64,000 nt of DNA, taken from the NCBI RefSeq assembly GCF_018380615.1, contig NZ_JAGYVZ010000017.1, positions 62,001 through 126,000 on the forward strand. Direction: 5' to 3'. How positions within the stretch are numbered: the stretch's first letter is position 1; each line of letters begins with the position of its first letter. Origin of the DNA: Flavobacterium psychroterrae. Its GTDB lineage: Bacteria; Bacteroidota; Bacteroidia; Flavobacteriales; Flavobacteriaceae. Position numbers and translations under genes: made by a program. The notes beneath the pieces were generated by a model, which searched no databases, was not told the DNA's origin, and saw only the letters and a program-made list of their open reading frames with translations. Positions 1-64,000 of this stretch are shown piece after piece.

Positions 1-1251
1 ACGGTAATTCCATTTATCGCTGAAAGAAAAAAGTACGATGGAAAAAATCTGCTTCTGAGAATAGCTGAACCTGAAAGATCTATAATTTTTAGAGTTCCGT
101 GGGTTAATGATGAGGGAGAGATAATTGTAAACAGAGGTTTCAGGATTCAGATGAATTCAGCAATTGGACCATACAAAGGCGGAATCAGATTTCATCACAC
201 TGTAAATTTATCTGTTTTAAAATTTCTTGCTTTCGAACAGGTTTTTAAAAACAGCTTGACAACATTACCAATGGGTGGTGGAAAAGGAGGTTCTGATTTT
301 GATCCTGAAGGTAAATCTGATGGAGAAATCATGCGTTTCTGTCAATCATTTATGACTGAATTATGTCGTCATATTGGTCCGGACCTTGATGTTCCTGCTG
401 GAGATATTGGTGTTGGTGCAAGAGAAATTGGTTATTTATTTGGTCAGTATAAAAGAATCAGAAATGAATTTACAGGAGTATTGACAGGAAAAGGTCTTGC
501 TTATGGAGGTTCATTAATAAGACCGGAAGCTACAGGATATGGTGTGGTTTATTTTACAGATCAGATGCTTCGTACTATCGGACATGAAATAAAAGGTAAA
601 AGAGTTGCAATTTCAGGATTTGGAAATGTAGCTTGGGGAGTAGCTCTAAAAATAAATGAATTAGGAGGAAAAGTAGTTACGATTTCTGGTCCTGATGGTT
701 ATATTTATGACGAAGAAGGTATTTCTGGAGAAAAAATTGAGCATATGGTTGAGATGAGAGCAACCGGAGATAATAGAGCTGAACTTTATACTCAGAAATA
801 TCCAAATGCTGTTTTCCATAAAGGAAAAAGTCCTTGGGAAGTAAAAGTTGATATTGCTATTCCATGTGCAACTCAAAACGAATTAACAGGAGAAGATGCT
901 CAAAAACTAATTAACAATGGTGTTTTATGTGTTACTGAAGCCGCAAATATGCCTTCTACGCTTGATGCTATTAAATTGTTTTTAGATAATAAAGTACTTT
1001 TTGCTCCAGGAAAAGCTGCAAATGCAGGTGGAGTTGCTGCATCAGGTTTAGAAATGACACAAAACTCAATTCGTTTGAACTGGACGAGCGAAGAAGTTGA
1101 TTTGAGATTGAAAGATATTATGGTTGGAATTCACAACCAATGTAAAAAATACGGTGCTGGAGAAGATGGTTATGTTAACTACGTAAAAGGAGCTAACATT
1201 GCAGGATTTGTTAAAGTTGCCGATGCTATGCTGGCTCAGGGTGTAGTGTAA
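1..1251 (+). CDS. gdhA: NADP-type glutamate dehydrogenase, 5' end outside window
   Basis: The enzyme interconverts 2-oxoglutarate plus ammonium and glutamate in the cytoplasm, linking nitrogen and carbon metabolism. The frame is open from base 1 and gives 416 residues. Bacterial NADP-type hexameric enzymes have about 450, so roughly 30 N-terminal residues lie before the window. An internal ATG at 151 is not the start, because conserved sequence (IIFRVPWV, VNRGFRIQ) precedes it in frame. Visible family motifs are the substrate-binding GPYKGGIRFH, the catalytic-lysine loop LPMGGGKGG (about residues 89-97 of the visible part), PAGDIGVG with the catalytic Asp, and the dinucleotide-binding turn GFGNVAWG. 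A strong hairpin terminator follows, so it probably ends its transcription unit. It is truncated only by the window edge and is not a pseudogene. Confidence 0.97.
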   Translation, partial: TVIPFIAERKKYDGKNLLLRIAEPERSIIFRVPWVNDEGEIIVNRGFRIQMNSAIGPYKGGIRFHHTVNLSVLKFLAFEQVFKNSLTTLPMGGGKGGSDFDPEGKSDGEIMRFCQSFMTELCRHIGPDLDVPAGDIGVGAREIGYLFGQYKRIRNEFTGVLTGKGLAYGGSLIRPEATGYGVVYFTDQMLRTIGHEIKGKRVAISGFGNVAWGVALKINELGGKVVTISGPDGYIYDEEGISGEKIEHMVEMRATGDNRAELYTQKYPNAVFHKGKSPWEVKVDIAIPCATQNELTGEDAQKLINNGVLCVTEAANMPSTLDAIKLFLDNKVLFAPGKAANAGGVAASGLEMTQNSIRLNWTSEEVDLRLKDIMVGIHNQCKKYGAGEDGYVNYVKGANIAGFVKVADAMLAQGVV

Positions 1252-1270
1252 ATTTTAATTGCAATTTAGG

Positions 1271-1317
1271 ATGCCTTCATTTGTCTTTTTTAAAGATGAT
1301 TGAAGGCATTTTTTTTA
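1271..1317 (+). terminator. Rho-independent terminator after gdhA
   Basis: A 9-bp perfect stem, ATGCCTTCA (1271-1279) with TGAAGGCAT (1301-1309), is followed directly by a run of seven T. It begins 20 bp after the gdhA stop. Confidence 0.85.
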
Positions 1318-1354
1318 TTTCTAAAGAACGAAATTCAAATAACCACGTTTGTAG

Positions 1355-1362
1355 TATATTTG
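1355..1362 (+). promoter_or_regulatory. -7 promoter box for porZ
   Basis: TATATTTG matches the Bacteroidota -7 consensus TAnnTTTG exactly and ends 21 nt before the ATG at 1384. A start at 1300 would lie upstream of this box and inside the gdhA terminator, so the box also decides the start. No clear -33 TTTG is at the usual distance. Confidence 0.6.
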
Positions 1363-1383
1363 TCTATTCGAATATGTCAAATA

Positions 1384-3666
1384 ATGAAGAGAAGTTTTCT
1401 GTATATTTTATTTTTAATGCTGTTTCAATTTAGTTTCGCACAGAATAAATTGTCCTGGCAAGGTTATTTTTCGTTTAACGAAATAAAAGATATTTCACAA
1501 TCTTCCACAACAGTTTTTGCAGCTTCAGAGAATGCTTTGTTCTCTAAAAATGCAGCTACAAATGTTTTAAAAACAACAACAACCGTTGATGGACTTTCCG
1601 GACAGACTATTTCGGCTGTATATCATAGCGAAGGATTCAAGAAAACAATAATTGGTTATGAAAACGGATTAATGACCGTAGTAAATGAAACGGATGGCAG
1701 TATTTTGAAAGTTGTGGATATTATCAACAAACAATTACCGACAAACCTTAAAAAAATCAATCATTTTATGGAACATAACAGTTTGGTTTATGTTTCATGT
1801 GATTTTGGAATTGTGCAATTTAATTTAGCAACATCTCAATTTGGAGATACTTATTTTATTGGCGATAATGGATCAGAAATTAGTGTAAAACAAACCGCCT
1901 ATTTTAACGGATTTATTTATGCGGCGACTTCGAACGGAATTAGAAAAGCAAACAGCACAAATACAAACCTGATTGATTTTAACCAATGGCTTTTAGTGAA
2001 TCCCGGAAATTGGTCAAGTATAGAAACTTTAGATACAGAACTTATAGCGATAAATACTGCGGGATATATTCATCGTTATAATTCAAATACATTTATTGGT
2101 TTTTTACAACTTCCGCAAGCATCGACAGATATGCGGGCGGTGAACGGTAAATTATTTATAACAACGCCAAATACAGTTTTTATTTATAATAATCAAATGG
2201 TTTTAAACCGTCAGATTACAAATACTCAGGTTTTAAATAATACGTTAACTTTTACCTGTGCAACTGCCATTGGTGACATTCTATATATAGGTACAAAAGA
2301 TAAAGGATTGTTCTCATCTGCTTTGTCAAACTCTGCAGTTTTTGAAAACAATACACCAGGCGGACCAATAGGTAATAATATTTTTTCTATTGATGTTACT
2401 CCCAATTCCCTTTGGGCAGTTTATGGAGACTATGATATTTTTTATAATCCATACCCACTTGATAGTTTTGGCGTTAGCAAATACAGTACGTCAGGTTGGT
2501 TAAATATTCCGTATGAAAATGTTTTTGGAGCCAAATCAATTACAAAAATTATTGTGAACCCCAATAATGAAAAGCAAGTGTATGCCAGTTCTTTTTTTTC
2601 AGGTTTATTAAAGTTCGAGCAAGATGTACCCACGATTTTATATAATCAAAAAAATAGTGGTTTAGAATCTATATCGTTTTTAGGTCCGGATTATATTGAT
2701 GTTCGTATCAACGGAACTGCTTTTGATAAATCAGGAAATCTTTGGGTAACAAACAGCAGGATAAAAAATGGTTTGAAAGTTTTAAAAACAAACGGACAAT
2801 GGCAAAGTTATTCTCTGGCGACAATTCTTGATGATGCCGAAGCTGGCAGTTATGCTGCTATTGCAATTGATAAAAACAATACGAAATGGATTGCGACAGA
2901 TAAAAATGGAGTTGTTGGTTTTAATGAAAGTACCAACACATTTAAAAAAATAACTGTTGGTGTTGACGCAGGAAATTTACCAATTGCCAATGTGAGATCA
3001 GTTGCTGTTGATACTAAAAATCAATTATGGATTGGAACATCTAAAGGATTAAGAGTTTTGTCTAATGTTGGAAGTTTTCAAACCGAAAGTCAGTTAAAAG
3101 CCAATCCAATTATTATAATAGAGGAGAATTTAGCTCAGGAATTATTATATGAGCAATTTATAACTTCGATTGTAGTAGACGGAGCTAATAATAAATGGAT
3201 TGGAACTGTTGATGCGGGAGTTTTTATGGTGTCATCAAATGGTCAGGAAACTAAGTATCATTTCACGATTAATAATTCGCCTTTACCTAGTAATTTTATC
3301 AATGATATTAAAATTAATAGCGCAACGGGACAGGTTTTTATTGCAACAAATAAAGGAATGGTTTCGTTTAACGGAATTGCAACCGACGCAAACGAAAATT
3401 TGAATAACGCTTATATCTATCCAAATCCTGTACGCCCCAATTATTCTGGAACTGTAAAAGTTGCCGGGTTAATTGATAAGGCTAATATTAAAATTACCGA
3501 TATTGAAGGAAATCTAGTGTATGAAACGACTTCAGAAGGCGGAACAATAGAATGGGATACAACCGCTTTTGGTCGATATAAAGTTGCGTCAGGCATATAT
3601 ATGGTTTTTATTTCGGCTCAGGATGGAAGTGAAACCAAGGTTAAAAAAGTGATGATTATTCGTTAG
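1384..3666 (+). CDS. porZ: Type IX secretion system protein PorZ
   Basis: 760 residues. PorZ is a surface-exposed part of the type IX secretion attachment complex. In Porphyromonas it binds anionic LPS and hands it to the sortase PorU. A signal peptide is clear (MKRSFLYILFLMLF to SFAQ). The body is a two-domain beta-propeller of repeated blades with kelch-like IWIG/KWIG turns, such as NKWIATD, QLWIGTSKGL and NKWIGTVDAG. A C-terminal sorting-like domain of about 85 residues follows (YIYPNPV ... GIYMVFI ... VKKVMIIR). This architecture and length are those of PorZ. An ordinary two-component-regulator propeller would continue into a kinase, which is absent. I chose the ATG at 1384 because the frame continues to 1300 only across a terminator and promoter. 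recO follows after 56 bp and may be co-transcribed. Confidence 0.87.
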   Translation: MKRSFLYILFLMLFQFSFAQNKLSWQGYFSFNEIKDISQSSTTVFAASENALFSKNAATNVLKTTTTVDGLSGQTISAVYHSEGFKKTIIGYENGLMTVVNETDGSILKVVDIINKQLPTNLKKINHFMEHNSLVYVSCDFGIVQFNLATSQFGDTYFIGDNGSEISVKQTAYFNGFIYAATSNGIRKANSTNTNLIDFNQWLLVNPGNWSSIETLDTELIAINTAGYIHRYNSNTFIGFLQLPQASTDMRAVNGKLFITTPNTVFIYNNQMVLNRQITNTQVLNNTLTFTCATAIGDILYIGTKDKGLFSSALSNSAVFENNTPGGPIGNNIFSIDVTPNSLWAVYGDYDIFYNPYPLDSFGVSKYSTSGWLNIPYENVFGAKSITKIIVNPNNEKQVYASSFFSGLLKFEQDVPTILYNQKNSGLESISFLGPDYIDVRINGTAFDKSGNLWVTNSRIKNGLKVLKTNGQWQSYSLATILDDAEAGSYAAIAIDKNNTKWIATDKNGVVGFNESTNTFKKITVGVDAGNLPIANVRSVAVDTKNQLWIGTSKGLRVLSNVGSFQTESQLKANPIIIIEENLAQELLYEQFITSIVVDGANNKWIGTVDAGVFMVSSNGQETKYHFTINNSPLPSNFINDIKINSATGQVFIATNKGMVSFNGIATDANENLNNAYIYPNPVRPNYSGTVKVAGLIDKANIKITDIEGNLVYETTSEGGTIEWDTTAFGRYKVASGIYMVFISAQDGSETKVKKVMIIR

Positions 3667-3722
3667 CTTTTATTCTTAGTTTCAGTTTTCAGTCTCAGTT
3701 TTCTAAAATCTAAAATCTAAAA

Positions 3723-4436
3723 TTGTTAGTCAAAACAAAAGCAATAGTAATCTCATCATTAAAATTTCAGGAAAAGAGTTTGATTGTAAAATGTTTTACA
3801 CTTTCAAACGGCTTGAAATCTTATTTTGTACGCGATGCTTTTTCGAGCAGAAAAGCCAGCCAGAAAATTGCTTATTTTCAACCTTTGTCAATTCTTGAAA
3901 TTGAAGCTGTTCATAAAAACAAAGGCACTTTAGAAAATTTCAAAGAAATAAAAATTGCAGTACCGTTTCAAAGCATTCATACTGATATTATAAAAAGCAC
4001 AATGGTTATGTTTTTATCAGAAATGTTGCATTATTCTATTCAGGAAGAAGAAAAGAATGAATCTCTTTTTGTTTTTTTAGAAACAGCTTTGACGTGGCTT
4101 GATCATCATGACGAAATTTCTAATTTTCATTTGATTTTACTTTTAGAGATTACAAAGTATCTGGGTTTTTATCCTGATGTTTCAGATATTGATTTGCCTT
4201 ATTTTGAAATGAACGATGGAGTTTTTACGCTTTTTCATGGTTTAAGCGCGCTTACAGAACACGAAACAAACTTGTTTAAAAAACTGATTGATTTGAAATT
4301 TGACAATGCTCAAAAAGTTTTTAATGTGACTGAAAGACAGATTCTATTGAAAATCCTGATTGATTATTACAGCTTTCATTTAGATGGATTTAAAAGACCA
4401 AAATCTTTAGATGTCTTAAAGGAAATATTTTCTTAG
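3723..4436 (+). CDS. recO: DNA repair protein RecO
   Basis: 237 residues. RecO is a recombination mediator that works with RecR to load RecA on SSB-coated single-stranded DNA. The N-terminal OB-fold region is recognisable (LVKTKAIVISSLKF, then SLIVKCFTLSNGLKSYFVR), followed by the alpha-helical domain with LEITKYLGFYPD. Bacteroidota RecO lacks the full four-Cys zinc finger of E. coli-type proteins, and none is seen here. The start is TTG at 3723, and no in-frame ATG lies nearby that preserves the first beta-strand. The gene is 56 bp downstream of porZ with no terminator between them. It is followed by a strong shared terminator facing a convergent gene. Confidence 0.9.
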   Translation: MLVKTKAIVISSLKFQEKSLIVKCFTLSNGLKSYFVRDAFSSRKASQKIAYFQPLSILEIEAVHKNKGTLENFKEIKIAVPFQSIHTDIIKSTMVMFLSEMLHYSIQEEEKNESLFVFLETALTWLDHHDEISNFHLILLLEITKYLGFYPDVSDIDLPYFEMNDGVFTLFHGLSALTEHETNLFKKLIDLKFDNAQKVFNVTERQILLKILIDYYSFHLDGFKRPKSLDVLKEIFS

Positions 4437-4450
4437 GAGATATTTAAATA

Positions 4451-4486
4451 AAAAAGCGGGGCTGAATATCAATTCAGCCCCGTTTA
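4451..4486. terminator. Bidirectional terminator between recO and the convergent secreted-protein gene
   Basis: An 11-bp perfect stem, CGGGGCTGAAT (4457-4467) with its complement at 4472-4482 and a 4-nt loop. An A-run at 4451-4455 gives the U-tract for the minus-strand gene and TTTATATT follows on the plus strand. Confidence 0.8.
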
Positions 4487-4508
4487 TATTATAAGTTGAA
4501 TTTGTAAA

Positions 4509-5300
4509 TTATTGTTTTACAAATTTAACTGATGTACTTACATCTTCTAGTTTTAAAAAGTAAACTCCCGTAGCTAATCCTGAGATTTCAACACTTTCAG
4601 AAGAATTCTTTCCTCTTTTTACTGATTTACCATCTATAGAATAAATTACGTAAGATGAATTTTTGTACTCACTGTTTAATACTATTTCGTTTTTAGATAT
4701 CGATACAATTGGGGCACTTTTTTTAGTGAAATCGACTGTTGATAATGTGCTTTTTTTAGCTATTACTACATTGTCAAAGTACATATAATTACCACTAAAT
4801 CCAACGTCAGTATTAGCTTGTAATGTAAGTTTAAGTGAAGTTGAAGTAGCAGGAGATCTAAGTAGTATATTGAAATCAAATGTTACAGTTTTCCATGTTC
4901 CATAAGTTACCGGAATTGTTGGGTAATTAGGGAAGAAAAAAGCTTCTGCTGAATTATTTAATGAAAGTTCAAAACCAACACGGCTAATATAATTGCTCAT
5001 CATAGTTCCTGGAATATAATAATCAAATTTTAGAGTATATACTTCTGCACTATTTAATGTGAAGTCTTGAGAAATCCAGAAAAAAGGTGCAGAAAAAGGA
5101 AGTGAGCTCTCTGGTAATGCTATTAGACTAGCTGCACCATGATTAAATGTGGTAGTTTCAGTATCAGATGAACCACTAACAAGAGTCCATGAATTTGGTA
5201 TGGTACCGGTAAACTGTTCAAAACTACCGTTTTGAAGAAGATTTTGACCCTGAGCTAAGCCTATGCTAAATAAGGCTACAATAAGTAATTTTGTTTTCAT
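4509..5300 (-). CDS. Secreted protein with type IX sorting domain
   Basis: 263 residues with a signal peptide (MKTKLLIVALFSIGLAQGQ). The N-terminal two-thirds looks like a beta-sandwich carbohydrate-binding-type module: NLLQNGSFEQF ... IPNSWTL near the start and YMYFDNVVIAK at its end, the pattern of DUF642/CBM-like galactose-binding folds. The last 75 or so residues form a type A type IX C-terminal sorting domain (YVIYSIDGKSVKRG, then GLATGVYFLKL ... VKFVKQ). The protein should therefore be exported across the outer membrane by the system to which PorZ belongs and be attached or released. No catalytic domain is visible, so a binding or adhesive role is more likely than an enzymatic one. It stands alone, convergent with recO. 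Confidence 0.8.
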   Translation of the reverse strand: MKTKLLIVALFSIGLAQGQNLLQNGSFEQFTGTIPNSWTLVSGSSDTETTTFNHGAASLIALPESSLPFSAPFFWISQDFTLNSAEVYTLKFDYYIPGTMMSNYISRVGFELSLNNSAEAFFFPNYPTIPVTYGTWKTVTFDFNILLRSPATSTSLKLTLQANTDVGFSGNYMYFDNVVIAKKSTLSTVDFTKKSAPIVSISKNEIVLNSEYKNSSYVIYSIDGKSVKRGKNSSESVEISGLATGVYFLKLEDVSTSVKFVKQ

Positions 5301-5653
5301 AAATTTCTTTTAAAAGTTTGGCTAAAACTACAATAATTAATTTTGCAATTAACAAGAAAAACGCATTATGTGTTAATTTTTAATAAGATTGTTTGTGAAT
5401 TTAAGTCTTCTTAAGTTTTTCGCAAAAAAGCTATTAATTCTTACAGTAAATTCATGATTCAGATAATCGTATTGCCGATTTAGAATACTAATTGATTTTT
5501 AAGTTAAAGATTTTTCCAGTTTTTTAAATACTAAAAGTAAGTTTTTATTTATGTTTTTAATAGTTGTTATATATTTCATTTATAGATATTTAACAGAATA
5601 GAGAGACTCAAATTTCAGTAAGAAATATTTTTATAAACTGAATGCTATTTTTA
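5301..5653. other. AT-rich intergenic region, no gene seen
   Basis: About 350 bp between two divergently transcribed genes. It is very AT-rich with no supported open frame on either strand. It presumably holds the 5' regions of both neighbours. Apart from the -7 box reported separately, I see no strong hairpin or repeat. Confidence 0.5.
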
Positions 5654-5661
5654 TATATTTG
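5654..5661 (+). promoter_or_regulatory. -7 promoter box
   Basis: TATATTTG is an exact TAnnTTTG match, followed by GCGCAG. It lies 104 nt upstream of the ATG at 5765, which implies a 5' leader of about 95 nt. No -33 element is obvious. Confidence 0.45.
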
Positions 5662-5764
5662 CGCAGTGAATTTTTATTAAAATTTTCATAATTATTATTT
5701 TAATAAGTTGACGTAATAACAAAAATCCCCAGCTTAATTATTAATTTTTTTAAAGAAAACGACT

Positions 5765-7657
5765 ATGAAGAAAATTACATTTTCGATTATTTTACTTTTA
5801 TTAGTTAGCGTTTCGGCTATTTCCCAAAGGAAATATGACGAAATAGTTAACGCAGAGAATACCGTACAGGATTTAGTACAAAACGAAATTACAGGAATTG
5901 TTGTTTTTAAAGAGGGTGGAACCGTAAAAGGCTTAGATCCTGAAACTAAAAAAATAGTCTGGACTTTAACCAAAGATGATTTTGGATCAATATCAGCAGG
6001 TGATATATTAACAGATCGTGATTTTGGAAAAGTTTTTAAAGATAAAAGAGATTTAACAAGTGTTGCCGGAAGTCCTTATGTAGAGGCTTATATCAACAGT
6101 AAATATATTATCATTAATACTGACACAGGTAAAGTAGTTTACAATTCGTCTAAAGAATCTTTTTGGGTAATGCAGTCAGATTTTATTCCTGAAACAGATG
6201 AGTATTTGCTTACTTTGAAAAAAGACGGAGATATGGCAATTGCTTTGTTAGATATGAAAACGGGAGAATTAAAATGGAATACGACTGTAGATAAAGCAAA
6301 ATCATTATTTAGTTTTTCATTAAAAGAATCTGCAAATACAAATAAAGCAACAGTACACGGATCAGTAATTTATTACTTATTGTACGGAAAACTATATTCA
6401 TTTGACAGAAACTCAGGAAAATTAAACTGGAAAGCTGAAGAAGAATATTCAAGATTCTTTTTGACTCAAAATGATAAAAATATTGTAGTAGTAAACAGTA
6501 AAGGTTTATTTGCTGCCAAAGAATATTTAAACGTTTTGAATACAGAAACAGGAAAAAGTATCTGGAAAGAATCTATTAAAACAAAAAGAGTTGTTTATCT
6601 TGAAGATTGGGGTACAAAATTATTAATTGCTCATTATGGTGGTTTTAACTTTTTTGACTTAAATACAGGAGAAAAAATCTGGAAAAAAGACGCACGTGGA
6701 GACGGATTGAAAAGAGTAATCCCAATTGAACAGGATTTCTTGTACGTTGCTGAAAACGAAATGATGTTAATCAACAAAGACGGAGAGAAAATTTGGAAAA
6801 AATTTATTGAAATTTCTGATGATAAAGAAGATCCAATTTACTACTTAGGAAAAGTGGGTGAAAAAGTAATGTACCTAACAGGAACTTACGGGAACATGGT
6901 AGATTATAAAACAGGAGTAAAACTTTGGAAACGTAATATTCAGTTTGATAAAGATCGTCCGGTTTTACCAACTTATGATGAAGCTACAAATTCTTATTTA
7001 GTTTATAATGATGAGAAATTATACAAATTTGATCCAAGCATCAGCGATAAGCCAGAGCCGTTTGCTAAAGTAAATATCAAAAAAGAAAAAGAGTTAAACA
7101 GCATCGAATTGTTTCCTTGGGGAGTTGTTCTTTCAGGACCGGTTGAGGTTATGGGAGTTAATTTAGATGGAACTGTAAAATACCACCACGTTTACACGCA
7201 ACCAGGTGAAGGAACAAGACGTTTACTTAAAAGTGCTGCAATTGCAGGAAGTATTGGTTTAGGAGTTGGTTCTGCAGTAAGCGCTGTTCAGGCTTCTGAG
7301 TTAACAATGACATATCGTGATTCTAGCGGAAACATGAGATCTACTGTTATTAAAGAAGAAGATAAATCAAAAATGAATCAGGCTAAAAATATGGCAGGAG
7401 CTTCAGCAGCTTTAGGTTTGGTAGCTGCTAAATTTAATTCTCGTTTCAATGCAATGAAACAAAACAGAGATTACTCATACATTTTTGCAAAAGCAGATAC
7501 AGGAGAAAAAATCTTAGTTAAAGTAAATAAAGCTGACGGAGTTGAAGTTGATAAAATTATTTTCAACAACAATAAACCAGTTTATGAAATAGATCCAGCG
7601 ACACAAAACATTTTTTATGTGTCTGATAAATCCATTCAAATTTTCAATAAGAAATAA
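5765..7657 (+). CDS. PQQ-like beta-propeller repeat protein, exported
   Basis: 630 residues with a signal peptide (MKKITFSIILLLLVSVSAIS). Repeated blades of about 40-45 residues end in GK-x-x-W turns typical of PQQ-like/BamB-like propellers: TKKIVWTL, TGELKWNT, SGKLNWKA, TGKSIWKE, TGEKIWKK, TGVKLWKR. No quinoprotein catalytic residues or c-type haem motif are seen, so a scaffold or binding role is more likely than dehydrogenase activity. Unusually, residues about 485-560 interrupt the propeller with two glycine/alanine-rich hydrophobic stretches (AAIAGSIGLGVGSAVSA and AGASAALGLVAA) separated by a charged loop, after which a last blade closes. It ends at a good terminator. Function unknown. 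Confidence 0.8.
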   Translation: MKKITFSIILLLLVSVSAISQRKYDEIVNAENTVQDLVQNEITGIVVFKEGGTVKGLDPETKKIVWTLTKDDFGSISAGDILTDRDFGKVFKDKRDLTSVAGSPYVEAYINSKYIIINTDTGKVVYNSSKESFWVMQSDFIPETDEYLLTLKKDGDMAIALLDMKTGELKWNTTVDKAKSLFSFSLKESANTNKATVHGSVIYYLLYGKLYSFDRNSGKLNWKAEEEYSRFFLTQNDKNIVVVNSKGLFAAKEYLNVLNTETGKSIWKESIKTKRVVYLEDWGTKLLIAHYGGFNFFDLNTGEKIWKKDARGDGLKRVIPIEQDFLYVAENEMMLINKDGEKIWKKFIEISDDKEDPIYYLGKVGEKVMYLTGTYGNMVDYKTGVKLWKRNIQFDKDRPVLPTYDEATNSYLVYNDEKLYKFDPSISDKPEPFAKVNIKKEKELNSIELFPWGVVLSGPVEVMGVNLDGTVKYHHVYTQPGEGTRRLLKSAAIAGSIGLGVGSAVSAVQASELTMTYRDSSGNMRSTVIKEEDKSKMNQAKNMAGASAALGLVAAKFNSRFNAMKQNRDYSYIFAKADTGEKILVKVNKADGVEVDKIIFNNNKPVYEIDPATQNIFYVSDKSIQIFNKK

Positions 7658-7670
7658 TAATAAACACATA

Positions 7671-7707
7671 AAAGCCATCAGGATTTATTTCTGATGGCTT
7701 TTTTTTT
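7671..7707 (+). terminator. Rho-independent terminator after the beta-propeller gene
   Basis: An 11-bp stem, AAAGCCATCAG (7671-7681) with CTGATGGCTTT (7691-7701), runs into a T-tract. An in-frame ATG at 7694 for the next gene lies inside this hairpin, so that gene more likely starts at 7712. Confidence 0.85.
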
Positions 7708-7711
7708 GCCT

Positions 7712-9631
7712 ATGAAAAAAACTTTACTCTTTATTGTTTTGCTTGCAATTACCTCAATTCAGGCACAAGAAAAAATAAGCTCAAAAAAGAAGAAATTTTA
7801 TATACCAACAATTAGATATTCTGAGTTTCCGGTTCTTGATAATGTTTTAACACAAACCACTTTTTATCAAATGGATAAAGAGCTGATACAAGAGGAAATT
7901 ATTTTAAAGAAAAATTATTTTAATATAGATGGTTTTATAAAAGATCCTGCAAACGGAAAATTAAAGATTTACTTAACGATTGCATTGCCTAAATTTAATG
8001 CAACAAAAGTAGATAGTACGTTTGATAAAAAAAGAAATAGCTGGCAATTTCAGGTTTATTCTAATTATGATGTTAGAATAAAAGTTGATGCTAAATGTGG
8101 TGATAAAACTTTATTCACCCAGGATTTTAATAGTATAGAATCAAATATAGTTGGAGGTTCATACGAGAAAGGCAGTGTAAAACTTGCTGTAGAATTAAGT
8201 AATAAAAGAAGCGCACAAGCCGAAAAAAACAATGATTATTCTGCAGAAGAATTAGGTATAGATCATGTGATTTATAGCTCTGTTAATAGAATTCAGAATT
8301 ATCTAAATTATAAATTAGGCTATAATGTCGATCAATCGAAAGAAAGATTTGAGTTTGTAACCTCAAAGGGACATTCTGAATACAATCAGATGTTAGCTTT
8401 TGAGAACGAAATTACAACTCAAATGGAAAAAGTAACACTTGAAAAAGGGCTGGATGAAAAGCTGTTAACCCCACATTTGCAATATCTGGAAAGTTTGCTG
8501 GTTAAATATCCACCTTCTCCTGTAAATGAAAATATCCGATTCATCGTAACAAACAATTTGGCAGAAACCTATTTCATGCTCGAAAACAAAGAAAAAGCAT
8601 TAACGTATGCCAATTTACTTGTTGAAAATGATAAGCAGGATTCAAGAGGATCTTCGATTATCAAAAGAGTTAACAATGGCTATTTTGCAGATAAAAAAAT
8701 AAGAAGTCATACTTCCCGTTTTGCTGATCTTAAAAAATTAGGAGTTAAAATTGCCGAAGAAAAAGAAGAATTAAGATTAGCATTTTTTGAGAAAATAGAG
8801 CAGCAGGATGCAGAATGGGAAATCGAGAAATCGAACCGTGAGGCAAAATTAGAGAAAGCAAAATTGCAAAGGTACAATATGCTTGATTCCATTGCTTATC
8901 AGGTTAACGCTAATTTGCTGGCTAAAGTTGTGGATAATTTAGGAGGAAGTCAGGCGCTGAAAAAAGTCGAAAAAGCACATTTCTTTTCTAAGCTTTCTAT
9001 AGAGGGAAATAAAGTACCTCAGACAGAAGAAAAATGGGCAACAAACTCCAATTATCTTCTTAGGAAAAAAATGCCTGAAAGTTATTATGAAATTGTAAAC
9101 GGTGCAGAATCCTGGACTCATGACGATCGCGAAAGTGGTTTGAATGCTAAATGGGCGAAATCATCAACTTACGATTATACTAATTTGTCTAAGAATGTCG
9201 ATTTGATCAACTTTCTAACAGATTTAAGGCTTGATTTGTGGAATAATTTTGAAGTTCTGGAAGATGAAATGTACGAAGGAAGATTGTGTTATCACTTAAA
9301 TTATTTTGAAAAAACGCTGAGTTCAGGTAACAGGACAATTCCTAAAACAGATTATCATGTTTTTATTGATAAAGAAAATTTTAATATAGTTTCAACCGAA
9401 AAAACAGAGTTTGATAACGGCAATAAAAGTTTTTTCGAAAGAAGACTTTTTGGAGATTATCGTCCGGTTGCAGCACTAAATTCAGGGAAGATTCCGCATA
9501 AAGTTAATTATGAAATCGAAGATTTTAATGGAGAAACCCAATATCAGGAAATCCGTGAAAAAGTAGAAGTTAATCCTGTTTTTGGAAATCGAATTTTCAT
9601 GAAAGAAGTTTATTTCGGAGGATTTAAATAG
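7712..9631 (+). CDS. Exported protein of unknown function
   Basis: 639 residues with a signal peptide (MKKTLLFIVLLAITSIQAQ). I do not recognise a named family. The order is: an N-terminal beta-rich part with many Lys and Tyr; a short TPR-like helical stretch (NLAETYFMLENKEKALTYANLLVEND); a strongly charged coiled coil (EKEELRLAFFEKIEQQDAEW and following, about residues 345-390); and a C-terminal beta-rich domain (SNYLLRKKMPESYYEIVNG through DYHVFIDKENFNIVSTEKTE). The C-terminal domain resembles lipoprotein-carrier (LolA/LolB-like) sheets in pattern only. The ATG at 7712 is preferred over 7694, which lies in the preceding terminator. It probably acts in the periplasm or at the outer membrane. 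Confidence 0.7.
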   Translation: MKKTLLFIVLLAITSIQAQEKISSKKKKFYIPTIRYSEFPVLDNVLTQTTFYQMDKELIQEEIILKKNYFNIDGFIKDPANGKLKIYLTIALPKFNATKVDSTFDKKRNSWQFQVYSNYDVRIKVDAKCGDKTLFTQDFNSIESNIVGGSYEKGSVKLAVELSNKRSAQAEKNNDYSAEELGIDHVIYSSVNRIQNYLNYKLGYNVDQSKERFEFVTSKGHSEYNQMLAFENEITTQMEKVTLEKGLDEKLLTPHLQYLESLLVKYPPSPVNENIRFIVTNNLAETYFMLENKEKALTYANLLVENDKQDSRGSSIIKRVNNGYFADKKIRSHTSRFADLKKLGVKIAEEKEELRLAFFEKIEQQDAEWEIEKSNREAKLEKAKLQRYNMLDSIAYQVNANLLAKVVDNLGGSQALKKVEKAHFFSKLSIEGNKVPQTEEKWATNSNYLLRKKMPESYYEIVNGAESWTHDDRESGLNAKWAKSSTYDYTNLSKNVDLINFLTDLRLDLWNNFEVLEDEMYEGRLCYHLNYFEKTLSSGNRTIPKTDYHVFIDKENFNIVSTEKTEFDNGNKSFFERRLFGDYRPVAALNSGKIPHKVNYEIEDFNGETQYQEIREKVEVNPVFGNRIFMKEVYFGGFK

Positions 9632-9660
9632 TCATTTTATCTTCTGAAAAAGAATAATTA

Positions 9661-9735
9661 GAATTGATTGGTTTCTGGTTTATTTACTCAGTTTTTTGAG
9701 ATTAGTATCGGAAACTAATCAATTCTTTTGTTTTT
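9661..9735 (+). terminator. Hairpin and T-tract, probable terminator upstream of ileS
   Basis: Inverted arms at 9661-9675 and 9711-9725 match at 14 of 15 positions, with a smaller CTCAG/TTGAG hairpin inside the loop and TTTTGTTTTTG after it. It likely ends the unknown exported-protein gene. Confidence 0.5.
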
Positions 9736-9802
9736 GTACCCATTATCCCAACAAAAGTTTGTGAAATTTTAATAAAGTGGTGGTCAATAATCCAAAATTC
9801 CT

Positions 9803-9810
9803 TACTTTCG
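9803..9810 (+). promoter_or_regulatory. Possible -7 box of ileS
   Basis: TACTTTCG differs from TAnnTTTG at one base and ends 24 nt before the ileS ATG. The leader is too short for a T-box and shows none of its elements. Confidence 0.35.
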
Positions 9811-9834
9811 CACCTCGATTAAGAAAAGGATAAA

Positions 9835-12800
9835 ATGAGCACAAAATTTACTGAATACAAAGGACTTGACTTGCCAGCAATAGCGTCAGAAGTACTTGAT
9901 TTTTGGAAGGAAGAAAATATATTTGAAAAGAGCGTAACAACTCGCGAAGGTGCAGAGCCTTTCGTATTTTTTGAAGGTCCGCCTTCAGCAAATGGATTAC
10001 CGGGAATTCACCACGTGATGGCACGTGCGATTAAAGATATTTTTTGTCGTTATAAAACTCAAAAAGGTTTTCAGGTAAAAAGAAAAGCCGGATGGGATAC
10101 GCACGGATTACCTGTAGAATTAGGTACCGAAAAAGAACTTGGAATTACAAAAGAAGATATTGGTAAAACAATTTCTATCGAAGAATATAACGAAGCGTGT
10201 AAAAAAACCGTAATGCGTTATACTGACGTGTGGAATGACCTAACCGAAAAAATGGGATATTGGGTAGATATGGAAGATCCATATGTTACTTATAAACCAA
10301 AATATATGGAGTCTGTTTGGTGGCTTTTAAAACAAATCTACGATAAAGGTTTGCTGTACAAAGGATATACAATTCAGCCCTATTCTCCTAAAGCAGGGAC
10401 AGGATTGTCTTCTCACGAAGTAAACCAGCCTGGAGCTTATCGTGATGTTACAGATACTACAATTGTAGCTCAGTTTAAAACATTGCCGGAAACGTTGCCT
10501 TCATTTTTGCAAGGTTTTGGAGATATCCACATTTTAGCATGGACTACAACGCCTTGGACATTGCCATCAAATACAGCTTTGACCGTTGGCCCAAAAATCG
10601 ATTATGTTTTAGTAAAAACTTTCAATCAATATACATTTGAACCTGTAAATGTTGTTTTGGCTAAGAATTTAGTTGGGAAACAATTTGGGAAAGGATTTTT
10701 TGCAAGCGAAGACGATGCTGATTTTGATAATGTAAAAGAAGGCGATAAAAAACTTCCGTACAAAATTTTAGCTGAAGCAAAAGGTACTGATTTAGTAGAT
10801 ATTCGTTACGAACAATTATTGCAATATGTATTGCCTTATCAAAATGCACAAGACGCATTTAGAGTAATCGCAGGAGATTTTGTTACTACCGAAGACGGAA
10901 CCGGAATTGTACATACTGCTCCAACTTTTGGTGCTGATGATGCCAAGGTTGCAAAAGAAGCAAAACCTGAAATTCCGCCAATGTTAGTTTTAGACGAAAG
11001 CGGAACACCAGTTCCCTTAGTCGATTTACAAGGAAAATTCACGTCGCATTTAGGAGATCTTGCCGGTAAATATGTAAAAAACGAATATTACGATGAAGGA
11101 CAAGCTCCGGAACGTTCTGTTGATGTTGAAATTGCTATTCGGTTAAAAGAAGAAAATAAAGCCTTTAAGGTTGAAAAATACGTACATAGTTATCCACACA
11201 GTTGGAGAACTGATGAACCGTTATTATATTATCCACTAGATTCTTGGTTCATTAAAGTAACCGATGTAAAAGATAGAATGTTCGACCTGAACGAAACTAT
11301 CAATTGGAAACCTAAGTCTACTGGTGAAGGACGTTTTGGAAACTGGCTAAAAAATGCCAACGACTGGAATTTATCTCGTTCTAGATATTGGGGTATTCCG
11401 TTGCCAATTTGGAGAACTGAAGACAAAAAAGAAGAAATTCTTATTGGTTCTGTTGAAGAATTGTACAATGCGATCGAAAAATCTATTGAAGCAGGTTTTC
11501 AAAAAGAAAATCCGTTTAAAGGTTTTGAAATCGGAAATATGTCTGAATCTAATTATGATTTAATCGATTTACATAAAAATGTAGTCGATCAGATTACTTT
11601 AGTTTCGGCTTCAGGCCAGCCAATGAAACGCGAAAGTGATTTAATTGATGTTTGGTTTGATTCAGGAGCAATGCCTTACGCACAATGGCATTATCCTTTT
11701 GAGAATAAAGATAAAATTGACGAGAATAAAGATTTCCCTGCGAATTTCATCGCTGAAGGTGTTGATCAGACTCGTGGATGGTTTTATACATTACACGCAA
11801 TTGGAACATTAGTTTTTGATAAAGTAGCGTATAAAAACGTCGTTTCAAATGGTTTGGTTTTAGATAAAGACGGAATCAAAATGTCTAAGAGTAAAGGGAA
11901 TACTATTGATCCTTTTAAAACTATTGCAGAATATGGTCCTGATGCCACACGCTGGTACATGATCATGAATGCAAATCCTTGGGACAATTTGAAATTTGAC
12001 CTTGAAGGAATTGCTGAGGTTCGTCGTAAATTCTTCGGAACATTATACAATACCTATTCTTTCTTCTCGTTATATGCCAATATTGATGGTTTTAAATACG
12101 CTGAAGCAGAAATTCCGTTAAACGAAAGACCGGAAATCGATCAATGGATTATATCTGAATTACACACATTAGTAAAATTTGTTGATGAATGTTATGAAGA
12201 TTATGAGCCAACAAAAGCTGCAAGAGCAATTTCTGATTTTGTTCAGGAAAACTTAAGCAACTGGTACGTTCGTTTATGCCGTCGTCGTTTCTGGAAAGGA
12301 GAATATGCTCATGATAAAATTGCTGCGTATCAAACGCTTTATACTTGTCTGTTAACGATCAGTAAATTAAGCGCTCCAATCGCTCCTTTTTTCATGGATA
12401 AATTGTATCGTGATTTAACGATTTCAACAGAATCTGAGCAATATGCCAGTATTCACTTGGCTGAGTTTCCAAAATTTGTCGAAAACTTTGTTAATAAAAC
12501 GTTAGAAAGCAAAATGCAGAAAGCGCAAACCATATCATCATTGGTTTTATCGCTTCGTGCAAAAGAAAAAATTAAAGTACGTCAACCTCTGCAAAAGGTA
12601 ATGATTCCGGTACTTGACGAAAAAGAAAGAACTGAAATTCAGGCTATTTCTGAGCTTATAAAAGCAGAAGTAAATGTGAAAGAAATCATGCTTTTAGATG
12701 ATGATTCAGGTATTCTGGTAAAACAGATTAAGCCTAACTTTAAAGCGTTAGGACCACGTTTTGGTAAAGATATGGGATTGATTTCTAAGGAGATACAAAA

Positions 12801-13236
12801 TTTATCAGCAGATCAGATCAATCAGTTGGACAAGCAAGGGACGTTAGATATTGTTATTGCTGGAAATAACGTAACTTTATCAGTAGAAGATGTCGAAATA
12901 ACATCTCAGGATATTGAAGGTTGGTTGGTTGCAAACTCAAACGGAATCACAGTTGCGCTTGATATTACAATCTCTGAAGAGTTGAAAAACGAAGGTATCG
13001 CAAGAGAGCTGGTTAACAGGATTCAAAATATCCGTAAAGATTCTGGATTTGAAGTTACCGATAAAATTAAAGTTCAAATAAAAAGAAGCGGAATCTTAGA
13101 AGAAGCAATTCTGAAAAATGTAGACTATATTAAGTCTGAGACACTAACAGAAGATTTAGTTTTTGTGGATGCTTTAGAAAACGGCACAGAAATTGAATTT
13201 GATGATATTAAAACAATGATATTAATTTCAAAATAA
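9835..13236 (+). CDS. ileS: Isoleucyl-tRNA synthetase, eukaryote-like type 2 with altered HIGH motif
   Basis: 1133 residues, a class I aminoacyl-tRNA synthetase that charges tRNA-Ile. KMSKSKGN is intact at residues 682-689. GWDTHGLPVE (Thr rather than the Cys of the bacterial GWDCHGLPIE) and the length mark the eukaryote-like IleRS2 branch rather than the bacterial IleRS1 branch, and no C-terminal four-Cys zinc module is seen. The editing domain is present (AWTTTPWTLPSNTAL and DGTGIVHTAPTFGADD). The signature tetrapeptide that is normally HxGH reads GIHH at residues 57-60 (bases 10003-10014), meaning positions one and three are exchanged. An IleRS2 with GxHH has been reported to be mupirocin hyper-resistant. 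The gene is followed after 10 bp by the DksA-like gene and they are probably co-transcribed. Confidence 0.97.
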   Translation: MSTKFTEYKGLDLPAIASEVLDFWKEENIFEKSVTTREGAEPFVFFEGPPSANGLPGIHHVMARAIKDIFCRYKTQKGFQVKRKAGWDTHGLPVELGTEKELGITKEDIGKTISIEEYNEACKKTVMRYTDVWNDLTEKMGYWVDMEDPYVTYKPKYMESVWWLLKQIYDKGLLYKGYTIQPYSPKAGTGLSSHEVNQPGAYRDVTDTTIVAQFKTLPETLPSFLQGFGDIHILAWTTTPWTLPSNTALTVGPKIDYVLVKTFNQYTFEPVNVVLAKNLVGKQFGKGFFASEDDADFDNVKEGDKKLPYKILAEAKGTDLVDIRYEQLLQYVLPYQNAQDAFRVIAGDFVTTEDGTGIVHTAPTFGADDAKVAKEAKPEIPPMLVLDESGTPVPLVDLQGKFTSHLGDLAGKYVKNEYYDEGQAPERSVDVEIAIRLKEENKAFKVEKYVHSYPHSWRTDEPLLYYPLDSWFIKVTDVKDRMFDLNETINWKPKSTGEGRFGNWLKNANDWNLSRSRYWGIPLPIWRTEDKKEEILIGSVEELYNAIEKSIEAGFQKENPFKGFEIGNMSESNYDLIDLHKNVVDQITLVSASGQPMKRESDLIDVWFDSGAMPYAQWHYPFENKDKIDENKDFPANFIAEGVDQTRGWFYTLHAIGTLVFDKVAYKNVVSNGLVLDKDGIKMSKSKGNTIDPFKTIAEYGPDATRWYMIMNANPWDNLKFDLEGIAEVRRKFFGTLYNTYSFFSLYANIDGFKYAEAEIPLNERPEIDQWIISELHTLVKFVDECYEDYEPTKAARAISDFVQENLSNWYVRLCRRRFWKGEYAHDKIAAYQTLYTCLLTISKLSAPIAPFFMDKLYRDLTISTESEQYASIHLAEFPKFVENFVNKTLESKMQKAQTISSLVLSLRAKEKIKVRQPLQKVMIPVLDEKERTEIQAISELIKAEVNVKEIMLLDDDSGILVKQIKPNFKALGPRFGKDMGLISKEIQNLSADQINQLDKQGTLDIVIAGNNVTLSVEDVEITSQDIEGWLVANSNGITVALDITISEELKNEGIARELVNRIQNIRKDSGFEVTDKIKVQIKRSGILEEAILKNVDYIKSETLTEDLVFVDALENGTEIEFDDIKTMILISK

Positions 13237-13246
13237 TATAAATACC

Positions 13247-13627
13247 ATGATAGATGAAATTACAAGATACTCTGACGCTGATTTGGCAGAGTTTAAAGAA
13301 ATAATCCAAAATAAAATACAAAAAGCACAAGCTGATCTGGATTTAATAAAAAGTGCTTACATGAATGATTTGAATAACGGAACAGATGATACATCTCCAA
13401 CTTTTAAAGCATTTGAAGAAGGAAGCGAAACAATGTCAAAAGAAGCAAATTCACAGTTAGCTATCAGACAGGAAAAGTTTATACGCGACCTGAAAAACGC
13501 ATTATTCCGTGTTGAAAATAAAACATACGGTATTTGTAAAGTAACAGGAAAGTTAATTGGCAAAGAAAGGCTAAAAATCGTTCCTCACGCTACAATGAGT
13601 ATCGAAGCAAAGAACTTGCAACGATAA
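13247..13627 (+). CDS. TraR/DksA-family protein lacking most zinc cysteines
   Basis: 126 residues. The order is an N-terminal helical coiled-coil part (DADLAEFKEIIQNKIQKAQ, then KANSQLAIRQEKFIRDLKNAL) and a C-terminal zinc-finger-like end (TYGICKVTGKLIGKERL ... PHATMSIEAKN). DksA-family proteins enter the RNA polymerase secondary channel and modulate transcription with ppGpp. The usual CxxC...CxxC finger is reduced here to a single Cys (GIC), a form I associate with Bacteroidota members. The fold is probably kept without zinc. It lies 10 bp downstream of ileS and is followed by a terminator. In many Bacteroidota the gene sits between ileS and lspA. Confidence 0.88.
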   Translation: MIDEITRYSDADLAEFKEIIQNKIQKAQADLDLIKSAYMNDLNNGTDDTSPTFKAFEEGSETMSKEANSQLAIRQEKFIRDLKNALFRVENKTYGICKVTGKLIGKERLKIVPHATMSIEAKNLQR

Positions 13628-13645
13628 TCAATATTAAATAAATAA

Positions 13646-13670
13646 GCGCTCCTTTTAGGGGCGTTTTTTT
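13646..13670 (+). terminator. Terminator after the dksA-like gene
   Basis: CGCTCC (13647-13652) pairs with GGGGCG (13658-13663) across TTTTA, with one G-T pair, and is followed by seven T. Confidence 0.8.
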
Positions 13671-13816
13671 GTTTAATGTTTTGTTGAAATGAAGCTTAAA
13701 AGGATTGTAAAGCTTTTGAAAGAATTTAATTGCAAGTAATAAAGAGAATCTTGAATTTGAACTCTGTATTTTGTAAGAAGAGAAAAGTCTTCGATTTGGC
13801 GCAGTGAAAAAATAAT

Positions 13817-13858
13817 TTTTATTAGAACTATCTTCAATCAAGATAGTTCTAATAAAAA
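13817..13858. terminator. Strong hairpin downstream of the first roadblock-like pair
   Basis: A 16-bp perfect stem (13819-13834 with 13840-13855) and a 5-nt loop, flanked by T-rich sequence on one side and A-rich on the other. It lies directly beyond the minus-strand roadblock genes and could also stop plus-strand read-through from the dksA-like gene. Confidence 0.65.
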
Positions 13859-13872
13859 AATAAGATAAATAA

Positions 13873-14253
13873 CTAAGCTAAGTTTTTCTCTAATTCTAAT
13901 TTGTGTTTTCTTAAAACAGCTCTTGTCATTCCTAGATTTGCCTTACTGGCATCTGCAGCAAGATAAATCATAAATTTTTTGTTTGGAGATATATCGATAA
14001 TATGAATTTGATTAGTAAGGGTAATCAAAATATCTTCAATATCTTGTTTTAAATTTAAAGCTTTTACTGCGTTTAACTTTGCTTTAACAACCTCAAGATT
14101 GTAAGCTGCAGCAAGTTCCGGATCAAACGAAGGGTCTACTGTTAGGTTTCCAAAACTTAATCCTGATTCAATTTCGGTTACGGCAACTGCAATAAAGCCA
14201 TTTACGTTGGTTTTTATTTCATTTAAAAACACGTTTAAAAAGTCATTACTCAT
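13873..14253 (-). CDS. Roadblock/LC7-like protein B1
   Basis: 126 residues with no signal peptide. The pattern matches roadblock/LC7 (MglB-like) folds: a beta-strand FIAVAVTEIESG, a helix DPELAAAYNLEVVKAKLNAVKAL, strands DILITLTNQIHIIDI and MIYLAADA, and a final helix ANLGMTRAVLRKH. Such proteins dimerise and often regulate small Ras-like GTPases or work as scaffolds. No GTPase gene lies nearby. It is about 65% identical by hand alignment to the protein at 26495-26869. It forms an operon with the upstream roadblock-like gene (35 bp gap). The pair interrupts the ileS-dksA-lspA cluster. Function unknown; fold assignment is by pattern and is moderately sure. Confidence 0.75.
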   Translation of the reverse strand: MSNDFLNVFLNEIKTNVNGFIAVAVTEIESGLSFGNLTVDPSFDPELAAAYNLEVVKAKLNAVKALNLKQDIEDILITLTNQIHIIDISPNKKFMIYLAADASKANLGMTRAVLRKHKLELEKNLA

Positions 14254-14288
14254 AATTTAGGTGGGTTTGTTGGGTTAATAGATCTATG

Positions 14289-14645
14289 TTATTTTAATAG
14301 GGAATTCTTACTTAATTCTAACGCAACTTCATCTGTTGATCGCATTAATAAACCGAGATTACTCCCGTCTTTTGAAAAAGCAATTATAAAATTCGTGCCG
14401 CTTATTTTATTTCCTATAAAAACACCTTCTGATGTTTTTAAAAAAAGCTGTTTCAGGGCGCCTTTATCAAGATCGATTAAAAGTTTTTCGCTCATTGATA
14501 AAATTGCTGCACTCATTGCGGCAACACTATCTGCGTAATCAATATTCAGGGAAGTGATTAATTTTCCTTTTCCATTTAAAATTAAAGCAGCCGAAGATTT
14601 AGTATTAACCAGGAAATCGTTTAGAGTAGTTGTAATTTCATTCAT
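14289..14645 (-). CDS. Roadblock/LC7-like protein A1
   Basis: 118 residues from the ATG at 14645. The frame is also open to an ATG at 14678, but its paralogue at 26155 begins at the position equivalent to 14645. It has a strand-helix-strand pattern like roadblock/LC7: SSAALILNGKGKLITSLNID, the helix SVAAMSAAILSMSEKLLID, then LKQLFLKTSEGVFIG and NFIIAFSKDGSNLGLLMR. It shares this pattern, and motifs such as VAAM, LKQ and LGLLMR, with the first gene of the second pair. First gene of a two-gene minus-strand operon, so A1 and B1 may form a heterodimer. No export signal, hence cytoplasmic. Function unknown. Confidence 0.7.
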   Translation of the reverse strand: MNEITTTLNDFLVNTKSSAALILNGKGKLITSLNIDYADSVAAMSAAILSMSEKLLIDLDKGALKQLFLKTSEGVFIGNKISGTNFIIAFSKDGSNLGLLMRSTDEVALELSKNSLLK

Positions 14646-14744
14646 ATTTGTAAGATTTGGTAAAGTTGTTAAATTCACTAGGTTTTATTAGGGCATTGGG
14701 CTAAATATGAGTTTTTGTTCTAAACAAGTGTTAATTTTTATTAA

Positions 14745-14752
14745 CAAATATA
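14745..14752 (-). promoter_or_regulatory. -7 box upstream of the first roadblock-like pair
   Basis: On the minus strand this reads TATATTTG, an exact -7 match, 99 nt before the ATG at 14645. The long leader and missing -33 element make it tentative. Confidence 0.35.
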
Positions 14753-14823
14753 AATTAAATTCTGTATCATTGTAATACCAAATCATTAATTATTTTATTT
14801 ATTTAACGTAAAAAACTTACATA

Positions 14824-15039
14824 ATGGCTAAAGTATTGAAATTCAAAGATGTAAACTCTGATGTAGAAAGCAGAATGAAGGATTTTGAAAAAATTCGTAT
14901 TAAGCTTAAAGCCGATGTAAAAAAGGCTGAAGCAAAAAAAGCAGCTTCCGGAAAAGAAGGAAAAGGTTTGCTGAAATCTATTTCTGAATTTTTTAGTGAT
15001 ACACCCAAGACAACGACTCAGCAAAATGTAAAAAAATAG
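14824..15039 (+). CDS. Small lysine-rich protein
   Basis: 71 residues with about one Lys in four. The N-terminal half is helical (DVESRMKDFEKIRIKLKADV). An Ala/Lys/Gly-rich linker follows (KKAEAKKAASGKEGKG), then a hydrophobic patch (LLKSISEFFS) and a Thr/Gln-rich tail. There is no signal peptide. I do not recognise a family. The high charge would fit a nucleic-acid-binding or ribosome-associated role, but this is only inference. It is transcribed away from the roadblock-like pair, so the two may share a regulatory region. It has its own terminator before lspA. Confidence 0.65.
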   Translation: MAKVLKFKDVNSDVESRMKDFEKIRIKLKADVKKAEAKKAASGKEGKGLLKSISEFFSDTPKTTTQQNVKK

Positions 15040-15095
15040 ATCTTGCGATATTAAAAAGTAATTTTAATTGCTTAGATATATATTATAAAAGAATT

Positions 15096-15121
15096 AACGC
15101 TCCAATTGGGGCGTTTTTTTT
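15096..15121 (+). terminator. Terminator after the small lysine-rich gene
   Basis: AACGCTCC (15096-15103) pairs with GGGGCGTT (15108-15115) around AATT, followed by a T-tract. The core stem is nearly the same as that after the dksA-like gene. Confidence 0.85.
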
Positions 15122-15132
15122 GATTAAATTGT

Positions 15133-15140
15133 TACTTTTG
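15133..15140 (+). promoter_or_regulatory. -7 promoter box for lspA
   Basis: TACTTTTG is an exact TAnnTTTG match, 19 nt before the lspA ATG at 15160. A TTTG at 15119-15122 is too close for a -33 element. Confidence 0.6.
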
Positions 15141-15159
15141 CGCATCAAAATTTAATAAA

Positions 15160-15765
15160 ATGTCATTACGAAAAGCGTATTTCCTTATATTTTTAGTTTT
15201 AATTGTTGACCAGCTTTCAAAAATCTATGTAAAAACAAATTTTGTTTTAGGCGAAGAAGTAAAGGTGATGGGCGCTGATTGGTTCAGAATTCATTTTATT
15301 GAAAATGAAGGAATGGCTTGGGGAACAAAAATACCTGGACAATATGGGAAATTGATTCTGACGGTTTTTAGAATTTTCGCAGTATTCGGGATTGCCTATT
15401 GGTTATCTGATTCAATTAAAAAGCGCCATTCGACTTATTTGATAGTTTCAATTGCTTTAATTTTTGCAGGAGCAGCAGGAAATATCATCGATTCAGTCTT
15501 TTACGGAGTTATTTTTGATGACAGTCATGGTAATCTTGCAATACTTTTTTCACCTGAACCTTACGGAACATGGTTTCATGGTTTAGTGGTAGATATGTTC
15601 TATTTTCCTATCTGGAGAGGAACTTTGCCAACTTGGTTTCCTGTTTGGGGCGGAGAAGAAGTTTCTTTTTTTAATGCTATTTTTAACGTTGCCGATATGG
15701 CAATTTCTACAGGAGTTGGTATTTTGTTATTCTTTAATAAAAGAGCTTTTCCTAAAACAGCATAA
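15160..15765 (+). CDS. lspA: Lipoprotein signal peptidase (signal peptidase II)
   Basis: 201 residues. It cleaves signal peptides of diacylated prolipoproteins in the inner membrane, and SusD and other lipoproteins of this genome depend on it. Four membrane helices are visible. Family motifs are DQLSK near the start, NEGMAWG, GNIID (residues 107-111), and the catalytic aspartates in VVDMF (D145) and FNVADMAI (D179). About 30 residues lie between GNIID and VVDMF, longer than the roughly 10 of E. coli LspA; this long periplasmic loop is, as far as I know, usual in Bacteroidota. It has its own -7 box, so it is separable from the ileS-dksA transcript. Confidence 0.96.
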   Translation: MSLRKAYFLIFLVLIVDQLSKIYVKTNFVLGEEVKVMGADWFRIHFIENEGMAWGTKIPGQYGKLILTVFRIFAVFGIAYWLSDSIKKRHSTYLIVSIALIFAGAAGNIIDSVFYGVIFDDSHGNLAILFSPEPYGTWFHGLVVDMFYFPIWRGTLPTWFPVWGGEEVSFFNAIFNVADMAISTGVGILLFFNKRAFPKTA

Positions 15766-15787
15766 TTATTTAAAATAAAAGATAAAT

Positions 15788-15847
15788 AAATTCCAAATTC
15801 CAATATTTGAAGCATTCATTGCCTGCAAGTATTGGAATTTGGAATTT
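15788..15847 (+). terminator. Long inverted repeat after lspA
   Basis: Perfect 18-bp arms at 15788-15805 and 15830-15847 separated by 24 nt, starting 22 bp after the lspA stop. Only a short T-run (TTTT) falls at its end, so termination is likely but not certain. Confidence 0.5.
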
Positions 15848-15878
15848 TACATTATTGGGATTTGATCTTTTATTGTGC

Positions 15879-15886
15879 TATTTTTG
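15879..15886 (+). promoter_or_regulatory. -7 promoter box for addA
   Basis: TATTTTTG is an exact -7 match with TTG at 15855-15857 (21-nt spacing), ending 18 nt before the ATG at 15905. It rules against a start at 15875. Confidence 0.6.
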
Positions 15887-15904
15887 CTTTATAAAACTGA
15901 ACTT

Positions 15905-18900
15905 ATGCAAAGTCCGTCTTTTTCTATTTATGATGCATCAGCAGGTTCAGGAAAGACCTATACGTTAGTTAAGGAATATCTCAAAATTATTCTTTCCTCT
16001 CCTAAAAATGATGCTTACCGAAATATTCTCGCAATAACTTTTACCAACAAAGCAGTTCACGAAATGAAAAGCCGTATTGTTGGGAGTTTGTCTGAGTTTA
16101 CAAAAGAGCAGCCGTCAGCAAAAGCGTTAGATTTAATGGAGGATTTATCTCGTGCCACGGGACTTTCTATTATTAAAATCAAAACAAAATCCCAGAATAT
16201 AATCAAGCATCTTATTCATAATTATGCTGCTTTTGATATTTCTACAATTGATAAATTTACCCATAAAGTAATTCGTGCTTTTGCGCATGACTTGAATTTA
16301 CCAATGACTTTTGAAGTCACTTTAGATACTGAGAATTTACTGATAGAAGCCGTTGATGCCATTATTGCTCAGGCAGGACAGGATGAAACTTTGACAAAAT
16401 TACTGATCGATTTTACAATGGAAAAAACCGACGATGATAAAAGTTGGGACGTTTCGCGTGAAATTCTGGAGACAGGACGATTAGTTTTAAATGAAAATAA
16501 CAGAAATGAGATTTCGCATTTTCAGGACACTTCGATCGAAGAATTCGTAATAATAAAAAAGAAAATGCAGGCTCTTTGTAAAGAGTTAGAATCTGAAAAT
16601 GAAAATTTTGCAGTTGAAGCTCTTGCTTTAATCGATAAAAACGGAATTGATTTAAAATCATTTTCCCGCGGAACTTTTCCGAATCACTTAGAAAGTATTC
16701 GTGATGGAAAATTTAATCCACGAAATAAAACTTTTCATGAATTCGATGATATTGCCATTAATAAAACGGCAAAAGACAAAGCGTTAATAGAAAATGTTAT
16801 TCCGGAACTGCTTCAGATTTTAGAGAAGATTTATAAGAATTTCGAAAAAAGAGATTTTTATAAAGCATTTCTAAAAAATATAACGCCGCTTTCGCTTTTA
16901 AACACTGTGAGTAACGAATTGGCGAAAATACAATCAGAACAAAATATTTTGTCAATTTCTGAATTTAACGCTATCATTCATCGCGAAATTCAAAACCAGC
17001 CCGCGCCTTTTATTTATGAACGTCTGGGAGAAAAATATCGCCATTTTTTTATTGATGAATTTCAGGATACTTCAGAGATGCAATGGCAAAATTTGATTCC
17101 GTTAATCCATAATTCACTTTCCGGTCAGGATGATTTTGGTAATAAAGGAACTTTGATGATTGTAGGCGATCCAAAACAATCCATTTATCGATGGAGAGGA
17201 GGAAAAGCAGAGCAATTTATTGAATTAGGAAAGGAAGGAACTTCTTTTTTTAATCATGAAAAGAAAGTCGAGCATTTAGATACCAATTATCGAAGTTATA
17301 GCGAAGTAATTGATTTTAATAACGCTTTTTTTAGTTTGATTTCTGCAGAGTTTTCAAATGAAGATTATAAAGATTTATATGAAAATCATAGTTTTCAGAA
17401 TTCAAATTCAAAAAAAGGAGGTTATGTCAATATTTCTTTTCTTCCGATAATAGAAAAAAATGATTTTGCAGATGAAGAAGAAGTTGTAGAAAAATCAGAT
17501 TTGTATGTTCTGGCAACTTTAAATGCGATTCAGAAAGTGGTTCGCGAAGGTTTTTTATATAAAGATATTGTAATTCTGACCCGTAAAAGAGATCAGGGAA
17601 TTGCAATTGCAAATTATTTAACCGAGCAGAATATTCCGCTTTTGTCTTCCGAAACCCTGATGATTCAAAATGCTACGGAAGTTCGGTTGATTGTTCATTT
17701 ATTGAAATATTTAAACAATAGTGCCGATTTAGAATCGAAAGCGAATTTCCTCCACTTTTTGGCTTCAGGTAAAGATATTCAAATGCCAATTCATGATTTT
17801 ATTGCTGCAGGAATGGCGAAAAGGGTTGAAGCTGATTTTGAAAAATGGCTATTGACTTTTGATGTTTCACTGTCTTTTGAAAATATTCGGAAAAAATCAC
17901 TTTACGAAGCAGTCGAGATTATCATTTCAAAATTCGTAATGATTTCAGAAGGAAATGCGTATGTGCAGTTTTTTCTTGATATCGTTTTAGAGCGGGATAT
18001 TAGAAATCAGGCTGGAATTGCAGATTTTTTAAGTTACTGGGATAAAAACGGAGAGAAATTTAGTATTCCGTCGCCGGAAGGAAATAATGCCGTGCGAATT
18101 ATGACGATTCATAAGTCGAAAGGATTAGAGTTTCCTGTTGTTATTATGCCTTTTGCAGAAGAAGATTATAATCGAAAACCAAAAGATAAATTATGGCTCG
18201 ATACAGAAGATAGTGATTTAGGTGTTCCAAAAGCCTTAATTGATAATAGTAGCGCGGTTGAAGGTTTTGGTGAAAGTGCTTCGGCAGTTTTTAATTTAAA
18301 AAAACAAGAAGAATTACTGGATAATATTAATGTTTTGTATGTGGCGCTAACTCGTGCTGAAGAACAGTTATATGTTATTTCGCAATCTTTAAAAGAAAGA
18401 AAAGACGGTGAATTTCCGAATAATATGGCTTCTTTTTTTATTAAATATTTAATGAATAAAGGAGTTTATGATCCTGAAAAATTAGAATATGAATTTGGAA
18501 ACAAAACCAGACTTTCGGAGTTTGTAGATTCTTTTGATTTAGTGAAAACGATACCGGTTGTTTCAGAAGTTTTGAATCCGAAAAATATCCGAATTGCACA
18601 ACGTGAATCTTTGATGTGGGGAACGCATCAGCAGGAAGCAATATCGTATGGAAATATAATTCATGAGATTTTAGCGTTCGTTAAAGGTAAATCAGATATT
18701 AATTTGGCTGTTACCAAAGCGCTTGAAAATGGATTGATTACAATCGATCAGACAGAATTAGTTTTAAAAACTCTTGGTGAAATTGTAAATCATCCTGAAT
18801 TAAGTATTTGTTTTGATGGTAATTATACTGTTTTAAATGAGCAAACAATAGTTCAGAAAGAAGGCCGGATTTTAAAACCTGACCGAATTGTTTTGACTCA

Positions 18901-19063
18901 AAATAAGGAAGCTTATCTTTTGGATTATAAAACCGGGATGATAAATTCAAAATATGCACAACAAATTCAAGAATACCAAGATGCTATTGAAGATTTAGGA
19001 TACAAAGTGTTAAAAAAGGCTTTGGTGTATATAGGAACAGAAATCGATGTAGTAAATTTGTGA
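15905..19063 (+). CDS. addA: AddA/RecB-like UvrD-family helicase-nuclease
   Basis: 1052 residues. It is the helicase-nuclease subunit for processing double-strand DNA ends before RecA loading. Superfamily 1A motifs in order: Walker A ASAGSGKT (residues 11-18), NILAITFTNKAVHEMK, the DExx box FIDEFQDTSEMQW, VGDPKQSIYRWRGG, DTNYRS, MTIHKSKGLEFPVV, and VALTRAEEQLYV. The C-terminal PD-(D/E)XK nuclease is shown by GNIIHEIL and LLDYKTGM. This is the AddA arrangement. Its presumed partner addB lies about 2.9 kb downstream on the same strand, but kbl and ompA are interposed. The start at 15905 is supported by a -7 box. Confidence 0.9.
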   Translation: MQSPSFSIYDASAGSGKTYTLVKEYLKIILSSPKNDAYRNILAITFTNKAVHEMKSRIVGSLSEFTKEQPSAKALDLMEDLSRATGLSIIKIKTKSQNIIKHLIHNYAAFDISTIDKFTHKVIRAFAHDLNLPMTFEVTLDTENLLIEAVDAIIAQAGQDETLTKLLIDFTMEKTDDDKSWDVSREILETGRLVLNENNRNEISHFQDTSIEEFVIIKKKMQALCKELESENENFAVEALALIDKNGIDLKSFSRGTFPNHLESIRDGKFNPRNKTFHEFDDIAINKTAKDKALIENVIPELLQILEKIYKNFEKRDFYKAFLKNITPLSLLNTVSNELAKIQSEQNILSISEFNAIIHREIQNQPAPFIYERLGEKYRHFFIDEFQDTSEMQWQNLIPLIHNSLSGQDDFGNKGTLMIVGDPKQSIYRWRGGKAEQFIELGKEGTSFFNHEKKVEHLDTNYRSYSEVIDFNNAFFSLISAEFSNEDYKDLYENHSFQNSNSKKGGYVNISFLPIIEKNDFADEEEVVEKSDLYVLATLNAIQKVVREGFLYKDIVILTRKRDQGIAIANYLTEQNIPLLSSETLMIQNATEVRLIVHLLKYLNNSADLESKANFLHFLASGKDIQMPIHDFIAAGMAKRVEADFEKWLLTFDVSLSFENIRKKSLYEAVEIIISKFVMISEGNAYVQFFLDIVLERDIRNQAGIADFLSYWDKNGEKFSIPSPEGNNAVRIMTIHKSKGLEFPVVIMPFAEEDYNRKPKDKLWLDTEDSDLGVPKALIDNSSAVEGFGESASAVFNLKKQEELLDNINVLYVALTRAEEQLYVISQSLKERKDGEFPNNMASFFIKYLMNKGVYDPEKLEYEFGNKTRLSEFVDSFDLVKTIPVVSEVLNPKNIRIAQRESLMWGTHQQEAISYGNIIHEILAFVKGKSDINLAVTKALENGLITIDQTELVLKTLGEIVNHPELSICFDGNYTVLNEQTIVQKEGRILKPDRIVLTQNKEAYLLDYKTGMINSKYAQQIQEYQDAIEDLGYKVLKKALVYIGTEIDVVNL

Positions 19064-19144
19064 AGAAATTAATCAGATGTTAAAGGATAGTTGACGTCTT
19101 AACAGGTGTAAGTTGTTAATTTTTAACGTTTTAAATAAATAGAA

Positions 19145-20338
19145 ATGTACGGTAAAATTAAAGAGCATTTGCAAAGTGAGTTGCAAACTATTGAAGAGAA
19201 CGGAATTTTTAAAAAGGAACGAATTATAACTTCGGCACAAGATGCTGAAATTACTATTTCGACAGGTGAAAAGGTTTTAAATTTTTGTGCAAACAATTAT
19301 TTGGGGCTTTCATCACATCCTGAAGTAGTACAAGCTGCTAAAGACGCTATGGATACTCATGGTTTCGGAATGTCATCAGTGCGTTTTATTTGCGGAACTC
19401 AGGATATTCATAAAACTTTAGAGAAAAAAATCGCTGAATTTTATGGTACCGAGGATACAATTCTTTATGCAGCAGCTTTTGATGCAAACGGAGGAGTTTT
19501 TGAGCCATTGTTAGGTGAAAATGATGCAATTATTTCTGATAGTTTAAATCATGCTTCTATTATTGATGGTGTACGTTTGTGTAAAGCAGCACGTTACCGT
19601 TATGAAAACAGTAATATGGAAGATTTAGAACAGCAGCTAATTAAAGCTAATGAAGCAGGAGCGCGTTTTAAAATAATTGTTACTGATGGTGTATTTTCTA
19701 TGGATGGTGTTGTGGCGCCATTAGATAAAATTTGTGATCTGGCTGATAAATATGATGCAATGGTTATGGTTGATGAATGTCATGCTGCGGGATTCATTGG
19801 TGCAACAGGCAAAGGTACGCTTGAAGCAAAAGGTGTAATGGGCAGAGTTGATATCATTACAGGTACTCTTGGTAAAGCTCTTGGTGGAGCAATGGGAGGT
19901 TATACAACAGCAAAAAAAGAAATAATTGAATTGCTTCGTCAGCGTTCAAGACCCTATTTGTTTTCAAATTCTTTGGCGCCGGCAATTGTGGGAGCTTCTA
20001 TAAAAGTGTTTGAATTATTAGAAAAAGACACTTCTTTAAGAGATAAATTAGAATGGAATACAAATTATTTCAAGGACGGAATGAAAAAAGCCGGTTTTGA
20101 TATAATTGAAGGGGATTCTGCAATTGTGCCAGTAATGTTATATGATGCAAAATTATCTCAAAAAATGGCTGATGAGCTTTTAAAACTAGGGATTTATGTA
20201 ATCGGATTCTTCTTTCCTGTAGTTCCTAAAGATAAGGCAAGGATTAGAGTTCAGCTGTCAGCTGCACATACCAAAGACCACTTAGACAGGGCAATAGAGG
20301 CATTTAAAGTTGTCGGACATTTGTTAAAAGTTATATAA
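19145..20338 (+). CDS. kbl: Glycine C-acetyltransferase (2-amino-3-ketobutyrate CoA ligase)
   Basis: 397 residues, an alpha-oxoamine synthase of fold type I PLP enzymes. It splits 2-amino-3-ketobutyrate with CoA into glycine and acetyl-CoA, the second step of threonine breakdown. Motifs: [16 protein letters not shown], the substrate and PLP region [23 protein letters not shown] with the PLP-binding Asp, and the PLP-lysine segment [14 protein letters not shown]. The length is that of Kbl. Threonine dehydrogenase is not adjacent. It is 81 bp downstream of addA with no clear terminator between. Confidence 0.95.
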
Positions 20339-20382
20339 TTCCCATTTGCTGGAATTTTTGTAGGTTTTTTTTAACATTTCAT

Positions 20383-20413
20383 TTTGTATTTAAAAATTTT
20401 GGTGTTACTTTTG
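20383..20413 (+). promoter_or_regulatory. Complete promoter of the OmpA-family gene
   Basis: TTTG (20383-20386), 19 nt, then TACTTTTG (20406-20413). This is the full Bacteroidota -33/-7 promoter with ideal spacing, 37 nt before the ATG. It is the best promoter seen in the window and fits an abundant outer-membrane protein. Confidence 0.8.
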
Positions 20414-20450
20414 TCTGTAATTAACTAAATTGTAATTAAAAAAATTAAGT

Positions 20451-21914
20451 ATGAAACATCTTAACAAACTTTTAGTTGCTGTGATGATGGTGATGGGTTT
20501 AAGTTCTCACGCACAAGACAGTAACAATCCATGGGCTATCTCTTTTGGAGTTAATGCCGTTGACACTAGAACCAGTTCTGGTGCAGGAAGTGGTTTCTTT
20601 GATCAACACTTTTCTCAGCCATTCGCTGTAAAAGACAACTGGAATATTCTTCCTTCTTTATCTTACATTGGTGTGTCTAGATATGTAGGTAGTGGTTTCT
20701 CTGTTGGTTTACAAGGATCTGTAAACAAAATTGATAAATATGTTACTTTCAATCCAAATGCTGCAGGGCATGATTCAAGAGGTAACGTTGTAACTAATCC
20801 TGGTGATTTGATGTATTATGGAATTGATGCTACTATTAAATATAGCTTCCAGGAATTAATCAAATCTAAAGTAGTTGATCCTTCGTTATCTGTTGGTGGA
20901 GGTTACACTTTCTTTGGTGATAGCAGCTACGGAACAGTTAATCCAGGTGCTGGAGTAACTTTCTGGTTTACAGATGCTATTGGTCTTGAGCTTGCTTCAA
21001 GATACAAATGGTCAGTTAGTGGTGATAGACAAGATGCTTCTGGAGCTCCAGATGCTCCATCTCACTTTCAACACACTGCAGGTCTAGTTTTCAAATTCGG
21101 AGGTAAAGATACTGACGGAGACGGAATCTACGATAAAGATGATGCTTGTCCAGATGTTGCTGGTCTAAAACAATTCAACGGATGTCCTGATACTGATGGA
21201 GACGGAATCGTTGACGCTAGTGATGCTTGTCCAGATGTATTTGGTTTAGCTGCATTAAACGGATGTCCTGATACTGACGGAGACGGAATTGCTGATAAAG
21301 ATGATGCTTGTCCAGATGTTGCTGGTTTAGCTGCTTTAAAAGGTTGTCCTGATACTGACGGAGATGGTGTTGCTGATAAAGATGACAAATGTCCTACAGT
21401 TGCTGGTCCTAAAGAAAATGGTGGTTGTCCTTTCTTAGACGCTGATAAAGATGGTGTTCTTGACAAAGATGATGATTGTCCTACAGTTGCAGGTCCTGCT
21501 AGTAATAGAGGTTGTCCTGAAGTAACTGCTGAAGCGTTAGAAGATCTTAAAGTTCAAGCTAGAGCGGTATACTTTAACTCAGGTAAAGCTACTTTCAAAA
21601 CTGGAGACAAAGAAACTTTAGCTAGATTAGATGCAATCAAACAAATCCTTATCAACTATCCTAATGCTAAATTTAGCGTTGAAGGACATACTGATAGCGA
21701 TGGTTCTGATAAATTGAATCAAAAACTTTCTGAAGACAGAGCTGCTGCAGTTATGAACGCCTTGATCGAAAGAGGAGTTAACGTTGATAACTTACAATCT
21801 AAAGGTTTTGGTGAGTCTCAACCAGTTGCAAGCAATAAAACTGCTGCAGGTAAAGCACAAAACAGAAGAACTGAAATCAAACATATTGGTTCTAAATACC
21901 AAGGTAAACTATAA
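20451..21914 (+). CDS. OmpA-family outer membrane protein with thrombospondin type 3 repeats
   Basis: 487 residues. Signal peptide (MKHLNKLLVAVMMVMGLSSHAQ), then an N-terminal beta-barrel of about 180 residues. Next come five Asp-rich calcium-binding thrombospondin type 3 repeats (DTDGDGIYDKDDACP and variants, each ending in a GCP turn, bases about 21112-21520). The C-terminal OmpA peptidoglycan-binding domain follows (VYFNSGKATF, FSVEGHTDSDGSDKLN, LSEDRAAAVM, NRRTEIK). It anchors the outer membrane to peptidoglycan and is typically among the most abundant Flavobacterium membrane proteins. Codon use looks strongly biased, as in highly expressed genes, and its promoter is near-consensus. It sits between kbl and addB and ends at a terminator. 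Confidence 0.95.
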   Translation: MKHLNKLLVAVMMVMGLSSHAQDSNNPWAISFGVNAVDTRTSSGAGSGFFDQHFSQPFAVKDNWNILPSLSYIGVSRYVGSGFSVGLQGSVNKIDKYVTFNPNAAGHDSRGNVVTNPGDLMYYGIDATIKYSFQELIKSKVVDPSLSVGGGYTFFGDSSYGTVNPGAGVTFWFTDAIGLELASRYKWSVSGDRQDASGAPDAPSHFQHTAGLVFKFGGKDTDGDGIYDKDDACPDVAGLKQFNGCPDTDGDGIVDASDACPDVFGLAALNGCPDTDGDGIADKDDACPDVAGLAALKGCPDTDGDGVADKDDKCPTVAGPKENGGCPFLDADKDGVLDKDDDCPTVAGPASNRGCPEVTAEALEDLKVQARAVYFNSGKATFKTGDKETLARLDAIKQILINYPNAKFSVEGHTDSDGSDKLNQKLSEDRAAAVMNALIERGVNVDNLQSKGFGESQPVASNKTAAGKAQNRRTEIKHIGSKYQGKL

Positions 21915-21937
21915 TTTACCTTCGTAAATAAATGATA

Positions 21938-21967
21938 AAAGCCATTCTTAATTGAATGGCTTTTTTT
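21938..21967 (+). terminator. Terminator after ompA-like gene
   Basis: AAAGCCATTC (21938-21947) pairs with GAATGGCTTT (21954-21963), followed by T. It ends only about 12 bp before the addB ATG, so addB transcription must start very near or read through. Confidence 0.8.
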
Positions 21968-21978
21968 ATTTTTATAAA

Positions 21979-24744
21979 ATGATAAATACTTCTTTTCTTG
22001 GTAAAATAGCATCCGTTATAATTCAGGATTATTCGGCGAAAATTGCTGAAACAACAATTATTTTGCCCAATAAAAGAGCTAAGGTTTTTTTAATCGAAGC
22101 TTTGAAAAATGAAACTAAAAATACAATTCTTTCTCCCGAAATTATTAGTATTGAAGACTTTGTGCAAGATGTTGCTTCAATACGATCTGTAGATGCAATC
22201 GAACTTTTGTTTGAGTTTTATGAAGTTTATCTTTCTGTCACTGATAAGCAAAATCAGCAATCATTTGAATTATTTGCAAATTGGGCAAAAACACTTTTAC
22301 AGGATTTTAACGAAATAGATCGTTACCTTTTAGATCCAAGTCATGTTTTGTCATATTTAAAAGACATTGAAGACATTAAAAAATGGGGAATAGAAGTTGA
22401 AAATAGTACCAAGCTATTAGAAAACTACATTGATTTCTGGAAATTGCTACCAATGTATTACGATGCATTGTACAATCATTTACTGAATAAATCGATAGGA
22501 TATCAAGGTTTAATTTATAGGGAAGCAGTAAATAACCTGAATCACTTTTCAAATACTATTTCAAACCGAACTTTTATTTTTGCAGGTTTCAATGCATTAA
22601 ATGCTGCAGAAGAAAAAATAGTACAACATCTTTTGGCACTGGATCAGGCTAAAATTTATTGGGATGTTGATCAAACATTTTTAAATGATCCATATCATGA
22701 TGCCGGACTTTTTGTGAGATGCTTTAAAGAAAGCTGGAAACATTACAAAACAAATATTTTTGAATGGATTGTAGATGATTTTTCTCAATCTAAAAATATT
22801 CAGGTAATAGGAACTCCTAAAACTATTGGGCAGGCGAAATTAGCAGGAAGTATTATTGAAAATATAATCAACGAAAATCCAATGACTTCTCTGGATAAAG
22901 TCGCTATTGTATTGGGTGAGGAAAATTTACTGATGCCAATTTTATATTCACTGCCTTCATCAGTAGGGAGTTTGAATATTACCATGGGATATTCCGGAAA
23001 AAATAACCCATCTCAAATATTAATAGCAAAACTATTTAAAATGCATACAAATGCGCTTTCCAGAAAAGGCGATAGCTATGTGTTTTATTATAAAGATGTA
23101 CTTGATATTTTAACCCATCCATTAGTGGAGCCTTATGCAAATGCAGGTAATTTAGTAAGGATTATAAAAGAGAATAATTATACTTTTATTACACATAATA
23201 GAGTTGTTGAACTAAATTCCAGTCCAACACGATTGTTTGAATTATTGTTTCAAAAATGGGAAAGTGGATCAATTGCTGTTCTTGAAAATGTATCGGCACT
23301 TTTGCTTTTGATAAAAGAGAATTTCAGTAATGATAACGCAGAAGAAAAGATTGCGAAAGCTTTTGTATTTGCAGTTTTTAAAGTGATTAATAAGCTGATA
23401 AATTATTATTCGCAACATCATCATATAGATAATATCGACACTTTACATGCTATTTATAAGCAGATTATTGATGTAGCCGAAGTTTCGTTTGAAGGAGAAC
23501 CTTTGCATGGACTTCAAATTATGGGTGTTCTTGAAAGTCGTGTTCTGGATTTTGATACTGTAATTGTAACTTCTATGAACGAAGGAAAATTTCCTGCCGG
23601 AAAATCTCAAAACTCCTTTATTCCTTATGATGTTAAAAATGAATTAGGTCTGCCTACTTTTAAAGAAAAAGATGCTATTTATACCTATCATTTTTATCAT
23701 TTACTACAACGTGCAAAAAATATTTATCTAATTTATAATACTGAAAATGATGGATTAGATGCCGGCGAAAGAAGTAGATTTATAACACAATTAGAAGTTG
23801 AGAAACAACACAAGCATAATCTGACTTTTGATATTTATAATCCTGTTTTGCCAACTATGGCATATATACCAATGACGGTTCCAAAATCTGAAGCTGTGAT
23901 GGAACGTTTAAAAGAAATCGCAATTGCAGGTTTTTCACCTTCGGCATTGACGAGTTATATTCGGAATCCGATTCAGTTTTATTTCCAAAAAATTCTACGT
24001 ATTCGGGAAGTTGATGAAGTCGAAGAGAATATTGCGTTAAATACTTTGGGAACTATTATTCACGAAACTTTAAAAGCATTGTATGATCCTTTTGTGGGTA
24101 GATTTATATCCCAAACTGACCTTGAAAATTGTTTTAAGCTCTTAGATGAAGAAGTTTTAAAACAATTCAAAATGATTTATAAAGAAGGTGAAATTAAAAA
24201 GGGTCGTAATCTTTTGGCATTCGAAGTGGCAAAACGTAATGTTTCTAATTTCTTAAAAATGGAATCAGAATCTATTAAAAGCGGAGATGCAATTAAAATT
24301 ATTGCTTTAGAAAAAACTTACGAGCGTGAATTGCATCATCCAAAGTTGCCATTTCCGGTTTTAATTAAAGGAAATGTCGATAGAATTGAACAACGTAATG
24401 GAAAAATAAGAATCATCGATTATAAGACGGGAAAAGTTGAAAAAACGAATATTATCCTTAAGTCCTGGAACGGATTAACACAAGAGCTTAAAAACGATAA
24501 AATTATTCAGGTTTTGGCTTATGCTTTTATGTTTGAAAAAGAAGCAGGAGATTTGCCAATTGAAGTTGGGATTATTTCGTTTAAGAACCTGAAGTCCGGC
24601 TTTCTTCCTTTTGGATTTAAAGAAGAAAAAGAATTGGATTATACCGTTACAAAAGAAATTCTGAACAATTATACAGAAGAAATCGTAATATTACTATCAG
24701 AAATTTTTGATGCTACTATTCCTTTCGAGGAAAAAATAAATTAA
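21979..24744 (+). CDS. addB: AddB-like PD-(D/E)XK nuclease, AddA partner
   Basis: 921 residues. It is the inactive-helicase/nuclease subunit that pairs with AddA in end resection and recombination. An early segment TTIILPNKRAKVF occupies the Walker A-like position but lacks a GKT. Mid-protein hallmarks are LHGLQIMGVLESRVLDFDTVIVTSMNEGKFP. The C-terminal nuclease has FSPSALTSYIRNPIQFYFQ, GTIIHETLKALYD and IRIIDYKTGKVEK. B. subtilis AddB carries a four-Cys iron-sulfur cluster around its nuclease (usual text CPFxFF), but here the first Cys is Asn (RNPIQF), so no cluster is expected. The ATG at 21979 is preferred to 21952, which lies within the preceding terminator. Confidence 0.85.
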   Translation: MINTSFLGKIASVIIQDYSAKIAETTIILPNKRAKVFLIEALKNETKNTILSPEIISIEDFVQDVASIRSVDAIELLFEFYEVYLSVTDKQNQQSFELFANWAKTLLQDFNEIDRYLLDPSHVLSYLKDIEDIKKWGIEVENSTKLLENYIDFWKLLPMYYDALYNHLLNKSIGYQGLIYREAVNNLNHFSNTISNRTFIFAGFNALNAAEEKIVQHLLALDQAKIYWDVDQTFLNDPYHDAGLFVRCFKESWKHYKTNIFEWIVDDFSQSKNIQVIGTPKTIGQAKLAGSIIENIINENPMTSLDKVAIVLGEENLLMPILYSLPSSVGSLNITMGYSGKNNPSQILIAKLFKMHTNALSRKGDSYVFYYKDVLDILTHPLVEPYANAGNLVRIIKENNYTFITHNRVVELNSSPTRLFELLFQKWESGSIAVLENVSALLLLIKENFSNDNAEEKIAKAFVFAVFKVINKLINYYSQHHHIDNIDTLHAIYKQIIDVAEVSFEGEPLHGLQIMGVLESRVLDFDTVIVTSMNEGKFPAGKSQNSFIPYDVKNELGLPTFKEKDAIYTYHFYHLLQRAKNIYLIYNTENDGLDAGERSRFITQLEVEKQHKHNLTFDIYNPVLPTMAYIPMTVPKSEAVMERLKEIAIAGFSPSALTSYIRNPIQFYFQKILRIREVDEVEENIALNTLGTIIHETLKALYDPFVGRFISQTDLENCFKLLDEEVLKQFKMIYKEGEIKKGRNLLAFEVAKRNVSNFLKMESESIKSGDAIKIIALEKTYERELHHPKLPFPVLIKGNVDRIEQRNGKIRIIDYKTGKVEKTNIILKSWNGLTQELKNDKIIQVLAYAFMFEKEAGDLPIEVGIISFKNLKSGFLPFGFKEEKELDYTVTKEILNNYTEEIVILLSEIFDATIPFEEKIN

Positions 24745-24747
24745 GAG

Positions 24748-25041
24748 ATTAGAAAACTACAAAACATATTCGAATTTTTTAAAACCACTTTAGTTATCAA
24801 CTTAACTGTTTGTGCTATTGCTGTTTTGTTGGGAGGTTTTGATTACTTTTTCATTCTGTTTTTAAGTTTTGGTTTTTTAATGAGCATAGGTTTTAAAGAA
24901 TTATATCGTAAAAACGAATATCTGTTTTATGCAAATAATGGAATTTCGAAAATACAACTTTTGGTTTTTAGCTATTTTTTTACTTTTGGAGTGGCAATTT
25001 TAATAGGTTGTATCACTTTTTTAATAAAGAAGATATTTTGA
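24748..25041 (+). CDS. Small membrane protein, partner of the following ABC ATPase
   Basis: Up to 97 residues with two to three hydrophobic segments: TTLVINLTVCAIAVLLGG running into FDYFFILFLSFGFLMSIGF, a polar loop ELYRKNEYLFYANNGISK, and LLVFSYFFTFGVAILIGC. No ATG exists in the frame before the conserved-looking N-terminus. The open frame begins just after the addB stop (24742-24744). The first plausible codon is ATT at 24748; a TTG at 24826 would cut through the first membrane helix. The end overlaps the start of the ABC ATPase by four bases (TTGA), which indicates translational coupling. It is probably the membrane part of a small transporter. No family recognised; start uncertain. Confidence 0.55.
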   Translation: MRKLQNIFEFFKTTLVINLTVCAIAVLLGGFDYFFILFLSFGFLMSIGFKELYRKNEYLFYANNGISKIQLLVFSYFFTFGVAILIGCITFLIKKIF

Positions 25042-25712
25042 AAAAAAACATTTTAGAAGTGGATGGAATCCAAAAAAAATATGGTGAAAGAGTAATTCTT
25101 TCAGATGTTTATCTGAAATGTGAAACTTCGGATATTATTGGTTTGTTAGGAAGAAATGGTTCTGGAAAATCGACTTTGCTAAAAATAATCTTCGGAGTAA
25201 TATCAGCTCCAAATAAATGTATTCGGATAGATTCTGTTTCAAAAAACAACCAAAATGTTCTATTGAACGATATTAGTTACTTGTCGCAGGAACAATTCAT
25301 TCCGAATCATTTGTCTGTAAAAAAGGCAGTGATATTATCAGTCGATAAACAAAAAATAAAATTTTTCTATGAAGATGAGTTTATTCAGTCGATTTTGTTT
25401 AAACGAATAAATCATTTATCAGGTGGAGAGTTGCGATATCTTGAAATTAAAATTGTTCTATTTAATGCTTCAAAATTTGTTTTGCTAGACGAACCTTATA
25501 ACGGATTGTCGCCAATAATGGTAGATATAGTCAATGAATTGATAAAAACCAATTCGTACAAAAAGGGAATTGTCATTACAGATCACAATTATCAAAATGT
25601 AATTAAGATTTCGACTCAATTGATTTTGATCAAAGATGGTAAAACCCATTATATCAAAGAAAAAGCTGAACTTGTTGATAAAGGATATCTAACCAGTTCA
25701 GCTTTTTTATAG
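25038..25712 (+). CDS. ABC transporter ATP-binding protein
   Basis: 224 residues from TTG 25038. It is an ATPase subunit that drives transport when paired with a membrane protein. Walker A GRNGSGKST (residues 38-46), Q-loop YLSQEQF, signature LSGGE, Walker B FVLLDEP and H-loop ITDH are all present, so it should be active. The protein is short, with no extra domain. The start codon TTG overlaps the TGA stop of the preceding small membrane protein gene (TTGA, 25038-25041), so the two are translationally coupled. A frame extension to 25008 lies inside the upstream gene. The substrate cannot be told. Confidence 0.85.
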   Translation: MKKNILEVDGIQKKYGERVILSDVYLKCETSDIIGLLGRNGSGKSTLLKIIFGVISAPNKCIRIDSVSKNNQNVLLNDISYLSQEQFIPNHLSVKKAVILSVDKQKIKFFYEDEFIQSILFKRINHLSGGELRYLEIKIVLFNASKFVLLDEPYNGLSPIMVDIVNELIKTNSYKKGIVITDHNYQNVIKISTQLILIKDGKTHYIKEKAELVDKGYLTSSAFL

Positions 25713-25721
25713 CGATTTTTT

Positions 25722-25865
25722 CTAACTAAAGATTTTTTTGAAAAATCCTTTTTTTGCTTGTTCTTGTAAGTTAGAATTGTTTATGCTTCCGTTTTCAAAA
25801 CGAAACCTTCTAAATTTCATTAATTTCACATTTAAGTCAAAACGTACTTCGTCAACAGTTTTCAT
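25722..25865 (-). CDS. Small protein of 47 residues
   Basis: The frame is open further upstream to 25973, but an exact -7 box (TAACTTTG on the minus strand) sits 18 nt before the ATG at 25865, which supports this shorter form. The protein is basic, with a beta-like start (MKTVDEVRFDLNVKLMKFRRF), a polar middle and a lysine-aromatic end (KKGFFKKIF). No signal peptide or family recognised. It is convergent with the ABC ATPase gene, only 9 bp from its stop. Confidence 0.45.
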   Translation of the reverse strand: MKTVDEVRFDLNVKLMKFRRFRFENGSINNSNLQEQAKKGFFKKIFS

Positions 25866-25883
25866 ATCGTTCAATTTTTTTTG

Positions 25884-25891
25884 CAAAGTTA
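25884..25891 (-). promoter_or_regulatory. -7 promoter box for the 47-residue gene
   Basis: The minus strand reads TAACTTTG, an exact TAnnTTTG match, 18 nt before the ATG. Confidence 0.45.
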
Positions 25892-26117
25892 TGAAAAACT
25901 CCCAGTAAACATCGATAGTTACAAACGTTAAGATATTAATTAAGATATCCCAAACAGAATCCAAATTTTTCAAACAATTCCACTTTTTTTATTGTTCTTT
26001 TTTACAAATATTATTTAAAAAATAAAGAAACATTATAGGATAAATAAAAGTAATTCAAATGGTTACGGGCAACTCTTTTTTAACAAGTGTTTATCAGGCA
26101 ATACTATATTATTAAAA

Positions 26118-26125
26118 TATCTTTG
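26118..26125 (+). promoter_or_regulatory. -7 promoter box of the second roadblock-like pair
   Basis: TATCTTTG is an exact -7 match, 29 nt before the ATG at 26155. No matching -33 element was found. Confidence 0.55.
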
Positions 26126-26154
26126 AACCTTCTTAAAAATGAAATAATAGCAAT

Positions 26155-26475
26155 ATGATAGATTTGAATACACTTGTCGAAGAAACTGGAGCTGAATCTG
26201 GGTTAAGTTTTAACATAGATGGCATCTTGCTGGAATCGGTTAATTTAGAGTATGATGGAAACGTGGCTGCAATGATTGGGATGATATTAAAAATGTGTTT
26301 AGAGATGTCTGAAGACGTGAATAACGGAGATCTTAAACAAGTAATGATTAAAAATAAAGACGGTATTGTAGTCGCAAATAAAGACGAAGACGATAACTGT
26401 GTTGCACTGCTTTCTAAAGATATAAGCAAAATGGGACTTTTGCTACGCAAAATGGATACCGTTTTCAATAATTAA
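26155..26475 (+). CDS. Roadblock/LC7-like protein A2
   Basis: 106 residues, cytoplasmic. It is a paralogue of the protein encoded at 14289-14645, with the same strand-helix-strand layout: SGLSFNIDGILLESVNLEYD, helix NVAAMIGMILKMCLEMSEDV, strand LKQVMIKNKDGIVVAN, then CVALLSKDISKMGLLLRKMD. First gene of a two-gene unit; its partner follows after 19 bp. The gene order (A then B) is the same as in the first pair, though the first pair lies on the other strand. A terminator closes the unit. A role as a heterodimeric regulator or scaffold is inferred from the roadblock/LC7 pattern and is not shown. Confidence 0.72.
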   Translation: MIDLNTLVEETGAESGLSFNIDGILLESVNLEYDGNVAAMIGMILKMCLEMSEDVNNGDLKQVMIKNKDGIVVANKDEDDNCVALLSKDISKMGLLLRKMDTVFNN

Positions 26476-26494
26476 TTAAACTAAAATTTAAAAC

Positions 26495-26869
26495 ATGTCA
26501 GATTTTTTACAGAATTTTCAAAACGATTTAAAAGAAAATGTAAATGGATTTATTGCCGTTTCAGTAACCGAAGTTGAAACAGGAATGTCTTATTGCTCTC
26601 TTTCTCTAAATCCAGATTTTGACCCGGAATTAGCATCTGCTTATAATTTAGAAGTTGTAAAAGCAAAATTAAACGCTATTAAAGCTTTAGGATTAAATCA
26701 AAAAATCAATGATATTTTAATTACACTTACAGATCAAATACATATTATAGATGTATCTGAAGATGGTAAATATTTTATTTATTTAGCAGTTGATTCAACT
26801 AAAGCAAACCTTGGATTAACAAGAGCAACTTTAGCTAAATTCAAAAAAGACATTATTTCAAAACTATAA
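26495..26869 (+). CDS. Roadblock/LC7-like protein B2
   Basis: 124 residues. It matches B1 (13873-14253) at about 81 of 124 positions in a hand alignment. The most conserved blocks are NVNGFIAV, PELA followed by AYNLEVVKAKLNA, DILITLT, QIHIID and KANLG. These are the strand, dimer-helix and strand elements of a roadblock/LC7 fold. That the surface-like helix is conserved almost unchanged between the paralogues suggests a shared partner. There is no adjacent small GTPase. It lies 19 bp behind A2 and is followed by a strong terminator. Confidence 0.77.
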   Translation: MSDFLQNFQNDLKENVNGFIAVSVTEVETGMSYCSLSLNPDFDPELASAYNLEVVKAKLNAIKALGLNQKINDILITLTDQIHIIDVSEDGKYFIYLAVDSTKANLGLTRATLAKFKKDIISKL

Positions 26870-26885
26870 TTTTGCCCCAATAATG

Positions 26886-26925
26886 AAAAAAGGCCGTTTC
26901 AAAATTTTTTGAACGGCCTTTTTGC
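26886..26925. terminator. Bidirectional terminator after the second roadblock-like pair
   Basis: An AAGGCCGTT-type arm (from about 26889) pairs with AACGGCCTT (26912-26920), with an A-run before and a T-run after. It serves the plus-strand pair and the convergent hydrolase gene. Confidence 0.85.
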
Positions 26926-26944
26926 TTTTTATTTTAGAACTGAT

Positions 26945-27721
26945 TTATTCAAAAAAGTCTAATAAAACAGTTTTCAATTCTTCCTTGTTTTCAATCTGGC
27001 TCATGTGTCCGTCATCAAAAGAAACCAGTTTTACAGTTGTATTTTCTATTTGAGCAGTATTTTCGTCATAGTTTAAAACGGGATCTTTTTTGCCTAAAAC
27101 CAATAATACAGGAAACAAATCCTGTTTCAATAACGATTCTCTGTCTTTTCTAATCTTCATTCCTTCAAGCGAAGCTACAATTCCTTGCAAAGGAGTTTTT
27201 AAAGCCTGAATTTTCACCTTCTCGATTTCATCTTCTAGTCTTGTTCTGTTGTTTTCGCTGAATAAATTAGCAATTGCAAGGCTTACAAAGTTTACATAAT
27301 TTTGTTTTACTGCTTTTATGGCGCGATTTCGGTTTATTTTTTTATCGTGACTATCTGCTTTTGAGCTGGAATTTAATAAAACTAATTTATTAATTTTCTT
27401 TGGGAATAATTCGGCAAAAGCCAAACCAACATAACCTCCCATAGAATGCCCTAGAATAATCGCTTTTTCGATTTTTAAATGATCTAAAACCTCGTGAACA
27501 GCATTTGCATTATCCTCCATAGAATGCACATATCCCAAACAATCAGATTCACCATGACCCAATAAATCAATTGTGATAACGCGATAATTTTCAGAGAAAA
27601 GATCAACATATTCCTTCCACATTTTTTTATTTTCCAGAAAGCCGTGAAGTAATACAATCGCAGTTCCTTTACCTGAATCAGTAAAAGATATTTTAGTGTT
27701 TTTATATAGAATATTTTTCAA
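26945..27721 (-). CDS. Alpha/beta hydrolase
   Basis: 258 residues, no signal peptide. The alpha/beta-hydrolase fold is shown by the oxyanion region LLHGFLENKKMW, the nucleophile elbow GHSMGG (Ser 93), the acid in GKKDPV (Asp 213) and the His in DDGHMSQIE (His 239). The triad is complete. The closest named groups are the MenH-like and carboxylesterase-like small hydrolases, but the substrate cannot be told. It is monocistronic. A palindromic repeat region separates it from the upstream Xaa-Pro aminopeptidase gene on the same strand. Confidence 0.88.
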   Translation of the reverse strand: MKNILYKNTKISFTDSGKGTAIVLLHGFLENKKMWKEYVDLFSENYRVITIDLLGHGESDCLGYVHSMEDNANAVHEVLDHLKIEKAIILGHSMGGYVGLAFAELFPKKINKLVLLNSSSKADSHDKKINRNRAIKAVKQNYVNFVSLAIANLFSENNRTRLEDEIEKVKIQALKTPLQGIVASLEGMKIRKDRESLLKQDLFPVLLVLGKKDPVLNYDENTAQIENTTVKLVSFDDGHMSQIENKEELKTVLLDFFE

Positions 27722-27845
27722 AATGATGTTTTAAAGTTGAATCACAAATATAAGAAAACCCAAAACCATATTAAAAGATAAGTTCATTCGAGTTAAAATT
27801 ATACGTTATTCAGTTCATTTAAAGGAAGCATAAAAACATAAAGTA

Positions 27846-28013
27846 TTAAACCATATAAGTGATATAAGTCCATTTTAGTTTAAAAATGCTTATCGAGTTC
27901 AATTTTAGAGAAAACTTAAAAGTAAAAAAACATTAAACCATATAAGTTCATTTAGTTAAAAAAGATAGTATTCAGCTCAACCTGAAATGAACTTATATCA
28001 CTTATATGGTTAA
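27846..28013. repeat. Palindromic intergenic element with 20-bp inverted ends
   Basis: Perfect 20-bp inverted arms at 27850-27869 and 27991-28010 (core ACCATATAAGTGATATAAGT). A third partial copy of the arm, ACCATATAAGT, is at 27937-27947. The interior has no open frame. It lies between two minus-strand genes and resembles a non-autonomous palindromic repeat. It could also form a long hairpin in read-through RNA. Confidence 0.7.
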
Positions 28014-28014
28014 A

Positions 28015-28047
28015 ATAAAAAAAATGGTCAGCATTTACGCCAACCAT
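28015..28047 (-). terminator. Terminator of the Xaa-Pro aminopeptidase gene
   Basis: Read on the minus strand: a 9-bp stem with two G-T pairs (28039-28047 with 28024-28032), loop GTAAAT, then eight T. It lies 40 bp past the stop. Confidence 0.65.
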
Positions 28048-28086
28048 CTTTCTTCTATACTCTTTCTTCTTCTAGTCTTTCCTCAC

Positions 28087-29379
28087 TTAAGAATTCATCA
28101 AACTTTCGATTTCATCTGCTTCAACCGGAATATTGCGCATCAGGTTAAAAGGCTCTCCTTTTTCCTGAACGACAACATTATCTTCCAAGCGAATTCCGAA
28201 ACCTTCTGCAGGAATATAAATTCCAGGCTCAACAGTAAAAACCATATTTGCTTTCATAGGTTCGTGAAGTAAGCCATAATCATGCGTGTCAAGACCCATG
28301 TGATGAGAAGTTCCGTGCATGAAATATTTTTTATAAGCTGGCCATTCAGGGTTTTCGTTCTGAACATCGGCTTTATCAAGTAAACCCAAACCAAGTAATT
28401 CCGAAGTCATGATTTTACCTACTTCAATATGATATTGTTTCCAAAGAGTTCCCGGAGCCAACATTTTTGTAGCTTCGTTTTTAACTTTCAAAACTGCATT
28501 ATAAACTGCTTTTTGTCTTTCAGAGAATCTTCCCGAAACCGGAATCGTTCTCGTCATATCGCTTGAATAATTAGCATATTCAGCCGCAACATCTAATAAA
28601 ATTAAATCTCCCGCTTTACATTGCTGATTGTTTTCGATGTAATGCAAAACGTTTGCATTATTTCCCGAAGCAATAATAGGCGTATAAGCAAAACCTTTAG
28701 AACGGTTACGAATAAATTCATGAACCAACTCGGCTTCGATTTCATATTCGGTAACATTTGGTTTCACGAAAGGCAATAATCTACGGAAACCTTTCTCAGT
28801 AATATCACAAGCGTGCTGAATCAAATCTATTTCTTCACTTTCTTTTACAGAACGAATGCGTTGCAAAATCGGGTTGCTTTTCGCAACATTATGTGCAGGA
28901 TAACGCTCTTTCCACCATTTTACAAAACGAGCTTCGCGAGTTTCAGTTTCAACAGTTGCGCGATAATGTTCATTTGTATTAATGTACATTGTATCAGCAT
29001 ACGTCATCATTTCGTTCAAAACCTTATGAAAATCCTGCAACCAATAAACCGTTCTGATTCCCGAAACCTGAAAAGCACGTTCTTTACTTAGCTTTTCGCC
29101 TTCCCAAACGGCGATATGATCATTTGTTTCTTTCAGGAAAAGCATCTCTTTTTGGTTCTCATAAGGCGCATCCGGAAACAAAAGCAAAATACTTTCTTCC
29201 TGATCTACACCGCTCAGATAAAAAATATCCCTGTGTTGTGCAAATGGCAAAGTACTATCAGCACTAACCGGATAAATGTCGTTTGAGTTGAAAACGGCAA
29301 CAGAATTAGGTTTCATTTCTGCCGTAAATTTTCTGCGATTTTTTACAAAAAGAGCGCTGTTTATTTGATGATATTTCAT
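28087..29379 (-). CDS. pepP: Xaa-Pro aminopeptidase (aminopeptidase P family, M24)
   Basis: 430 residues, cytoplasmic. It removes an N-terminal residue preceding proline. The N-terminal domain has the typical YLSGVDQEESILLLFPD. The C-terminal pita-bread domain carries the dinuclear metal ligands: LLDVAAEYANYSSDMTRT with both Asp, HGTSHHMGLDTHD with the metal His, FTVEPGIYIP with Glu, and IRLEDNVVV with the last Glu. All ligands are present. The start at 29379 gives the expected KYHQINSALFVKNRRKF beginning. Confidence 0.93.
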   Translation of the reverse strand: MKYHQINSALFVKNRRKFTAEMKPNSVAVFNSNDIYPVSADSTLPFAQHRDIFYLSGVDQEESILLLFPDAPYENQKEMLFLKETNDHIAVWEGEKLSKERAFQVSGIRTVYWLQDFHKVLNEMMTYADTMYINTNEHYRATVETETREARFVKWWKERYPAHNVAKSNPILQRIRSVKESEEIDLIQHACDITEKGFRRLLPFVKPNVTEYEIEAELVHEFIRNRSKGFAYTPIIASGNNANVLHYIENNQQCKAGDLILLDVAAEYANYSSDMTRTIPVSGRFSERQKAVYNAVLKVKNEATKMLAPGTLWKQYHIEVGKIMTSELLGLGLLDKADVQNENPEWPAYKKYFMHGTSHHMGLDTHDYGLLHEPMKANMVFTVEPGIYIPAEGFGIRLEDNVVVQEKGEPFNLMRNIPVEADEIESLMNS

Positions 29380-29774
29380 AATAACTTAATTTTTGAACTT
29401 CGAATTTCAAAATTACTAATTTTTAGAGAATGGCATCAGATTGCTTTATTAAAGTTTTCTTATTTGTTTTGGTTTTGACGCGAAGACATTAAGTCGCAAA
29501 GTTTTTTTTACACAATAATTCGTAATTGGCTCCGCAAAGTAAACCCGACAGGTTTTTAAAACCTTTTGGGTTTGATAACTTAGCAACTTAGCCTCTCAGA
29601 ACCTTAGAATCTTGATAATAATGGCGTGCCCCTCCGGGTCGGGCTTTCGGCTATATCTTTTATTCCGTTCCACTTTATAAAAGGATACCGCCTCAATCCC
29701 TCACGCGAACTCCGCTTCGTACGACTTTATTATTTAAATTAAGAATAAGTTTTCCAATTGTAGTATTTCGTATA
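29380..29774. repeat. Repeat-rich intergenic region with a GC-rich structured element
   Basis: About 395 bp without a gene. It holds decayed palindromic sequence (AACCCGACAGG with CCTTTTGGGTT around 29547-29573) and then, at about 29622-29723, a conspicuously GC-rich stretch. The latter begins GGCGTGCCCCTCCGGG, contains an imperfect hairpin TATCTTTTAT/ATAAAAGGATA, and ends at TCACGCGAACTCCGC. From memory, near-identical GC-rich segments recur between genes in many Bacteroidota genomes. It precedes a gene of unknown origin. Confidence 0.55.
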
Positions 29775-31340
29775 TTGTCATTAAATGAGAGAAATTTATT
29801 TATAATTAATCAGAAAGGAATGTTTAATAGCAATCAGAATAACAAAATTTACTCGCTCTATACCCCATTTAGAAATCTACTTAGAAAATTAAATCAAATT
29901 GACAGTATATATGTGATTTGGTGTTATTCAAGAAATTTTACATTTAATTTAGAAATTCCTCAGGATATTGAATTACCCGCTGGCTTTGTAATGAATGATA
30001 AAATTGATAACCGACGTTATTATGGTGTTCCAGAATATGAACAAGAATTTCTATTAAAACAAATATTAATTAATTGTGATAATAAGCATTCAAAAATTAG
30101 TATTCGAAATAGAGAAAGATTATCAAAAATTATCAATTATTCAAGAAAAACCCTTAGTGAAGGCATATCTAAAATTTCGATCGATGGTTTGGAATTGGAA
30201 GAAGATTTTTTAATTGAATTTCATAGAATGGCTCATCGTCAGTTTAGCTGGCAAAAAAGTTTTAATTTAAATATTATATTCAGATATTACAAAATTTATT
30301 GTAATGAGGAATTAAAAATAATTATAGAAAAAAGATTTAAGATGTCTCCATTTGAAATTTTTATAATAGGTTTTTTTCTTTTTAGGCATACTGCAAATAC
30401 TTTTAGGCTTCCTTTACCTTTTAAATCTGATTTTGACATGATTTCTAACGAAAAACTTGATGTTTTTTTTCAGAATTTTTCTATAACTACAGATGACGCT
30501 AAGAAGGAATTAAAAGAATCTCAGCAAATGAATGAGAATCTATTTTATTCATATAATCCATTGCATGCTAAACCAATTTTAATATTTGAAAATACTTTTA
30601 TTTGTCCAATGCATTTACTCCTTTTTTGGCAGATAACGAACGGGCTTTATTATTCGATTGTAAATGAATTGGGGTTTGAAAATGCTTATGGTAATGCATT
30701 TGAAAATTATATAGGTGAGGTTTTATACAATACTATAAATAACAATGATATAGGGATTTATCCAGAAGAAAAATATGGAAAGAAAGAAAAAAGAACTACT
30801 GATTGGATTTTACTAGATTCGAAAGCGATTTTGTTTATTGAGTGCAAAACTAAGCGTTTGACTATTGGTTCAAAAACAGAACTTGATATAAAAAAGGGAT
30901 TAGTTAGGGATTTGAAAAAAATGGCTGGTTTTGTTGCTCAAGTTTATAAAACATACCTAGATTATAGACACAATGAATATCCTACATTGAAATTTGACAA
31001 GACTTTGGAGTTTATTCCACTTGTTTTAACTTTAGAAACTTGGTATATCAATTTTAATCCACGAATTATGTTAATATTAAATAATTATATAGTATCGGAA
31101 TTTGAAAGAGAAAAATTAGATCAAGAACTTTTATCTAAGTTTCCTTACCATCTACGCTCATGTGAAGATTTTGAAAAAGATATTCAAATTATTAATACTG
31201 TTGGTATTAAGAAATATTTTGAAATGATTAAAAGCAATACATTAAATGATTATTGTAAAGATTTTCCGTATGTTTATCAATTTGCTGAAACTTTTAAAGA
31301 AACATTTCTTGATCCACTAAAAGAAACATATAAAGGATAA
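29775..31340 (+). CDS. Unknown protein with PD-(D/E)XK nuclease-like C-terminal half
   Basis: 521 residues from TTG 29775, or 506 from ATG 29820; the start is uncertain. The N-terminal 250 or so residues are helical and unrecognised, with Trp, Tyr and Phe in abundance. Residues 300-360 hold the pattern FENYIGEVL, then TTDWILLDSKAILFIECKTK, which gives D343, E356 and K358 spaced as in the PD-(D/E)XK nuclease core (strand-D, strand-ExK). No signal peptide. The gene is solitary and even richer in A+T than its neighbours, and it is flanked on both sides by repeats and by a broken GNAT gene, all signs of an exchangeable locus. Such nuclease folds are common in defence proteins, but nothing here proves that role. 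Confidence 0.6.
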   Translation: MSLNERNLFIINQKGMFNSNQNNKIYSLYTPFRNLLRKLNQIDSIYVIWCYSRNFTFNLEIPQDIELPAGFVMNDKIDNRRYYGVPEYEQEFLLKQILINCDNKHSKISIRNRERLSKIINYSRKTLSEGISKISIDGLELEEDFLIEFHRMAHRQFSWQKSFNLNIIFRYYKIYCNEELKIIIEKRFKMSPFEIFIIGFFLFRHTANTFRLPLPFKSDFDMISNEKLDVFFQNFSITTDDAKKELKESQQMNENLFYSYNPLHAKPILIFENTFICPMHLLLFWQITNGLYYSIVNELGFENAYGNAFENYIGEVLYNTINNNDIGIYPEEKYGKKEKRTTDWILLDSKAILFIECKTKRLTIGSKTELDIKKGLVRDLKKMAGFVAQVYKTYLDYRHNEYPTLKFDKTLEFIPLVLTLETWYINFNPRIMLILNNYIVSEFEREKLDQELLSKFPYHLRSCEDFEKDIQIINTVGIKKYFEMIKSNTLNDYCKDFPYVYQFAETFKETFLDPLKETYKG

Positions 31341-31442
31341 TTGTTATAATTGAGTTTAAAAAAGAAGATTTGCAACTACATAAAAAAATATCTCTAATCT
31401 CTGCCGGCAAACAAAATCCACAAAACCATCGATTATTAAAAA

Positions 31443-31893
31443 ATGACGATCAAAAAAGCAAATTCAAACGACCACGAAATCTTAACCCAAATAACCAAAA
31501 AGTCAAAAGCACATTGGGGATATTCAAATGAGCAAATCGAAATTTGGTCTGAATTTCTAACGGTTTCTAAAAGAATATATCGAAACAAATCCAGTTTATA
31601 ATTTAGTTATTGAAGACAAAATTATTGGATATTATTCCTTCTTCCACGAAAGTGAAAACACTATAAAACTGGATAATTTGTTTGTTTTGCCTGACTTTAT
31701 CGGCAAAGGATTCGGGAAAATATTAATGAATGATTTTCTAAACAAATTAAAAAATATTGACGGTCAAAAAGTTATTTTGAACTCAGAGCCAAATGCAGAA
31801 ACTTTTTATGCAAAATTCGGATTTGTGAAAATTGGTCAAATAGAAACTTCGATTAAAGATCGTTATTTGCCAATAATGGAATTGAATTTTTAA
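31443..31893 (+). pseudogene. GNAT-family N-acetyltransferase, frameshifted
   Basis: The first part (ATG 31443) reads KKSKAHWGYSNEQIEIWSE and then hits a stop at 31617 in its frame. From the AAAA run at 31569-31572 the next frame continues with EYIETNPVYNLVIEDKIIGYY and the acetyl-CoA motif LFVLPDFIGKGFGKILM, ending FYAKFGFVKIGQIE ... IMELNF. Removing one A joins both parts into a normal GNAT enzyme of 149 residues. The reading frame is thus broken by a single-base insertion in a homopolymer. This may be a recent pseudogene, a phase-variable tract or a sequencing error. Confidence 0.8.
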
Positions 31894-31937
31894 GTTTTTT
31901 TGTCATCGAGAAAAGTGTTTTGGCTTATTCTCAAGCT

Positions 31938-32039
31938 TTGTCATTCTGAGGAACGAAGAATCTCCGCAAGTAACTCGACAAAGTATTTCTTAACATTACG
32001 GAATTTATCGCGAAGATTCTTCGTTCCTCAGAATGACAA
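31938..32039. repeat. Palindromic repeat with 26-bp perfect inverted arms
   Basis: Arms at 31938-31963 and 32014-32039 are exact reverse complements. Their core, GTCATTCTGAGGAACGAAG, is a very common intergenic repeat motif in several bacterial phyla. The 50-nt interior has no open frame. It lies between the frameshifted GNAT gene and the Xre regulator. Confidence 0.85.
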
Positions 32040-32049
32040 TATTGCGCAT

Positions 32050-32089
32050 AAAAAAACCTTTGTCAAAGTTTTAAAACTTTGACAAAGGT
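32050..32089 (-). terminator. Terminator of the Xre regulator gene
   Basis: A perfect 34-nt palindrome (32056-32072 with 32073-32089). On the minus strand it is followed by six T. It lies 31 bp beyond the xre stop. Confidence 0.75.
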
Positions 32090-32120
32090 GTATAACGTAT
32101 TATAAAATCTTAAATGAAAA

Positions 32121-32525
32121 TTATTTTTCGCTCAACAACTTCTCTAAAAAAGCAACTTTCTCTTTTTCAGCCTGAATTAATTGTTGATAAAGCTTTTTAT
32201 TCTCCTCAAAAGCTTCAAGAAGTTTATCAAGCGGATTAAATGTACAGCCATGATTTACAGATGAAGCGTTATCTTGATAAGTATTTCCAATAATATTGAA
32301 AACAGCTTCTTCTGAAAAATTCTTTATAACATCAGGAGTAACGCCCAAAAGTCCGGCTATTGTTTTTAGTTTTTCGTCGTCAACGGTTTCACTTCCTTCA
32401 ATAATAGAAATAGTTTGCTGACTTACACCCATTGAAATTGCAAGTGCGTCTTGTTTCATATCTCTAAGTTCCCTGATTCGGCTAATGTTTCGCCCAATAT
32501 GTTTTGGTTTTGTATCTGTGCTCAT
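32121..32525 (-). CDS. Xre-family DNA-binding protein with C-terminal coiled coil
   Basis: 134 residues. The N-terminal helix-turn-helix is clear: IGRNISRIRELRDMKQDALA, then MGVSQQTISIIEGSETVDDE and LKTIAGLLGV (about residues 10-65). A linker follows, then an acidic-basic helix LDKLLEAFEENKKLYQQL to EKVAFLEKLL that should form a coiled coil and dimerise. This is a cytoplasmic transcription regulator. No S24 peptidase or sensor domain. An exact -7 box lies only 4 nt before the ATG. The divergent 451-aa gene starts about 190 bp away and might be controlled by it. Confidence 0.88.
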   Translation of the reverse strand: MSTDTKPKHIGRNISRIRELRDMKQDALAISMGVSQQTISIIEGSETVDDEKLKTIAGLLGVTPDVIKNFSEEAVFNIIGNTYQDNASSVNHGCTFNPLDKLLEAFEENKKLYQQLIQAEKEKVAFLEKLLSEK

Positions 32526-32529
32526 AGTT

Positions 32530-32537
32530 CAAAGATA
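32530..32537 (-). promoter_or_regulatory. -7 box immediately before the xre start
   Basis: The minus strand reads TATCTTTG, an exact match, with only 4 nt to the ATG. If it is functional, the transcript would be leaderless or nearly so. Confidence 0.4.
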
Positions 32538-32714
32538 TTTAAAATTCGGTTACGTTTTTGGTTTCGGTGGGAAACAAGTCTTTGTTTGTAAAATACATTT
32601 TGCGATTTGTTTCTCGTGGCATAAAAATACAATTTTTCTGACTGTTGTTGATTTTTATAATAGAATTGCGTAATCTTGATATATAAATTCCGAAGCCATT
32701 CAATAAAAAATAAA

Positions 32715-34070
32715 ATGCACAATTCAGTTTTCAAATTAGTTACCATTAAAGACGTTAAAACGCAATATCCATTTTTAATCGATCACGAAGGATTTGATTA
32801 TTCTGAAGATTGGCAAGACGAAGATTTCTTTTTAGTTTCTGATGAAAATGTAAATTTTGAAGGCGATTTTTATCTCGATCTTTATGAAGATGAACATAAA
32901 AAATGGCTTTCCAGTATATTGAATCTTCCATTAAAAGAAATTGATTCCATAAGAATCGAAGGCATTTTAATAAACGGAAATTTCACCACAAACGGCACCA
33001 TCATAAATGCCGAAGGAGATTATGGACCGTATGTTTTTATTAGCGGAAATGTGACTTGCCAAAGTTTATTATTAGGCGGTTCTTATGTTGAAATAAAAGG
33101 AAATGTCACAGCTGAAGAAGTTGTCATGACATCCTATAATCATGGTAATTTTAAATGTTCCGGCATTATTGAATCTCCTGTTTTTATTGTTGACGATCAT
33201 TATACGACATTTTCAGGACGAAAAAATGATTTGTTTTATTACAATGATAAAACAGAGAATTCGGATTTAAAAAATGATTGCGAATACGATTCTGAAACTG
33301 ACGAATATATTATTTCAGATGAATTGCGAAAACATCTGGATAATCCATTAATAACAACTTTCGAAGAATTAATGCGCGAATTAGAGCATGGAGAATTGGT
33401 TTTAAAACAAAATAATCCGCCGCCGAAAACTTACGAATATTGGCAAAAAAGAGTCGCTTCAAATTATAGAGATTTAAAAATAGTTCCGCCTCAATTTAAA
33501 ACCAAAGAATTGTTTGAGTTAGCATTGAAAATTACATTTCATGCTTTGGATTATGTCGATAAGGACTTTATTACGCCGGAACTTTGTGAAAAAATAGTTG
33601 GTAAAAATGGATTTGCGATTCAGAAAATTCCGGATCAGTTTATAACAAAAGAACTCTGTTTAAAAGCGGCTCAAAGCGGAACCTTGATTTCGTTGTTTCC
33701 AAGTGAATTTTATTCTGAAGAATTGATTTTAACGACATTTGAAAATGGCAAACATGAACCGAATATAAACGATGTTCCTTCTGAATTTATTACAGAAAGT
33801 TTGCTCGAAGAATATGTGAAAATTGGCAAAGGTTTATGGCTCGATAAGGTTTGTAAAGAGAACGGAATAGATAAAGTATCGATTTTAAAACGCGTAATTG
33901 ATTCCGGAATACAAAATCTTAACGCTGTTTTTGGAAATCATTTTAGTAAAGAAATTGTTGATTATGCAGCTTCAATTTATAATAATGAACCACATAAACC
34001 AGAATGGAATGAATACGTTCAAAAATATAAAGTTAAATTTGAGCGACTGGATTTGACTGAATATTTGTAA
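32715..34070 (+). CDS. Unknown 451-residue protein with beta-helix-like and repeat parts
   Basis: The ATG at 32715 is chosen because the frame's earlier start adds a non-conserved-looking leader. Residues about 75-160 alternate short hydrophobic strands and Gly/Asn turns (GILINGNFTTNGTIINAEG, YVFISGNVTCQSLLLGGSY, VEIKGNVTAEEVVM), as in bactofilin-like or polymer-forming right-handed beta-helices. The C-terminal part (about 270-420) holds degenerate helical repeats with the phrase P-x-x-F-x-T/S-x-E-L: PQFKTKELFELA, KDFITPELCEKI, DQFITKELCLKA, SEFYSEELILTT, SEFITESLLEEY. These resemble DUF4116-type repeats. No signal peptide, membrane helix or catalytic motif. Function unknown. An NTF2-like gene follows after 24 bp and may be co-transcribed. 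Confidence 0.7.
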   Translation: MHNSVFKLVTIKDVKTQYPFLIDHEGFDYSEDWQDEDFFLVSDENVNFEGDFYLDLYEDEHKKWLSSILNLPLKEIDSIRIEGILINGNFTTNGTIINAEGDYGPYVFISGNVTCQSLLLGGSYVEIKGNVTAEEVVMTSYNHGNFKCSGIIESPVFIVDDHYTTFSGRKNDLFYYNDKTENSDLKNDCEYDSETDEYIISDELRKHLDNPLITTFEELMRELEHGELVLKQNNPPPKTYEYWQKRVASNYRDLKIVPPQFKTKELFELALKITFHALDYVDKDFITPELCEKIVGKNGFAIQKIPDQFITKELCLKAAQSGTLISLFPSEFYSEELILTTFENGKHEPNINDVPSEFITESLLEEYVKIGKGLWLDKVCKENGIDKVSILKRVIDSGIQNLNAVFGNHFSKEIVDYAASIYNNEPHKPEWNEYVQKYKVKFERLDLTEYL

Positions 34071-34094
34071 TTAATAATAATCTATTTTAATATT

Positions 34095-34472
34095 ATGATT
34101 GACAGAGAAAAAATAATACAGAATTATATTGATGGTTACAATCAATTTGATATTGATAAAATGATTGCTGATTTTGATGATAAAATTATTTTTGAGAATA
34201 TCCAAAATGGTGAAGTAAATATGACTTTAACAGGATTCGCAGAATTTAAAAATCAGGCGAAAGAAGCAAAAAAGTATTTTTCGAAAAGATTTCAAACTGT
34301 GGAAACCTTCAGACATTCAGATTCTAAGACCGAAATAGATATTGATTATCATGGTGTTTTAGCAATGGATTTGCCGAACGGAATGAAAACAGGAGAACAA
34401 TTAAACTTAACAGGAAAGTCTGTTTTTGAGTTTTTAGATAATAAAATTATTAGATTGAGGGATATAAGTTAA
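34095..34472 (+). CDS. NTF2/SnoaL-like small protein
   Basis: 125 residues. The start IQNYIDGYNQFDIDKMIADFDDKIIFENI is the typical N-terminal helix and strand of the cone-shaped SnoaL/NTF2 fold. It is followed by LTGFAEFKNQAKEA and sheet strands ending GKSVFEFLDNKIIRLRDIS. These proteins bind small ligands or catalyse isomerase or hydrolase reactions, and the actual substrate cannot be told. It is 24 bp downstream of the 451-aa gene, with a terminator after it. Confidence 0.82.
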   Translation: MIDREKIIQNYIDGYNQFDIDKMIADFDDKIIFENIQNGEVNMTLTGFAEFKNQAKEAKKYFSKRFQTVETFRHSDSKTEIDIDYHGVLAMDLPNGMKTGEQLNLTGKSVFEFLDNKIIRLRDIS

Positions 34473-34514
34473 TTATAAAACAGATTAATCTTTTCAGTAA
34501 TGAAAAGATTGAGC

Positions 34515-34552
34515 ATAAAAAAACTGCCATCTTGTTGATAGCAGTTTTTAAT
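34515..34552. terminator. Terminator between the NTF2-like gene and the convergent leader-peptide gene
   Basis: AAACTGC-ATC pairs with GAT-GCAGTTT across TTGTT with one mismatch. An A-run lies before it and a T-run after, so it can work in both directions. Confidence 0.7.
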
Positions 34553-34562
34553 AAATTGATGA

Positions 34563-34748
34563 TTATGTCGCTCCGTATTCCATACAGATACTATTTGTTG
34601 ATGTTTTGTATAAATACCAACCACATGAGTTTATGGTATAAAAAGTGACTTCTTGACCATTACATAACGGCCATGGTGTGCAGGGTGCACCAGTGCCACC
34701 GTTAATTGATTTCAATTCTTCTTTTGATAATTTTTGGAAATTTTTCAT
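34563..34748 (-). CDS. Double-glycine-leader peptide precursor (bacteriocin-like or natural-product precursor)
   Basis: 61 residues. The leader MKNFQKLSKEELKSINGG is the classic Bacteroidota GG leader (LSKxELKxINGG), cleaved after Gly 18 by C39-peptidase ABC exporters. The predicted 43-residue core is rich in aromatic and small residues. It has four Cys, at positions 23, 29, 42 and 55, which could form two disulfides or be modified. No modification enzyme, C39 transporter or immunity gene is recognisable next to it, so it is an orphan. A LytTR regulator with membrane helices is divergent, about 230 bp away, and might control it, as such regulators do for bacteriocins elsewhere. Activity is not shown. 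Confidence 0.82.
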   Translation of the reverse strand: MKNFQKLSKEELKSINGGTGAPCTPWPLCNGQEVTFYTINSCGWYLYKTSTNSICMEYGAT

Positions 34749-34976
34749 AGTAATTTGTTTTTTGGGTTTCCTACTCTATAAGTTTTTCGGATACGACTGT
34801 GATAAAAATACAAATTATTTTTTAGATAAATACTTACAAAAAAGAGCTTTTTCGATTTGGATTTATTTTTTGAGAATCTGCAATCTTTTTGTTTTTTCAA
34901 GATAAATTTGGGGTAAATTCCTTCTTTTTTTGTGTTTTTATTCTAATATTGTACATTAATAATTGCTTTAAAAAAG

Positions 34977-35717
34977 ATGAAAGAATTAAATCCGTCGATA
35001 AAACATAATTTAATAGTAGGATTACTTATTGCGTTATGGATTTTTATTTTCGCCATTATTATAAAACCTTTTGATGACGGAACTTTAAATTTCAGATCTT
35101 GGTTTTTAATGAGTTTTGGGTTTAGTTTGCTGGCATTTTTAGGTTATTCAATTCTTGCTTTTCTTCAAAAAATGATCTACAAAAAAACAGGAAAATGGAA
35201 TATTAGCTTAGAAATAGCAAGTATTCTATTTTTCTATTTGATTTATTTAACTGGGATTTTCGGTTATTATAAAAGCCCGATTTTAAAAGGTGGATATAAT
35301 TTAGCGGAGTTCTCTTCGATAATATTTATCAAAGTTACTTTGATTTTAACTCCTGTAATTGTTTTGGCGAGGCGATATTTGATAAAATTGATTCCAGTAA
35401 AAGATGATATTCTGATTTTTAAAGGAGAAAATAAACTAGATATTCTAAAAATCAAAAAAGCTGACTTGGTTTGTATTTCTAATGCACAAAATTATGTCGA
35501 GATTTTTTATTTAGAAAATGGTAAACTCAGTTCAAAAATAATTCGGTCTTCGCTTAAAAAAGTCCAGGAAGATTTTACTTTTTTAATGCAAATTCATCGT
35601 TCTCATTTAATAAATCCATTGCATTTTAAATCCTGGAGAAACCAAAATACAATTATTCTGACTCAAATTGAGCTTCCGGTTTCTAAAAATTATAAAGAAA
35701 GTTTATTGACCTTATAA
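34977..35717 (+). CDS. Membrane-anchored LytTR-domain transcription regulator
   Basis: 246 residues. Four hydrophobic segments fill the N-terminal 140 residues (LIVGLLIALWIFIFAIII, FLMSFGFSLLAFLGYSILAF, LEIASILFFYLIYLTGIF, FIKVTLILTPVIVLA). The C-terminal LytTR domain has ADLVCISNAQNYVEIFY, LKKVQEDFTFLMQIHRSHLI and NTIILTQIELPVSKNYKESL. LytTR proteins bind direct repeats in DNA. Here the domain is joined to the membrane without a receiver, so signal sensing is probably in the membrane. It is divergent from the GG-leader peptide gene. Confidence 0.88.
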   Translation: MKELNPSIKHNLIVGLLIALWIFIFAIIIKPFDDGTLNFRSWFLMSFGFSLLAFLGYSILAFLQKMIYKKTGKWNISLEIASILFFYLIYLTGIFGYYKSPILKGGYNLAEFSSIIFIKVTLILTPVIVLARRYLIKLIPVKDDILIFKGENKLDILKIKKADLVCISNAQNYVEIFYLENGKLSSKIIRSSLKKVQEDFTFLMQIHRSHLINPLHFKSWRNQNTIILTQIELPVSKNYKESLLTL

Positions 35718-35786
35718 TTTCGTACCTAAAACAATGCGTTTTGTACCAAAGTCAATAATATTGGTATCTGAGCAAGTTTCATGATT

Positions 35787-35794
35787 TAGTTTTG
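35787..35794 (+). promoter_or_regulatory. -7 promoter box of the 185-residue membrane protein gene
   Basis: TAGTTTTG is an exact match, 24 nt before the ATG. TTG at 35761-35763 is at a slightly long spacing of 23 nt. Confidence 0.55.
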
Positions 35795-35818
35795 TCTCAT
35801 CAATTTTAAAAATTAATT

Positions 35819-36376
35819 ATGACAACTAAACACCTTTGCCTTTTGGGATTATTATTTTTTCTGATCAGTTATTTACTATTTTCTAAAGTTTTGCCGGACT
35901 TTCAAAAACCAATCGATTTTGCTCATTGGTTTAATCTTATGGGAGCATGTTTTTTATTATTCTTTAATAACATGTTTCCTAAAAACAGATTAAATACTAT
36001 AGCTTCAATTGTCACCGCTTTAGGTGTTATGGCGCATATTGGTCTTTGTACAATCGATTTTATAATGTGGAGTTTTGGTAATAATGATCTCGCCAGAGAA
36101 GCATTAAGTCAACAAATTAGTAATACTCCATCAATTTTATACCCATTTATTATTGTTGGTCCGTCATTATTATTTGTTGGGCTTTCTATTCATGCGTTCA
36201 ATTTTATCAAAACAAATACAACAAGTTCCTTAATGGTTATTCTTGCTTCGCCAGCAATAGGATTTTCTTTTTTTGTATTGAAAAACGGAGTTTGTATGTT
36301 GTTGAGTTGCGTCGTTTTTGTTTTGGGATTGGGTTTGTTGCTTTATAGAACCGAAAGCAAAAAAAGTAATCAATAA
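35819..36376 (+). CDS. Small integral membrane protein of unknown function
   Basis: 185 residues with about five hydrophobic helices: LCLLGLLFFLISYLLFSKVL, FNLMGACFLLFFNNMF, TIASIVTALGVMAHIGLCTI, ILYPFIIVGPSLLFVGLSI and the last two near the C-terminus. No signature of a transporter or enzyme family is recognised. It lies 101 bp behind the LytTR gene but has its own -7 box, so it is probably a separate unit. It may be linked with the LytTR regulator in sensing, but that is a guess. Confidence 0.7.
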   Translation: MTTKHLCLLGLLFFLISYLLFSKVLPDFQKPIDFAHWFNLMGACFLLFFNNMFPKNRLNTIASIVTALGVMAHIGLCTIDFIMWSFGNNDLAREALSQQISNTPSILYPFIIVGPSLLFVGLSIHAFNFIKTNTTSSLMVILASPAIGFSFFVLKNGVCMLLSCVVFVLGLGLLLYRTESKKSNQ

Positions 36377-36456
36377 ACAAAATGAGTCATAAAATTGTGG
36401 GTTTTGTTTTAATTCGTATTTTCGTTCAACTGGAAAAATAATCCAAATCAAATCGA

Positions 36457-36828
36457 TTGAATAAATATCTAAAATATCTGCTTTCACTCTTTCTGGCTTT
36501 TAGTCTGATTGCGAATGATTGTACGGTAGATTTTCAATCGAAAAAATCAGATTATTATCGATCTTCGTATGTTATTTTAAGAAGAGAATTAGATTTTGCA
36601 ACTTCTCGTGTTTACATATTCAATCAATTTATTTCCCGAATAAAAATCGCATTTTTAATTCCTATAAATTTTCTGGAAGTGAAGCAAATCTGCACTTTTC
36701 AGGTTCTGGTTTTTTTAAAATGGCGAACATATCTTTATCAAAATATAAATTCATTTATAAAACGATCTGTCTTTGTAAACGAAATAATCACTTCAAATAA
36801 TTTTTACCAAAGTTTATACAGCGCTTAG
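36457..36828 (+). CDS. Small protein with signal-like N-terminus
   Basis: 123 residues from TTG 36457. It begins with a membrane-targeting segment (MNKYLKYLLSLFLAFSLIAN), followed by DCTVDFQSKKSDYYRSSYV and aromatic-rich, basic helices. I do not recognise a family. A second frame is open over part of the same stretch (36519-36800), but the hydrophobic start, the Ser/Tyr/Asp composition and the order of codons favour this one. It is followed after 71 bp by another small gene in the same direction. Both look like small envelope proteins. Confidence 0.4.
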   Translation: MNKYLKYLLSLFLAFSLIANDCTVDFQSKKSDYYRSSYVILRRELDFATSRVYIFNQFISRIKIAFLIPINFLEVKQICTFQVLVFLKWRTYLYQNINSFIKRSVFVNEIITSNNFYQSLYSA

Positions 36829-36899
36829 AAATCCTAGGCTTTTATGCGCTTCAACGCATATGATGATAAAATAATGTCTAATCATTTATCATTTTCAAA

Positions 36900-37079
36900 A
36901 TGTATAAACACAAAAACAAAACATGTTTAGCGCAATCTAAACGACCACTTCATTGGTTAAAACGAAAAATACTTGTAATTATGACTGCCTTTATGTTAGG
37001 AATGGCGAACGGAATGCAAACGCAAGATGAATCCATTAAAGGAAAACAGAATTATACAGAACAGCATAAAAAGGATTGA
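36900..37079 (+). CDS. Small 59-residue membrane or exported peptide
   Basis: ATG 36900 to TGA 37077-37079. A basic start (MYKHKNKTCLAQSKRPLHWL) is followed by a short hydrophobic segment KILVIMTAFMLGMANGM and a polar tail. The hydrophobic segment is long enough for a single membrane helix or a signal sequence. No family is recognised. It ends 3 bp before a clear terminator, which supports a real transcript. It probably forms a unit with the preceding 123-residue gene. Confidence 0.5.
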   Translation: MYKHKNKTCLAQSKRPLHWLKRKILVIMTAFMLGMANGMQTQDESIKGKQNYTEQHKKD

Positions 37080-37081
37080 TT

Positions 37082-37113
37082 AAAAACCGAAACTGTTTTA
37101 GCTTCGGTTTTTT
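37082..37113 (+). terminator. Terminator after the 59-residue gene
   Basis: AAAACCGAA (37083-37091) pairs with TTCGGTTTT (37103-37111), then T. Its stem resembles that at 39919-39954. Confidence 0.8.
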
Positions 37114-37244
37114 GCTTTAATAAATTCATAAATGTTAAATTACTGTAAATCAAATTATTATAATTGTAATATAACTCAAGTTAAAATATATTTCATTTTT
37201 ATGTCAAAAAAATGATTTTTAGATTAAATGTTAATTTTTTTTAA

Positions 37245-37252
37245 TAGTTTTG
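37245..37252 (+). promoter_or_regulatory. -7 promoter box of the coupled membrane-protein pair
   Basis: TAGTTTTG is an exact match, 32 nt before the ATG at 37285. An earlier in-frame start at 37228 lies upstream of the box and is rejected. Confidence 0.6.
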
Positions 37253-37284
37253 GGCAAATTCCTACACAACCACTAATCCTAATT

Positions 37285-38574
37285 ATGGACAAAAAAACCA
37301 AATTTTTTAAAACTGTACTTTTACTTCAATTTGTTCCCGCTCTTTTACTTGGTCTTTTAATTGTAATGAATTACAGACCTCAAAAATTACTTAATATTAG
37401 AGGACTTCATCCATATGAATTTAATTATGGATATGCAATTCCTTTAATTTTCTTTATTGTTTGTCTTCTTCTTTCAACTGTTACTTTGTTTTCAGAGCCT
37501 GAAACTATTGAAGAAACTGAAGAAGAAATACAAAAGAAAAAGCGTCAGAAAAATTTCTGGAAATTCGCTTTTTATTGCAATTTGTTCTTTTTGGTAATCA
37601 TTACCATTTTTTTAATTGGTATTGCCCAAAGAGATCCATTAGTACTTGATTATCCTATTATTTTTTACAGTATAGTGCTTTCCAGATCACTGCTCGTAAT
37701 TTTATTAAGTTTAGTGACAGCGTCATTTTTGTTGGCAGCAGGGATTTATTGGAAAACAAATAAATCAATGGGAATCGTAATTCTCATCTTCAGTCTTTTA
37801 ATTATTGGTGGCTCCGTAATTTTCGATTCGATATTCATAATTGTTTCTATGCAGCGCTCTGCAACATATATTCAAGAAAGAGATGAAAAAGGACTGTCAT
37901 CTGATACTGGTGAAGCATCAGAAGATTATTCAGGTGAAAGTGATGAAAGCGAAGAAGTAGATGCCGAGGTCGAAAAATCGAAATTAATTTCGTCTTGGAA
38001 TTCTTTAATTCCGGATTGGGGAGGAATTACCGGAAAATATAATTTTTATGATGTCAGGATTTTGATTGGCAGAAGTTTAGACGATCATATCACTGAAAAC
38101 GACTATTATTATTTGGTTCAGTATATTGATAATCTGAGAGAACGTCCTAATGATCTTTATTCAGGGTTCGAGAATTACAGATCAGTTATTTACAGTATTA
38201 TTTCACCACAAACGTATCGCAATGCTAATTTCGACAAAATTGTAGAAGGCTTATTGTTGACTTATGATGATATTGGTGCAGAAAGCGAAAAATTAAGTGA
38301 AATTTATAAGGCCATGGATGTTCCTTACGATACTCCCCGACCTAATATGGAGCAGCATTATTCAGACTTTGAAAAACATTTCTCTGACGAAACAATTGAA
38401 AAACTTAAATCTCAAAAGTTTTTGGATAATTCTGAATTTAGGGACGCTGATATTATGTGGTTTTACAGTTTCTGGGCCAGACGAAATCACGAGGGAAATA
38501 GTAAAGAAATTGCGATAATCTTAAATGAAATAAAACAATATTACGACCCAAATTCAAACTCAGACGAAGAATGA
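37285..38574 (+). CDS. Membrane protein of unknown function, first of a paralogous pair
   Basis: 429 residues. About five hydrophobic helices (VLLLQFVPALLLGLLIVM, AIPLIFFIVCLLLSTVTLF, LFFLVIITIFLIGIAQ and two more to about residue 200) are followed by a very acidic linker (about 205-235, DTGEASEDYSGESDESEE) and a soluble, helical C-terminal domain of about 190 residues. That domain ends with the phrase WFYSFWARRNHEGN and ILNEIKQYYD. It is paralogous to the next gene and ends in an ATGA overlap with it. No known family or catalytic motif was recognised. The acidic linker could tether the soluble domain to the membrane. Confidence 0.75.
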   Translation: MDKKTKFFKTVLLLQFVPALLLGLLIVMNYRPQKLLNIRGLHPYEFNYGYAIPLIFFIVCLLLSTVTLFSEPETIEETEEEIQKKKRQKNFWKFAFYCNLFFLVIITIFLIGIAQRDPLVLDYPIIFYSIVLSRSLLVILLSLVTASFLLAAGIYWKTNKSMGIVILIFSLLIIGGSVIFDSIFIIVSMQRSATYIQERDEKGLSSDTGEASEDYSGESDESEEVDAEVEKSKLISSWNSLIPDWGGITGKYNFYDVRILIGRSLDDHITENDYYYLVQYIDNLRERPNDLYSGFENYRSVIYSIISPQTYRNANFDKIVEGLLLTYDDIGAESEKLSEIYKAMDVPYDTPRPNMEQHYSDFEKHFSDETIEKLKSQKFLDNSEFRDADIMWFYSFWARRNHEGNSKEIAIILNEIKQYYDPNSNSDEE

Positions 38575-39914
38575 TAAAATCTTATAAAATAATTTTAATA
38601 ACCCAGTCTATAATATTACTGATTTTTGGTTTTGTTTTTAAAGCACAATATTATGATGATATTCAGTTAATACCAACAATTCAGTTATTGATAATTGGCT
38701 TTTCGCCTTTAATTTTATTGACAATTTCAATAATAATTCAAAAATTGATAGTTGCTGTTATTTATTCAGATTCAACAAATGATCAAATAGATAAGGAGAA
38801 AATGTCGATTGATAAATTTTGGAAGAACGCATTTTTTATCAATGCGATTTTTGGTGTTTTAACTTTCCTTTCTTCTATTATTTCTTCCGTTTTAAAATTG
38901 GAAGTCGGAGTTGTTAGTTCTGATTATATTTATAGATTTTTTCTCTCCATAGGAATTATAATGATCTCCAGTTTGATTATAAGTCTTTTTTTAAGAATAA
39001 AAGAATCAGTTAGTGAAATAAATAAGTTATCTAACTATTTATTGGTCTTTATTTCAATCCTTATTTTTGCTTTTTCCTTATATCTGTCTATATTAAATGT
39101 TTTAAAAGTACGATCTTATAGTGGTGATAGTATGATAGGAACCATAAATACGGTAAATGAAACAGAAGAAACGGTTTATCAGGAAAGTGAAGGGGAAGGA
39201 GAGGGTGAAGAGCCAGAGTCAGAATCTGATTATTACGGTTTTAACGAAATGAGTTTTCCTGATATTGATACAAAAGAATACTTTAAAGAACTCTTTGAAG
39301 ATCAGAATTATGATAATGAAAAAACGCAGGATCTTACAAAGATCTTTTTGTTCAGCTTTATGGAATTGGAAAAAGGTCAGTCTTTTATGGAATTAAGAAG
39401 TGCAATTGAAAGAGGGTTCGCCTATGATGAAGAAATAAAAAAGGTTGATAAAAAGATAAGAAAAAATCCTGAAGCGATAAAGGAAACTTTTGATACTTAC
39501 AGTCCTTTTCTTTACGCTTTTTTATCAGATAAAATTTATGTTGAGTCCAATTTGAATCTTATTGTCGATGCTTTATTAAACAGTCATGAAGATATTTATG
39601 AAACTGAAAATCCTGAAGAGGCTTTAAATAAGATTTACAAAACAATGATTTTTGGTTCTCAAAAGGAATTTCCTAAATATTATTATGACCAGATAAGTCC
39701 TTACGCGTCAGAAGCCGTTTTGGATTTAGTAAATAAAAATTCAGAAACAGATTCAGAAAGAAATAATAGTAATGTAGAGTATAGTTCACAACTTACCACA
39801 ACCTGGATTTATAGCTTTTGGGCAAGGCGTTTTAAAGAAAAGAACAATGAGGTAGTTTTTGAAATCCTGAAAGAAATCAAAGAACATTATGATGAAGAAT
39901 TAAATAAAGAATAA
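38571..39914 (+). CDS. Membrane protein of unknown function, second of a paralogous pair
   Basis: 447 residues. It has the same architecture as the preceding protein: about five N-terminal helices, an acidic linker (EGEGEGEEPESESDYYG, about residues 209-225), and a soluble helical domain closing with WIYSFWARRFKEKNNEVV and ILKEIKEHYDEE. The start ATG at 38571 overlaps the TGA of the first gene (ATGA), so the two are translationally coupled and probably form a heteromer. Apart from the WxYSFWARR end and the topology, the two sequences have diverged widely, which suggests an old duplication. A strong terminator follows. Confidence 0.75.
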   Translation: MIKSYKIILITQSIILLIFGFVFKAQYYDDIQLIPTIQLLIIGFSPLILLTISIIIQKLIVAVIYSDSTNDQIDKEKMSIDKFWKNAFFINAIFGVLTFLSSIISSVLKLEVGVVSSDYIYRFFLSIGIIMISSLIISLFLRIKESVSEINKLSNYLLVFISILIFAFSLYLSILNVLKVRSYSGDSMIGTINTVNETEETVYQESEGEGEGEEPESESDYYGFNEMSFPDIDTKEYFKELFEDQNYDNEKTQDLTKIFLFSFMELEKGQSFMELRSAIERGFAYDEEIKKVDKKIRKNPEAIKETFDTYSPFLYAFLSDKIYVESNLNLIVDALLNSHEDIYETENPEEALNKIYKTMIFGSQKEFPKYYYDQISPYASEAVLDLVNKNSETDSERNNSNVEYSSQLTTTWIYSFWARRFKEKNNEVVFEILKEIKEHYDEELNKE

Positions 39915-39918
39915 GGTT

Positions 39919-39954
39919 AAAAAAACCGAAGCAATTAGCTTCGGTTTTTTTTTT
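39919..39954. terminator. Bidirectional terminator between the membrane pair and HMG-CoA synthase
   Basis: A 12-bp stem (39921-39932 with 39938-39949), loop AATTA, with an A-run before it and a T-run after. Confidence 0.9.
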
Positions 39955-39989
39955 ATTGGAATTAGGAATTTAGAAAATTCCTAATTTAA

Positions 39990-41351
39990 CTATTCAACCC
40001 ACTTATAATATCTCGCTCCAATCAAATTAGGAATTTCTTTTTCGATTCGATCTAAAACCCATTCATTTTTAGGAGTTCGAATGCTTTCTTTTTGTTCTTT
40101 TTTATGAAGACTTTCATAAGTTTCAAAATCAATTTCAGTGCTTTCTTTCAGATTCTCAAAAAGTTTGACTTTGGCTAAAACCGATTGCCATTCCAGTTGA
40201 ATTGTTCCTTCAAAAACTTTCGATTTTGATCCGCTTCCATAAGCAAGAAATCCGAATTTAGTTCCTGCAACATCTGTTTTTGTATCATAATAATGCGCCA
40301 AAGTTGATAATAATCCCATAAAAATAGATCCTGTATAAAGATTCCCGATTAGCGATGAAGCTAATTCTGCGGGTTGTAATTTCTCGGTTACGAACTTTTT
40401 ATATTCATCAGATTTTCCAACTTCCTTAATTTTAGTTTGGTAATCTGCTGGTTCGATATTTTCTGCAATAATTTTATCAGCATGATCTAAAGCATATATT
40501 TCAGATAACATTCGGCGTCCCTGAAAAGAATAGGGAAGGTGCATGATGATACTATTCCATGAATTATATAATGTTTCGGTCGTGTTTTTTAACTTCTTGA
40601 ATGAAAAGTAAGCAGATCTCGTACGATCCATATAGCATTGATTCGAATATTGTCCGTCAAAAACCGGTTGATCTTTATGGATTTCTATTTCGGCTTCTAA
40701 ATTATCAAACCACGGATCGTTGTTTTCGTTTTGGTTAATGGCTTCTTTTGAGATAGTTCTGTAGGGTTTGAAAAAATCAAAAACACCTTTTGTACTTGTT
40801 GCCCAATTTTCATCAAAAGCAATAATTTTTGGGTTCGAAGTTATCAGCATTGCAACAGCTCCGGCGCCTTGTGTATATTCTCCGGTGGAATTTAAATCGT
40901 ATTTCGCAAAATCGGTCGTAACCACAATTGCTTTTTTGGTCGGATTTAGTTTTACAAAATCAATACAGTTTTGCAAAGCATCAACACCGCCAATACAGGC
41001 AAAAGTAAAATCGACAACATCGCATTCAGTTAAGGAATCTTCTCCAAATTTCTGTTCCATCAAGCTGATTAAGAAAGAACTAATTGGTTTTGAACTATCG
41101 ATTGCACTTTCTGTTCCCACATAAATCCGACTAACTTCGTTTAAGTTTATTTCACTGTCAAGAATTAGTTTGGTTAAAGCGTTCGCTCCAAAAACAACCG
41201 CATCCTGATGAACGTCAGGCAAAGTCATTTTAATTAATCCGAGACCTTTTTCTAATTTTTCGGGTTCAATATTTCTGGCTATTGCCAAAGTTTTTATGGG
41301 CAAATGTATGTTGGCTACATCAAAAGAGATAGCGTCAATTCCTGTTTTCAT
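39990..41351 (-). CDS. mvaS: Hydroxymethylglutaryl-CoA synthase
   Basis: 453 residues from the ATG at 41351 (the frame continues to 41402, but the TGIDAISFD strand normally lies close to the start). It condenses acetyl-CoA with acetoacetyl-CoA for the mevalonate pathway, which Flavobacteria use for isoprenoids. Thiolase-fold motifs: IYVGTESAIDSSKPISS with the Glu, DFTFACIGGVDALQ with the nucleophilic Cys, and STGEYTQGAGAVAML. The C-terminal half has YGSGSKSKVFEG, typical of HMG-CoA synthases. It stands alone and is convergent with the membrane-protein pair. Confidence 0.92.
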   Translation of the reverse strand: MKTGIDAISFDVANIHLPIKTLAIARNIEPEKLEKGLGLIKMTLPDVHQDAVVFGANALTKLILDSEINLNEVSRIYVGTESAIDSSKPISSFLISLMEQKFGEDSLTECDVVDFTFACIGGVDALQNCIDFVKLNPTKKAIVVTTDFAKYDLNSTGEYTQGAGAVAMLITSNPKIIAFDENWATSTKGVFDFFKPYRTISKEAINQNENNDPWFDNLEAEIEIHKDQPVFDGQYSNQCYMDRTRSAYFSFKKLKNTTETLYNSWNSIIMHLPYSFQGRRMLSEIYALDHADKIIAENIEPADYQTKIKEVGKSDEYKKFVTEKLQPAELASSLIGNLYTGSIFMGLLSTLAHYYDTKTDVAGTKFGFLAYGSGSKSKVFEGTIQLEWQSVLAKVKLFENLKESTEIDFETYESLHKKEQKESIRTPKNEWVLDRIEKEIPNLIGARYYKWVE

Positions 41352-41402
41352 TATCATTTTTTTTGAAGCTGATAAAGGTAAAATTATGTTATGGAATGAC
41401 AA

Positions 41403-41649
41403 CTTTTTAAATCTATAAAAATTGTACCGAACGACACTTTTGAAGAAAACAAATTAAAAGTTTACTTAAAATACTAATATGATAAATTTTTGAGATGATC
41501 CGGATTGTATGGGATTGTACTAATTCGCTTCTTTAAAAGGTATATTAATAGCTTTTTATAATAAAATTATTTGGTATTGATTATTTTTCATACGTAAAAG
41601 TACTTATGTATAATGTATTTTAAAATCATTATAAATAACAGCGAAATGG
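41403..41649. other. AT-rich intergenic region upstream of sdhC
   Basis: About 250 bp between divergent mvaS and sdhC with no supported gene. I see no repeat or hairpin of note. The 3' end leads into the sdh promoter. Confidence 0.5.
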
Positions 41650-41680
41650 TTGTAGTTCTTTGTTAATTGAGTTATTTTTG
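41650..41680 (+). promoter_or_regulatory. Promoter of sdhCAB
   Basis: TTG (41650-41652), 20 nt, then TATTTTTG (41673-41680). Near-ideal spacing, 33 nt before the sdhC ATG. Confidence 0.7.
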
Positions 41681-41713
41681 TGTAATTTTTTAAAACAAAC
41701 TACTTAAACACTT

Positions 41714-42379
41714 ATGGCACAATCTGCACTATTGAATGCTTCCATCTTAAAGAAAGTGGCTATGGCCCTTTCGGGAATATTCTTAATCACGTTTTTAGCG
41801 CTGCATGTTTCCTTAAATTTCATTTCTATTATTAGTAAAGATGTTTTTAACGAAGCATCTCACTTTATGGGATACAATCCGCTGATTCAATATGTAATGC
41901 AACCAGTTTTGGCAATCGGAGTAATCTTCCATTTCGTTATGGGATTCGTATTGACTGCTCAAAATACTGCTGCGAGACCAATTGCTTATGCAAAATACAA
42001 CGGAGCTGCAAATGCTTCATGGAGTTCTAGAAATATGATTATTTCTGGATTGGTTATTTTGGCTTTCTTAGGATTGCATTTTTATGATTTCTGGTTTCCG
42101 GAGGTTAACTATAAATATATTGCAGGTGTTGCACCAGATGCTACAAGATATTATGATGAATTAGTTCATAAATTTCATGACCCAATTCGTACCGGAATAT
42201 ATTGTGTATCATTTGTGTTATTAGGGTTTCACCTTTGGCACGGATTCGGTTCATCTCTTCAATCAATGGGGATGCATAATAAGTACTCAAGATTTTTAAG
42301 TAAAGTAGGTTACGGTTTTGCAGTTGTAGTACCGGCACTTTTCGTAATTATCGCATTATTTCATCATTTCAATAATTAA
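41714..42379 (+). CDS. sdhC: Succinate dehydrogenase cytochrome b subunit
   Basis: 221 residues, single membrane-anchor subunit of the B-type succinate:quinone oxidoreductase (one large anchor instead of SdhC plus SdhD). Five hydrophobic helices carry the His residues expected to bind two haem b groups, in [48 protein letters not shown] and ALFHHF-like end. It delivers electrons to menaquinone in the inner membrane. First gene of sdhCAB, 11 bp before sdhA. Confidence 0.95.
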
Positions 42380-42390
42380 TATCAATTATA

Positions 42391-44391
42391 ATGGCATTAG
42401 ATTCAAAAATTCCACACGGCCCAATATCGGACAAATGGACAGATTATAAAGATCATATTAATTTAGTAAACCCTGCAAACAAACGTAATTTAGATATTAT
42501 CATCGTTGGTACAGGTTTGGCTGGAGGTTCAGCTGCGGCTACTTTGGCTGAGCAGGGATATAACGTAAAAGCATTTTGTTTTCAGGATTCACCAAGACGT
42601 GCGCACTCTATTGCGGCACAAGGTGGTATCAATGCAGCAAAAAATTATAAAGGGGATGGTGACTCGGTTTACAGATTATTTTATGATACTGTAAAAGGTG
42701 GTGACTACCGTGCACGTGAGGCAAACGTTCACCGTTTGGCTGAAGTTTCGGCTAATATTATTGACCAATGTGTAGCTCAAGGTGTACCATTGGCTCGTGA
42801 ATATGGTGGACTTTTAGATAACCGTTCTTTTGGAGGAACTTTGGTTTCTCGTACTTTTTACGCACAAGGACAAACCGGACAACAATTATTGCTAGGAGCT
42901 TATTCTGCAATGAACCGTCAGATTGGTCGTGGAAAAGTAAAAATGTACAACCGTCACGAAATGTTAGACATTGTTATCGTGAACGGAAAAGCGAGAGGTA
43001 TTATCGCTCGTAACCTTATTACAGGAGAAATAGAAAGACATTCTGCTCACGCGGTAGTAGTTGGTTCAGGAGGATACGGAAACGTATTTTTCCTTTCAAC
43101 AAATGCTATGGGAAGTAACGCAACAGCAGCTTGGAAAATACATAAAAAAGGAGCGTTTTTCGCAAATCCTTGTTACACGCAAATTCACCCAACATGTATT
43201 CCGGTTTCTGGAGATCACCAGTCAAAACTGACTTTGATGTCTGAATCGTTGCGTAATGACGGTCGTATTTGGGTTCCTGCAAAACAAGAAGATGCAAAAG
43301 CAATTCGTGAAGGAAAGAAAAAAGCAACTGATTTATCTGAAGCTGAGAGAGATTATTTCTTGGAAAGAAGATATCCTGCTTTTGGTAACTTAGTACCTCG
43401 TGACGTTGCGTCTCGTGCTGCAAAAGAAAGATGTGATGCTGGTTTTGGAGTTAACAAAACCGGAGAAGCTGTTTACTTAGATTTCGCAGCAGCAATTAAT
43501 CGTTACGGAACTGAAGAAGCTTTTGTAAAAGGTTTAGATGCTAATGATAAAGCATTAGTAACTAAATTAGGAGCTGAAATCGTGAAAAGTAAATACGGAA
43601 ACTTATTCCAGATGTATTACAAAATCGTTGACGAAGATCCTTATACAACGCCAATGATGATTTATCCTGCGGTTCACTACACAATGGGTGGAACATGGGT
43701 TGATTATAACTTAATGACTACAATTCCGGGATGTTTCTCTATTGGAGAATCTAACTTCTCTGATCACGGAGCAAACAGACTTGGAGCTTCTGCTTTGATG
43801 CAAGGTTTAGCTGATGGATATTTCGTATTACCTTATACTATTGGAGATTATTTAGCTCCGGATATTAAAATGGGAGAAATTTCTACAGATTTACCAGAAT
43901 TCGTAGCAGCAGAAAAAGAAGTAAAAGATCAAATTGACAGATTTATCAATAATAAAGGAACTCATTCTGTAGATTATTTCCATAAGAAATTAGGAAAAAT
44001 CATGTGGGATAAAGTTGGTATGGCTCGTAATGCTAAAGGTTTATCTGAAGCTATCGAAGAAATTGCTGCTTTACGTGAAGAGTTTTATAAAGATGTAAAA
44101 GTTCCTGGAAGCGCTAACGAATTTAATCAGGAATTAGAGAAAGCGACACGTGTTGCCGATTTCTTAGAGTTAGGAGAATTGTTCGCGAAAGATGCATTGC
44201 ACCGTAATGAATCTTGTGGAGGTCACTTCCGTGAAGAATACCAAACAGAAGAAGGAGAAGCACTTCGTGATGATGAAAACTTTGCATATGTTGCAGCTTG
44301 GGAATATAAAGGAAAACCAAGTGATGCCGTATTACACAAAGAACCTCTGGTTTACGAAAACATTAAATTAGTTCAAAGAAGCTACAAATAA
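42391..44391 (+). CDS. sdhA: Succinate dehydrogenase flavoprotein subunit
   Basis: 666 residues. It oxidises succinate to fumarate with covalently bound FAD. Motifs: the dinucleotide fold [21 protein letters not shown], the FAD-linking region [24 protein letters not shown], the active site with [12 protein letters not shown], and [20 protein letters not shown]. The length (about 670) is that of the Bacteroidota/B-type enzyme. It is followed after 80 bp by sdhB, with an inverted repeat in the gap. Confidence 0.97.
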
Positions 44392-44397
44392 AATTCG

Positions 44398-44446
44398 GTC
44401 GAAAGTCGAAAGTCAAAAGTCTCAAAGAAGGCTTTCGACTTTCGAC
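44398..44446. repeat. Inverted repeat in the sdhA-sdhB gap
   Basis: 15-bp perfect arms at 44398-44412 (GTCGAAAGTCGAAAG) and 44432-44446. It may act as a partial attenuator or RNA-stabilising hairpin within the operon. No T-run follows. Confidence 0.6.
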
Positions 44447-44471
44447 TTTAGGACTTTCAAACTAAAACAGT

Positions 44472-45218
44472 ATGAAACTTACATTAAAAATATGGCGTCA
44501 GAAAAACGCCCAAGATAAAGGGGGAATTGTTGATTACCCAATTGACGGAATCGAACCAGATATGTCTTTCCTTGAAATGCTTGATGTTCTTAACGAACAA
44601 TTGATCAACAAAGGTGAAGAGCCAGTAGCATTTGACCACGATTGTCGTGAAGGAATTTGCGGAATGTGTTCATTATTCATTAACGGAGAAGCACACGGAC
44701 CAGACAGAGGAGTTACAACTTGTCAATTACACATGCGTATGTTTAAAGATGGTGACACGATTTTTATCGAGCCATTTAGAGCAAAAGCTTTCCCGGTAAT
44801 TAAAGATTTAGTAGTTGACAGAAGTTCTTTTGACAGAATTCAACATGCAGGAGGATTTATCTCTGTAAATACTTCAGGAAATACAATTGATGCGAATACA
44901 ATTCCGATTAACAAACACGATGCAGATAAATCATTTGATGCTGCTGCTTGTATTGGTTGTGGAGCTTGTGTTGCAACTTGCAAAAACTCATCGGCAATGT
45001 TGTTCGTTGCTGCAAAAGTATCTCAATATGCTTTATTACCTCAAGGTAAAATTGAAGCAGTTGATCGTGTTTTAAACATGGTTCACCAAATGGATCACGA
45101 AGGTTTTGGTAACTGTACCAATACTGGAGCTTGTGAAGTAGAATGCCCTAAAGGAATTTCTCTTGAAAATATCGCACGTATGAACCGTGAATATTTATCA
45201 GCAAGTTTACAAGGATAA
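44472..45218 (+). CDS. sdhB: Succinate dehydrogenase iron-sulfur subunit
   Basis: 248 residues. It carries electrons from FAD to the quinone site. The [2Fe-2S] cluster motif is [15 protein letters not shown] with the later TTCQLHM. The [4Fe-4S] and [3Fe-4S] ligands are in [16 protein letters not shown] and [16 protein letters not shown]. Last gene of sdhCAB, closed by a terminator. Confidence 0.97.
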
Positions 45219-45242
45219 TCTAAACATATATTTAGTTGATAT

Positions 45243-45278
45243 AAAAACGCATTCATTAAATTGAATGCGTTTTTTTTG
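45243..45278 (+). terminator. Terminator after sdhB
   Basis: AAAAACGCATTCA (45243-45255) pairs with TGAATGCGTTTTT (45262-45274), within a T-tract. Confidence 0.88.
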
Positions 45279-45331
45279 TACTATTTTTACCGCACCTAAA
45301 AATAATATACACCAAAAAAAAATCGTATTAA

Positions 45332-46345
45332 ATGAAAAGAATTTTACTTATTGTAATGCTTGCCCTAAGCATTCAAAATTATGCTCAGGTAGCTGTGACT
45401 CCTTCTTATCGTGGCGCAAATGATCCTTTTGAAAAAGGAGAGCTAGAAAGATTTAAGGCTACAACTACTATTTTTGTATTACCTCAAATTAACAAAAAAG
45501 AAGATTATGAAAAAATCCTGAAAGAAGTCTGGACAGTTACACCATATAAAGTCGTGGAATATAAAGATTTTAAAATGTTAGATTATGCTGATGGAACTTA
45601 TTCAATTGCTGATTTTGACGCAGATATAAAAATAACTTCAAAAGGAACTACGTTTGTTCATACCAATTTTGCTGTAAGAATTTTAGATAAAGAAAAAATC
45701 GATAAGCGATTAAAAAAGTTAAAACCAGACGACAAAAACTATGACCGAAAAATAAAAGAGCTTTTCAGAGAAGATTTAATTTATATTGCGAGAGCTCCTT
45801 TATCTGCTAATGCTGTTTACATAGCTGAGGCAATGAAAGCAAGAACGGATGAAAAAGCACAAATTGTATTTGAAAAAATATATACAGAAAATAGTTTTAC
45901 TAATACCAATTTAGGAATGTTGAAAAATTATTTTCAGGACATTAATCAAATCATTAGCAAAGGAGAACATAGCGGGCTTTATGATGATTTTACAAAACCG
46001 GAAATTAAAAATTTAAAAGAAGCTACACTTTATATTCCTGAGGCATATATGATGGAGTTTAGTCCTTGGAAAATTACTGATAAACTTAGAGATGAAAAGG
46101 ATCTTAAAAAACTTTTAGAAGATTATAAATATAAGTATCAGTTTATAAAAGATGAGGATTTGCAAAAGAAGATTTTAAATAATGAAGACATCTATTATTT
46201 AAGATATGTGAGTATGAATGCAAACAAATATCTACAAGTTGTAAATGCAAAAACTGGATCACCTGCGTATTATTTTTATGGCGGCGGAAGTTACAATCTA
46301 AAAGATGATGATTTTGAAGATTTAAGTAAAGCTATAAGCAAATAA
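45332..46345 (+). CDS. Exported protein of unknown function
   Basis: 337 residues with a signal peptide (MKRILLIVMLALSIQNYAQ). No family recognised. The mature part is rich in Lys and Asp, with an early strand-helix part (TTTIFVLPQINKKEDYEKIL, VWTVTPYKVVEYKDF), a charged helix (EKIDKRLKKLKPDDKNYDRK) and a final strand-rich region (RYVSMNANKYLQVVNAKTGS, PAYYFYGGGSYN). It lies 113 bp beyond sdhB, past a terminator, and ends at its own terminator. Likely periplasmic or surface. Confidence 0.72.
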   Translation: MKRILLIVMLALSIQNYAQVAVTPSYRGANDPFEKGELERFKATTTIFVLPQINKKEDYEKILKEVWTVTPYKVVEYKDFKMLDYADGTYSIADFDADIKITSKGTTFVHTNFAVRILDKEKIDKRLKKLKPDDKNYDRKIKELFREDLIYIARAPLSANAVYIAEAMKARTDEKAQIVFEKIYTENSFTNTNLGMLKNYFQDINQIISKGEHSGLYDDFTKPEIKNLKEATLYIPEAYMMEFSPWKITDKLRDEKDLKKLLEDYKYKYQFIKDEDLQKKILNNEDIYYLRYVSMNANKYLQVVNAKTGSPAYYFYGGGSYNLKDDDFEDLSKAISK

Positions 46346-46363
46346 TTTCTACGAAATTTAAAT

Positions 46364-46396
46364 AAAAAGCATTCGCGGTGGCGAATGCTTTTTTTT
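46364..46396. terminator. Bidirectional terminator before the hexosaminidase gene
   Basis: AGCATTCGC (46368-46376) pairs with GCGAATGCT (46381-46389), loop GGTG, with A5 upstream and T-run downstream. It serves both convergent genes. Confidence 0.88.
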
Positions 46397-46401
46397 ATAT
46401 C

Positions 46402-48705
46402 CTATTCATAGTACAATTGCGAAGCAATAATTTCTTGTTTTTCGTTTCCTTCCTGCTGGATAAAACAACTTAAAGTAGTCCCGCCAATCTGATCAAAATA
46501 ACTAATGTTCAATTTGTGAAAACCTTTTTCGAGTTTTACGACTCCGTAAGCTTCGTTGAGCCAATGAATGCCATCGTTATTAACCACTAATTCATTATCG
46601 ATAAAAAGCTTAGACCCGTCGTCTGAAAGCGTCGAAATGGTATAATTTGCCGTTTCTGCGATATAGACATATCCGTCAAATTTTAAGCCGATATAACGCT
46701 CTGTTTTTGATTTCCATTTTTCACTTCTAACTGCGCCTTCAAAAATACCCGAATTAATAGGTTTTATTAATTCTAGATCTTGTACTTGTTGGAATGATGT
46801 TCCTGTGTAATAATCAAATTTCAAACCTTTCTTCGTTGGTTTTATGGCTAAGGCCGATTTTAGATCTGGGTTTCTAACCAGTATTTTATTGATAGAACTT
46901 TTTCTTCCGCTCGGACTGATTTGAACGGTTTTGATAATTCGATATTCTCCTTTCGGAATATTTATCGTTACAGGCTTTGTATAAAGTTCTGCAGTTTCAT
47001 CCGGATTATAACCGTCAATCGTGTAGAAAATTTGTCCGTTTTTGATGGTTGGTTTTAAATCCAAAACATATTTATATGCGATTAAAGCGGTTTCGGTCGA
47101 GCCGAAAGGAGTTGGAACTTTGTATAATCTTTTTTGAGTTTCCAGTTTTTCTAAATGATAAGGAATTTGGTTCAAAATAAAATGATTGTAATTTTTGTTT
47201 TGAGGTTCTGTCCAGGCAATTTCTGCTAAGGCAAATACTCGTGGATAAAGCTGATAATTTAATTTAGCCGGACTTGTTATATATTCTGACCAAAGATTAG
47301 ACTGAACACCCATAATGTATTTTTGTTCATCCACCGTTAAGCTATCAACAGGAGTTGGATTGTAATTGTATATTTTGTCAACCGTAATTAGTCTTCCTAC
47401 GGTTAAAGGTTCCTGTGGTGAATAGCCTTGGTTATAATCCAGATAAAGAACTTGTTCCGGATTCATGATTACATTATGCTTTTGTTTTGCTGCGCTAATT
47501 CCGCCCGATTCACCTCGCCATGACATTACAGCTGCGTTTGGTGCGAGCCCGCCTTCGAGCATTTCATCCCAGCCTAAAATTTGTCTTCCGTGTGCATTTA
47601 GGAATTTTTCTATTCGGGTGGTCAGGTAACTTTGTAATTCGTGTTCGTTTTTTAATCCTAAATCTTTGATTCGTTTTTGGCAATTCGGGCATTCTTTCCA
47701 TCTTGTTTTCGGACATTCGTCTCCGCCAATATGAATATATTTACTCGGAAACAAAGCGATAACTTCAGTTAGAACATCTTCTAAAAAAGTAAAGGTTTCC
47801 TCTTTTCCAGCGCAGAAAATATCATCAAAAACACCCCAATATTCTATAACTTTATATTGACGATCCGGAAAACAGGATAAATTTGGATAAGCCGTAACGG
47901 CTGCAGTTGCATGACCGGGCATTTCGATTTCCGGAATAATATTAACATAATGATCTTCGGCAAATTTCACGACGTCTTTGATTTCTTCCTGAGTATAAAA
48001 ACCTCCGTACGGATTTCCATCAAAAAAATAGGGTGATCTTTCGAATTTATTTCCCACTAAAGTCTGTGCTCTTTTTGAACCTACTTCAGTTAGTTTTGGA
48101 TACTTTTTTATCTCAATTCTCCATCCCTGATCGTCCGTTAAATGCCAGTGAAAGTTATTTAACTTATAACTGGACATTTGTGCTATAAAATCTTTTATAA
48201 CATCGACGGAGAAAAAATGACGGCAAACATCCAGATGAAGCCCGCGGTAGTTGTATCTGGGCTCATCTTCGATCGTTAGGCAAGGCAATTTTACTTCCTC
48301 ATTTTTTGGTTTATTGGGTAAAAGCTGTAATAAACTCTGAACTGCATAAAATAATCCTTCCTCGCTTCCTGTAACGGTAATTTTTTTAGGCGTAATATTG
48401 ATTTTATACGCTTCTTTTTTTAAAGATGAAGACGGATTTTTGGTAATGAACAAAACTTCAACATTGCTTTTTTTATTTATTAAATTTGAGTTTATGGCAG
48501 CTTCGAAAATTTGTGCCGTTTTGAATTCTTTTGCACTGAATTTATGATTCTCAAAAACAACTTTTATTTTTCCGTTTAAACGAATGCTATCTCCGGTTGC
48601 TTTATATGAATTTGGAGCAGGAATTATAGTAGTATTATCAGAAGAAGTTTGAGCGTTCCCAAAGTAATAACAAAATATCAAAAAGAGGAGTATACGTTTG
48701 TGCAT
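46402..48705 (-). CDS. GH20 beta-N-acetylhexosaminidase with C-terminal PA14 domain
   Basis: 767 residues with a signal peptide (MHKRILLFLIFCYYFGNAQ). It hydrolyses terminal beta-N-acetylhexosamine residues in the periplasm or outside. The N-terminal GH20b domain precedes the catalytic TIM barrel, which begins with RGLHLDVCRHFFS and holds NNFHWHLTDDQGWRIEI, IPEIEMPGHATAAV and the catalytic Asp-Glu pair in HIGGDECPK (Asp 329, Glu 330). A chitobiase-type C-terminal region follows, and finally a PA14-type carbohydrate-binding domain (YIAETANYTISTLSDDGSKL to DQIGGTTL). The divergent DeoR gene lies about 190 bp away. The shared intergenic region holds a TGCA-N7-TGCA motif also seen upstream of susC. 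Confidence 0.95.
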   Translation of the reverse strand: MHKRILLFLIFCYYFGNAQTSSDNTTIIPAPNSYKATGDSIRLNGKIKVVFENHKFSAKEFKTAQIFEAAINSNLINKKSNVEVLFITKNPSSSLKKEAYKINITPKKITVTGSEEGLFYAVQSLLQLLPNKPKNEEVKLPCLTIEDEPRYNYRGLHLDVCRHFFSVDVIKDFIAQMSSYKLNNFHWHLTDDQGWRIEIKKYPKLTEVGSKRAQTLVGNKFERSPYFFDGNPYGGFYTQEEIKDVVKFAEDHYVNIIPEIEMPGHATAAVTAYPNLSCFPDRQYKVIEYWGVFDDIFCAGKEETFTFLEDVLTEVIALFPSKYIHIGGDECPKTRWKECPNCQKRIKDLGLKNEHELQSYLTTRIEKFLNAHGRQILGWDEMLEGGLAPNAAVMSWRGESGGISAAKQKHNVIMNPEQVLYLDYNQGYSPQEPLTVGRLITVDKIYNYNPTPVDSLTVDEQKYIMGVQSNLWSEYITSPAKLNYQLYPRVFALAEIAWTEPQNKNYNHFILNQIPYHLEKLETQKRLYKVPTPFGSTETALIAYKYVLDLKPTIKNGQIFYTIDGYNPDETAELYTKPVTINIPKGEYRIIKTVQISPSGRKSSINKILVRNPDLKSALAIKPTKKGLKFDYYTGTSFQQVQDLELIKPINSGIFEGAVRSEKWKSKTERYIGLKFDGYVYIAETANYTISTLSDDGSKLFIDNELVVNNDGIHWLNEAYGVVKLEKGFHKLNISYFDQIGGTTLSCFIQQEGNEKQEIIASQLYYE

Positions 48706-48754
48706 GGTTGCTTTTTTGGTTTGTTAAACAAATTTATGTTTTGTATGTTAAGTT

Positions 48755-48769
48755 TGCATTTTTTTTGCA
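48755..48769. promoter_or_regulatory. TGCA-N7-TGCA operator candidate (hexosaminidase/DeoR region)
   Basis: TGCATTTTTTTTGCA is a 15-bp palindromic motif with the same arms and spacing as two copies upstream of susC (61047-61061 and 61067-61081). It lies in the intergenic region of a divergent hydrolase and regulator, as an operator would. Confidence 0.5.
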
Positions 48770-48866
48770 AAACTTATTTGTCTTTAAATGTCTTTAAAAT
48801 AGCGCAATTAACTTTTTCATCACTTAGTGTTGTAATTTGTTTCGCAATAATATTGCATTTATTGTT

Positions 48867-48874
48867 TACATTTG
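48867..48874 (+). promoter_or_regulatory. -7 promoter box of the DeoR regulator gene
   Basis: TACATTTG is an exact match, ending 21 nt before the ATG at 48896. A TTG start at 48872 would overlap this box and is rejected. Confidence 0.55.
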
Positions 48875-48895
48875 TTCCAACAAAAACATATTTGC

Positions 48896-49675
48896 ATGAA
48901 TACTGATAATGAAGTGGTGAATTACACCAAGGAAGAGCGTAAAAATCTTATTCTAAAAGAGATAAATTTGCATACCCGTGTAAGTTTTGAAACACTTTCG
49001 GCAAAATTATTTGTTTCAGAAGATACTGTGAGACGTGATATTAACGAACTTGAATCAGAATCTTTATTGATTAAGGTAAAAGGCGGTGCGATGACAAAAG
49101 CATATCACCATTCTTCGACTAATAATCAAACTTATGCAGGTGAATCTAAGCAAATCATTGCGCAAAAAACCTTAGGATTACTTCATGACGGAATGGTTTT
49201 GTTAATTGGTGGAGGAACTACAATTCGTGAGTTCATCCGTTTGATTCCTGATGATTTAAATCTTACTATTTTTACCGTTACCGTTTTGTCAGCCGTTGAA
49301 CTTCTGGACAAACCCAATGTTAAAATTATTATGATTGGCGGTAGCATTTCGTCTTATAGTCAAATGTGTGTGAGCGGTGATGTCTATAATCAGTTGGCTA
49401 ATATCAAAGTCGATTTGTTAATATTAGGAACCAATGCTCTTGATATCGAAGGTGGTTTCTCAGATTCTGATTGGGAAACCGTTCAGGTAAAAAAAGCAAT
49501 GATTCAGGCTTCTGAAAAAACAGCGATTCTTACTATTTCTGAAAAACTGGATACAGTTCTAAAAATGAAAATTGCCAACTTATCCGAGGTTGATTACGTT
49601 GTCACGGAAGTTGATCCAAACGACGAAAAATTACAATCGTATAAGAAGGCAGTTCCCAGTTTAGTTTTTATTTAA
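48896..49675 (+). CDS. DeoR-family transcription regulator
   Basis: 259 residues. The N-terminal winged helix-turn-helix has the family signature VSFETLSAKLFVSEDTVRRD and LIKVKGGA (residues about 15-65). The C-terminal DeoR sensor domain (a ribose-5-phosphate-isomerase-like fold that binds phosphorylated sugars) has GMVLLIGGGTTIREF, IMIGGSISSYSQMCVSG, DLLILGTNALDIEGGFSD and LTISEKLD. Members repress carbohydrate catabolic genes until a phosphosugar binds. The gene is divergent from the hexosaminidase gene and lies just before the catabolic run of minus-strand genes. The TGCA-N7-TGCA motifs near both are its likely operator. Confidence 0.93.
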   Translation: MNTDNEVVNYTKEERKNLILKEINLHTRVSFETLSAKLFVSEDTVRRDINELESESLLIKVKGGAMTKAYHHSSTNNQTYAGESKQIIAQKTLGLLHDGMVLLIGGGTTIREFIRLIPDDLNLTIFTVTVLSAVELLDKPNVKIIMIGGSISSYSQMCVSGDVYNQLANIKVDLLILGTNALDIEGGFSDSDWETVQVKKAMIQASEKTAILTISEKLDTVLKMKIANLSEVDYVVTEVDPNDEKLQSYKKAVPSLVFI

Positions 49676-49721
49676 TATGACTATACGTGGCAAATACCAA
49701 ACCAAAATAATATAAAAAAGC

Positions 49722-49860
49722 TTGCCACGAATTTCTCGAATTACCCCGAATTACTTAATTATACAGATTAGCAAATCTGTATAAATCTGTGCAATTTAGG
49801 ACTAGTTTTTTAAGCAGTTTCAAAATAAAAATTCGAGAAAATTCGAGAAATTTGTGGCAA
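49722..49860. repeat. Inverted repeat between the DeoR gene and the dipeptidase gene
   Basis: Arms of 21 bp at 49722-49742 and 49840-49860 match at all but one position (TTGCCAC-ATTTCTCGAATT type). The interior has direct repeats of AATCTGTATAAATCTGT. No gene. It is the 3' flank of both convergent genes and may help stop transcription. Confidence 0.65.
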
Positions 49861-49899
49861 AAAAACAAGTTTGATATTCTTTGCAGACTGCCATATTAG

Positions 49900-50970
49900 T
49901 TAATCCCAATTTTTTATTAAGAAATTGATCCAGTTCTGGTGAAAGATTTTATCCAAATCGTCATCAGAATAGCCATTGTTTTTAAAAATCAGAACTAATT
50001 TTTGTAAATCGGCAATCGTATCTAAATCATGCGGACCTTGTTCTGTGCCAAAGGCACCGTCAAGATCAGAACCTATACCAATATGATTTGCATTTCCGGC
50101 CAATTGGCAAATGTGATCCATGTGTTTGAAAATACTTTCCAGATTGCAATTCGTGCCTTTTGGAGTCGAAACGCCTCGTTCCCAATACGGGACTAACATC
50201 CACGCATCTAAAGCTCCGCCAATAACTGCTCCGCGAGAAATTAAAGCCTGAATCATTTCATCGCTATATTGACGGTTATGATCAACCAAACTTCTGCAAT
50301 TGTTATGACTTGCCCAAACAGGCCCGTTATAATGATCTAAAGCCTGCCAAAAAGCATCGTCGCATAAATGCGTTGCATCCAGAATAATATTCAAACGCTC
50401 CATTTCTTTCAATAAATCAAGTCCGTTTTGTTGCATTTTTCCGGTTGCGTCCGTTCCGTTTGCGTAACGTCCGGGTCCGTAATGCGCAGGTCCAATCGCG
50501 CGCAATCCGTAATTGTATGCTTTTTCTAAATACGAAACATCAATAATAGAATCAGCACCTTCCAGACTCAAAATATAACCAATAGGTTTTTTATCGTTTG
50601 GCGTTCCGTCATTCCATAAATCTATTTGTTTTAGTAATGATTTTTTGTCGGTAATTGCTGTAATTTCTCCGGCTTCTTCCATTGCTTTGTACCACGCCAA
50701 TTGTCCCTGAGTTTGTGCCCAGGCTTGTTCAGGAGAATTCCAACCCGGAATAATGCTGTCAGGTTTTACAAATCTTGCAATTTGAGTTGCCACAACAATA
50801 CCAATATTACCGCGTCGTAAATCAGGAAAAGAAACCGTAGCGCGTTCGCGATCTGGTTTGTCTGTCATTCCTTTTTCGAGATGGCGCAACGTGGGAACAT
50901 CATTTCTTAAATCTCTGTTCCATTCCATCGCATTCATGCTCAGGTCTAAATGGGCGTCTATTATAAACAT
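49900..50970 (-). CDS. M19 membrane-dipeptidase family metallohydrolase
   Basis: 356 residues from ATG 50970; the frame runs on to 51021, but the conserved start MFIIDAHLDL should lie near the N-terminus. The amidohydrolase-fold dinuclear metal site is complete: HxD (His 7, Asp 9), the bridging Glu in LSLEGADS, His in DATHLCDDAFW and in ASHNNCRSLVDHNR, and Asp in IGIGSDLDGAFG. M19 enzymes cleave dipeptides, often with a D-residue at the second position, and some act on other amide substrates. No signal peptide is seen, so it is probably cytoplasmic. Last of the minus-strand catabolic genes; 127 bp separate it from the PLP-enzyme gene. Confidence 0.93.
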   Translation of the reverse strand: MFIIDAHLDLSMNAMEWNRDLRNDVPTLRHLEKGMTDKPDRERATVSFPDLRRGNIGIVVATQIARFVKPDSIIPGWNSPEQAWAQTQGQLAWYKAMEEAGEITAITDKKSLLKQIDLWNDGTPNDKKPIGYILSLEGADSIIDVSYLEKAYNYGLRAIGPAHYGPGRYANGTDATGKMQQNGLDLLKEMERLNIILDATHLCDDAFWQALDHYNGPVWASHNNCRSLVDHNRQYSDEMIQALISRGAVIGGALDAWMLVPYWERGVSTPKGTNCNLESIFKHMDHICQLAGNANHIGIGSDLDGAFGTEQGPHDLDTIADLQKLVLIFKNNGYSDDDLDKIFHQNWINFLIKNWD

Positions 50971-51097
50971 AGTATTATTTTTTAAGGCACAAAGTTCCAA
51001 AGGCTCAGAGGTTTTATACAAGTGTTATTATGAGATCTCTTCTCTTTCTTCTTCGCTCTATTTTCTATTCTTTTTCCTTTATTCTCTTTTTTTGCTG

Positions 51098-52213
51098 CTA
51101 GATATTAATTTTTCTGCTGCGGGCAACAACCTGCCATTGATCGCAAATTTCATGCGCTGCATTTACCACCTGAACCGAATCATAAAGGGCGCAAGTTGGG
51201 CAAACATGATAAGGCTCGGCATAAATCGTGTCGCCAATAGCATACTCGTTTTTTCCTCTGTTTTCTATAATCAAATGTTCTTCTGAATGTGCCGTTGGGA
51301 TTAGATTTTCATCATTTAAAATCAATAATCTTTTATCAATAGGACTTTCAGAAGCCACAGCTTTGTATCCAATATCAATACAAAATGTAGTACTCGTTGG
51401 TTTTGAAATTAAGGTTCCAACAATAACCAAAGCCGGTTCAAAATTTTGTTCCGGTAAATGAATTTGATAATTTGAATCCCAAAAAACAAAAGTTCCGGGA
51501 CTTGATTCTACATTTTTTTCTGATGAATAAAACGGAAATGTATTTGAACCTCCGGCGACAATTTTTAGTTTATAATCTAAATTCTGCTCTACTTCCTTAA
51601 TCTTTTCATTGATGCTGAAAAAGGCATTTGAAGCCGCAGCAATTCGTTCGTCCAGATCGCCTTTTAAATGACCATCATAAATATGAATTCCTGTAAAGTG
51701 AAGATTCTTTAAGTGAATAATGGCAATAATCAACGCACTCCAATTTTCAGAAGTTGAAAACCCGGTTCTGTTCATTCCGGTATTGAGATCCAGATAAACA
51801 GTAAGTTTCAAATTATTTTTCTCCGCAATTTCATTTAAGGCTTTCGCCGATTCAAAATTGTCAACAATAGTCGAAAAAGCAGTATTTGGATATTTTTGAA
51901 TCAATGAAATCCATCTTTCTTTTTTTACTCCAACGGGCTGATAGGCGAGAAGCACATCTGAAATTTCATGTATGGCAGAAAGTTCAGCTTCGGCAATTGT
52001 AGCACATTTTATTTTATTGATGTTGTAGGTTTTAAATAAATCCAGAATCTCACCAATTTTATGTGTCTTTATATGCGGTCGTAAATTTTGAGTTTCGCCA
52101 TTTACGGATTCAATTAAACGCTCAATATTTGACTGAATACGATCTTCGTAAACAGCTAAAAATGGCGTATCAACGCGGATTTCGGAATTAATTTTCCACC
52201 AATTGTCTTGCAT
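51098..52213 (-). CDS. D-threonine aldolase/D-serine dehydratase-like PLP enzyme (fold type III)
   Basis: 371 residues. The alanine-racemase-like barrel with the PLP lysine is seen in RPHIKTHK (Lys 49). The metal-binding pair typical of D-threonine aldolase and zinc D-serine dehydratase is in EPYHVCPT (His 336, Cys 338), and GGSNTFPFY is a PLP-phosphate loop. The family eliminates or cleaves D-configured 3-hydroxy amino acids. Downstream products enter 2-keto-3-deoxygluconate metabolism here: KDPG aldolase and KDG kinase genes lie 5 and then 9 bp upstream in the same operon. The likely substrate is thus a D-3-hydroxy amino acid, possibly D-glucosaminate or another 2-amino-2-deoxy-aldonate, which would be deaminated to KDG. 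That substrate is inferred. Confidence 0.9.
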   Translation of the reverse strand: MQDNWWKINSEIRVDTPFLAVYEDRIQSNIERLIESVNGETQNLRPHIKTHKIGEILDLFKTYNINKIKCATIAEAELSAIHEISDVLLAYQPVGVKKERWISLIQKYPNTAFSTIVDNFESAKALNEIAEKNNLKLTVYLDLNTGMNRTGFSTSENWSALIIAIIHLKNLHFTGIHIYDGHLKGDLDERIAAASNAFFSINEKIKEVEQNLDYKLKIVAGGSNTFPFYSSEKNVESSPGTFVFWDSNYQIHLPEQNFEPALVIVGTLISKPTSTTFCIDIGYKAVASESPIDKRLLILNDENLIPTAHSEEHLIIENRGKNEYAIGDTIYAEPYHVCPTCALYDSVQVVNAAHEICDQWQVVARSRKINI

Positions 52214-52218
52214 AACTT

Positions 52219-52866
52219 TTAGTTTCTGGTTTTTTCTACAACTTCAATTAAATTTTGAAAAGCGTTTAATGATTCTTCATAACTTAAGTTCAAAAGCATT
52301 TCTTTCGAAAATAAATTAGAACCAATTCCCACACAAACGACTCCGGATTTGAACCATGATTTCAAATTGCTTTCTTCAAGCGTTACGCCTCCGGTTGGCA
52401 TTATTTTCAAATTTGGGAAAGGTGCTCTAATGGCTTTTACATATCCTGGACCGCCAATTTTATCGGCTGGAAAAAGCTTTACAATTTCGGCTCCTAATTT
52501 ATTAGCGTGCAGTATTTCATTTAAAGTCGCAGCGCCGGGAATCCAGTAAATATTATTTTTGAAACAATAATTGCCAATCTCTAAATCAGTGTGAGGGCAA
52601 ACAATACAATCTGCTCCTAATTGATGAAAAGTTTCAGCATCATCAACACTTAAAATCGATCCAACAGCTATTTTAACATCAAGATTATTCGCTTTTTTAA
52701 AGGCGATCATTTGAGTAAAAACTTCTTTAGCGTTATCTGCACGAGCAGCAAACTCGATAATTTTTATGCCAGCATCAGCCGCCGATTGTAATACAATCTG
52801 TGCGGTTTCAATATTGATTTGTGTTACTAACGGAAGTACGCCTTGTGCTTTTAAAATGCTGTACAT
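52219..52866 (-). CDS. eda: KDPG/KHG aldolase
   Basis: 215 residues, class I aldolase that splits 2-keto-3-deoxy-6-phosphogluconate into pyruvate and glyceraldehyde-3-phosphate (and 4-hydroxy-2-oxoglutarate). Catalytic Schiff-base Lys 130 is in IVKLFPADKIGG, the catalytic Glu in IIEFAARA (Glu 38), and the phosphate loop is PTGGVTLEES. Its start lies 9 bp after the kinase gene and its end 5 bp before the PLP-enzyme gene, so all three are one transcription unit. Confidence 0.95.
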   Translation of the reverse strand: MYSILKAQGVLPLVTQINIETAQIVLQSAADAGIKIIEFAARADNAKEVFTQMIAFKKANNLDVKIAVGSILSVDDAETFHQLGADCIVCPHTDLEIGNYCFKNNIYWIPGAATLNEILHANKLGAEIVKLFPADKIGGPGYVKAIRAPFPNLKIMPTGGVTLEESNLKSWFKSGVVCVGIGSNLFSKEMLLNLSYEESLNAFQNLIEVVEKTRN

Positions 52867-52875
52867 ATTCTTTAT

Positions 52876-53904
52876 TTATCTGTTAATTCTATTACTTGAG
52901 CCGTTTTTAATAAAATGACTTATCTCATTCAGACTTGTTATGGCAAAATCTCCGTGAATACTTTGTTTGATGACGCCGCAAGCCGTTGCCCATTCGATAC
53001 ATTCTTGTCCGGAAAATTTATGGGATAATCCATATAATAATCCTGCATTGAAAGCGTCTCCGGAACCAATTTGGTCTGTTACAACGTGTATTTTATGTTC
53101 TTGTGTCTGATAAAAATTGCCTTCATGAATCAATAAACCTTTGTATAAATGTGCAGGTCCGTCTGATTTTCTAAAACTCATTGCCAGTGTTTTTAGAAAA
53201 GGCATTTTTGCTTTTAATAATTCAAATGTTTTATGAAAACGATCTTCGTCTGAATCTTTGTTATCCGTTTTTATTCCAAAATAAATTTCAATCGCATCTA
53301 GATCAGCAACGGTAATTGTGCTGTATTGCAGCAAGTCCGGCATAATCTCCGATGGATGTTTTCCGTATTGCCATAATTTTGATCGAAAGTTAAAATCAGA
53401 AGAAATTGGCAAACCTTTTTTGTGTGCTGCAAGAATCGCTTCTTTACAAGCTAATCCTGCTTCATTAGAAGCTCCCGGACTGATTCCCGACCAATGAAAA
53501 TGAGTAATATCAGCTAAAGCCAAATCCCAATTAATCTGATCTTTTTGAATGGTAGCGAATGAAGAATTGCTTCGGTCGTAAATAACCTGCGATTGCCTGA
53601 TTTGATTTCCGGCTTCGACAAAATACAATCCTAAACGTTCTCCGCCATAAACACATTTTGAAGTATTGACTTTGTATTTCTGAAGCTCGTTTAAGGCTAA
53701 TTGTGCTAAATCATTCTGCGGTAATCGAGTAATATAATCGGTTTGAATACCGAGTTGAGAAAGTAAAACACAAACATTTGCTTCGGCACCGCCAACATGT
53801 ACTTTTATTTCGTTGGCCTGCGTAAACCTATTTCCATCAGCAACACTCATCCGAAGTAATAATTCTCCAAAAGTTGCAATTCTAGTTTGTGGTGTTGTAT
53901 TCAT
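52876..53904 (-). CDS. kdgK: PfkB-family sugar kinase, probably 2-keto-3-deoxygluconate kinase
   Basis: 342 residues from ATG 53904 (the frame continues to 53949, but conserved sequence starts at TRIATFGELLLRMS). It phosphorylates a sugar acid at C6 in the cytoplasm. Ribokinase-fold motifs: VHVGGAEANVCVLLSQLG with the substrate-binding GG, DFNFRSKLW, and the catalytic DQIGSGDAFNAG (Asp 283). Its neighbour, KDPG aldolase, strongly points to 2-keto-3-deoxygluconate as substrate. First gene of a tight three-gene unit with eda and the PLP enzyme. A tandem palindromic repeat lies directly upstream. Confidence 0.92.
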   Translation of the reverse strand: MNTTPQTRIATFGELLLRMSVADGNRFTQANEIKVHVGGAEANVCVLLSQLGIQTDYITRLPQNDLAQLALNELQKYKVNTSKCVYGGERLGLYFVEAGNQIRQSQVIYDRSNSSFATIQKDQINWDLALADITHFHWSGISPGASNEAGLACKEAILAAHKKGLPISSDFNFRSKLWQYGKHPSEIMPDLLQYSTITVADLDAIEIYFGIKTDNKDSDEDRFHKTFELLKAKMPFLKTLAMSFRKSDGPAHLYKGLLIHEGNFYQTQEHKIHVVTDQIGSGDAFNAGLLYGLSHKFSGQECIEWATACGVIKQSIHGDFAITSLNEISHFIKNGSSNRINR

Positions 53905-53944
53905 GGTTATTGTTTTTTTTCCAAAGATTTCAAATAATTTTTTT

Positions 53945-54186
53945 ACCATTAAGATATTAAGAAAATTAAGTTTGACTTCTTAATGAAGCATATGAGGCTA
54001 AGAAAATTAAGCTTAGCTTCTTAATGAAACTTAATATTTTAATGGTTCAACTGAATGATTAATGTTTAAACATTTAATGTTTTTTTTACCATTAAGATAT
54101 TAAGAAAATTAAGCTTGACTTAATGAAACTTATGAGGTTAAGAAAAATTAAGCTTAGCTTCTTAATAAACTTAATATCTTAATGGT
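53945..54186. repeat. Two tandem copies of a ~100-bp palindromic element
   Basis: Copy 1 is at 53945-54046, copy 2 at 54088-54186. Both start ACCATTAAGATATTAAG and end in near-complementary sequence (CTTAATAT-TTAATGGT type), with inner AATTAAGCTT segments. Each forms a long hairpin. They lie between ridA and kdgK, so transcripts crossing the gap would be strongly structured. They look like non-autonomous mobile repeats. Confidence 0.8.
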
Positions 54187-54247
54187 TCAATTAAATAAAC
54201 TGTGTGAATCTGTTTAATCCGTAAAATCTGTGGGCTAAATTTTTAAT

Positions 54248-54715
54248 CTAAAATAATTCAAAAACGGCTTCAACTTCGACAGGAATATTGTCTGGTAGAG
54301 AACCCATTCCTACGGCGCTTCTTACTCCAATTCCGTTTTCTTGTCCCCAAACTTCGGCAAACAATTCGCTGCAGCCATTTATAACATACGGATGTCTCAG
54401 GAAATCGCCATTGCAATTTACCATTCCTAAAACTTTTATAACACGTTTTACTTTATTCAGGCTTCCAAAATTGGTTACAATTGTAGAAAGCATTGTTAAG
54501 CCGACTTGTCTTGCTGCTAATTTTCCTTCTTCGATATCCATGTCATCGCCAATTCGTCCAATGATTAAGGATTTGTCGTCATTAACAGGCCCGTGACCTG
54601 AAAGGTATAAATATTTACCATCAACTAAATATGGTTTGTATATACCAAGTGGCTGAGGCGCCGGCGGAAGAGACAAACCAAGAGTGTCAAATTTTTCTTG
54701 TGGTAATAAATTCAT
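54248..54715 (-). CDS. RidA-family protein
   Basis: 155 residues. RidA/YjgF proteins hydrolyse reactive enamines and imines, such as 2-aminoacrylate, released by PLP-dependent dehydratases. Typical features: PAPQPLGIYKPYLVDGKYLYLSGHGP, ARQVGLTMLSTI, VKRVIKVLGMVNC and the end VRSAVGMGSLPDNIPVEVEA. In classical RidA the Arg of the active site is in RSAVG, and it is present. The member resembles the YjgH/UK114-related branch. It starts 4 bp after the gntP stop. The PLP enzyme downstream in the same run makes an enamine/imine intermediate its natural substrate. Confidence 0.92.
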   Translation of the reverse strand: MNLLPQEKFDTLGLSLPPAPQPLGIYKPYLVDGKYLYLSGHGPVNDDKSLIIGRIGDDMDIEEGKLAARQVGLTMLSTIVTNFGSLNKVKRVIKVLGMVNCNGDFLRHPYVINGCSELFAEVWGQENGIGVRSAVGMGSLPDNIPVEVEAVFELF

Positions 54716-54719
54716 GATA

Positions 54720-56039
54720 TTAATGTATTATAGAGTTTAAAATAAAAACGAAAATGATTCCTAAAACAGATACTAGAGATTCCATGACGGTCCATGATTT
54801 GAACGTGTCTTTCAGGCTGATATTAAAATATTCTTTGAACATCCAAAAGCTTGGATCGTTTACATGCGAGCACATTAGACTTCCGGCTCCAACAGCCAGA
54901 ACTAGTAGGTTAGGATCGAGACCAGCTGTTTGAAGTAACGGTAATAAAACGCTGGCGGTCATTAATCCAGCGGCTGTTGCAGACCCAACACAAATGCGAA
55001 TAATCGCTGCCATCATCCAGGCCAGTAAATACGGGTGAATGTTTATTTGTGTCAGGGTCGTTACAATCGTTTCGTTTACACCGCTCACAATCATAACTTC
55101 TTTTAAACCACCGGCACCACCCACAATTAAAACAATTAGAGCCACATCTTTTATAGCAACGGCATAATCATCCATTACTGATTTGATGCTTCTGTTCATT
55201 CTGATTCCTAAAGTATAGGTACAAATCAATAAAGAAATCAGCATAATCATACTTGGTTCCCCAACTGTTTTACAAATATTTATTAATGTTTCATTTTGTG
55301 AAATCATAGGTAATATCGAAGTCAACGTTAATCCGAAAACCGGAAATAATGCAGAGAATAAACTCAGTGCAAAACTTGGTTGTTTTCCTGCGTTTACAAC
55401 TTCTTCGACATTTAGAATTTCATGATCTGATTCTGTTTTGATGTTTTTTAATAAATTAGAAAACAACAAACCCGCAATAAAAATAGTTGGAATCGCAATG
55501 ATGATTCCGTAGACTAAAACTAGTCCGATATCAGCATTTAAAATACTGCTCAAGGCCATTGGAGACGGATGTGGCGGCAAAAAACCGTGTGCTACTGAAA
55601 GGGAAGCTAACATTGGGATTCCCAGATATACTTTTGAAAGTTTAAATTGATGGGCTACTGAGAAGATTAATGGAACTAACAAAACAAATCCAACACTATA
55701 AAATAGCGGTATCCCAACAATAAATCCAGTAATCATTAAGCCAAGACGAACGTATTTTTTGCCGGTCCATCCCATAACTGTTTTGGCCATGACATTGGCG
55801 GCGCCTGATGAAACGGTAAGTTTACCAATACAGGTTCCAAAAACAATAATCAATGTAATCGATCCTAACATTTCGCCCAAACCTTTTTGAACGGTTTGAG
55901 ACAAAGTGTTTATTGGCAGGCCTAAAAAAAGACCTGCTAATAAAGCTGTTATGATAAAGGCAATAAACGGATTGATTTTAAACCAGGCAATCTGAATGAT
56001 TAAAAACGCAATGCATGCCGTAAGAATTAATATGCTCAT
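54720..56039 (-). CDS. GntP-family proton symporter
   Basis: 439 residues with about 12 to 14 membrane helices. Family features include IIVFGTCIGKLTVSSGAANVMA, LFYSVGFVLLVPLIFSVA, GFLPPHPSPMALSSILNADIG, and the last part ICVGSATAAGLMTASVLLPL and LMCSHVNDPSFWMFKEYF. GntP members carry gluconate, idonate, D-serine or related hydroxy acids. In this operon, an aldonate or amino-aldonate is the likely cargo. Followed 4 bp later by ridA. The gene lies behind susD across a long palindromic element. Confidence 0.94.
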   Translation of the reverse strand: MSILILTACIAFLIIQIAWFKINPFIAFIITALLAGLFLGLPINTLSQTVQKGLGEMLGSITLIIVFGTCIGKLTVSSGAANVMAKTVMGWTGKKYVRLGLMITGFIVGIPLFYSVGFVLLVPLIFSVAHQFKLSKVYLGIPMLASLSVAHGFLPPHPSPMALSSILNADIGLVLVYGIIIAIPTIFIAGLLFSNLLKNIKTESDHEILNVEEVVNAGKQPSFALSLFSALFPVFGLTLTSILPMISQNETLINICKTVGEPSMIMLISLLICTYTLGIRMNRSIKSVMDDYAVAIKDVALIVLIVGGAGGLKEVMIVSGVNETIVTTLTQINIHPYLLAWMMAAIIRICVGSATAAGLMTASVLLPLLQTAGLDPNLLVLAVGAGSLMCSHVNDPSFWMFKEYFNISLKDTFKSWTVMESLVSVLGIIFVFILNSIIH

Positions 56040-56089
56040 TTATCTTTTGTATTAATATTTATCCCATTTAAGGATTGAGAGTTTAATTT

Positions 56090-56238
56090 GTGCCTTTAGG
56101 CACTTAATATTGGTAGAAAATATGAATCACAATATTTGGCGTGCCGTAGGTACGCAATTAGTCATGTTTGTTGCGTACCTACGGCACGCTAACGAATTTG
56201 AAATCTTGTAACTACCAATATTAAGTGCCTAAAGGCAC
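56090..56238. repeat. Nested double palindrome between susD and gntP
   Basis: An outer perfect 27-bp inverted pair (56090-56116 with 56212-56238) encloses an inner perfect 19-bp inverted pair (56139-56157 with 56171-56189, core GCGTGCCGTAGGTACGCAA). It is more GC-rich than its surroundings. It could be a mobile palindromic element and would lower read-through from susCD to gntP-ridA. Confidence 0.88.
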
Positions 56239-56258
56239 ATTTTTAACTCTTGGATTTT

Positions 56259-57788
56259 TTATTTATCCCACCACATTTTTGTTGTGAATGTGTCTTCGCC
56301 CTGGCGTTTGATTGCTTCAGCTAAATTAGCAGAATTCACTGAATATTCTGTTGTTGGGTATTTGAAACGTCTTGGAATTGTGCCGTTTGTAACGTTGCCC
56401 GGAAAATTTACAGGAACTAAAACAGGATATCCGGTTCTTCTCCAATTTGCATAAACTTCTTGCTCGTCTACAAATAAGGCAACGTAAATTTGAGTGTGAA
56501 TCTGGTTCATTTTATCTTCAAATGAACCTGCTGCATTAAACGGATTTAAGGTTAAATAAACAGTTGCATCTGTAATTGCATAAGACACTCCGTAGATTCC
56601 CATGTTTAAAAAGGATGCTTTTACACCTTTCTCATACAAATCCTTATCGGTTTCATTTGTGTACCATCCTCTTGCTGCGGCTTCGGCTAAATATAAATTA
56701 GTTTCGGAGTTGCTTATCAATACAAGCGGTGCATCATATTTAAAAACTGTACTTTGATTTGGCTCAGAATAAGTTCCTTGTTCAGCAGCTGTTGGCGCAA
56801 TTTTTGTTCCGTTAGGGAAACCTTTTTGTATTGCAAGTGTTGTATTTTGAGATGTTCCCTGCCAAACTCCGGCGTAAACACTAATTCTTGGATCGGCTGT
56901 TGCTTTTAATAAATCGATGAAGGTTTTGCCTAATTTTCCGCCTTCAACATTTTTCTGACCAAAAGATCCTGCAGTAAAATCCTGCTTTCTGGAATCAAAA
57001 CCAACAGGGTTTCTGTTGATGTCGTTGGGTCCATCGGTGTATTTCATAATTGCATTATCGGCAGTATTTAAAATTACGCCGCCGGCAATTGCTTTTGTAA
57101 CCCAGGTTTTTGATAAAGCCGGATCAACTTTACTTAATCTCAATCCTAATCTGAGCATTAATGAATAAGAGAATTTCTTCCATTTTACAACATCTCCATC
57201 ATAGATAAAATCGGCTTTGCCAAAACTTGCTTTTGCAGGATCTAATGCTGCTGCAGCTTCGTCAAGTTCTTTTAATAAATCTTTGTAAATGAATTCCTGA
57301 GTATCATATTTAGGAAGAAATATTTGTGCGCTATTTGCTTTTGCAGCATCAGAATAAGGAATGTCACCATATAAATCTGTTACTCTGTGATACAAATACG
57401 CTTTCCAGATTCGTGCAATATTCAGTTTATTACTATCTGTAGGTGTATCTTTTAAGGTATTAATTACAATTTCGGTTTCATTTAATGCGGTTGGGTAAAC
57501 CTGATTGAAATAAGCAGAATAATAAACTTCATTACTCAAATATTTATCTCCGGCGCCGGAAGCTTCTTTGTAAGTCGCATAATGCTGAATCATTCCGCCA
57601 CATTCTAATATATTGGTTGCAAAATAATTATTATTCAAACCATCTAATTGAGCTTTGCTGAAAATAAAATTTGCATTGGGTTTTTCAACAACGTTTGGGT
57701 TGGTATTGATTTCTTCAAAATCCTTGGTACAGGCTGTCATACTTCCTAAAAGTATACCTGAGATGTATAATATGGTTAACTTTTTCAT
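56259..57788 (-). CDS. SusD/RagB-like nutrient-binding outer-membrane lipoprotein
   Basis: 509 residues. The lipoprotein signal has the lipobox SMTAC near residue 20, followed by KDFEEINTNPN, the hallmark of the SusD-like type 2 family. Helical TPR-like regions follow (IARIWKAYLYHRVTDLYGDIPYS and WKKFSYSLMLRLGLRLS). It caps the SusC channel and captures ligand on the cell surface. It starts 33 bp after the susC stop. The size is usual. Ligand unknown; the operon suggests an amino-sugar-containing or D-amino-acid-containing compound. Confidence 0.94.
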   Translation of the reverse strand: MKKLTILYISGILLGSMTACTKDFEEINTNPNVVEKPNANFIFSKAQLDGLNNNYFATNILECGGMIQHYATYKEASGAGDKYLSNEVYYSAYFNQVYPTALNETEIVINTLKDTPTDSNKLNIARIWKAYLYHRVTDLYGDIPYSDAAKANSAQIFLPKYDTQEFIYKDLLKELDEAAAALDPAKASFGKADFIYDGDVVKWKKFSYSLMLRLGLRLSKVDPALSKTWVTKAIAGGVILNTADNAIMKYTDGPNDINRNPVGFDSRKQDFTAGSFGQKNVEGGKLGKTFIDLLKATADPRISVYAGVWQGTSQNTTLAIQKGFPNGTKIAPTAAEQGTYSEPNQSTVFKYDAPLVLISNSETNLYLAEAAARGWYTNETDKDLYEKGVKASFLNMGIYGVSYAITDATVYLTLNPFNAAGSFEDKMNQIHTQIYVALFVDEQEVYANWRRTGYPVLVPVNFPGNVTNGTIPRRFKYPTTEYSVNSANLAEAIKRQGEDTFTTKMWWDK

Positions 57789-57821
57789 GTCTTTTAATTT
57801 AAAATTAGCAATAAAGTGAGT

Positions 57822-60800
57822 TTAAAATTTGACGTTTAAACTTAAACCGAAACTTCTGGTTTTTGGCACTCCAAATTGTTCTACACCCTGCGCATTTCCT
57901 GCGCTAAATACAGATTCAGGATCTACGTTTGGTGTTTTCTTATAAAGAATGAATAAGTTTCTTGCTACAAATGAAACCGAAGCTCCCTGAAGTTTTGATA
58001 ATCCTTTTATTTTTTCAATTGGTAAATCATAACCCAGAATTACTTGTCTTAATTTTACAAAACTAGCATCGTAAACAAATGTTGATGAAATGTTTCTTAA
58101 ACCATCATAATATGTTCTTAGGTTTTCCGGAGCAATTACCATATCAACCGGATTTCCGTTTGTGTCCACACCTTTAATTGGTAATCCGTTTTCACGACCT
58201 TCAAGCGTTAATTTTGTCAATCCCATACGCGTTCCGTATAAATCTGTTCCGGAATATAAACTTCCTCCAAATTTACCATCGATCAAAAAGCTGAACGAGA
58301 TGTTTCTATATTTAAATTCGTTGCTTAGTCCCGCTGCCCAGGGATGAACGCCCTGACCTAATTCTTCAAGAGGGCCTTGCGCGATAGTTGCAGATCCGCC
58401 GCTTACATTATAAACCGTATTTCCGTTTGCATCTACACGAGGTTTATATCCTTTTATAATACTATAGGGGCGACCAACATCACTTGTAATAGTTACATAT
58501 CCGTTTACCGAAGTTGCCATTGTGATCGAATTCAACTGATCGGTAAGTGCTTCAACTGTGTTTTCATTATAAGATCCGTTGAAACTTGCATCCCATGAAA
58601 AGTTTTCTGAGCTGATAATTTTTCCACTTAATAAAACTTCAACTCCTTTGTTTCTCATTTTTCCAAGATTCAATAATGCTGTACTTGCTCCTGCCGCATT
58701 AGAGATTGTAGTTTCGACAATATCATTTGTAGTAGCACGGTTGTAATAAGCAAAATCAAGATTCAAACGGTTATGAAAAAATCCTAAATCAGTACCAATT
58801 TCAAATGTTGTAGAAGTCAGCGGACTTAAAGTTGCATTAGGAACTCGTGTACTTGTAGGTCCTTGTAATTGCTGACCATTATGTCCGCCCTGAATCATCG
58901 AGTACGATTGGTTCAATGCATAAGGATCCGGCGTTGCACCACCAACTTGTGCCCATGAACTTCTTAGTTTAGCAAATGACACAAATTTCGGCATTGTTAT
59001 AATATCTGATACAATAATACTTGTTCCTACGGAAGGATAAAATACGGTATTATTTTCTTTTGAAAGTGTTGAGAACCAATCCTGACGACCAGTTACGTTT
59101 AAAAACACGATATTTTTATAATCAAAATCGGCAGCGCCGTAAACCGAATTTGTTTTGGTTTTTCCGTAAGGATAGCTGTAGGCAAGTGTAGATAAATTGC
59201 TTAAAGCATAAAAATCATCTAATACAAAATTGGAACCTTCCACTTTAGTTTCGTCTCTTAAATTGGTGCGGGAGTTTACTCCAATCAATGCATTTAAAGA
59301 GAAATCATTGTAAATGTTTTTCTTTGTATAATTAAGAATTGCCTCAGAATTCAGGTTGGATATTTTCATTCTGGAACTTTGTGCATATCCAACTGGGTTG
59401 TTTAAAGTTGTTTTTGGGATGTATCCAAAGAATTCATAATCTGTATAATCCTGACCAATTCTACCTTGAAGAAATAAGTTTGGTGTAAAATTCATTTTTA
59501 CATTCAACATTCCGATAAAGCGGTTTTTAGTATCGTTGTTTTTAATTTTATTCACTACAAAATAAGGGTTTGTCGCTACTGCAACAGGATTCCAGGCCTC
59601 TTCAACACCATTTGCATCATAACCTGGGGCTAGATTTCTAATATCCACTGTGTTGGCGATCATGTACGTTCCCCAGTTTGGGTTGGCTTCAGCATCAGAA
59701 ACGGTAACTCTGTTGTTTGATTTTTCTAAATTATATTGCGCTACGACATCAAATTTTAACCAGTTTGTTAAATTAACATTGCTTGCCATGTTGAGGCTTT
59801 TTCTGTTGAAATCAGTATTTGGAACAACACCTTGATTTTCCATGTTTGAAAACGAAAGACGTCCGGTAGCTTTTTCATTTCCTCCTGATAAAGCTATCGA
59901 GTTAATGAATGTTGTACCTGTATTATAGAAGTTTTTAATGTTATTTTTTTGGGCAACATACGGTCTTTCAACTCCGTCAAACTGAACAACATTTGTTCCG
60001 TCCATTTTTGCTCCCCACGACCAGCGTCCGTCTGCAATAGCTTCAGCTTGAGTTGTTGGTTTTTTTCCATTTGCTCCTGAACCATATTCATACTGCCAAT
60101 CTGGTATGATGGATGGAGTTTCAAAAGTAAACGAAGTATTATAGTCAACTCCAATTCCTTTTTGAGCAGATCCTCTTTTCGTCTGAATCAAAATCACACC
60201 ATTTGCAGCATTTGCGCCATATAATGCAGCGGCAGTTCCGCCTTTTAAAACAGTAATAGTTTTGATATCATCCGGATTAATAACAGATGTTCCGTCACCA
60301 CGATCCACATTAATCCTTGTAGATCCGGCACCGTTGCCAATTCCGGGTAAGTTAAGTTGAGTGTTGTCAATTGGTAAATCATTTACAACATACATCGGCT
60401 GGTTATTTCCGTTCAACGAACCATTTCCTCTAATTACGACCCTGCTAGAACCGTTAGGTCCCGTTGCAGTGCTGCTCACGTTTACACCTGCAATTTTCCC
60501 TACTAAAGCATTCGCAATATTAGTTTCCTTGGCTTTTGTAAATTCTGTTCCTTTAAGCTCCGTTACTGCGTAAGCTACAGATTTGCTGCTTTTTTTGACT
60601 CCTAATGCGGTTACTAAAACCTGATCTAAAACATTTTCGGCAGGTTTTAATCTTATGGTTAAATTTGTAGATTGAATTAACGGAAATTTTGAAGTTTCGT
60701 AACCCATGTAAGATACAACAATGTGACTTTCATGTTCCGGAACTTCTAATTTGAATTTTCCGTTTTCATCAGATATTGTTGCTATTTTATTATTGCTTTC

Positions 60801-60977
60801 GGCATAAATAGTTGCTCCGGCAATTGGCATTCCGTCATCCTGACCTAAAATCTGGCCAGTAATTTCAATTTGATTGCTTTTTTGTTCAAAGAGGTGCTTT
60901 TTAATTGCAGCCTCTTTTGCATTTGCTGAGAAAATCATTCCCCCAATAAATACTAATGAAATTAGCGTTGTTTTCAT
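57822..60977 (-). CDS. SusC/RagA-family TonB-linked outer-membrane transporter
   Basis: 1051 residues from ATG 60977. The frame continues to 61022 but would overlap a -7 box. Signal peptide MKTTLISLVFIGGMIFSANA, then a carboxypeptidase-like domain (GQILGQDDGMPIAGATIYAE, VVSYMGYET), the plug (VLVTALGVKKSSKSVAYAV, GSLNGNNQPMYVVND, ILKGGTAAALYGANAANG type) and the 22-strand barrel ending LNVKF. It imports ligand captured by SusD using TonB energy. First gene of the locus read on the minus strand. Confidence 0.96.
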   Translation of the reverse strand: MKTTLISLVFIGGMIFSANAKEAAIKKHLFEQKSNQIEITGQILGQDDGMPIAGATIYAESNNKIATISDENGKFKLEVPEHESHIVVSYMGYETSKFPLIQSTNLTIRLKPAENVLDQVLVTALGVKKSSKSVAYAVTELKGTEFTKAKETNIANALVGKIAGVNVSSTATGPNGSSRVVIRGNGSLNGNNQPMYVVNDLPIDNTQLNLPGIGNGAGSTRINVDRGDGTSVINPDDIKTITVLKGGTAAALYGANAANGVILIQTKRGSAQKGIGVDYNTSFTFETPSIIPDWQYEYGSGANGKKPTTQAEAIADGRWSWGAKMDGTNVVQFDGVERPYVAQKNNIKNFYNTGTTFINSIALSGGNEKATGRLSFSNMENQGVVPNTDFNRKSLNMASNVNLTNWLKFDVVAQYNLEKSNNRVTVSDAEANPNWGTYMIANTVDIRNLAPGYDANGVEEAWNPVAVATNPYFVVNKIKNNDTKNRFIGMLNVKMNFTPNLFLQGRIGQDYTDYEFFGYIPKTTLNNPVGYAQSSRMKISNLNSEAILNYTKKNIYNDFSLNALIGVNSRTNLRDETKVEGSNFVLDDFYALSNLSTLAYSYPYGKTKTNSVYGAADFDYKNIVFLNVTGRQDWFSTLSKENNTVFYPSVGTSIIVSDIITMPKFVSFAKLRSSWAQVGGATPDPYALNQSYSMIQGGHNGQQLQGPTSTRVPNATLSPLTSTTFEIGTDLGFFHNRLNLDFAYYNRATTNDIVETTISNAAGASTALLNLGKMRNKGVEVLLSGKIISSENFSWDASFNGSYNENTVEALTDQLNSITMATSVNGYVTITSDVGRPYSIIKGYKPRVDANGNTVYNVSGGSATIAQGPLEELGQGVHPWAAGLSNEFKYRNISFSFLIDGKFGGSLYSGTDLYGTRMGLTKLTLEGRENGLPIKGVDTNGNPVDMVIAPENLRTYYDGLRNISSTFVYDASFVKLRQVILGYDLPIEKIKGLSKLQGASVSFVARNLFILYKKTPNVDPESVFSAGNAQGVEQFGVPKTRSFGLSLNVKF

Positions 60978-61019
60978 AATTGTTTGGTTTTCATGTTTTT
61001 TTTGGTTTTTGTTGGCGAT

Positions 61020-61027
61020 CAAATATA
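61020..61027 (-). promoter_or_regulatory. -7 promoter box of susC
   Basis: The minus strand reads TATATTTG, an exact match, 42 nt before the ATG at 60977. Two TGCA-N7-TGCA motifs lie immediately upstream, where a regulator could block or help RNA polymerase. Confidence 0.6.
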
Positions 61028-61046
61028 AAAATTAATTCTACACATT

Positions 61047-61081
61047 TGCATATTTTTTGCATAAAGTGCATATTTTTTGCA
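61047..61081. promoter_or_regulatory. Two TGCA-N7-TGCA operator candidates upstream of susC
   Basis: Two identical copies of TGCATATTTTTTGCA at 61047-61061 and 61067-61081, 20 bp apart (about two helical turns). They lie 20-54 bp upstream of the susC -7 box. A motif with the same arms and spacing is at 48755-48769 next to the DeoR gene. Confidence 0.55.
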
Positions 61082-61198
61082 ATATTTTTTCGTGAAGCAT
61101 TTTTAATATCCAAAACAATTGGGATTTTTCGCGGTGTTTTGAGAAATTTTTGCAGATAATGCTTTTTTTGCGAATACTAATTTTAATCTTAAAATTCG

Positions 61199-61206
61199 TA
61201 TTTTTG
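61199..61206 (+). promoter_or_regulatory. -7 box immediately before the amidase start
   Basis: TATTTTTG, exact match, with only 4 nt to the ATG at 61211; the same geometry as at the xre gene. A leaderless transcript is possible. Confidence 0.4.
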
Positions 61207-61210
61207 AAAT

Positions 61211-61960
61211 ATGAAAATCGCACTTATACAATCGGATCTTTATTGGGAAGACATTTCTAAAAATAGAAAAAGCTTTGAATCGAAAATAAATGAGATCAAT
61301 TCTGAAGTAAATTTGGTCGTACTTCCGGAAATGTTTTCAACAGGATTTACCATGAATGCATCTCAGGTTGCTGAAAATATGCAAGGTGAAACTGTCTTGT
61401 GGATGCAATCTCTCGCTAAACAAAAAAACTTCGCCATTACGGGAAGTTTGATTATTGCTGAAAATGAACAATATTATAACCGAATGCTTTTTGTTTTTCC
61501 GTCAGGCGAAATTCAATATTATAACAAACGCCATTTATTTTCACTTGCCGGAGAAGATAAGTTTTATACCAGCGGAGATAAAAAAGTAATTGTAGAATAT
61601 TTAGGCTGGAAAATTTGCCTGCAAGTTTGTTATGATTTAAGATTTCCTGTTTTTGCCAGAAATGTAGAGAATTACGACTTGCTTATATATGTGGCAAATT
61701 GGCCAAAAGTGAGAACAAACGCCTGGGATACTTTGCTAAAAGCAAGAGCAATCGAGAATTTAAGCTACGTCGTTGGAGTAAACAGAATAGGTTTTGATGC
61801 CAATAATTTTGAACATATTGGACATTCGCAAGCTGTTGATTTTTTAGGAAATTATGTATTAGAACCTCAGGAAACCTCAGCGACCTTTATAGTTGAACTA
61901 GACAAAGATGTGATGTTAGAAACTCGAAAAAAACTCGATTTCTTAAGTATAGGCTATTAA
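61211..61960 (+). CDS. Omega-amidase-like carbon-nitrogen hydrolase (nitrilase superfamily)
   Basis: 249 residues. The Glu-Lys-Cys triad is complete: Glu 40 in VVLPEMFSTGF, Lys 106 in YNKRHLF, Cys 140 in LQVCYDLRFPVF. The segment LFSLAGEDKFYTSG and the length match the YafV/omega-amidase branch, which hydrolyses 2-oxoglutaramate or 2-oxosuccinamate formed by transamination, thus a metabolite-repair enzyme. It is divergent from susC and shares the 235-bp intergenic region. It may be an unrelated house-keeping gene. The phage-like region begins after it. Confidence 0.92.
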   Translation: MKIALIQSDLYWEDISKNRKSFESKINEINSEVNLVVLPEMFSTGFTMNASQVAENMQGETVLWMQSLAKQKNFAITGSLIIAENEQYYNRMLFVFPSGEIQYYNKRHLFSLAGEDKFYTSGDKKVIVEYLGWKICLQVCYDLRFPVFARNVENYDLLIYVANWPKVRTNAWDTLLKARAIENLSYVVGVNRIGFDANNFEHIGHSQAVDFLGNYVLEPQETSATFIVELDKDVMLETRKKLDFLSIGY

Positions 61961-62454
61961 ATAAAATGTACAATAGAGACTAATACAAAAAAGGTCGAAA
62001 AAGTCAACAAAATCAATACTTAAGACCAAAAAAGGCTGAAAAAAGGAAAAATTTAAAACGTACATTTTTGTGCCATTATATACCATTTAAATACCGTTTA
62101 AATAAGGCATAATCTATCGTTTAAGACACGAACTACCACAAACAGTGTAAATGTACGTAAAAGCAACATTTTCAAGCAATAAAGCATATATTTATTTTTA
62201 AAGCTTGCCAATTATGGCAGGCTTTTTTTACGCCCACAAATCAATATACCTAAAAAAGATATTTTATGAAATAACACATTAGATAGACAAATACATGGAC
62301 AAATACATGGACATAATAGGTTTAAAAATAGTAATCAGTATATACATAAATAACACAATACACACTCAGAGTATTTAAAAAAACTTTGAGTGCAGGGGTG
62401 TAAATACATTAAAAGACACTAAAAAATAACGATAACTATTTGATATTCATTGTT
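61961..62454. other. Gene-free junction region before the phage-like segment
   Basis: About 490 bp without a supported gene. It holds a plus-strand hairpin with T-tract (about 62199-62230), and a 12-bp tandem repeat GACAAATACATG twice at 62286-62309 with the first bases of a third copy. Composition is very A-rich. It probably contains the boundary between host chromosome and phage-like DNA. No exact attachment site could be found because the other end is outside the window. Confidence 0.5.
62199..62230 (+). terminator. Plus-strand terminator in the junction region
   Basis: AGCTTGCCA pairs with TGGCAGGCT (one G-T) around ATTA-like loop, followed by TTTTTTT. It may terminate the amidase gene or a small transcript. 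Confidence 0.65.
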
Positions 62455-63189
62455 TTAATTAAATTTATTAGCATGTATAACACTACTGCTTTGGTTTCTC
62501 TTTACATTACCTAACACTTGATAAAGTCTTGTTACATCATCAATATGTACATCGAATGGTTCATGTATCAAACGCCCGGAGCTCTCGTATTTTTCTTCAT
62601 TCACTGAGCAAGCTAGCCAATTTTGGGGCAAATCACTTTTTTGAAGTCTTTTAATTACCCTGTATTCTGATGTTTCTAGCAAATAATCCTGACCATAAAC
62701 AACCAAACGTTTATTTTTTACCTCCCGCAGTGCTGCAATACTTCCTGATTTATATTCTGGGTACATACTATCTCCATGAACACGCATTGCGGCGGTAGCA
62801 TCACGAAACCAATCTCCTGCATCGATCATTTCTGCGGGTTGTTGGGTTGGGTCTAGTATTGCAGTTTCCTGCATACCCGCTGTAACAACACCATCGTATA
62901 AAGGAATTAAATTTTTTTCTTCTCGTCCATAATTCACCGATGAATCACTTGGTGTATTTAAATCACTTTTTAACATGGAACCTTTTCCAGTAATCAGCCA
63001 CTCGATGTTAATATCCTTATATAAGGACAAAATTTTGACTATTTTGTCACCCCCAATTTCACTATTTAACCCTTTTCCTTTAAAATTTGAGGCACTAAAA
63101 CCAGTTTTTTCGTAAAAATCAGTTTTACTAATGCTTTGTTTTTCAATGTATTGCAATATATTTTCTTTAATTGTCGAAATTTTGTCCAT
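62455..63189 (-). CDS. Phage-type repressor, helix-turn-helix plus S24 peptidase
   Basis: 244 residues. The N-terminal DNA-binding part is STIKENILQYIEKQSISKTD, with EKTGFSASNFKGKG and IVKILSLYKDINIEWLITGKG, typical of Bacteroidota phage repressors. The C-terminal LexA/S24 domain has the catalytic Ser in VHGDSMYPEY (Ser 141) and Lys in YRVIKRL (Lys 180). No Ala-Gly cleavage site is certain, though VVTAGMQE is in the right place. It would keep prophage early genes silent and respond to RecA-type signals. It is divergent from small plus-strand genes, the layout of an immunity region. Confidence 0.93.
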   Translation of the reverse strand: MDKISTIKENILQYIEKQSISKTDFYEKTGFSASNFKGKGLNSEIGGDKIVKILSLYKDINIEWLITGKGSMLKSDLNTPSDSSVNYGREEKNLIPLYDGVVTAGMQETAILDPTQQPAEMIDAGDWFRDATAAMRVHGDSMYPEYKSGSIAALREVKNKRLVVYGQDYLLETSEYRVIKRLQKSDLPQNWLACSVNEEKYESSGRLIHEPFDVHIDDVTRLYQVLGNVKRNQSSSVIHANKFN

Positions 63190-63218
63190 TTTTATAATTA
63201 TAGGTCTAAATTTTGTCT
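63177..63218. promoter_or_regulatory. Direct repeats in the repressor/early-gene switch region
   Basis: AAATTTTGTCC at 63177-63187 and AAATTTTGTCT at 63208-63218, 31 bp apart, in the divergent promoter region. They are candidate repressor operators. Confidence 0.4.
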
Positions 63219-63219
63219 A

Positions 63220-63227
63220 TATATTTG
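63220..63227 (+). promoter_or_regulatory. -7 promoter box of the rightward early genes
   Basis: TATATTTG, exact match, directly after the second operator-like repeat and 65 nt before the ATG at 63293. A repressor bound there would block it. Confidence 0.5.
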
Positions 63228-63292
63228 TAAAACAAAATACAAAATACAAGTTTCAAAACACGCTTTCAAAACATAGTATAAAACGCAAAGAT

Positions 63293-63466
63293 ATGAAAAT
63301 AAGAATCGCTCCCGAGTTTAAAACTCAAATGGCAAAAGAATTTAAAACGAGTAAGCAAAATGTAAAAATGGCATTAGACTATTACAACAACTCTGAGCTC
63401 GCTAAGAAGGTTCGAGCTCGTGCAAAAGAGTTGTTGTTGAAAGAAGGTAATAATGTAATTATATGA
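63293..63466 (+). CDS. Small phage early protein
   Basis: 57 residues from ATG 63293; an upstream open frame to 63131 overlaps the repressor and the promoter and is not used. Basic and helical: MKIRIAPEFKTQMAKEFKTS, QNVKMALDYYNNSELAKKVR, AKELLLKEGN. The first half looks like a short helix-turn-helix or ribbon DNA-binding segment, as seen in the gene next to the repressor in many Bacteroidota prophages, but no family is certain. The stop overlaps the next start (ATGA), so it is coupled with the following gene. Confidence 0.65.
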   Translation: MKIRIAPEFKTQMAKEFKTSKQNVKMALDYYNNSELAKKVRARAKELLLKEGNNVII

Positions 63467-63873
63467 AACAAAAATTAGTTATTGCCTTTGATATTCAAAA
63501 TCAAGACGGGCAATCATTATTAAACGGTAATAACGCTAATGGTTATATAGGTGATATACAAGCAATAGAAATTGAGTCAAACGAAATTAACTGGGATTTA
63601 ATTAAAATCAGATCATTCTTATCGGAATTTCATCTGGGTCTAATTGTAAAACTTGCTCCAAATGACGATTTGTCCCTTGAAATTCCTGATATAATTCCAG
63701 AGGGAAAAGCTCTAAATCTTCATCAAAGATTTTCGTCAATAGCGGAACTGCACCAGGTTGGGAAGTTTCAAATAAAGGAAATGGAAAACAGCCGTGATTG
63801 TCGACTGCGAGAACAATCTTTCGAACCACAACCGAAGCATACTGGGTTTGCACATTGGAAATCTCCTGATTAA
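63463..63873 (+). CDS. Phage-like protein of unknown function
   Basis: 136 residues. ATG 63463 overlaps the preceding TGA (ATGA), a strong argument for the start. The first 80 residues look genuine (KLVIAFDIQNQDGQSLLNG, IEIESNEINWDLIKIRSFLS, LSLEIPDIIPEG). The last third has unusual residue use (many His, Arg, Cys, Trp), which may mean that the true frame shifts or ends. A minus-strand frame at 63608-63961 overlaps this third and looks equally plausible there. Function unknown. Confidence 0.45.
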   Translation: MKQKLVIAFDIQNQDGQSLLNGNNANGYIGDIQAIEIESNEINWDLIKIRSFLSEFHLGLIVKLAPNDDLSLEIPDIIPEGKALNLHQRFSSIAELHQVGKFQIKEMENSRDCRLREQSFEPQPKHTGFAHWKSPD

Positions 63874-63961
63874 ATTTTTGGTTTCTTAAATTATTTTCGT
63901 CTTTGGACTGTTCCGTGAAATACAAATGGTTGTATTCATAAAAGGAAAAACGTTTCATCAT
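63608..63961 (-). CDS. Alternative minus-strand frame near the window end
   Basis: 117 residues: MKRFSFYEYNHLYFTEQ at the start, VVVRKIVLAVDNHGCF and VPLLTKIFDEDLELFPLELY later. It overlaps the 3' part of the plus-strand gene at 63463 by 266 bp. Its codon and residue use look natural, with a polar helix and hydrophobic strands, but no family is recognised. Either this or the end of the overlapping gene is not real. A gene on this strand, ahead of the repressor, would be unusual in an early region. Confidence 0.35.
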   Translation of the reverse strand: MMKRFSFYEYNHLYFTEQSKDENNLRNQKFNQEISNVQTQYASVVVRKIVLAVDNHGCFPFPLFETSQPGAVPLLTKIFDEDLELFPLELYQEFQGTNRHLEQVLQLDPDEIPIRMI

Positions 63962-64000
63962 AATTACTATTATTTATTTGAGTGAGACCGTAAATATAGT

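Follow-up and report, generated by a model that had tools for sequence, protein, structure and literature searches.

Paired roadblock/LC7 gene modules in Flavobacterium psychroterrae, retained in genomes with no detected small MglA-type GTPase

The 64,000-nucleotide stretch of the Flavobacterium psychroterrae genome that we analyzed, hereafter the window, carries two modules in which a gene A is followed by a gene B (Table 1), and both are true two-gene units under purifying selection. The roadblock fold to which we assign their products normally controls Ras-like switch proteins, and it is as partners of small GTPases that roadblock proteins are mainly known; as no such switch protein was found in this genome, the A-B pairs may do a different job. 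We propose, with a confidence that stands about evenly balanced, that they constitute a pair of roadblock proteins that is related to MglB systems coupled to MglA and has been retained without the GTPase as a scaffold or as a regulator of something else.

Table 1. Genes and hairpins of the two A-B modules, in window coordinates.
Feature	Coordinates	Strand	Description
A1	14289..14645	minus	Module 1, first gene; 118-aa roadblock/LC7 protein; 33.6 bits with Pfam Robl_LC7 (cut-off 23)
B1	13873..14253	minus	Module 1, second gene; 126-aa divergent roadblock/LC7 protein; assigned from 67% identity to the modelled B2
A2	26155..26475	plus	Module 2, first gene; 106-aa roadblock/LC7 protein; Robl_LC7 22.2 bits; model pLDDT 92.4
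B2	26495..26869	plus	Module 2, second gene; 124-aa divergent roadblock/LC7 protein; model pLDDT 93.3
Terminator-like hairpin after B1	13816..13858	minus	Consensus scan; 19 pairs, 3 of them G-C, then T-rich
Hairpin and T-rich stretch after B2, probable terminator	26887..26923	plus	RNA fold

All four open reading frames lie at the positions, on the strands and in the common A-then-B order given by the original prediction, with intergenic gaps of 35 nt in module 1 and 19 nt in module 2. The start of A1 (MNEIT) is also the start of the orthologous frames in loci L096 and L110, with an in-frame GTG at 14678 as the alternative. B1 and B2 are identical at 67% of 116 residues (E 1e-58), close to the roughly 65% first estimated by hand, and A1 and A2 at 37% of 100 residues (E 1e-19), which bears out the claim that the A proteins are the more diverged. 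Searches of the organism's own genome returned two B and two Robl_LC7 matches, with no copies beyond the window modules. Between species, dN/dS (Nei-Gojobori) was 0.037-0.094 for B2 (8 comparisons), 0.036-0.055 for B1 (5 comparisons), 0.072-0.085 for A1 (5 comparisons, 2 with the longer upstream frame) and 0.025-0.033 for A2 (3 comparisons, a further 3 having no dS and hence no ratio), ratios that are rough because several dS values exceed 1. Since these values are low, we regard A1, B1, A2 and B2 as genuine genes rather than chance frames.

Structural evidence supports the roadblock-like character predicted for both proteins. The models of A2 and B2 have the topology H-EE-H-EEE-H at pLDDT 92-93, which is the roadblock/LC7 order of helix, two strands, helix, three strands and helix, and in comparisons with roadblock chains they reached VIA-align Z scores of up to 15.6 for A and 17.3 for B, over 106 and 119 residues respectively and with an rmsd of 1.9 for each. 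The structure alignments comprised 31 of 33 non-redundant loci for B (two truncated loci excluded) and 28 of 35 loci for A, each with the two window proteins and with certain start codons chosen by hand. Myxococcus xanthus MglB is the best PDB match of the B2 model (Foldseek E 2.5e-7, TM 0.80), with MglC also among the rows for B; p14/MP1 chains match both the A and the B models at 10-19% identity, and lower rows of the same lists contain Rag C-terminal domains and profilins. At the level of sequence families, A1 passes the Pfam Robl_LC7 cut-off and A2 falls marginally under it, and neither B1 nor B2 matches any Pfam or NCBIfam model. Profile comparison nevertheless ties B to roadblock proteins: hhalign aligned B with 20 roadblock proteins of distant loci at probability 95.6 (E 1.1e-8, 124 columns) and with a wider set of 102 roadblock proteins at probability 92.5 (E 5e-7, one shared sequence removed), whereas controls with a reversed profile, the GTPase and the protein X described below gave probabilities of at most 0.5. 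An initial comparison with the wide set (E 1.1e-12) was discarded because that set contained a B protein (L102). Comparisons of B with the flavobacterial A alignment alone and of the flavobacterial alignments A1 and A2 were not significant, and the B profile found a single unrelated match among PDB sequences (E 0.65). We propose that A is related to the MglB-type roadblock proteins coupled to MglA-like GTPases and that B is a separate, widespread roadblock family.

The two genes also occur together in other genomes. A lies immediately upstream of B in 76 of 80 loci (the best 80 of 228 confirmed stretches in genome_contigs), and in a 150-genome sample of the genus a complete B lies downstream of 48 of 50 A genes, the two others being modules whose B is missing or fragmentary. 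Neither the fold nor this co-occurrence, each of which was checked as a point on which the earlier reading could fail, refutes it. B is the less dependent member, with A absent beside 23 of the 71 complete B genes of the same sample. In 20 of the 27 pair-bearing genomes there, the two modules lie 11.7-12.6 kb apart in opposite orientation. The pair is found in several genera of Flavobacteriaceae, one example being locus L023 of F. johnsoniae CI04, and Flavobacterium genomes hold up to four B-type genes, as one or two A-B pairs plus lone copies; loci of F. covae, F. davisii and F. columnare carry arrays of four B frames without A. Beyond the family, B relatives occur in Bacteroidota, Actinomycetota, Deinococcota and Pseudomonadota, including plasmids of other phyla, where the gene is annotated as a hypothetical protein or left unannotated in the 20 listed of 28 records. 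A mirror-tree comparison of A and B gave r 0.93 over 84 unique pairs (0 of 2000 permutations as high; the 160 B frames counted include places fetched repeatedly), but we do not use this value as evidence of binding, because relatedness alone can produce it and no pair-specific signal emerged from a control made inside the genus. In that control the distances of A1 correlated at 0.89 with those of an unrelated neighbouring small gene and at 0.75 with those of B1, and the distances of A2 at 0.58 with B2 and 0.57 with B1; corrected for four other genes, the correlations were 0.53 for A1-B1 and 0.23 for A2-B2.

The original prediction that no MglA-like gene lies in the window held at E <= 0.001, and the search for co-occurring GTPases extends it to the genus. 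In the organism's own genome, all Ras, Arf and Roc matches and the sole match to the MglA profile sit on contigs other than that of the window. A small MglA-type GTPase was found in 0 of 30 B-carrying genomes of the genus (our own and 29 others), whereas all six control genomes gave strong MglA-type matches; five of the six had contributed rows to the profile, and the strong matches in G001, G006, G087 and G272 are proteins outside it. The only match in the genus within a frame shorter than 476 aa, in genome G025 (63 residues, E 8.7e-4, frame of 226 aa), was weak and is not counted as MglA.

Two distant Bacteroidota genomes present a different arrangement. Locus L126 contains the cluster A-X-GTPase-B and locus L129 a receiver/B fusion followed by A-X-GTPase, the GTPase being MglA-like in both, and the A-X-GTPase arrangement recurs in L172-L175. 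The absence of a GTPase is thus a state of the flavobacterial genomes and not of the A and B families. When the flavobacterial A profile was run against 26 roadblock-like frames (a set that includes the B protein of L131 and one gene at two lengths, L154 and L178), the top six, from three lineages and all near an MglA-like GTPase, scored 41-50 bits and the next best 28. The A proteins of L126 and L129, however, reached no more than 16 and 13 bits, and scores were likewise low (6-25 bits) for further roadblock frames with a GTPase nearby, so that direct descent of the flavobacterial modules from such an operon is no more than a possibility. The protein X matched nothing above any cut-off; we had presumed that it might be PATAN-like, an idea we set aside, as the sole trace was a sub-threshold DUF4388 match in a Streptomyces neighbour of B.

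Around the modules themselves, A was the only neighbour family to occur at up to 400 bp from B in more than two of the clades that bear a pair. In 10 loci from two clades the pair has near it a gene that reads by eye as of tRNA-dihydrouridine-synthase type, and in at least six of these loci the gene is on the same strand at no more than 100 bp. One further family turns up at distances of up to 5 kb at 15 loci of three groups, L127 and L128 among them, and the lone B genes of L080, L130 and L188 have a member of a PAS/sensor-kinase family nearby. The consensus scan found three terminator-like sites in the region, where shuffled sequence averaged 0.5; such a site is not in itself a sign of function. 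The scan reported none at the hairpin after B2, where RNA folding of 26866-26935 gave -19.6 kcal/mol (z -4.26, with 0 of 200 shuffles as good). The Bacteroidota-type -7 motif occurs once ahead of each A gene, roughly 30 bp from A2 and 100 bp from A1, at a frequency in the window not above that of shuffles, and Rfam returned no match over 13500-27200. A defence or phage origin of the modules was considered and rejected, as B gave only weak partial CARF matches with PADLOC models (12-14 bits), PHROGs only weak matches (at best 18 bits, to phrog_19931, of unknown function) and viral_contigs 19 pattern matches of which 0 were confirmed, with no B relative matched in phages.

These observations suggest how the modules may work. 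Each would encode two different roadblock/LC7 proteins, and we infer that A and B may assemble into a hetero-oligomer of the kind known from Myxococcus (MglB-MglC) and from Ragulator (MP1-p14), forming a small scaffold that would dock another regulatory protein. A point against this reading is that the partner could be a multi-domain NTPase. The MglA-type GTPase would have been lost, or never acquired, in these genomes, and the A-B pair would then have been retained, duplicated and held under purifying selection. A broader version, which we put forward as tentative, is that a hetero-oligomeric roadblock module outlived its Ras-like GTPase and is now a GTPase-independent scaffold or signalling adaptor in Bacteroidota, B being a new cross-phylum roadblock family that was originally a third arm of MglA-type systems, at times fused to a response-regulator receiver.

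A and B might instead still regulate an unlinked NTPase other than MglA, such as a housekeeping TRAFAC GTPase, the organism's own LRR-Roc (Roco-like) protein or a motor ATPase, which we think somewhat unlikely. Regulation of NTPases is a role already predicted for roadblock proteins (PMC4316618), our genome encodes an LRR-Roc frame of 1167 aa (G000:C48:194019, from a Roc domain search that covered this genome), and an Obg-type GTPase gene lies 51-65 bp from A-B, on the opposite strand, in four loci of one clade. The Obg neighbourhood is limited to that clade, however, and its fifth locus (L076) has the gene at a distance of 1.3 kb. A search for the COR-A domain, which marks Roco proteins, was negative in all 18 genomes that represent the genus in the phylum sample, our own included, and Roco was rejected as the partner on that basis. 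It is unlikely, in our judgment, that A and B are independent roadblock homodimers with a common transcript, in which B would do the work and A would be an accessory that some copies carry. The B genes without A, the tandem B arrays, the plasmid copies in other phyla and the lack of pair-specific co-variation within the genus would all fit such an arrangement, and MglB and MglC each form homodimers (PMC7949163), but A itself is hardly ever found without B.

That the modules are decaying remnants of a lost MglA system, with no present function, appears most improbable and is already disfavoured by the dN/dS values (0.025-0.094 where computable). Decay is seen locally, in G301 (A2 interrupted by an internal stop, B2 reduced to a fragment), G025 (A2 without B2) and G326 (a short B match), the B fragment of G340 lying at a contig end and being uninformative on this point. 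Yet both modules and the same six intervening genes are kept in 20 genomes, and within the genus B1 has a protein distance (0.054) below the 0.107 of the lspA-like gene next to it, although A1 (0.137) lies above that value.

Our preferred reading, a retained roadblock pair that acts without its GTPase, can be set against several known systems. The original suggestion of an undescribed system stands in part: we found no description of the A-B pairing or of the B family in the literature searched, whereas orphan MglBs are a described class and both families adjoin an MglA-like GTPase in two deep-branching relatives. In Streptomyces, the conservon (CvnA-D) comprises four linked genes, for a kinase, a roadblock protein, a protein of unknown function and a Ras-like GTPase (PMC13343842); its last three parts resemble the A-X-GTPase clusters of L126, L129 and L172-L175, whereas no kinase, X or GTPase lies beside the window modules (open reading frames read by eye). 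The roadblock heterodimers of Ragulator/LAMTOR, such as MP1-p14, serve as a scaffold (PMC5696360, PMC5680233) that anchors Rag GTPases, and the resemblance of A and B to p14/MP1 is one of fold only. MglB and MglC of M. xanthus are paralogous roadblock proteins that form a complex, in which an MglC homodimer sits between two MglB homodimers, and they act with MglA and RomRX (PMC7949163); the window modules likewise comprise two roadblock proteins, known here from genes and single-chain models, with no linked counterpart of MglA or RomRX in the window.

The closest comparison is with MglB itself, whose fold the modules share and whose structures the A2 and B2 models match well. They differ from it in pairing two distinct roadblock proteins whose genes keep a constant A-B order, in a genome in which no MglA was found, and in that B falls outside existing family models. 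M. xanthus MglB has a C-terminal helix beyond the roadblock fold that is its GEF region (PMC11016934), an extension lacking in A2 and B2, whose models end at most 3 residues past the last roadblock helix. MglBs coupled to MglA of groups 2-5 carry an aspartate-glycine pair (PMC4316618); at this position, as placed by sequence alignment, A2 has DG and A1 KG, and the glycine is invariant in 30 A sequences. Where MglB acts as the GAP of MglA, the modules lack a coupled MglA-like GTPase gene, as do the orphan MglBs without a neighbouring mglA, which make up 328 of 749 MglB homologues and of which, by the published account (PMC4316618), none had been characterized by 2014. The role of orphan MglBs is a gap named in that same account, and Flavobacterium, with its B-type genes and no detectable MglA-type GTPase, offers a clean setting for asking what orphan roadblock proteins do.

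The two paralogous two-gene modules of the original prediction were found on their respective strands (coordinates in the table), each with a gene A followed by a gene B that encode different roadblock/LC7 proteins; measured identities of 67% between B1 and B2 and 37% between A1 and A2 bear out its estimate of about 65% for B and greater divergence for A. In the source genome (113 contigs, 5.7 Mb), the stretch 3' of B1 contains a terminator-like hairpin and the stretch 3' of B2 a stable hairpin, so each A-B pair is probably one short transcript, judging from the sequence. Neighboring genes in the window, named by sequence appearance, we take to be ileS-, lspA-, kbl-, addA/addB- and ompA-like. 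The closest B2 matches in genome_contigs are Flavobacterium species, including F. aquidurense at 98% identity, in a list from which the window's own record is possibly absent.

A and B also occur together in other genomes. In a 150-genome Flavobacterium sample, 32 genomes have B, 30 of them a complete copy, and 27 have A; a complete B lies immediately 3' of 48 of the 50 A genes, the exceptions being one genome with no B after A (G025) and one with a stop inside A2 and B2 reduced to a fragment (G301); 23 of the 71 complete B copies have no A. The two modules stand in opposite orientation, 11.7-12.6 kb apart, in 20 of the 27 pair-bearing genomes, and six compared intervening genes are common to all 20, the window included. 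Among the best 80 of 228 genome_contigs loci, whose titles name Flavobacterium, Aestuariibaculum, Aquimarina, Flavobacteriaceae, one [Flexibacter] and one Bacteroidia MAG, A lies just upstream of B in 76, with gaps of at most about 200 nt. Across 296 Bacteroidota genomes, B is found in 19, comprising 12 of 18 from the genus and 7 of 278 others, and 28 plasmid records carry B in hosts including Hymenobacter, Streptomyces, Deinococcus, Acinetobacter and Comamonas; on an Acinetobacter wuhouensis plasmid typed as conjugative, a roadblock gene, a gene for a 321-aa protein and B stand in a row.

Arrays of four B frames without A occur in Flavobacterium covae, F. davisii and F. columnare, and in L075 and L083 a couple of similar ORFs, about 210-230 aa long, comes after the array, with one ORF split in L075. 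Five B-type matches form two clusters in the distant Bacteroidota genome G166, each adjoined by similar ORFs of about 250 aa. In several Flavobacterium genomes (L080, L135, L137, L138, L140), a lone B is followed by a short same-strand ORF of one shared family; the two scanned members matched PF12760, a zinc ribbon of IS1595-type transposases, with a score above cut-off in L080 and below it in L135.

The roadblock-like fold proposed for both proteins is upheld by structural models of A2 and B2 and by a profile link from B to roadblock proteins. A1 exceeds the cut-off for Pfam Robl_LC7 and A2 falls 0.8 bits short, while Pfam and NCBIfam searches with B1 and B2 returned no match. AlphaFold2 modeled A2 and B2 with confidence (pLDDT 92.4 and 93.3), giving both the order H-EE-H-EEE-H. 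Foldseek placed Asgard roadblock proteins and MglB at the top for A2 (E 3.8e-7 and weaker) and M. xanthus MglB at the top for B2 (E 2.5e-7, TM 0.80, 13% identity), with MglC and further roadblock chains below; VIA-align agreed, with Rag C-terminal domains and profilins among its lower rows. With hhalign, the B profile aligned to a profile of 20 distant-locus roadblock proteins over 124 columns (probability 95.6, E 1.1e-8), against probabilities of at most 0.5 for the GTPase profile, column-reversed roadblock profiles and the profile of X, a gene found between A and an MglA-like GTPase in distant clusters. Because B compared with flavobacterial A proteins alone gave no significant alignment, A and B appear to have parted long ago within the superfamily and not to have arisen from each other by recent duplication.

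A set of 22 B proteins, drawn from several phyla and thinned at 70% identity, has 22 positions with conservation of at least 75%. Many of these lie in the second helix (A47, A49, N51, E53, K58, A64), in strand three (D73, I74, I76) and where the fourth strand (Q81, H83) and last helix (N105, L106, R110) begin. The MglC dimer interface is described as second helices and adjoining strands (PMC7949163), and we infer that the conserved face of B may serve assembly or partner docking.

The lack of an MglA-like gene in the window holds at E <= 0.001. Searching the whole genome for Ras, Arf and Roc brought up only frames of at least 304 aa, one of them the LRR-Roc protein. Six control genomes yielded 13 strong hits (E 1e-61 or better) to a 12-row MglA profile, of which four lie outside the profile rows: one in G001 and the others as second copies in G006, G087 and G272. 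Flavobacterium genomes with a complete B, 30 in all, gave this profile no more than one or two weak matches apiece (E 2e-5 to 9e-4), the matched frames being 476-611 aa long and presumably translation-type or other large GTPases; G025 has an additional 63-residue match in a 226-aa frame. Searched against the 296 Bacteroidota genomes, the MglA-like GTPase of locus L129 matched strongly (E 1.2e-31 or better) in seven, two of which carry B (G005, G280), weakly in 15 more, and in none from the genus. Since this single-protein search overlooks some MglA types detected by the profile, such as that of G087, we rely on the profile for the genus.

Coordinates and arrangement of features in the window and comparison loci
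Feature	Location	Strand	Arrangement
A1-B1 module	14645-13873	minus	two-gene unit
A2-B2 module	26155-26869	plus	two-gene unit
GTPase cluster, G280	L126		A, X, MglA-like GTPase with GTPGQ motif, B
GTPase cluster, G005	L129		receiver/B-like fusion, A, X, GTPase; lone B upstream on other strand
Receiver + B-like roadblock fusion	L129 9180-10001		response-regulator receiver; upstream of A, X, MglA-like GTPase
X	L126 2141-2818		225 aa
X	L129 10455-11156
X	L172 6943-7647
X	L174 7197-7901
X	L175 7064-7768
B array without A	L075 6001-9026		four B frames, one short
B array without A	L083 6001-9264		four B frames
B array without A	L079 6001-9105		four B frames
B cluster, G166	L127 7260-8089
B cluster, G166	L128 7310-9594
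Lone B with short ORF	L080 6001-6945		same strand
Plasmid B	L190 47-1924		roadblock gene, gene for 321-aa protein, B
LRR-Roc protein	G000:C48:194019-194258 (L120)		in the source genome

Beyond the two B-bearing clusters, L172-L175 show A-X-GTPase with no B nearby, and L176 and L177 show A-GTPase. X, about 225-234 aa long, has no Pfam match above cut-off, and the L126 and L129 copies have none in NCBIfam. GTPGQ is a feature described for MglA groups 2-5 (PMC4316618). When 26 roadblock-like frames from GTPase-cluster and plasmid regions were scored with the flavobacterial A profile, six from three lineages were clearly highest (41-50 bits; next 28), all near a GTPGQ-type MglA-like GTPase; other roadblock frames near a GTPase reached 6-25 bits, and the A proteins of L126 and L129 scored 16 and 13 bits, low values throughout that speak against simple GTPase loss from an A-X-GTPase-B operon.

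Surroundings of A-B differ from clade to clade, and within 400 bp of B, A is the only neighbor recurring in more than two pair-bearing clades. A gene read by eye as tRNA-dihydrouridine-synthase type lies near A-B in two clades, and in one clade an Obg-type GTPase gene (Pfam check covering L066) lies on the opposite strand 51-65 bp away in L066, L071, L072 and L073 and 1.3 kb away in L076. Within 5 kb of B, one 15-locus family spans three groups, and a PAS/sensor-kinase-type family lies near lone B in a Flavobacterium (L080), a Bacteroidota genome (L130) and a Hymenobacter plasmid (L188); such genes are common, so both are weak leads.

We give about even credence to a reading in which A and B would form a hetero-oligomeric roadblock scaffold that would act without an MglA-type GTPase, a reading favored because of the close fixed order, the near-dependence of A on B and the existence of known roadblock pairs (MglB-MglC, MP1-p14). 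The A-less B arrays and a within-genus co-variation test, which did not single out the cognate A-B pair, weigh against it; that A and B are two independent homodimers we consider unlikely. Regulation of an unlinked, non-MglA NTPase by A-B is conceivable, if rather doubtful; a long LRR-Roc (Roco-like) protein is encoded in this genome, in which a search for the COR-A domain found none. All four module genes are under purifying selection wherever the ratio was computable, and it seems highly improbable that the modules are leftovers.

Orphan MglB proteins are a known class (328 of 749), none characterized by 2014 (PMC4316618), and one orphan mglB of Snodgrassella has since been tied to gut colonization (PMC11112851). 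Among top-ranked titles and abstracts of the open literature, none dealt with paired roadblock proteins in Flavobacterium or elsewhere in Bacteroidota, and papers found for roadblock and Flavobacterium johnsoniae concern other matters, judged by title.
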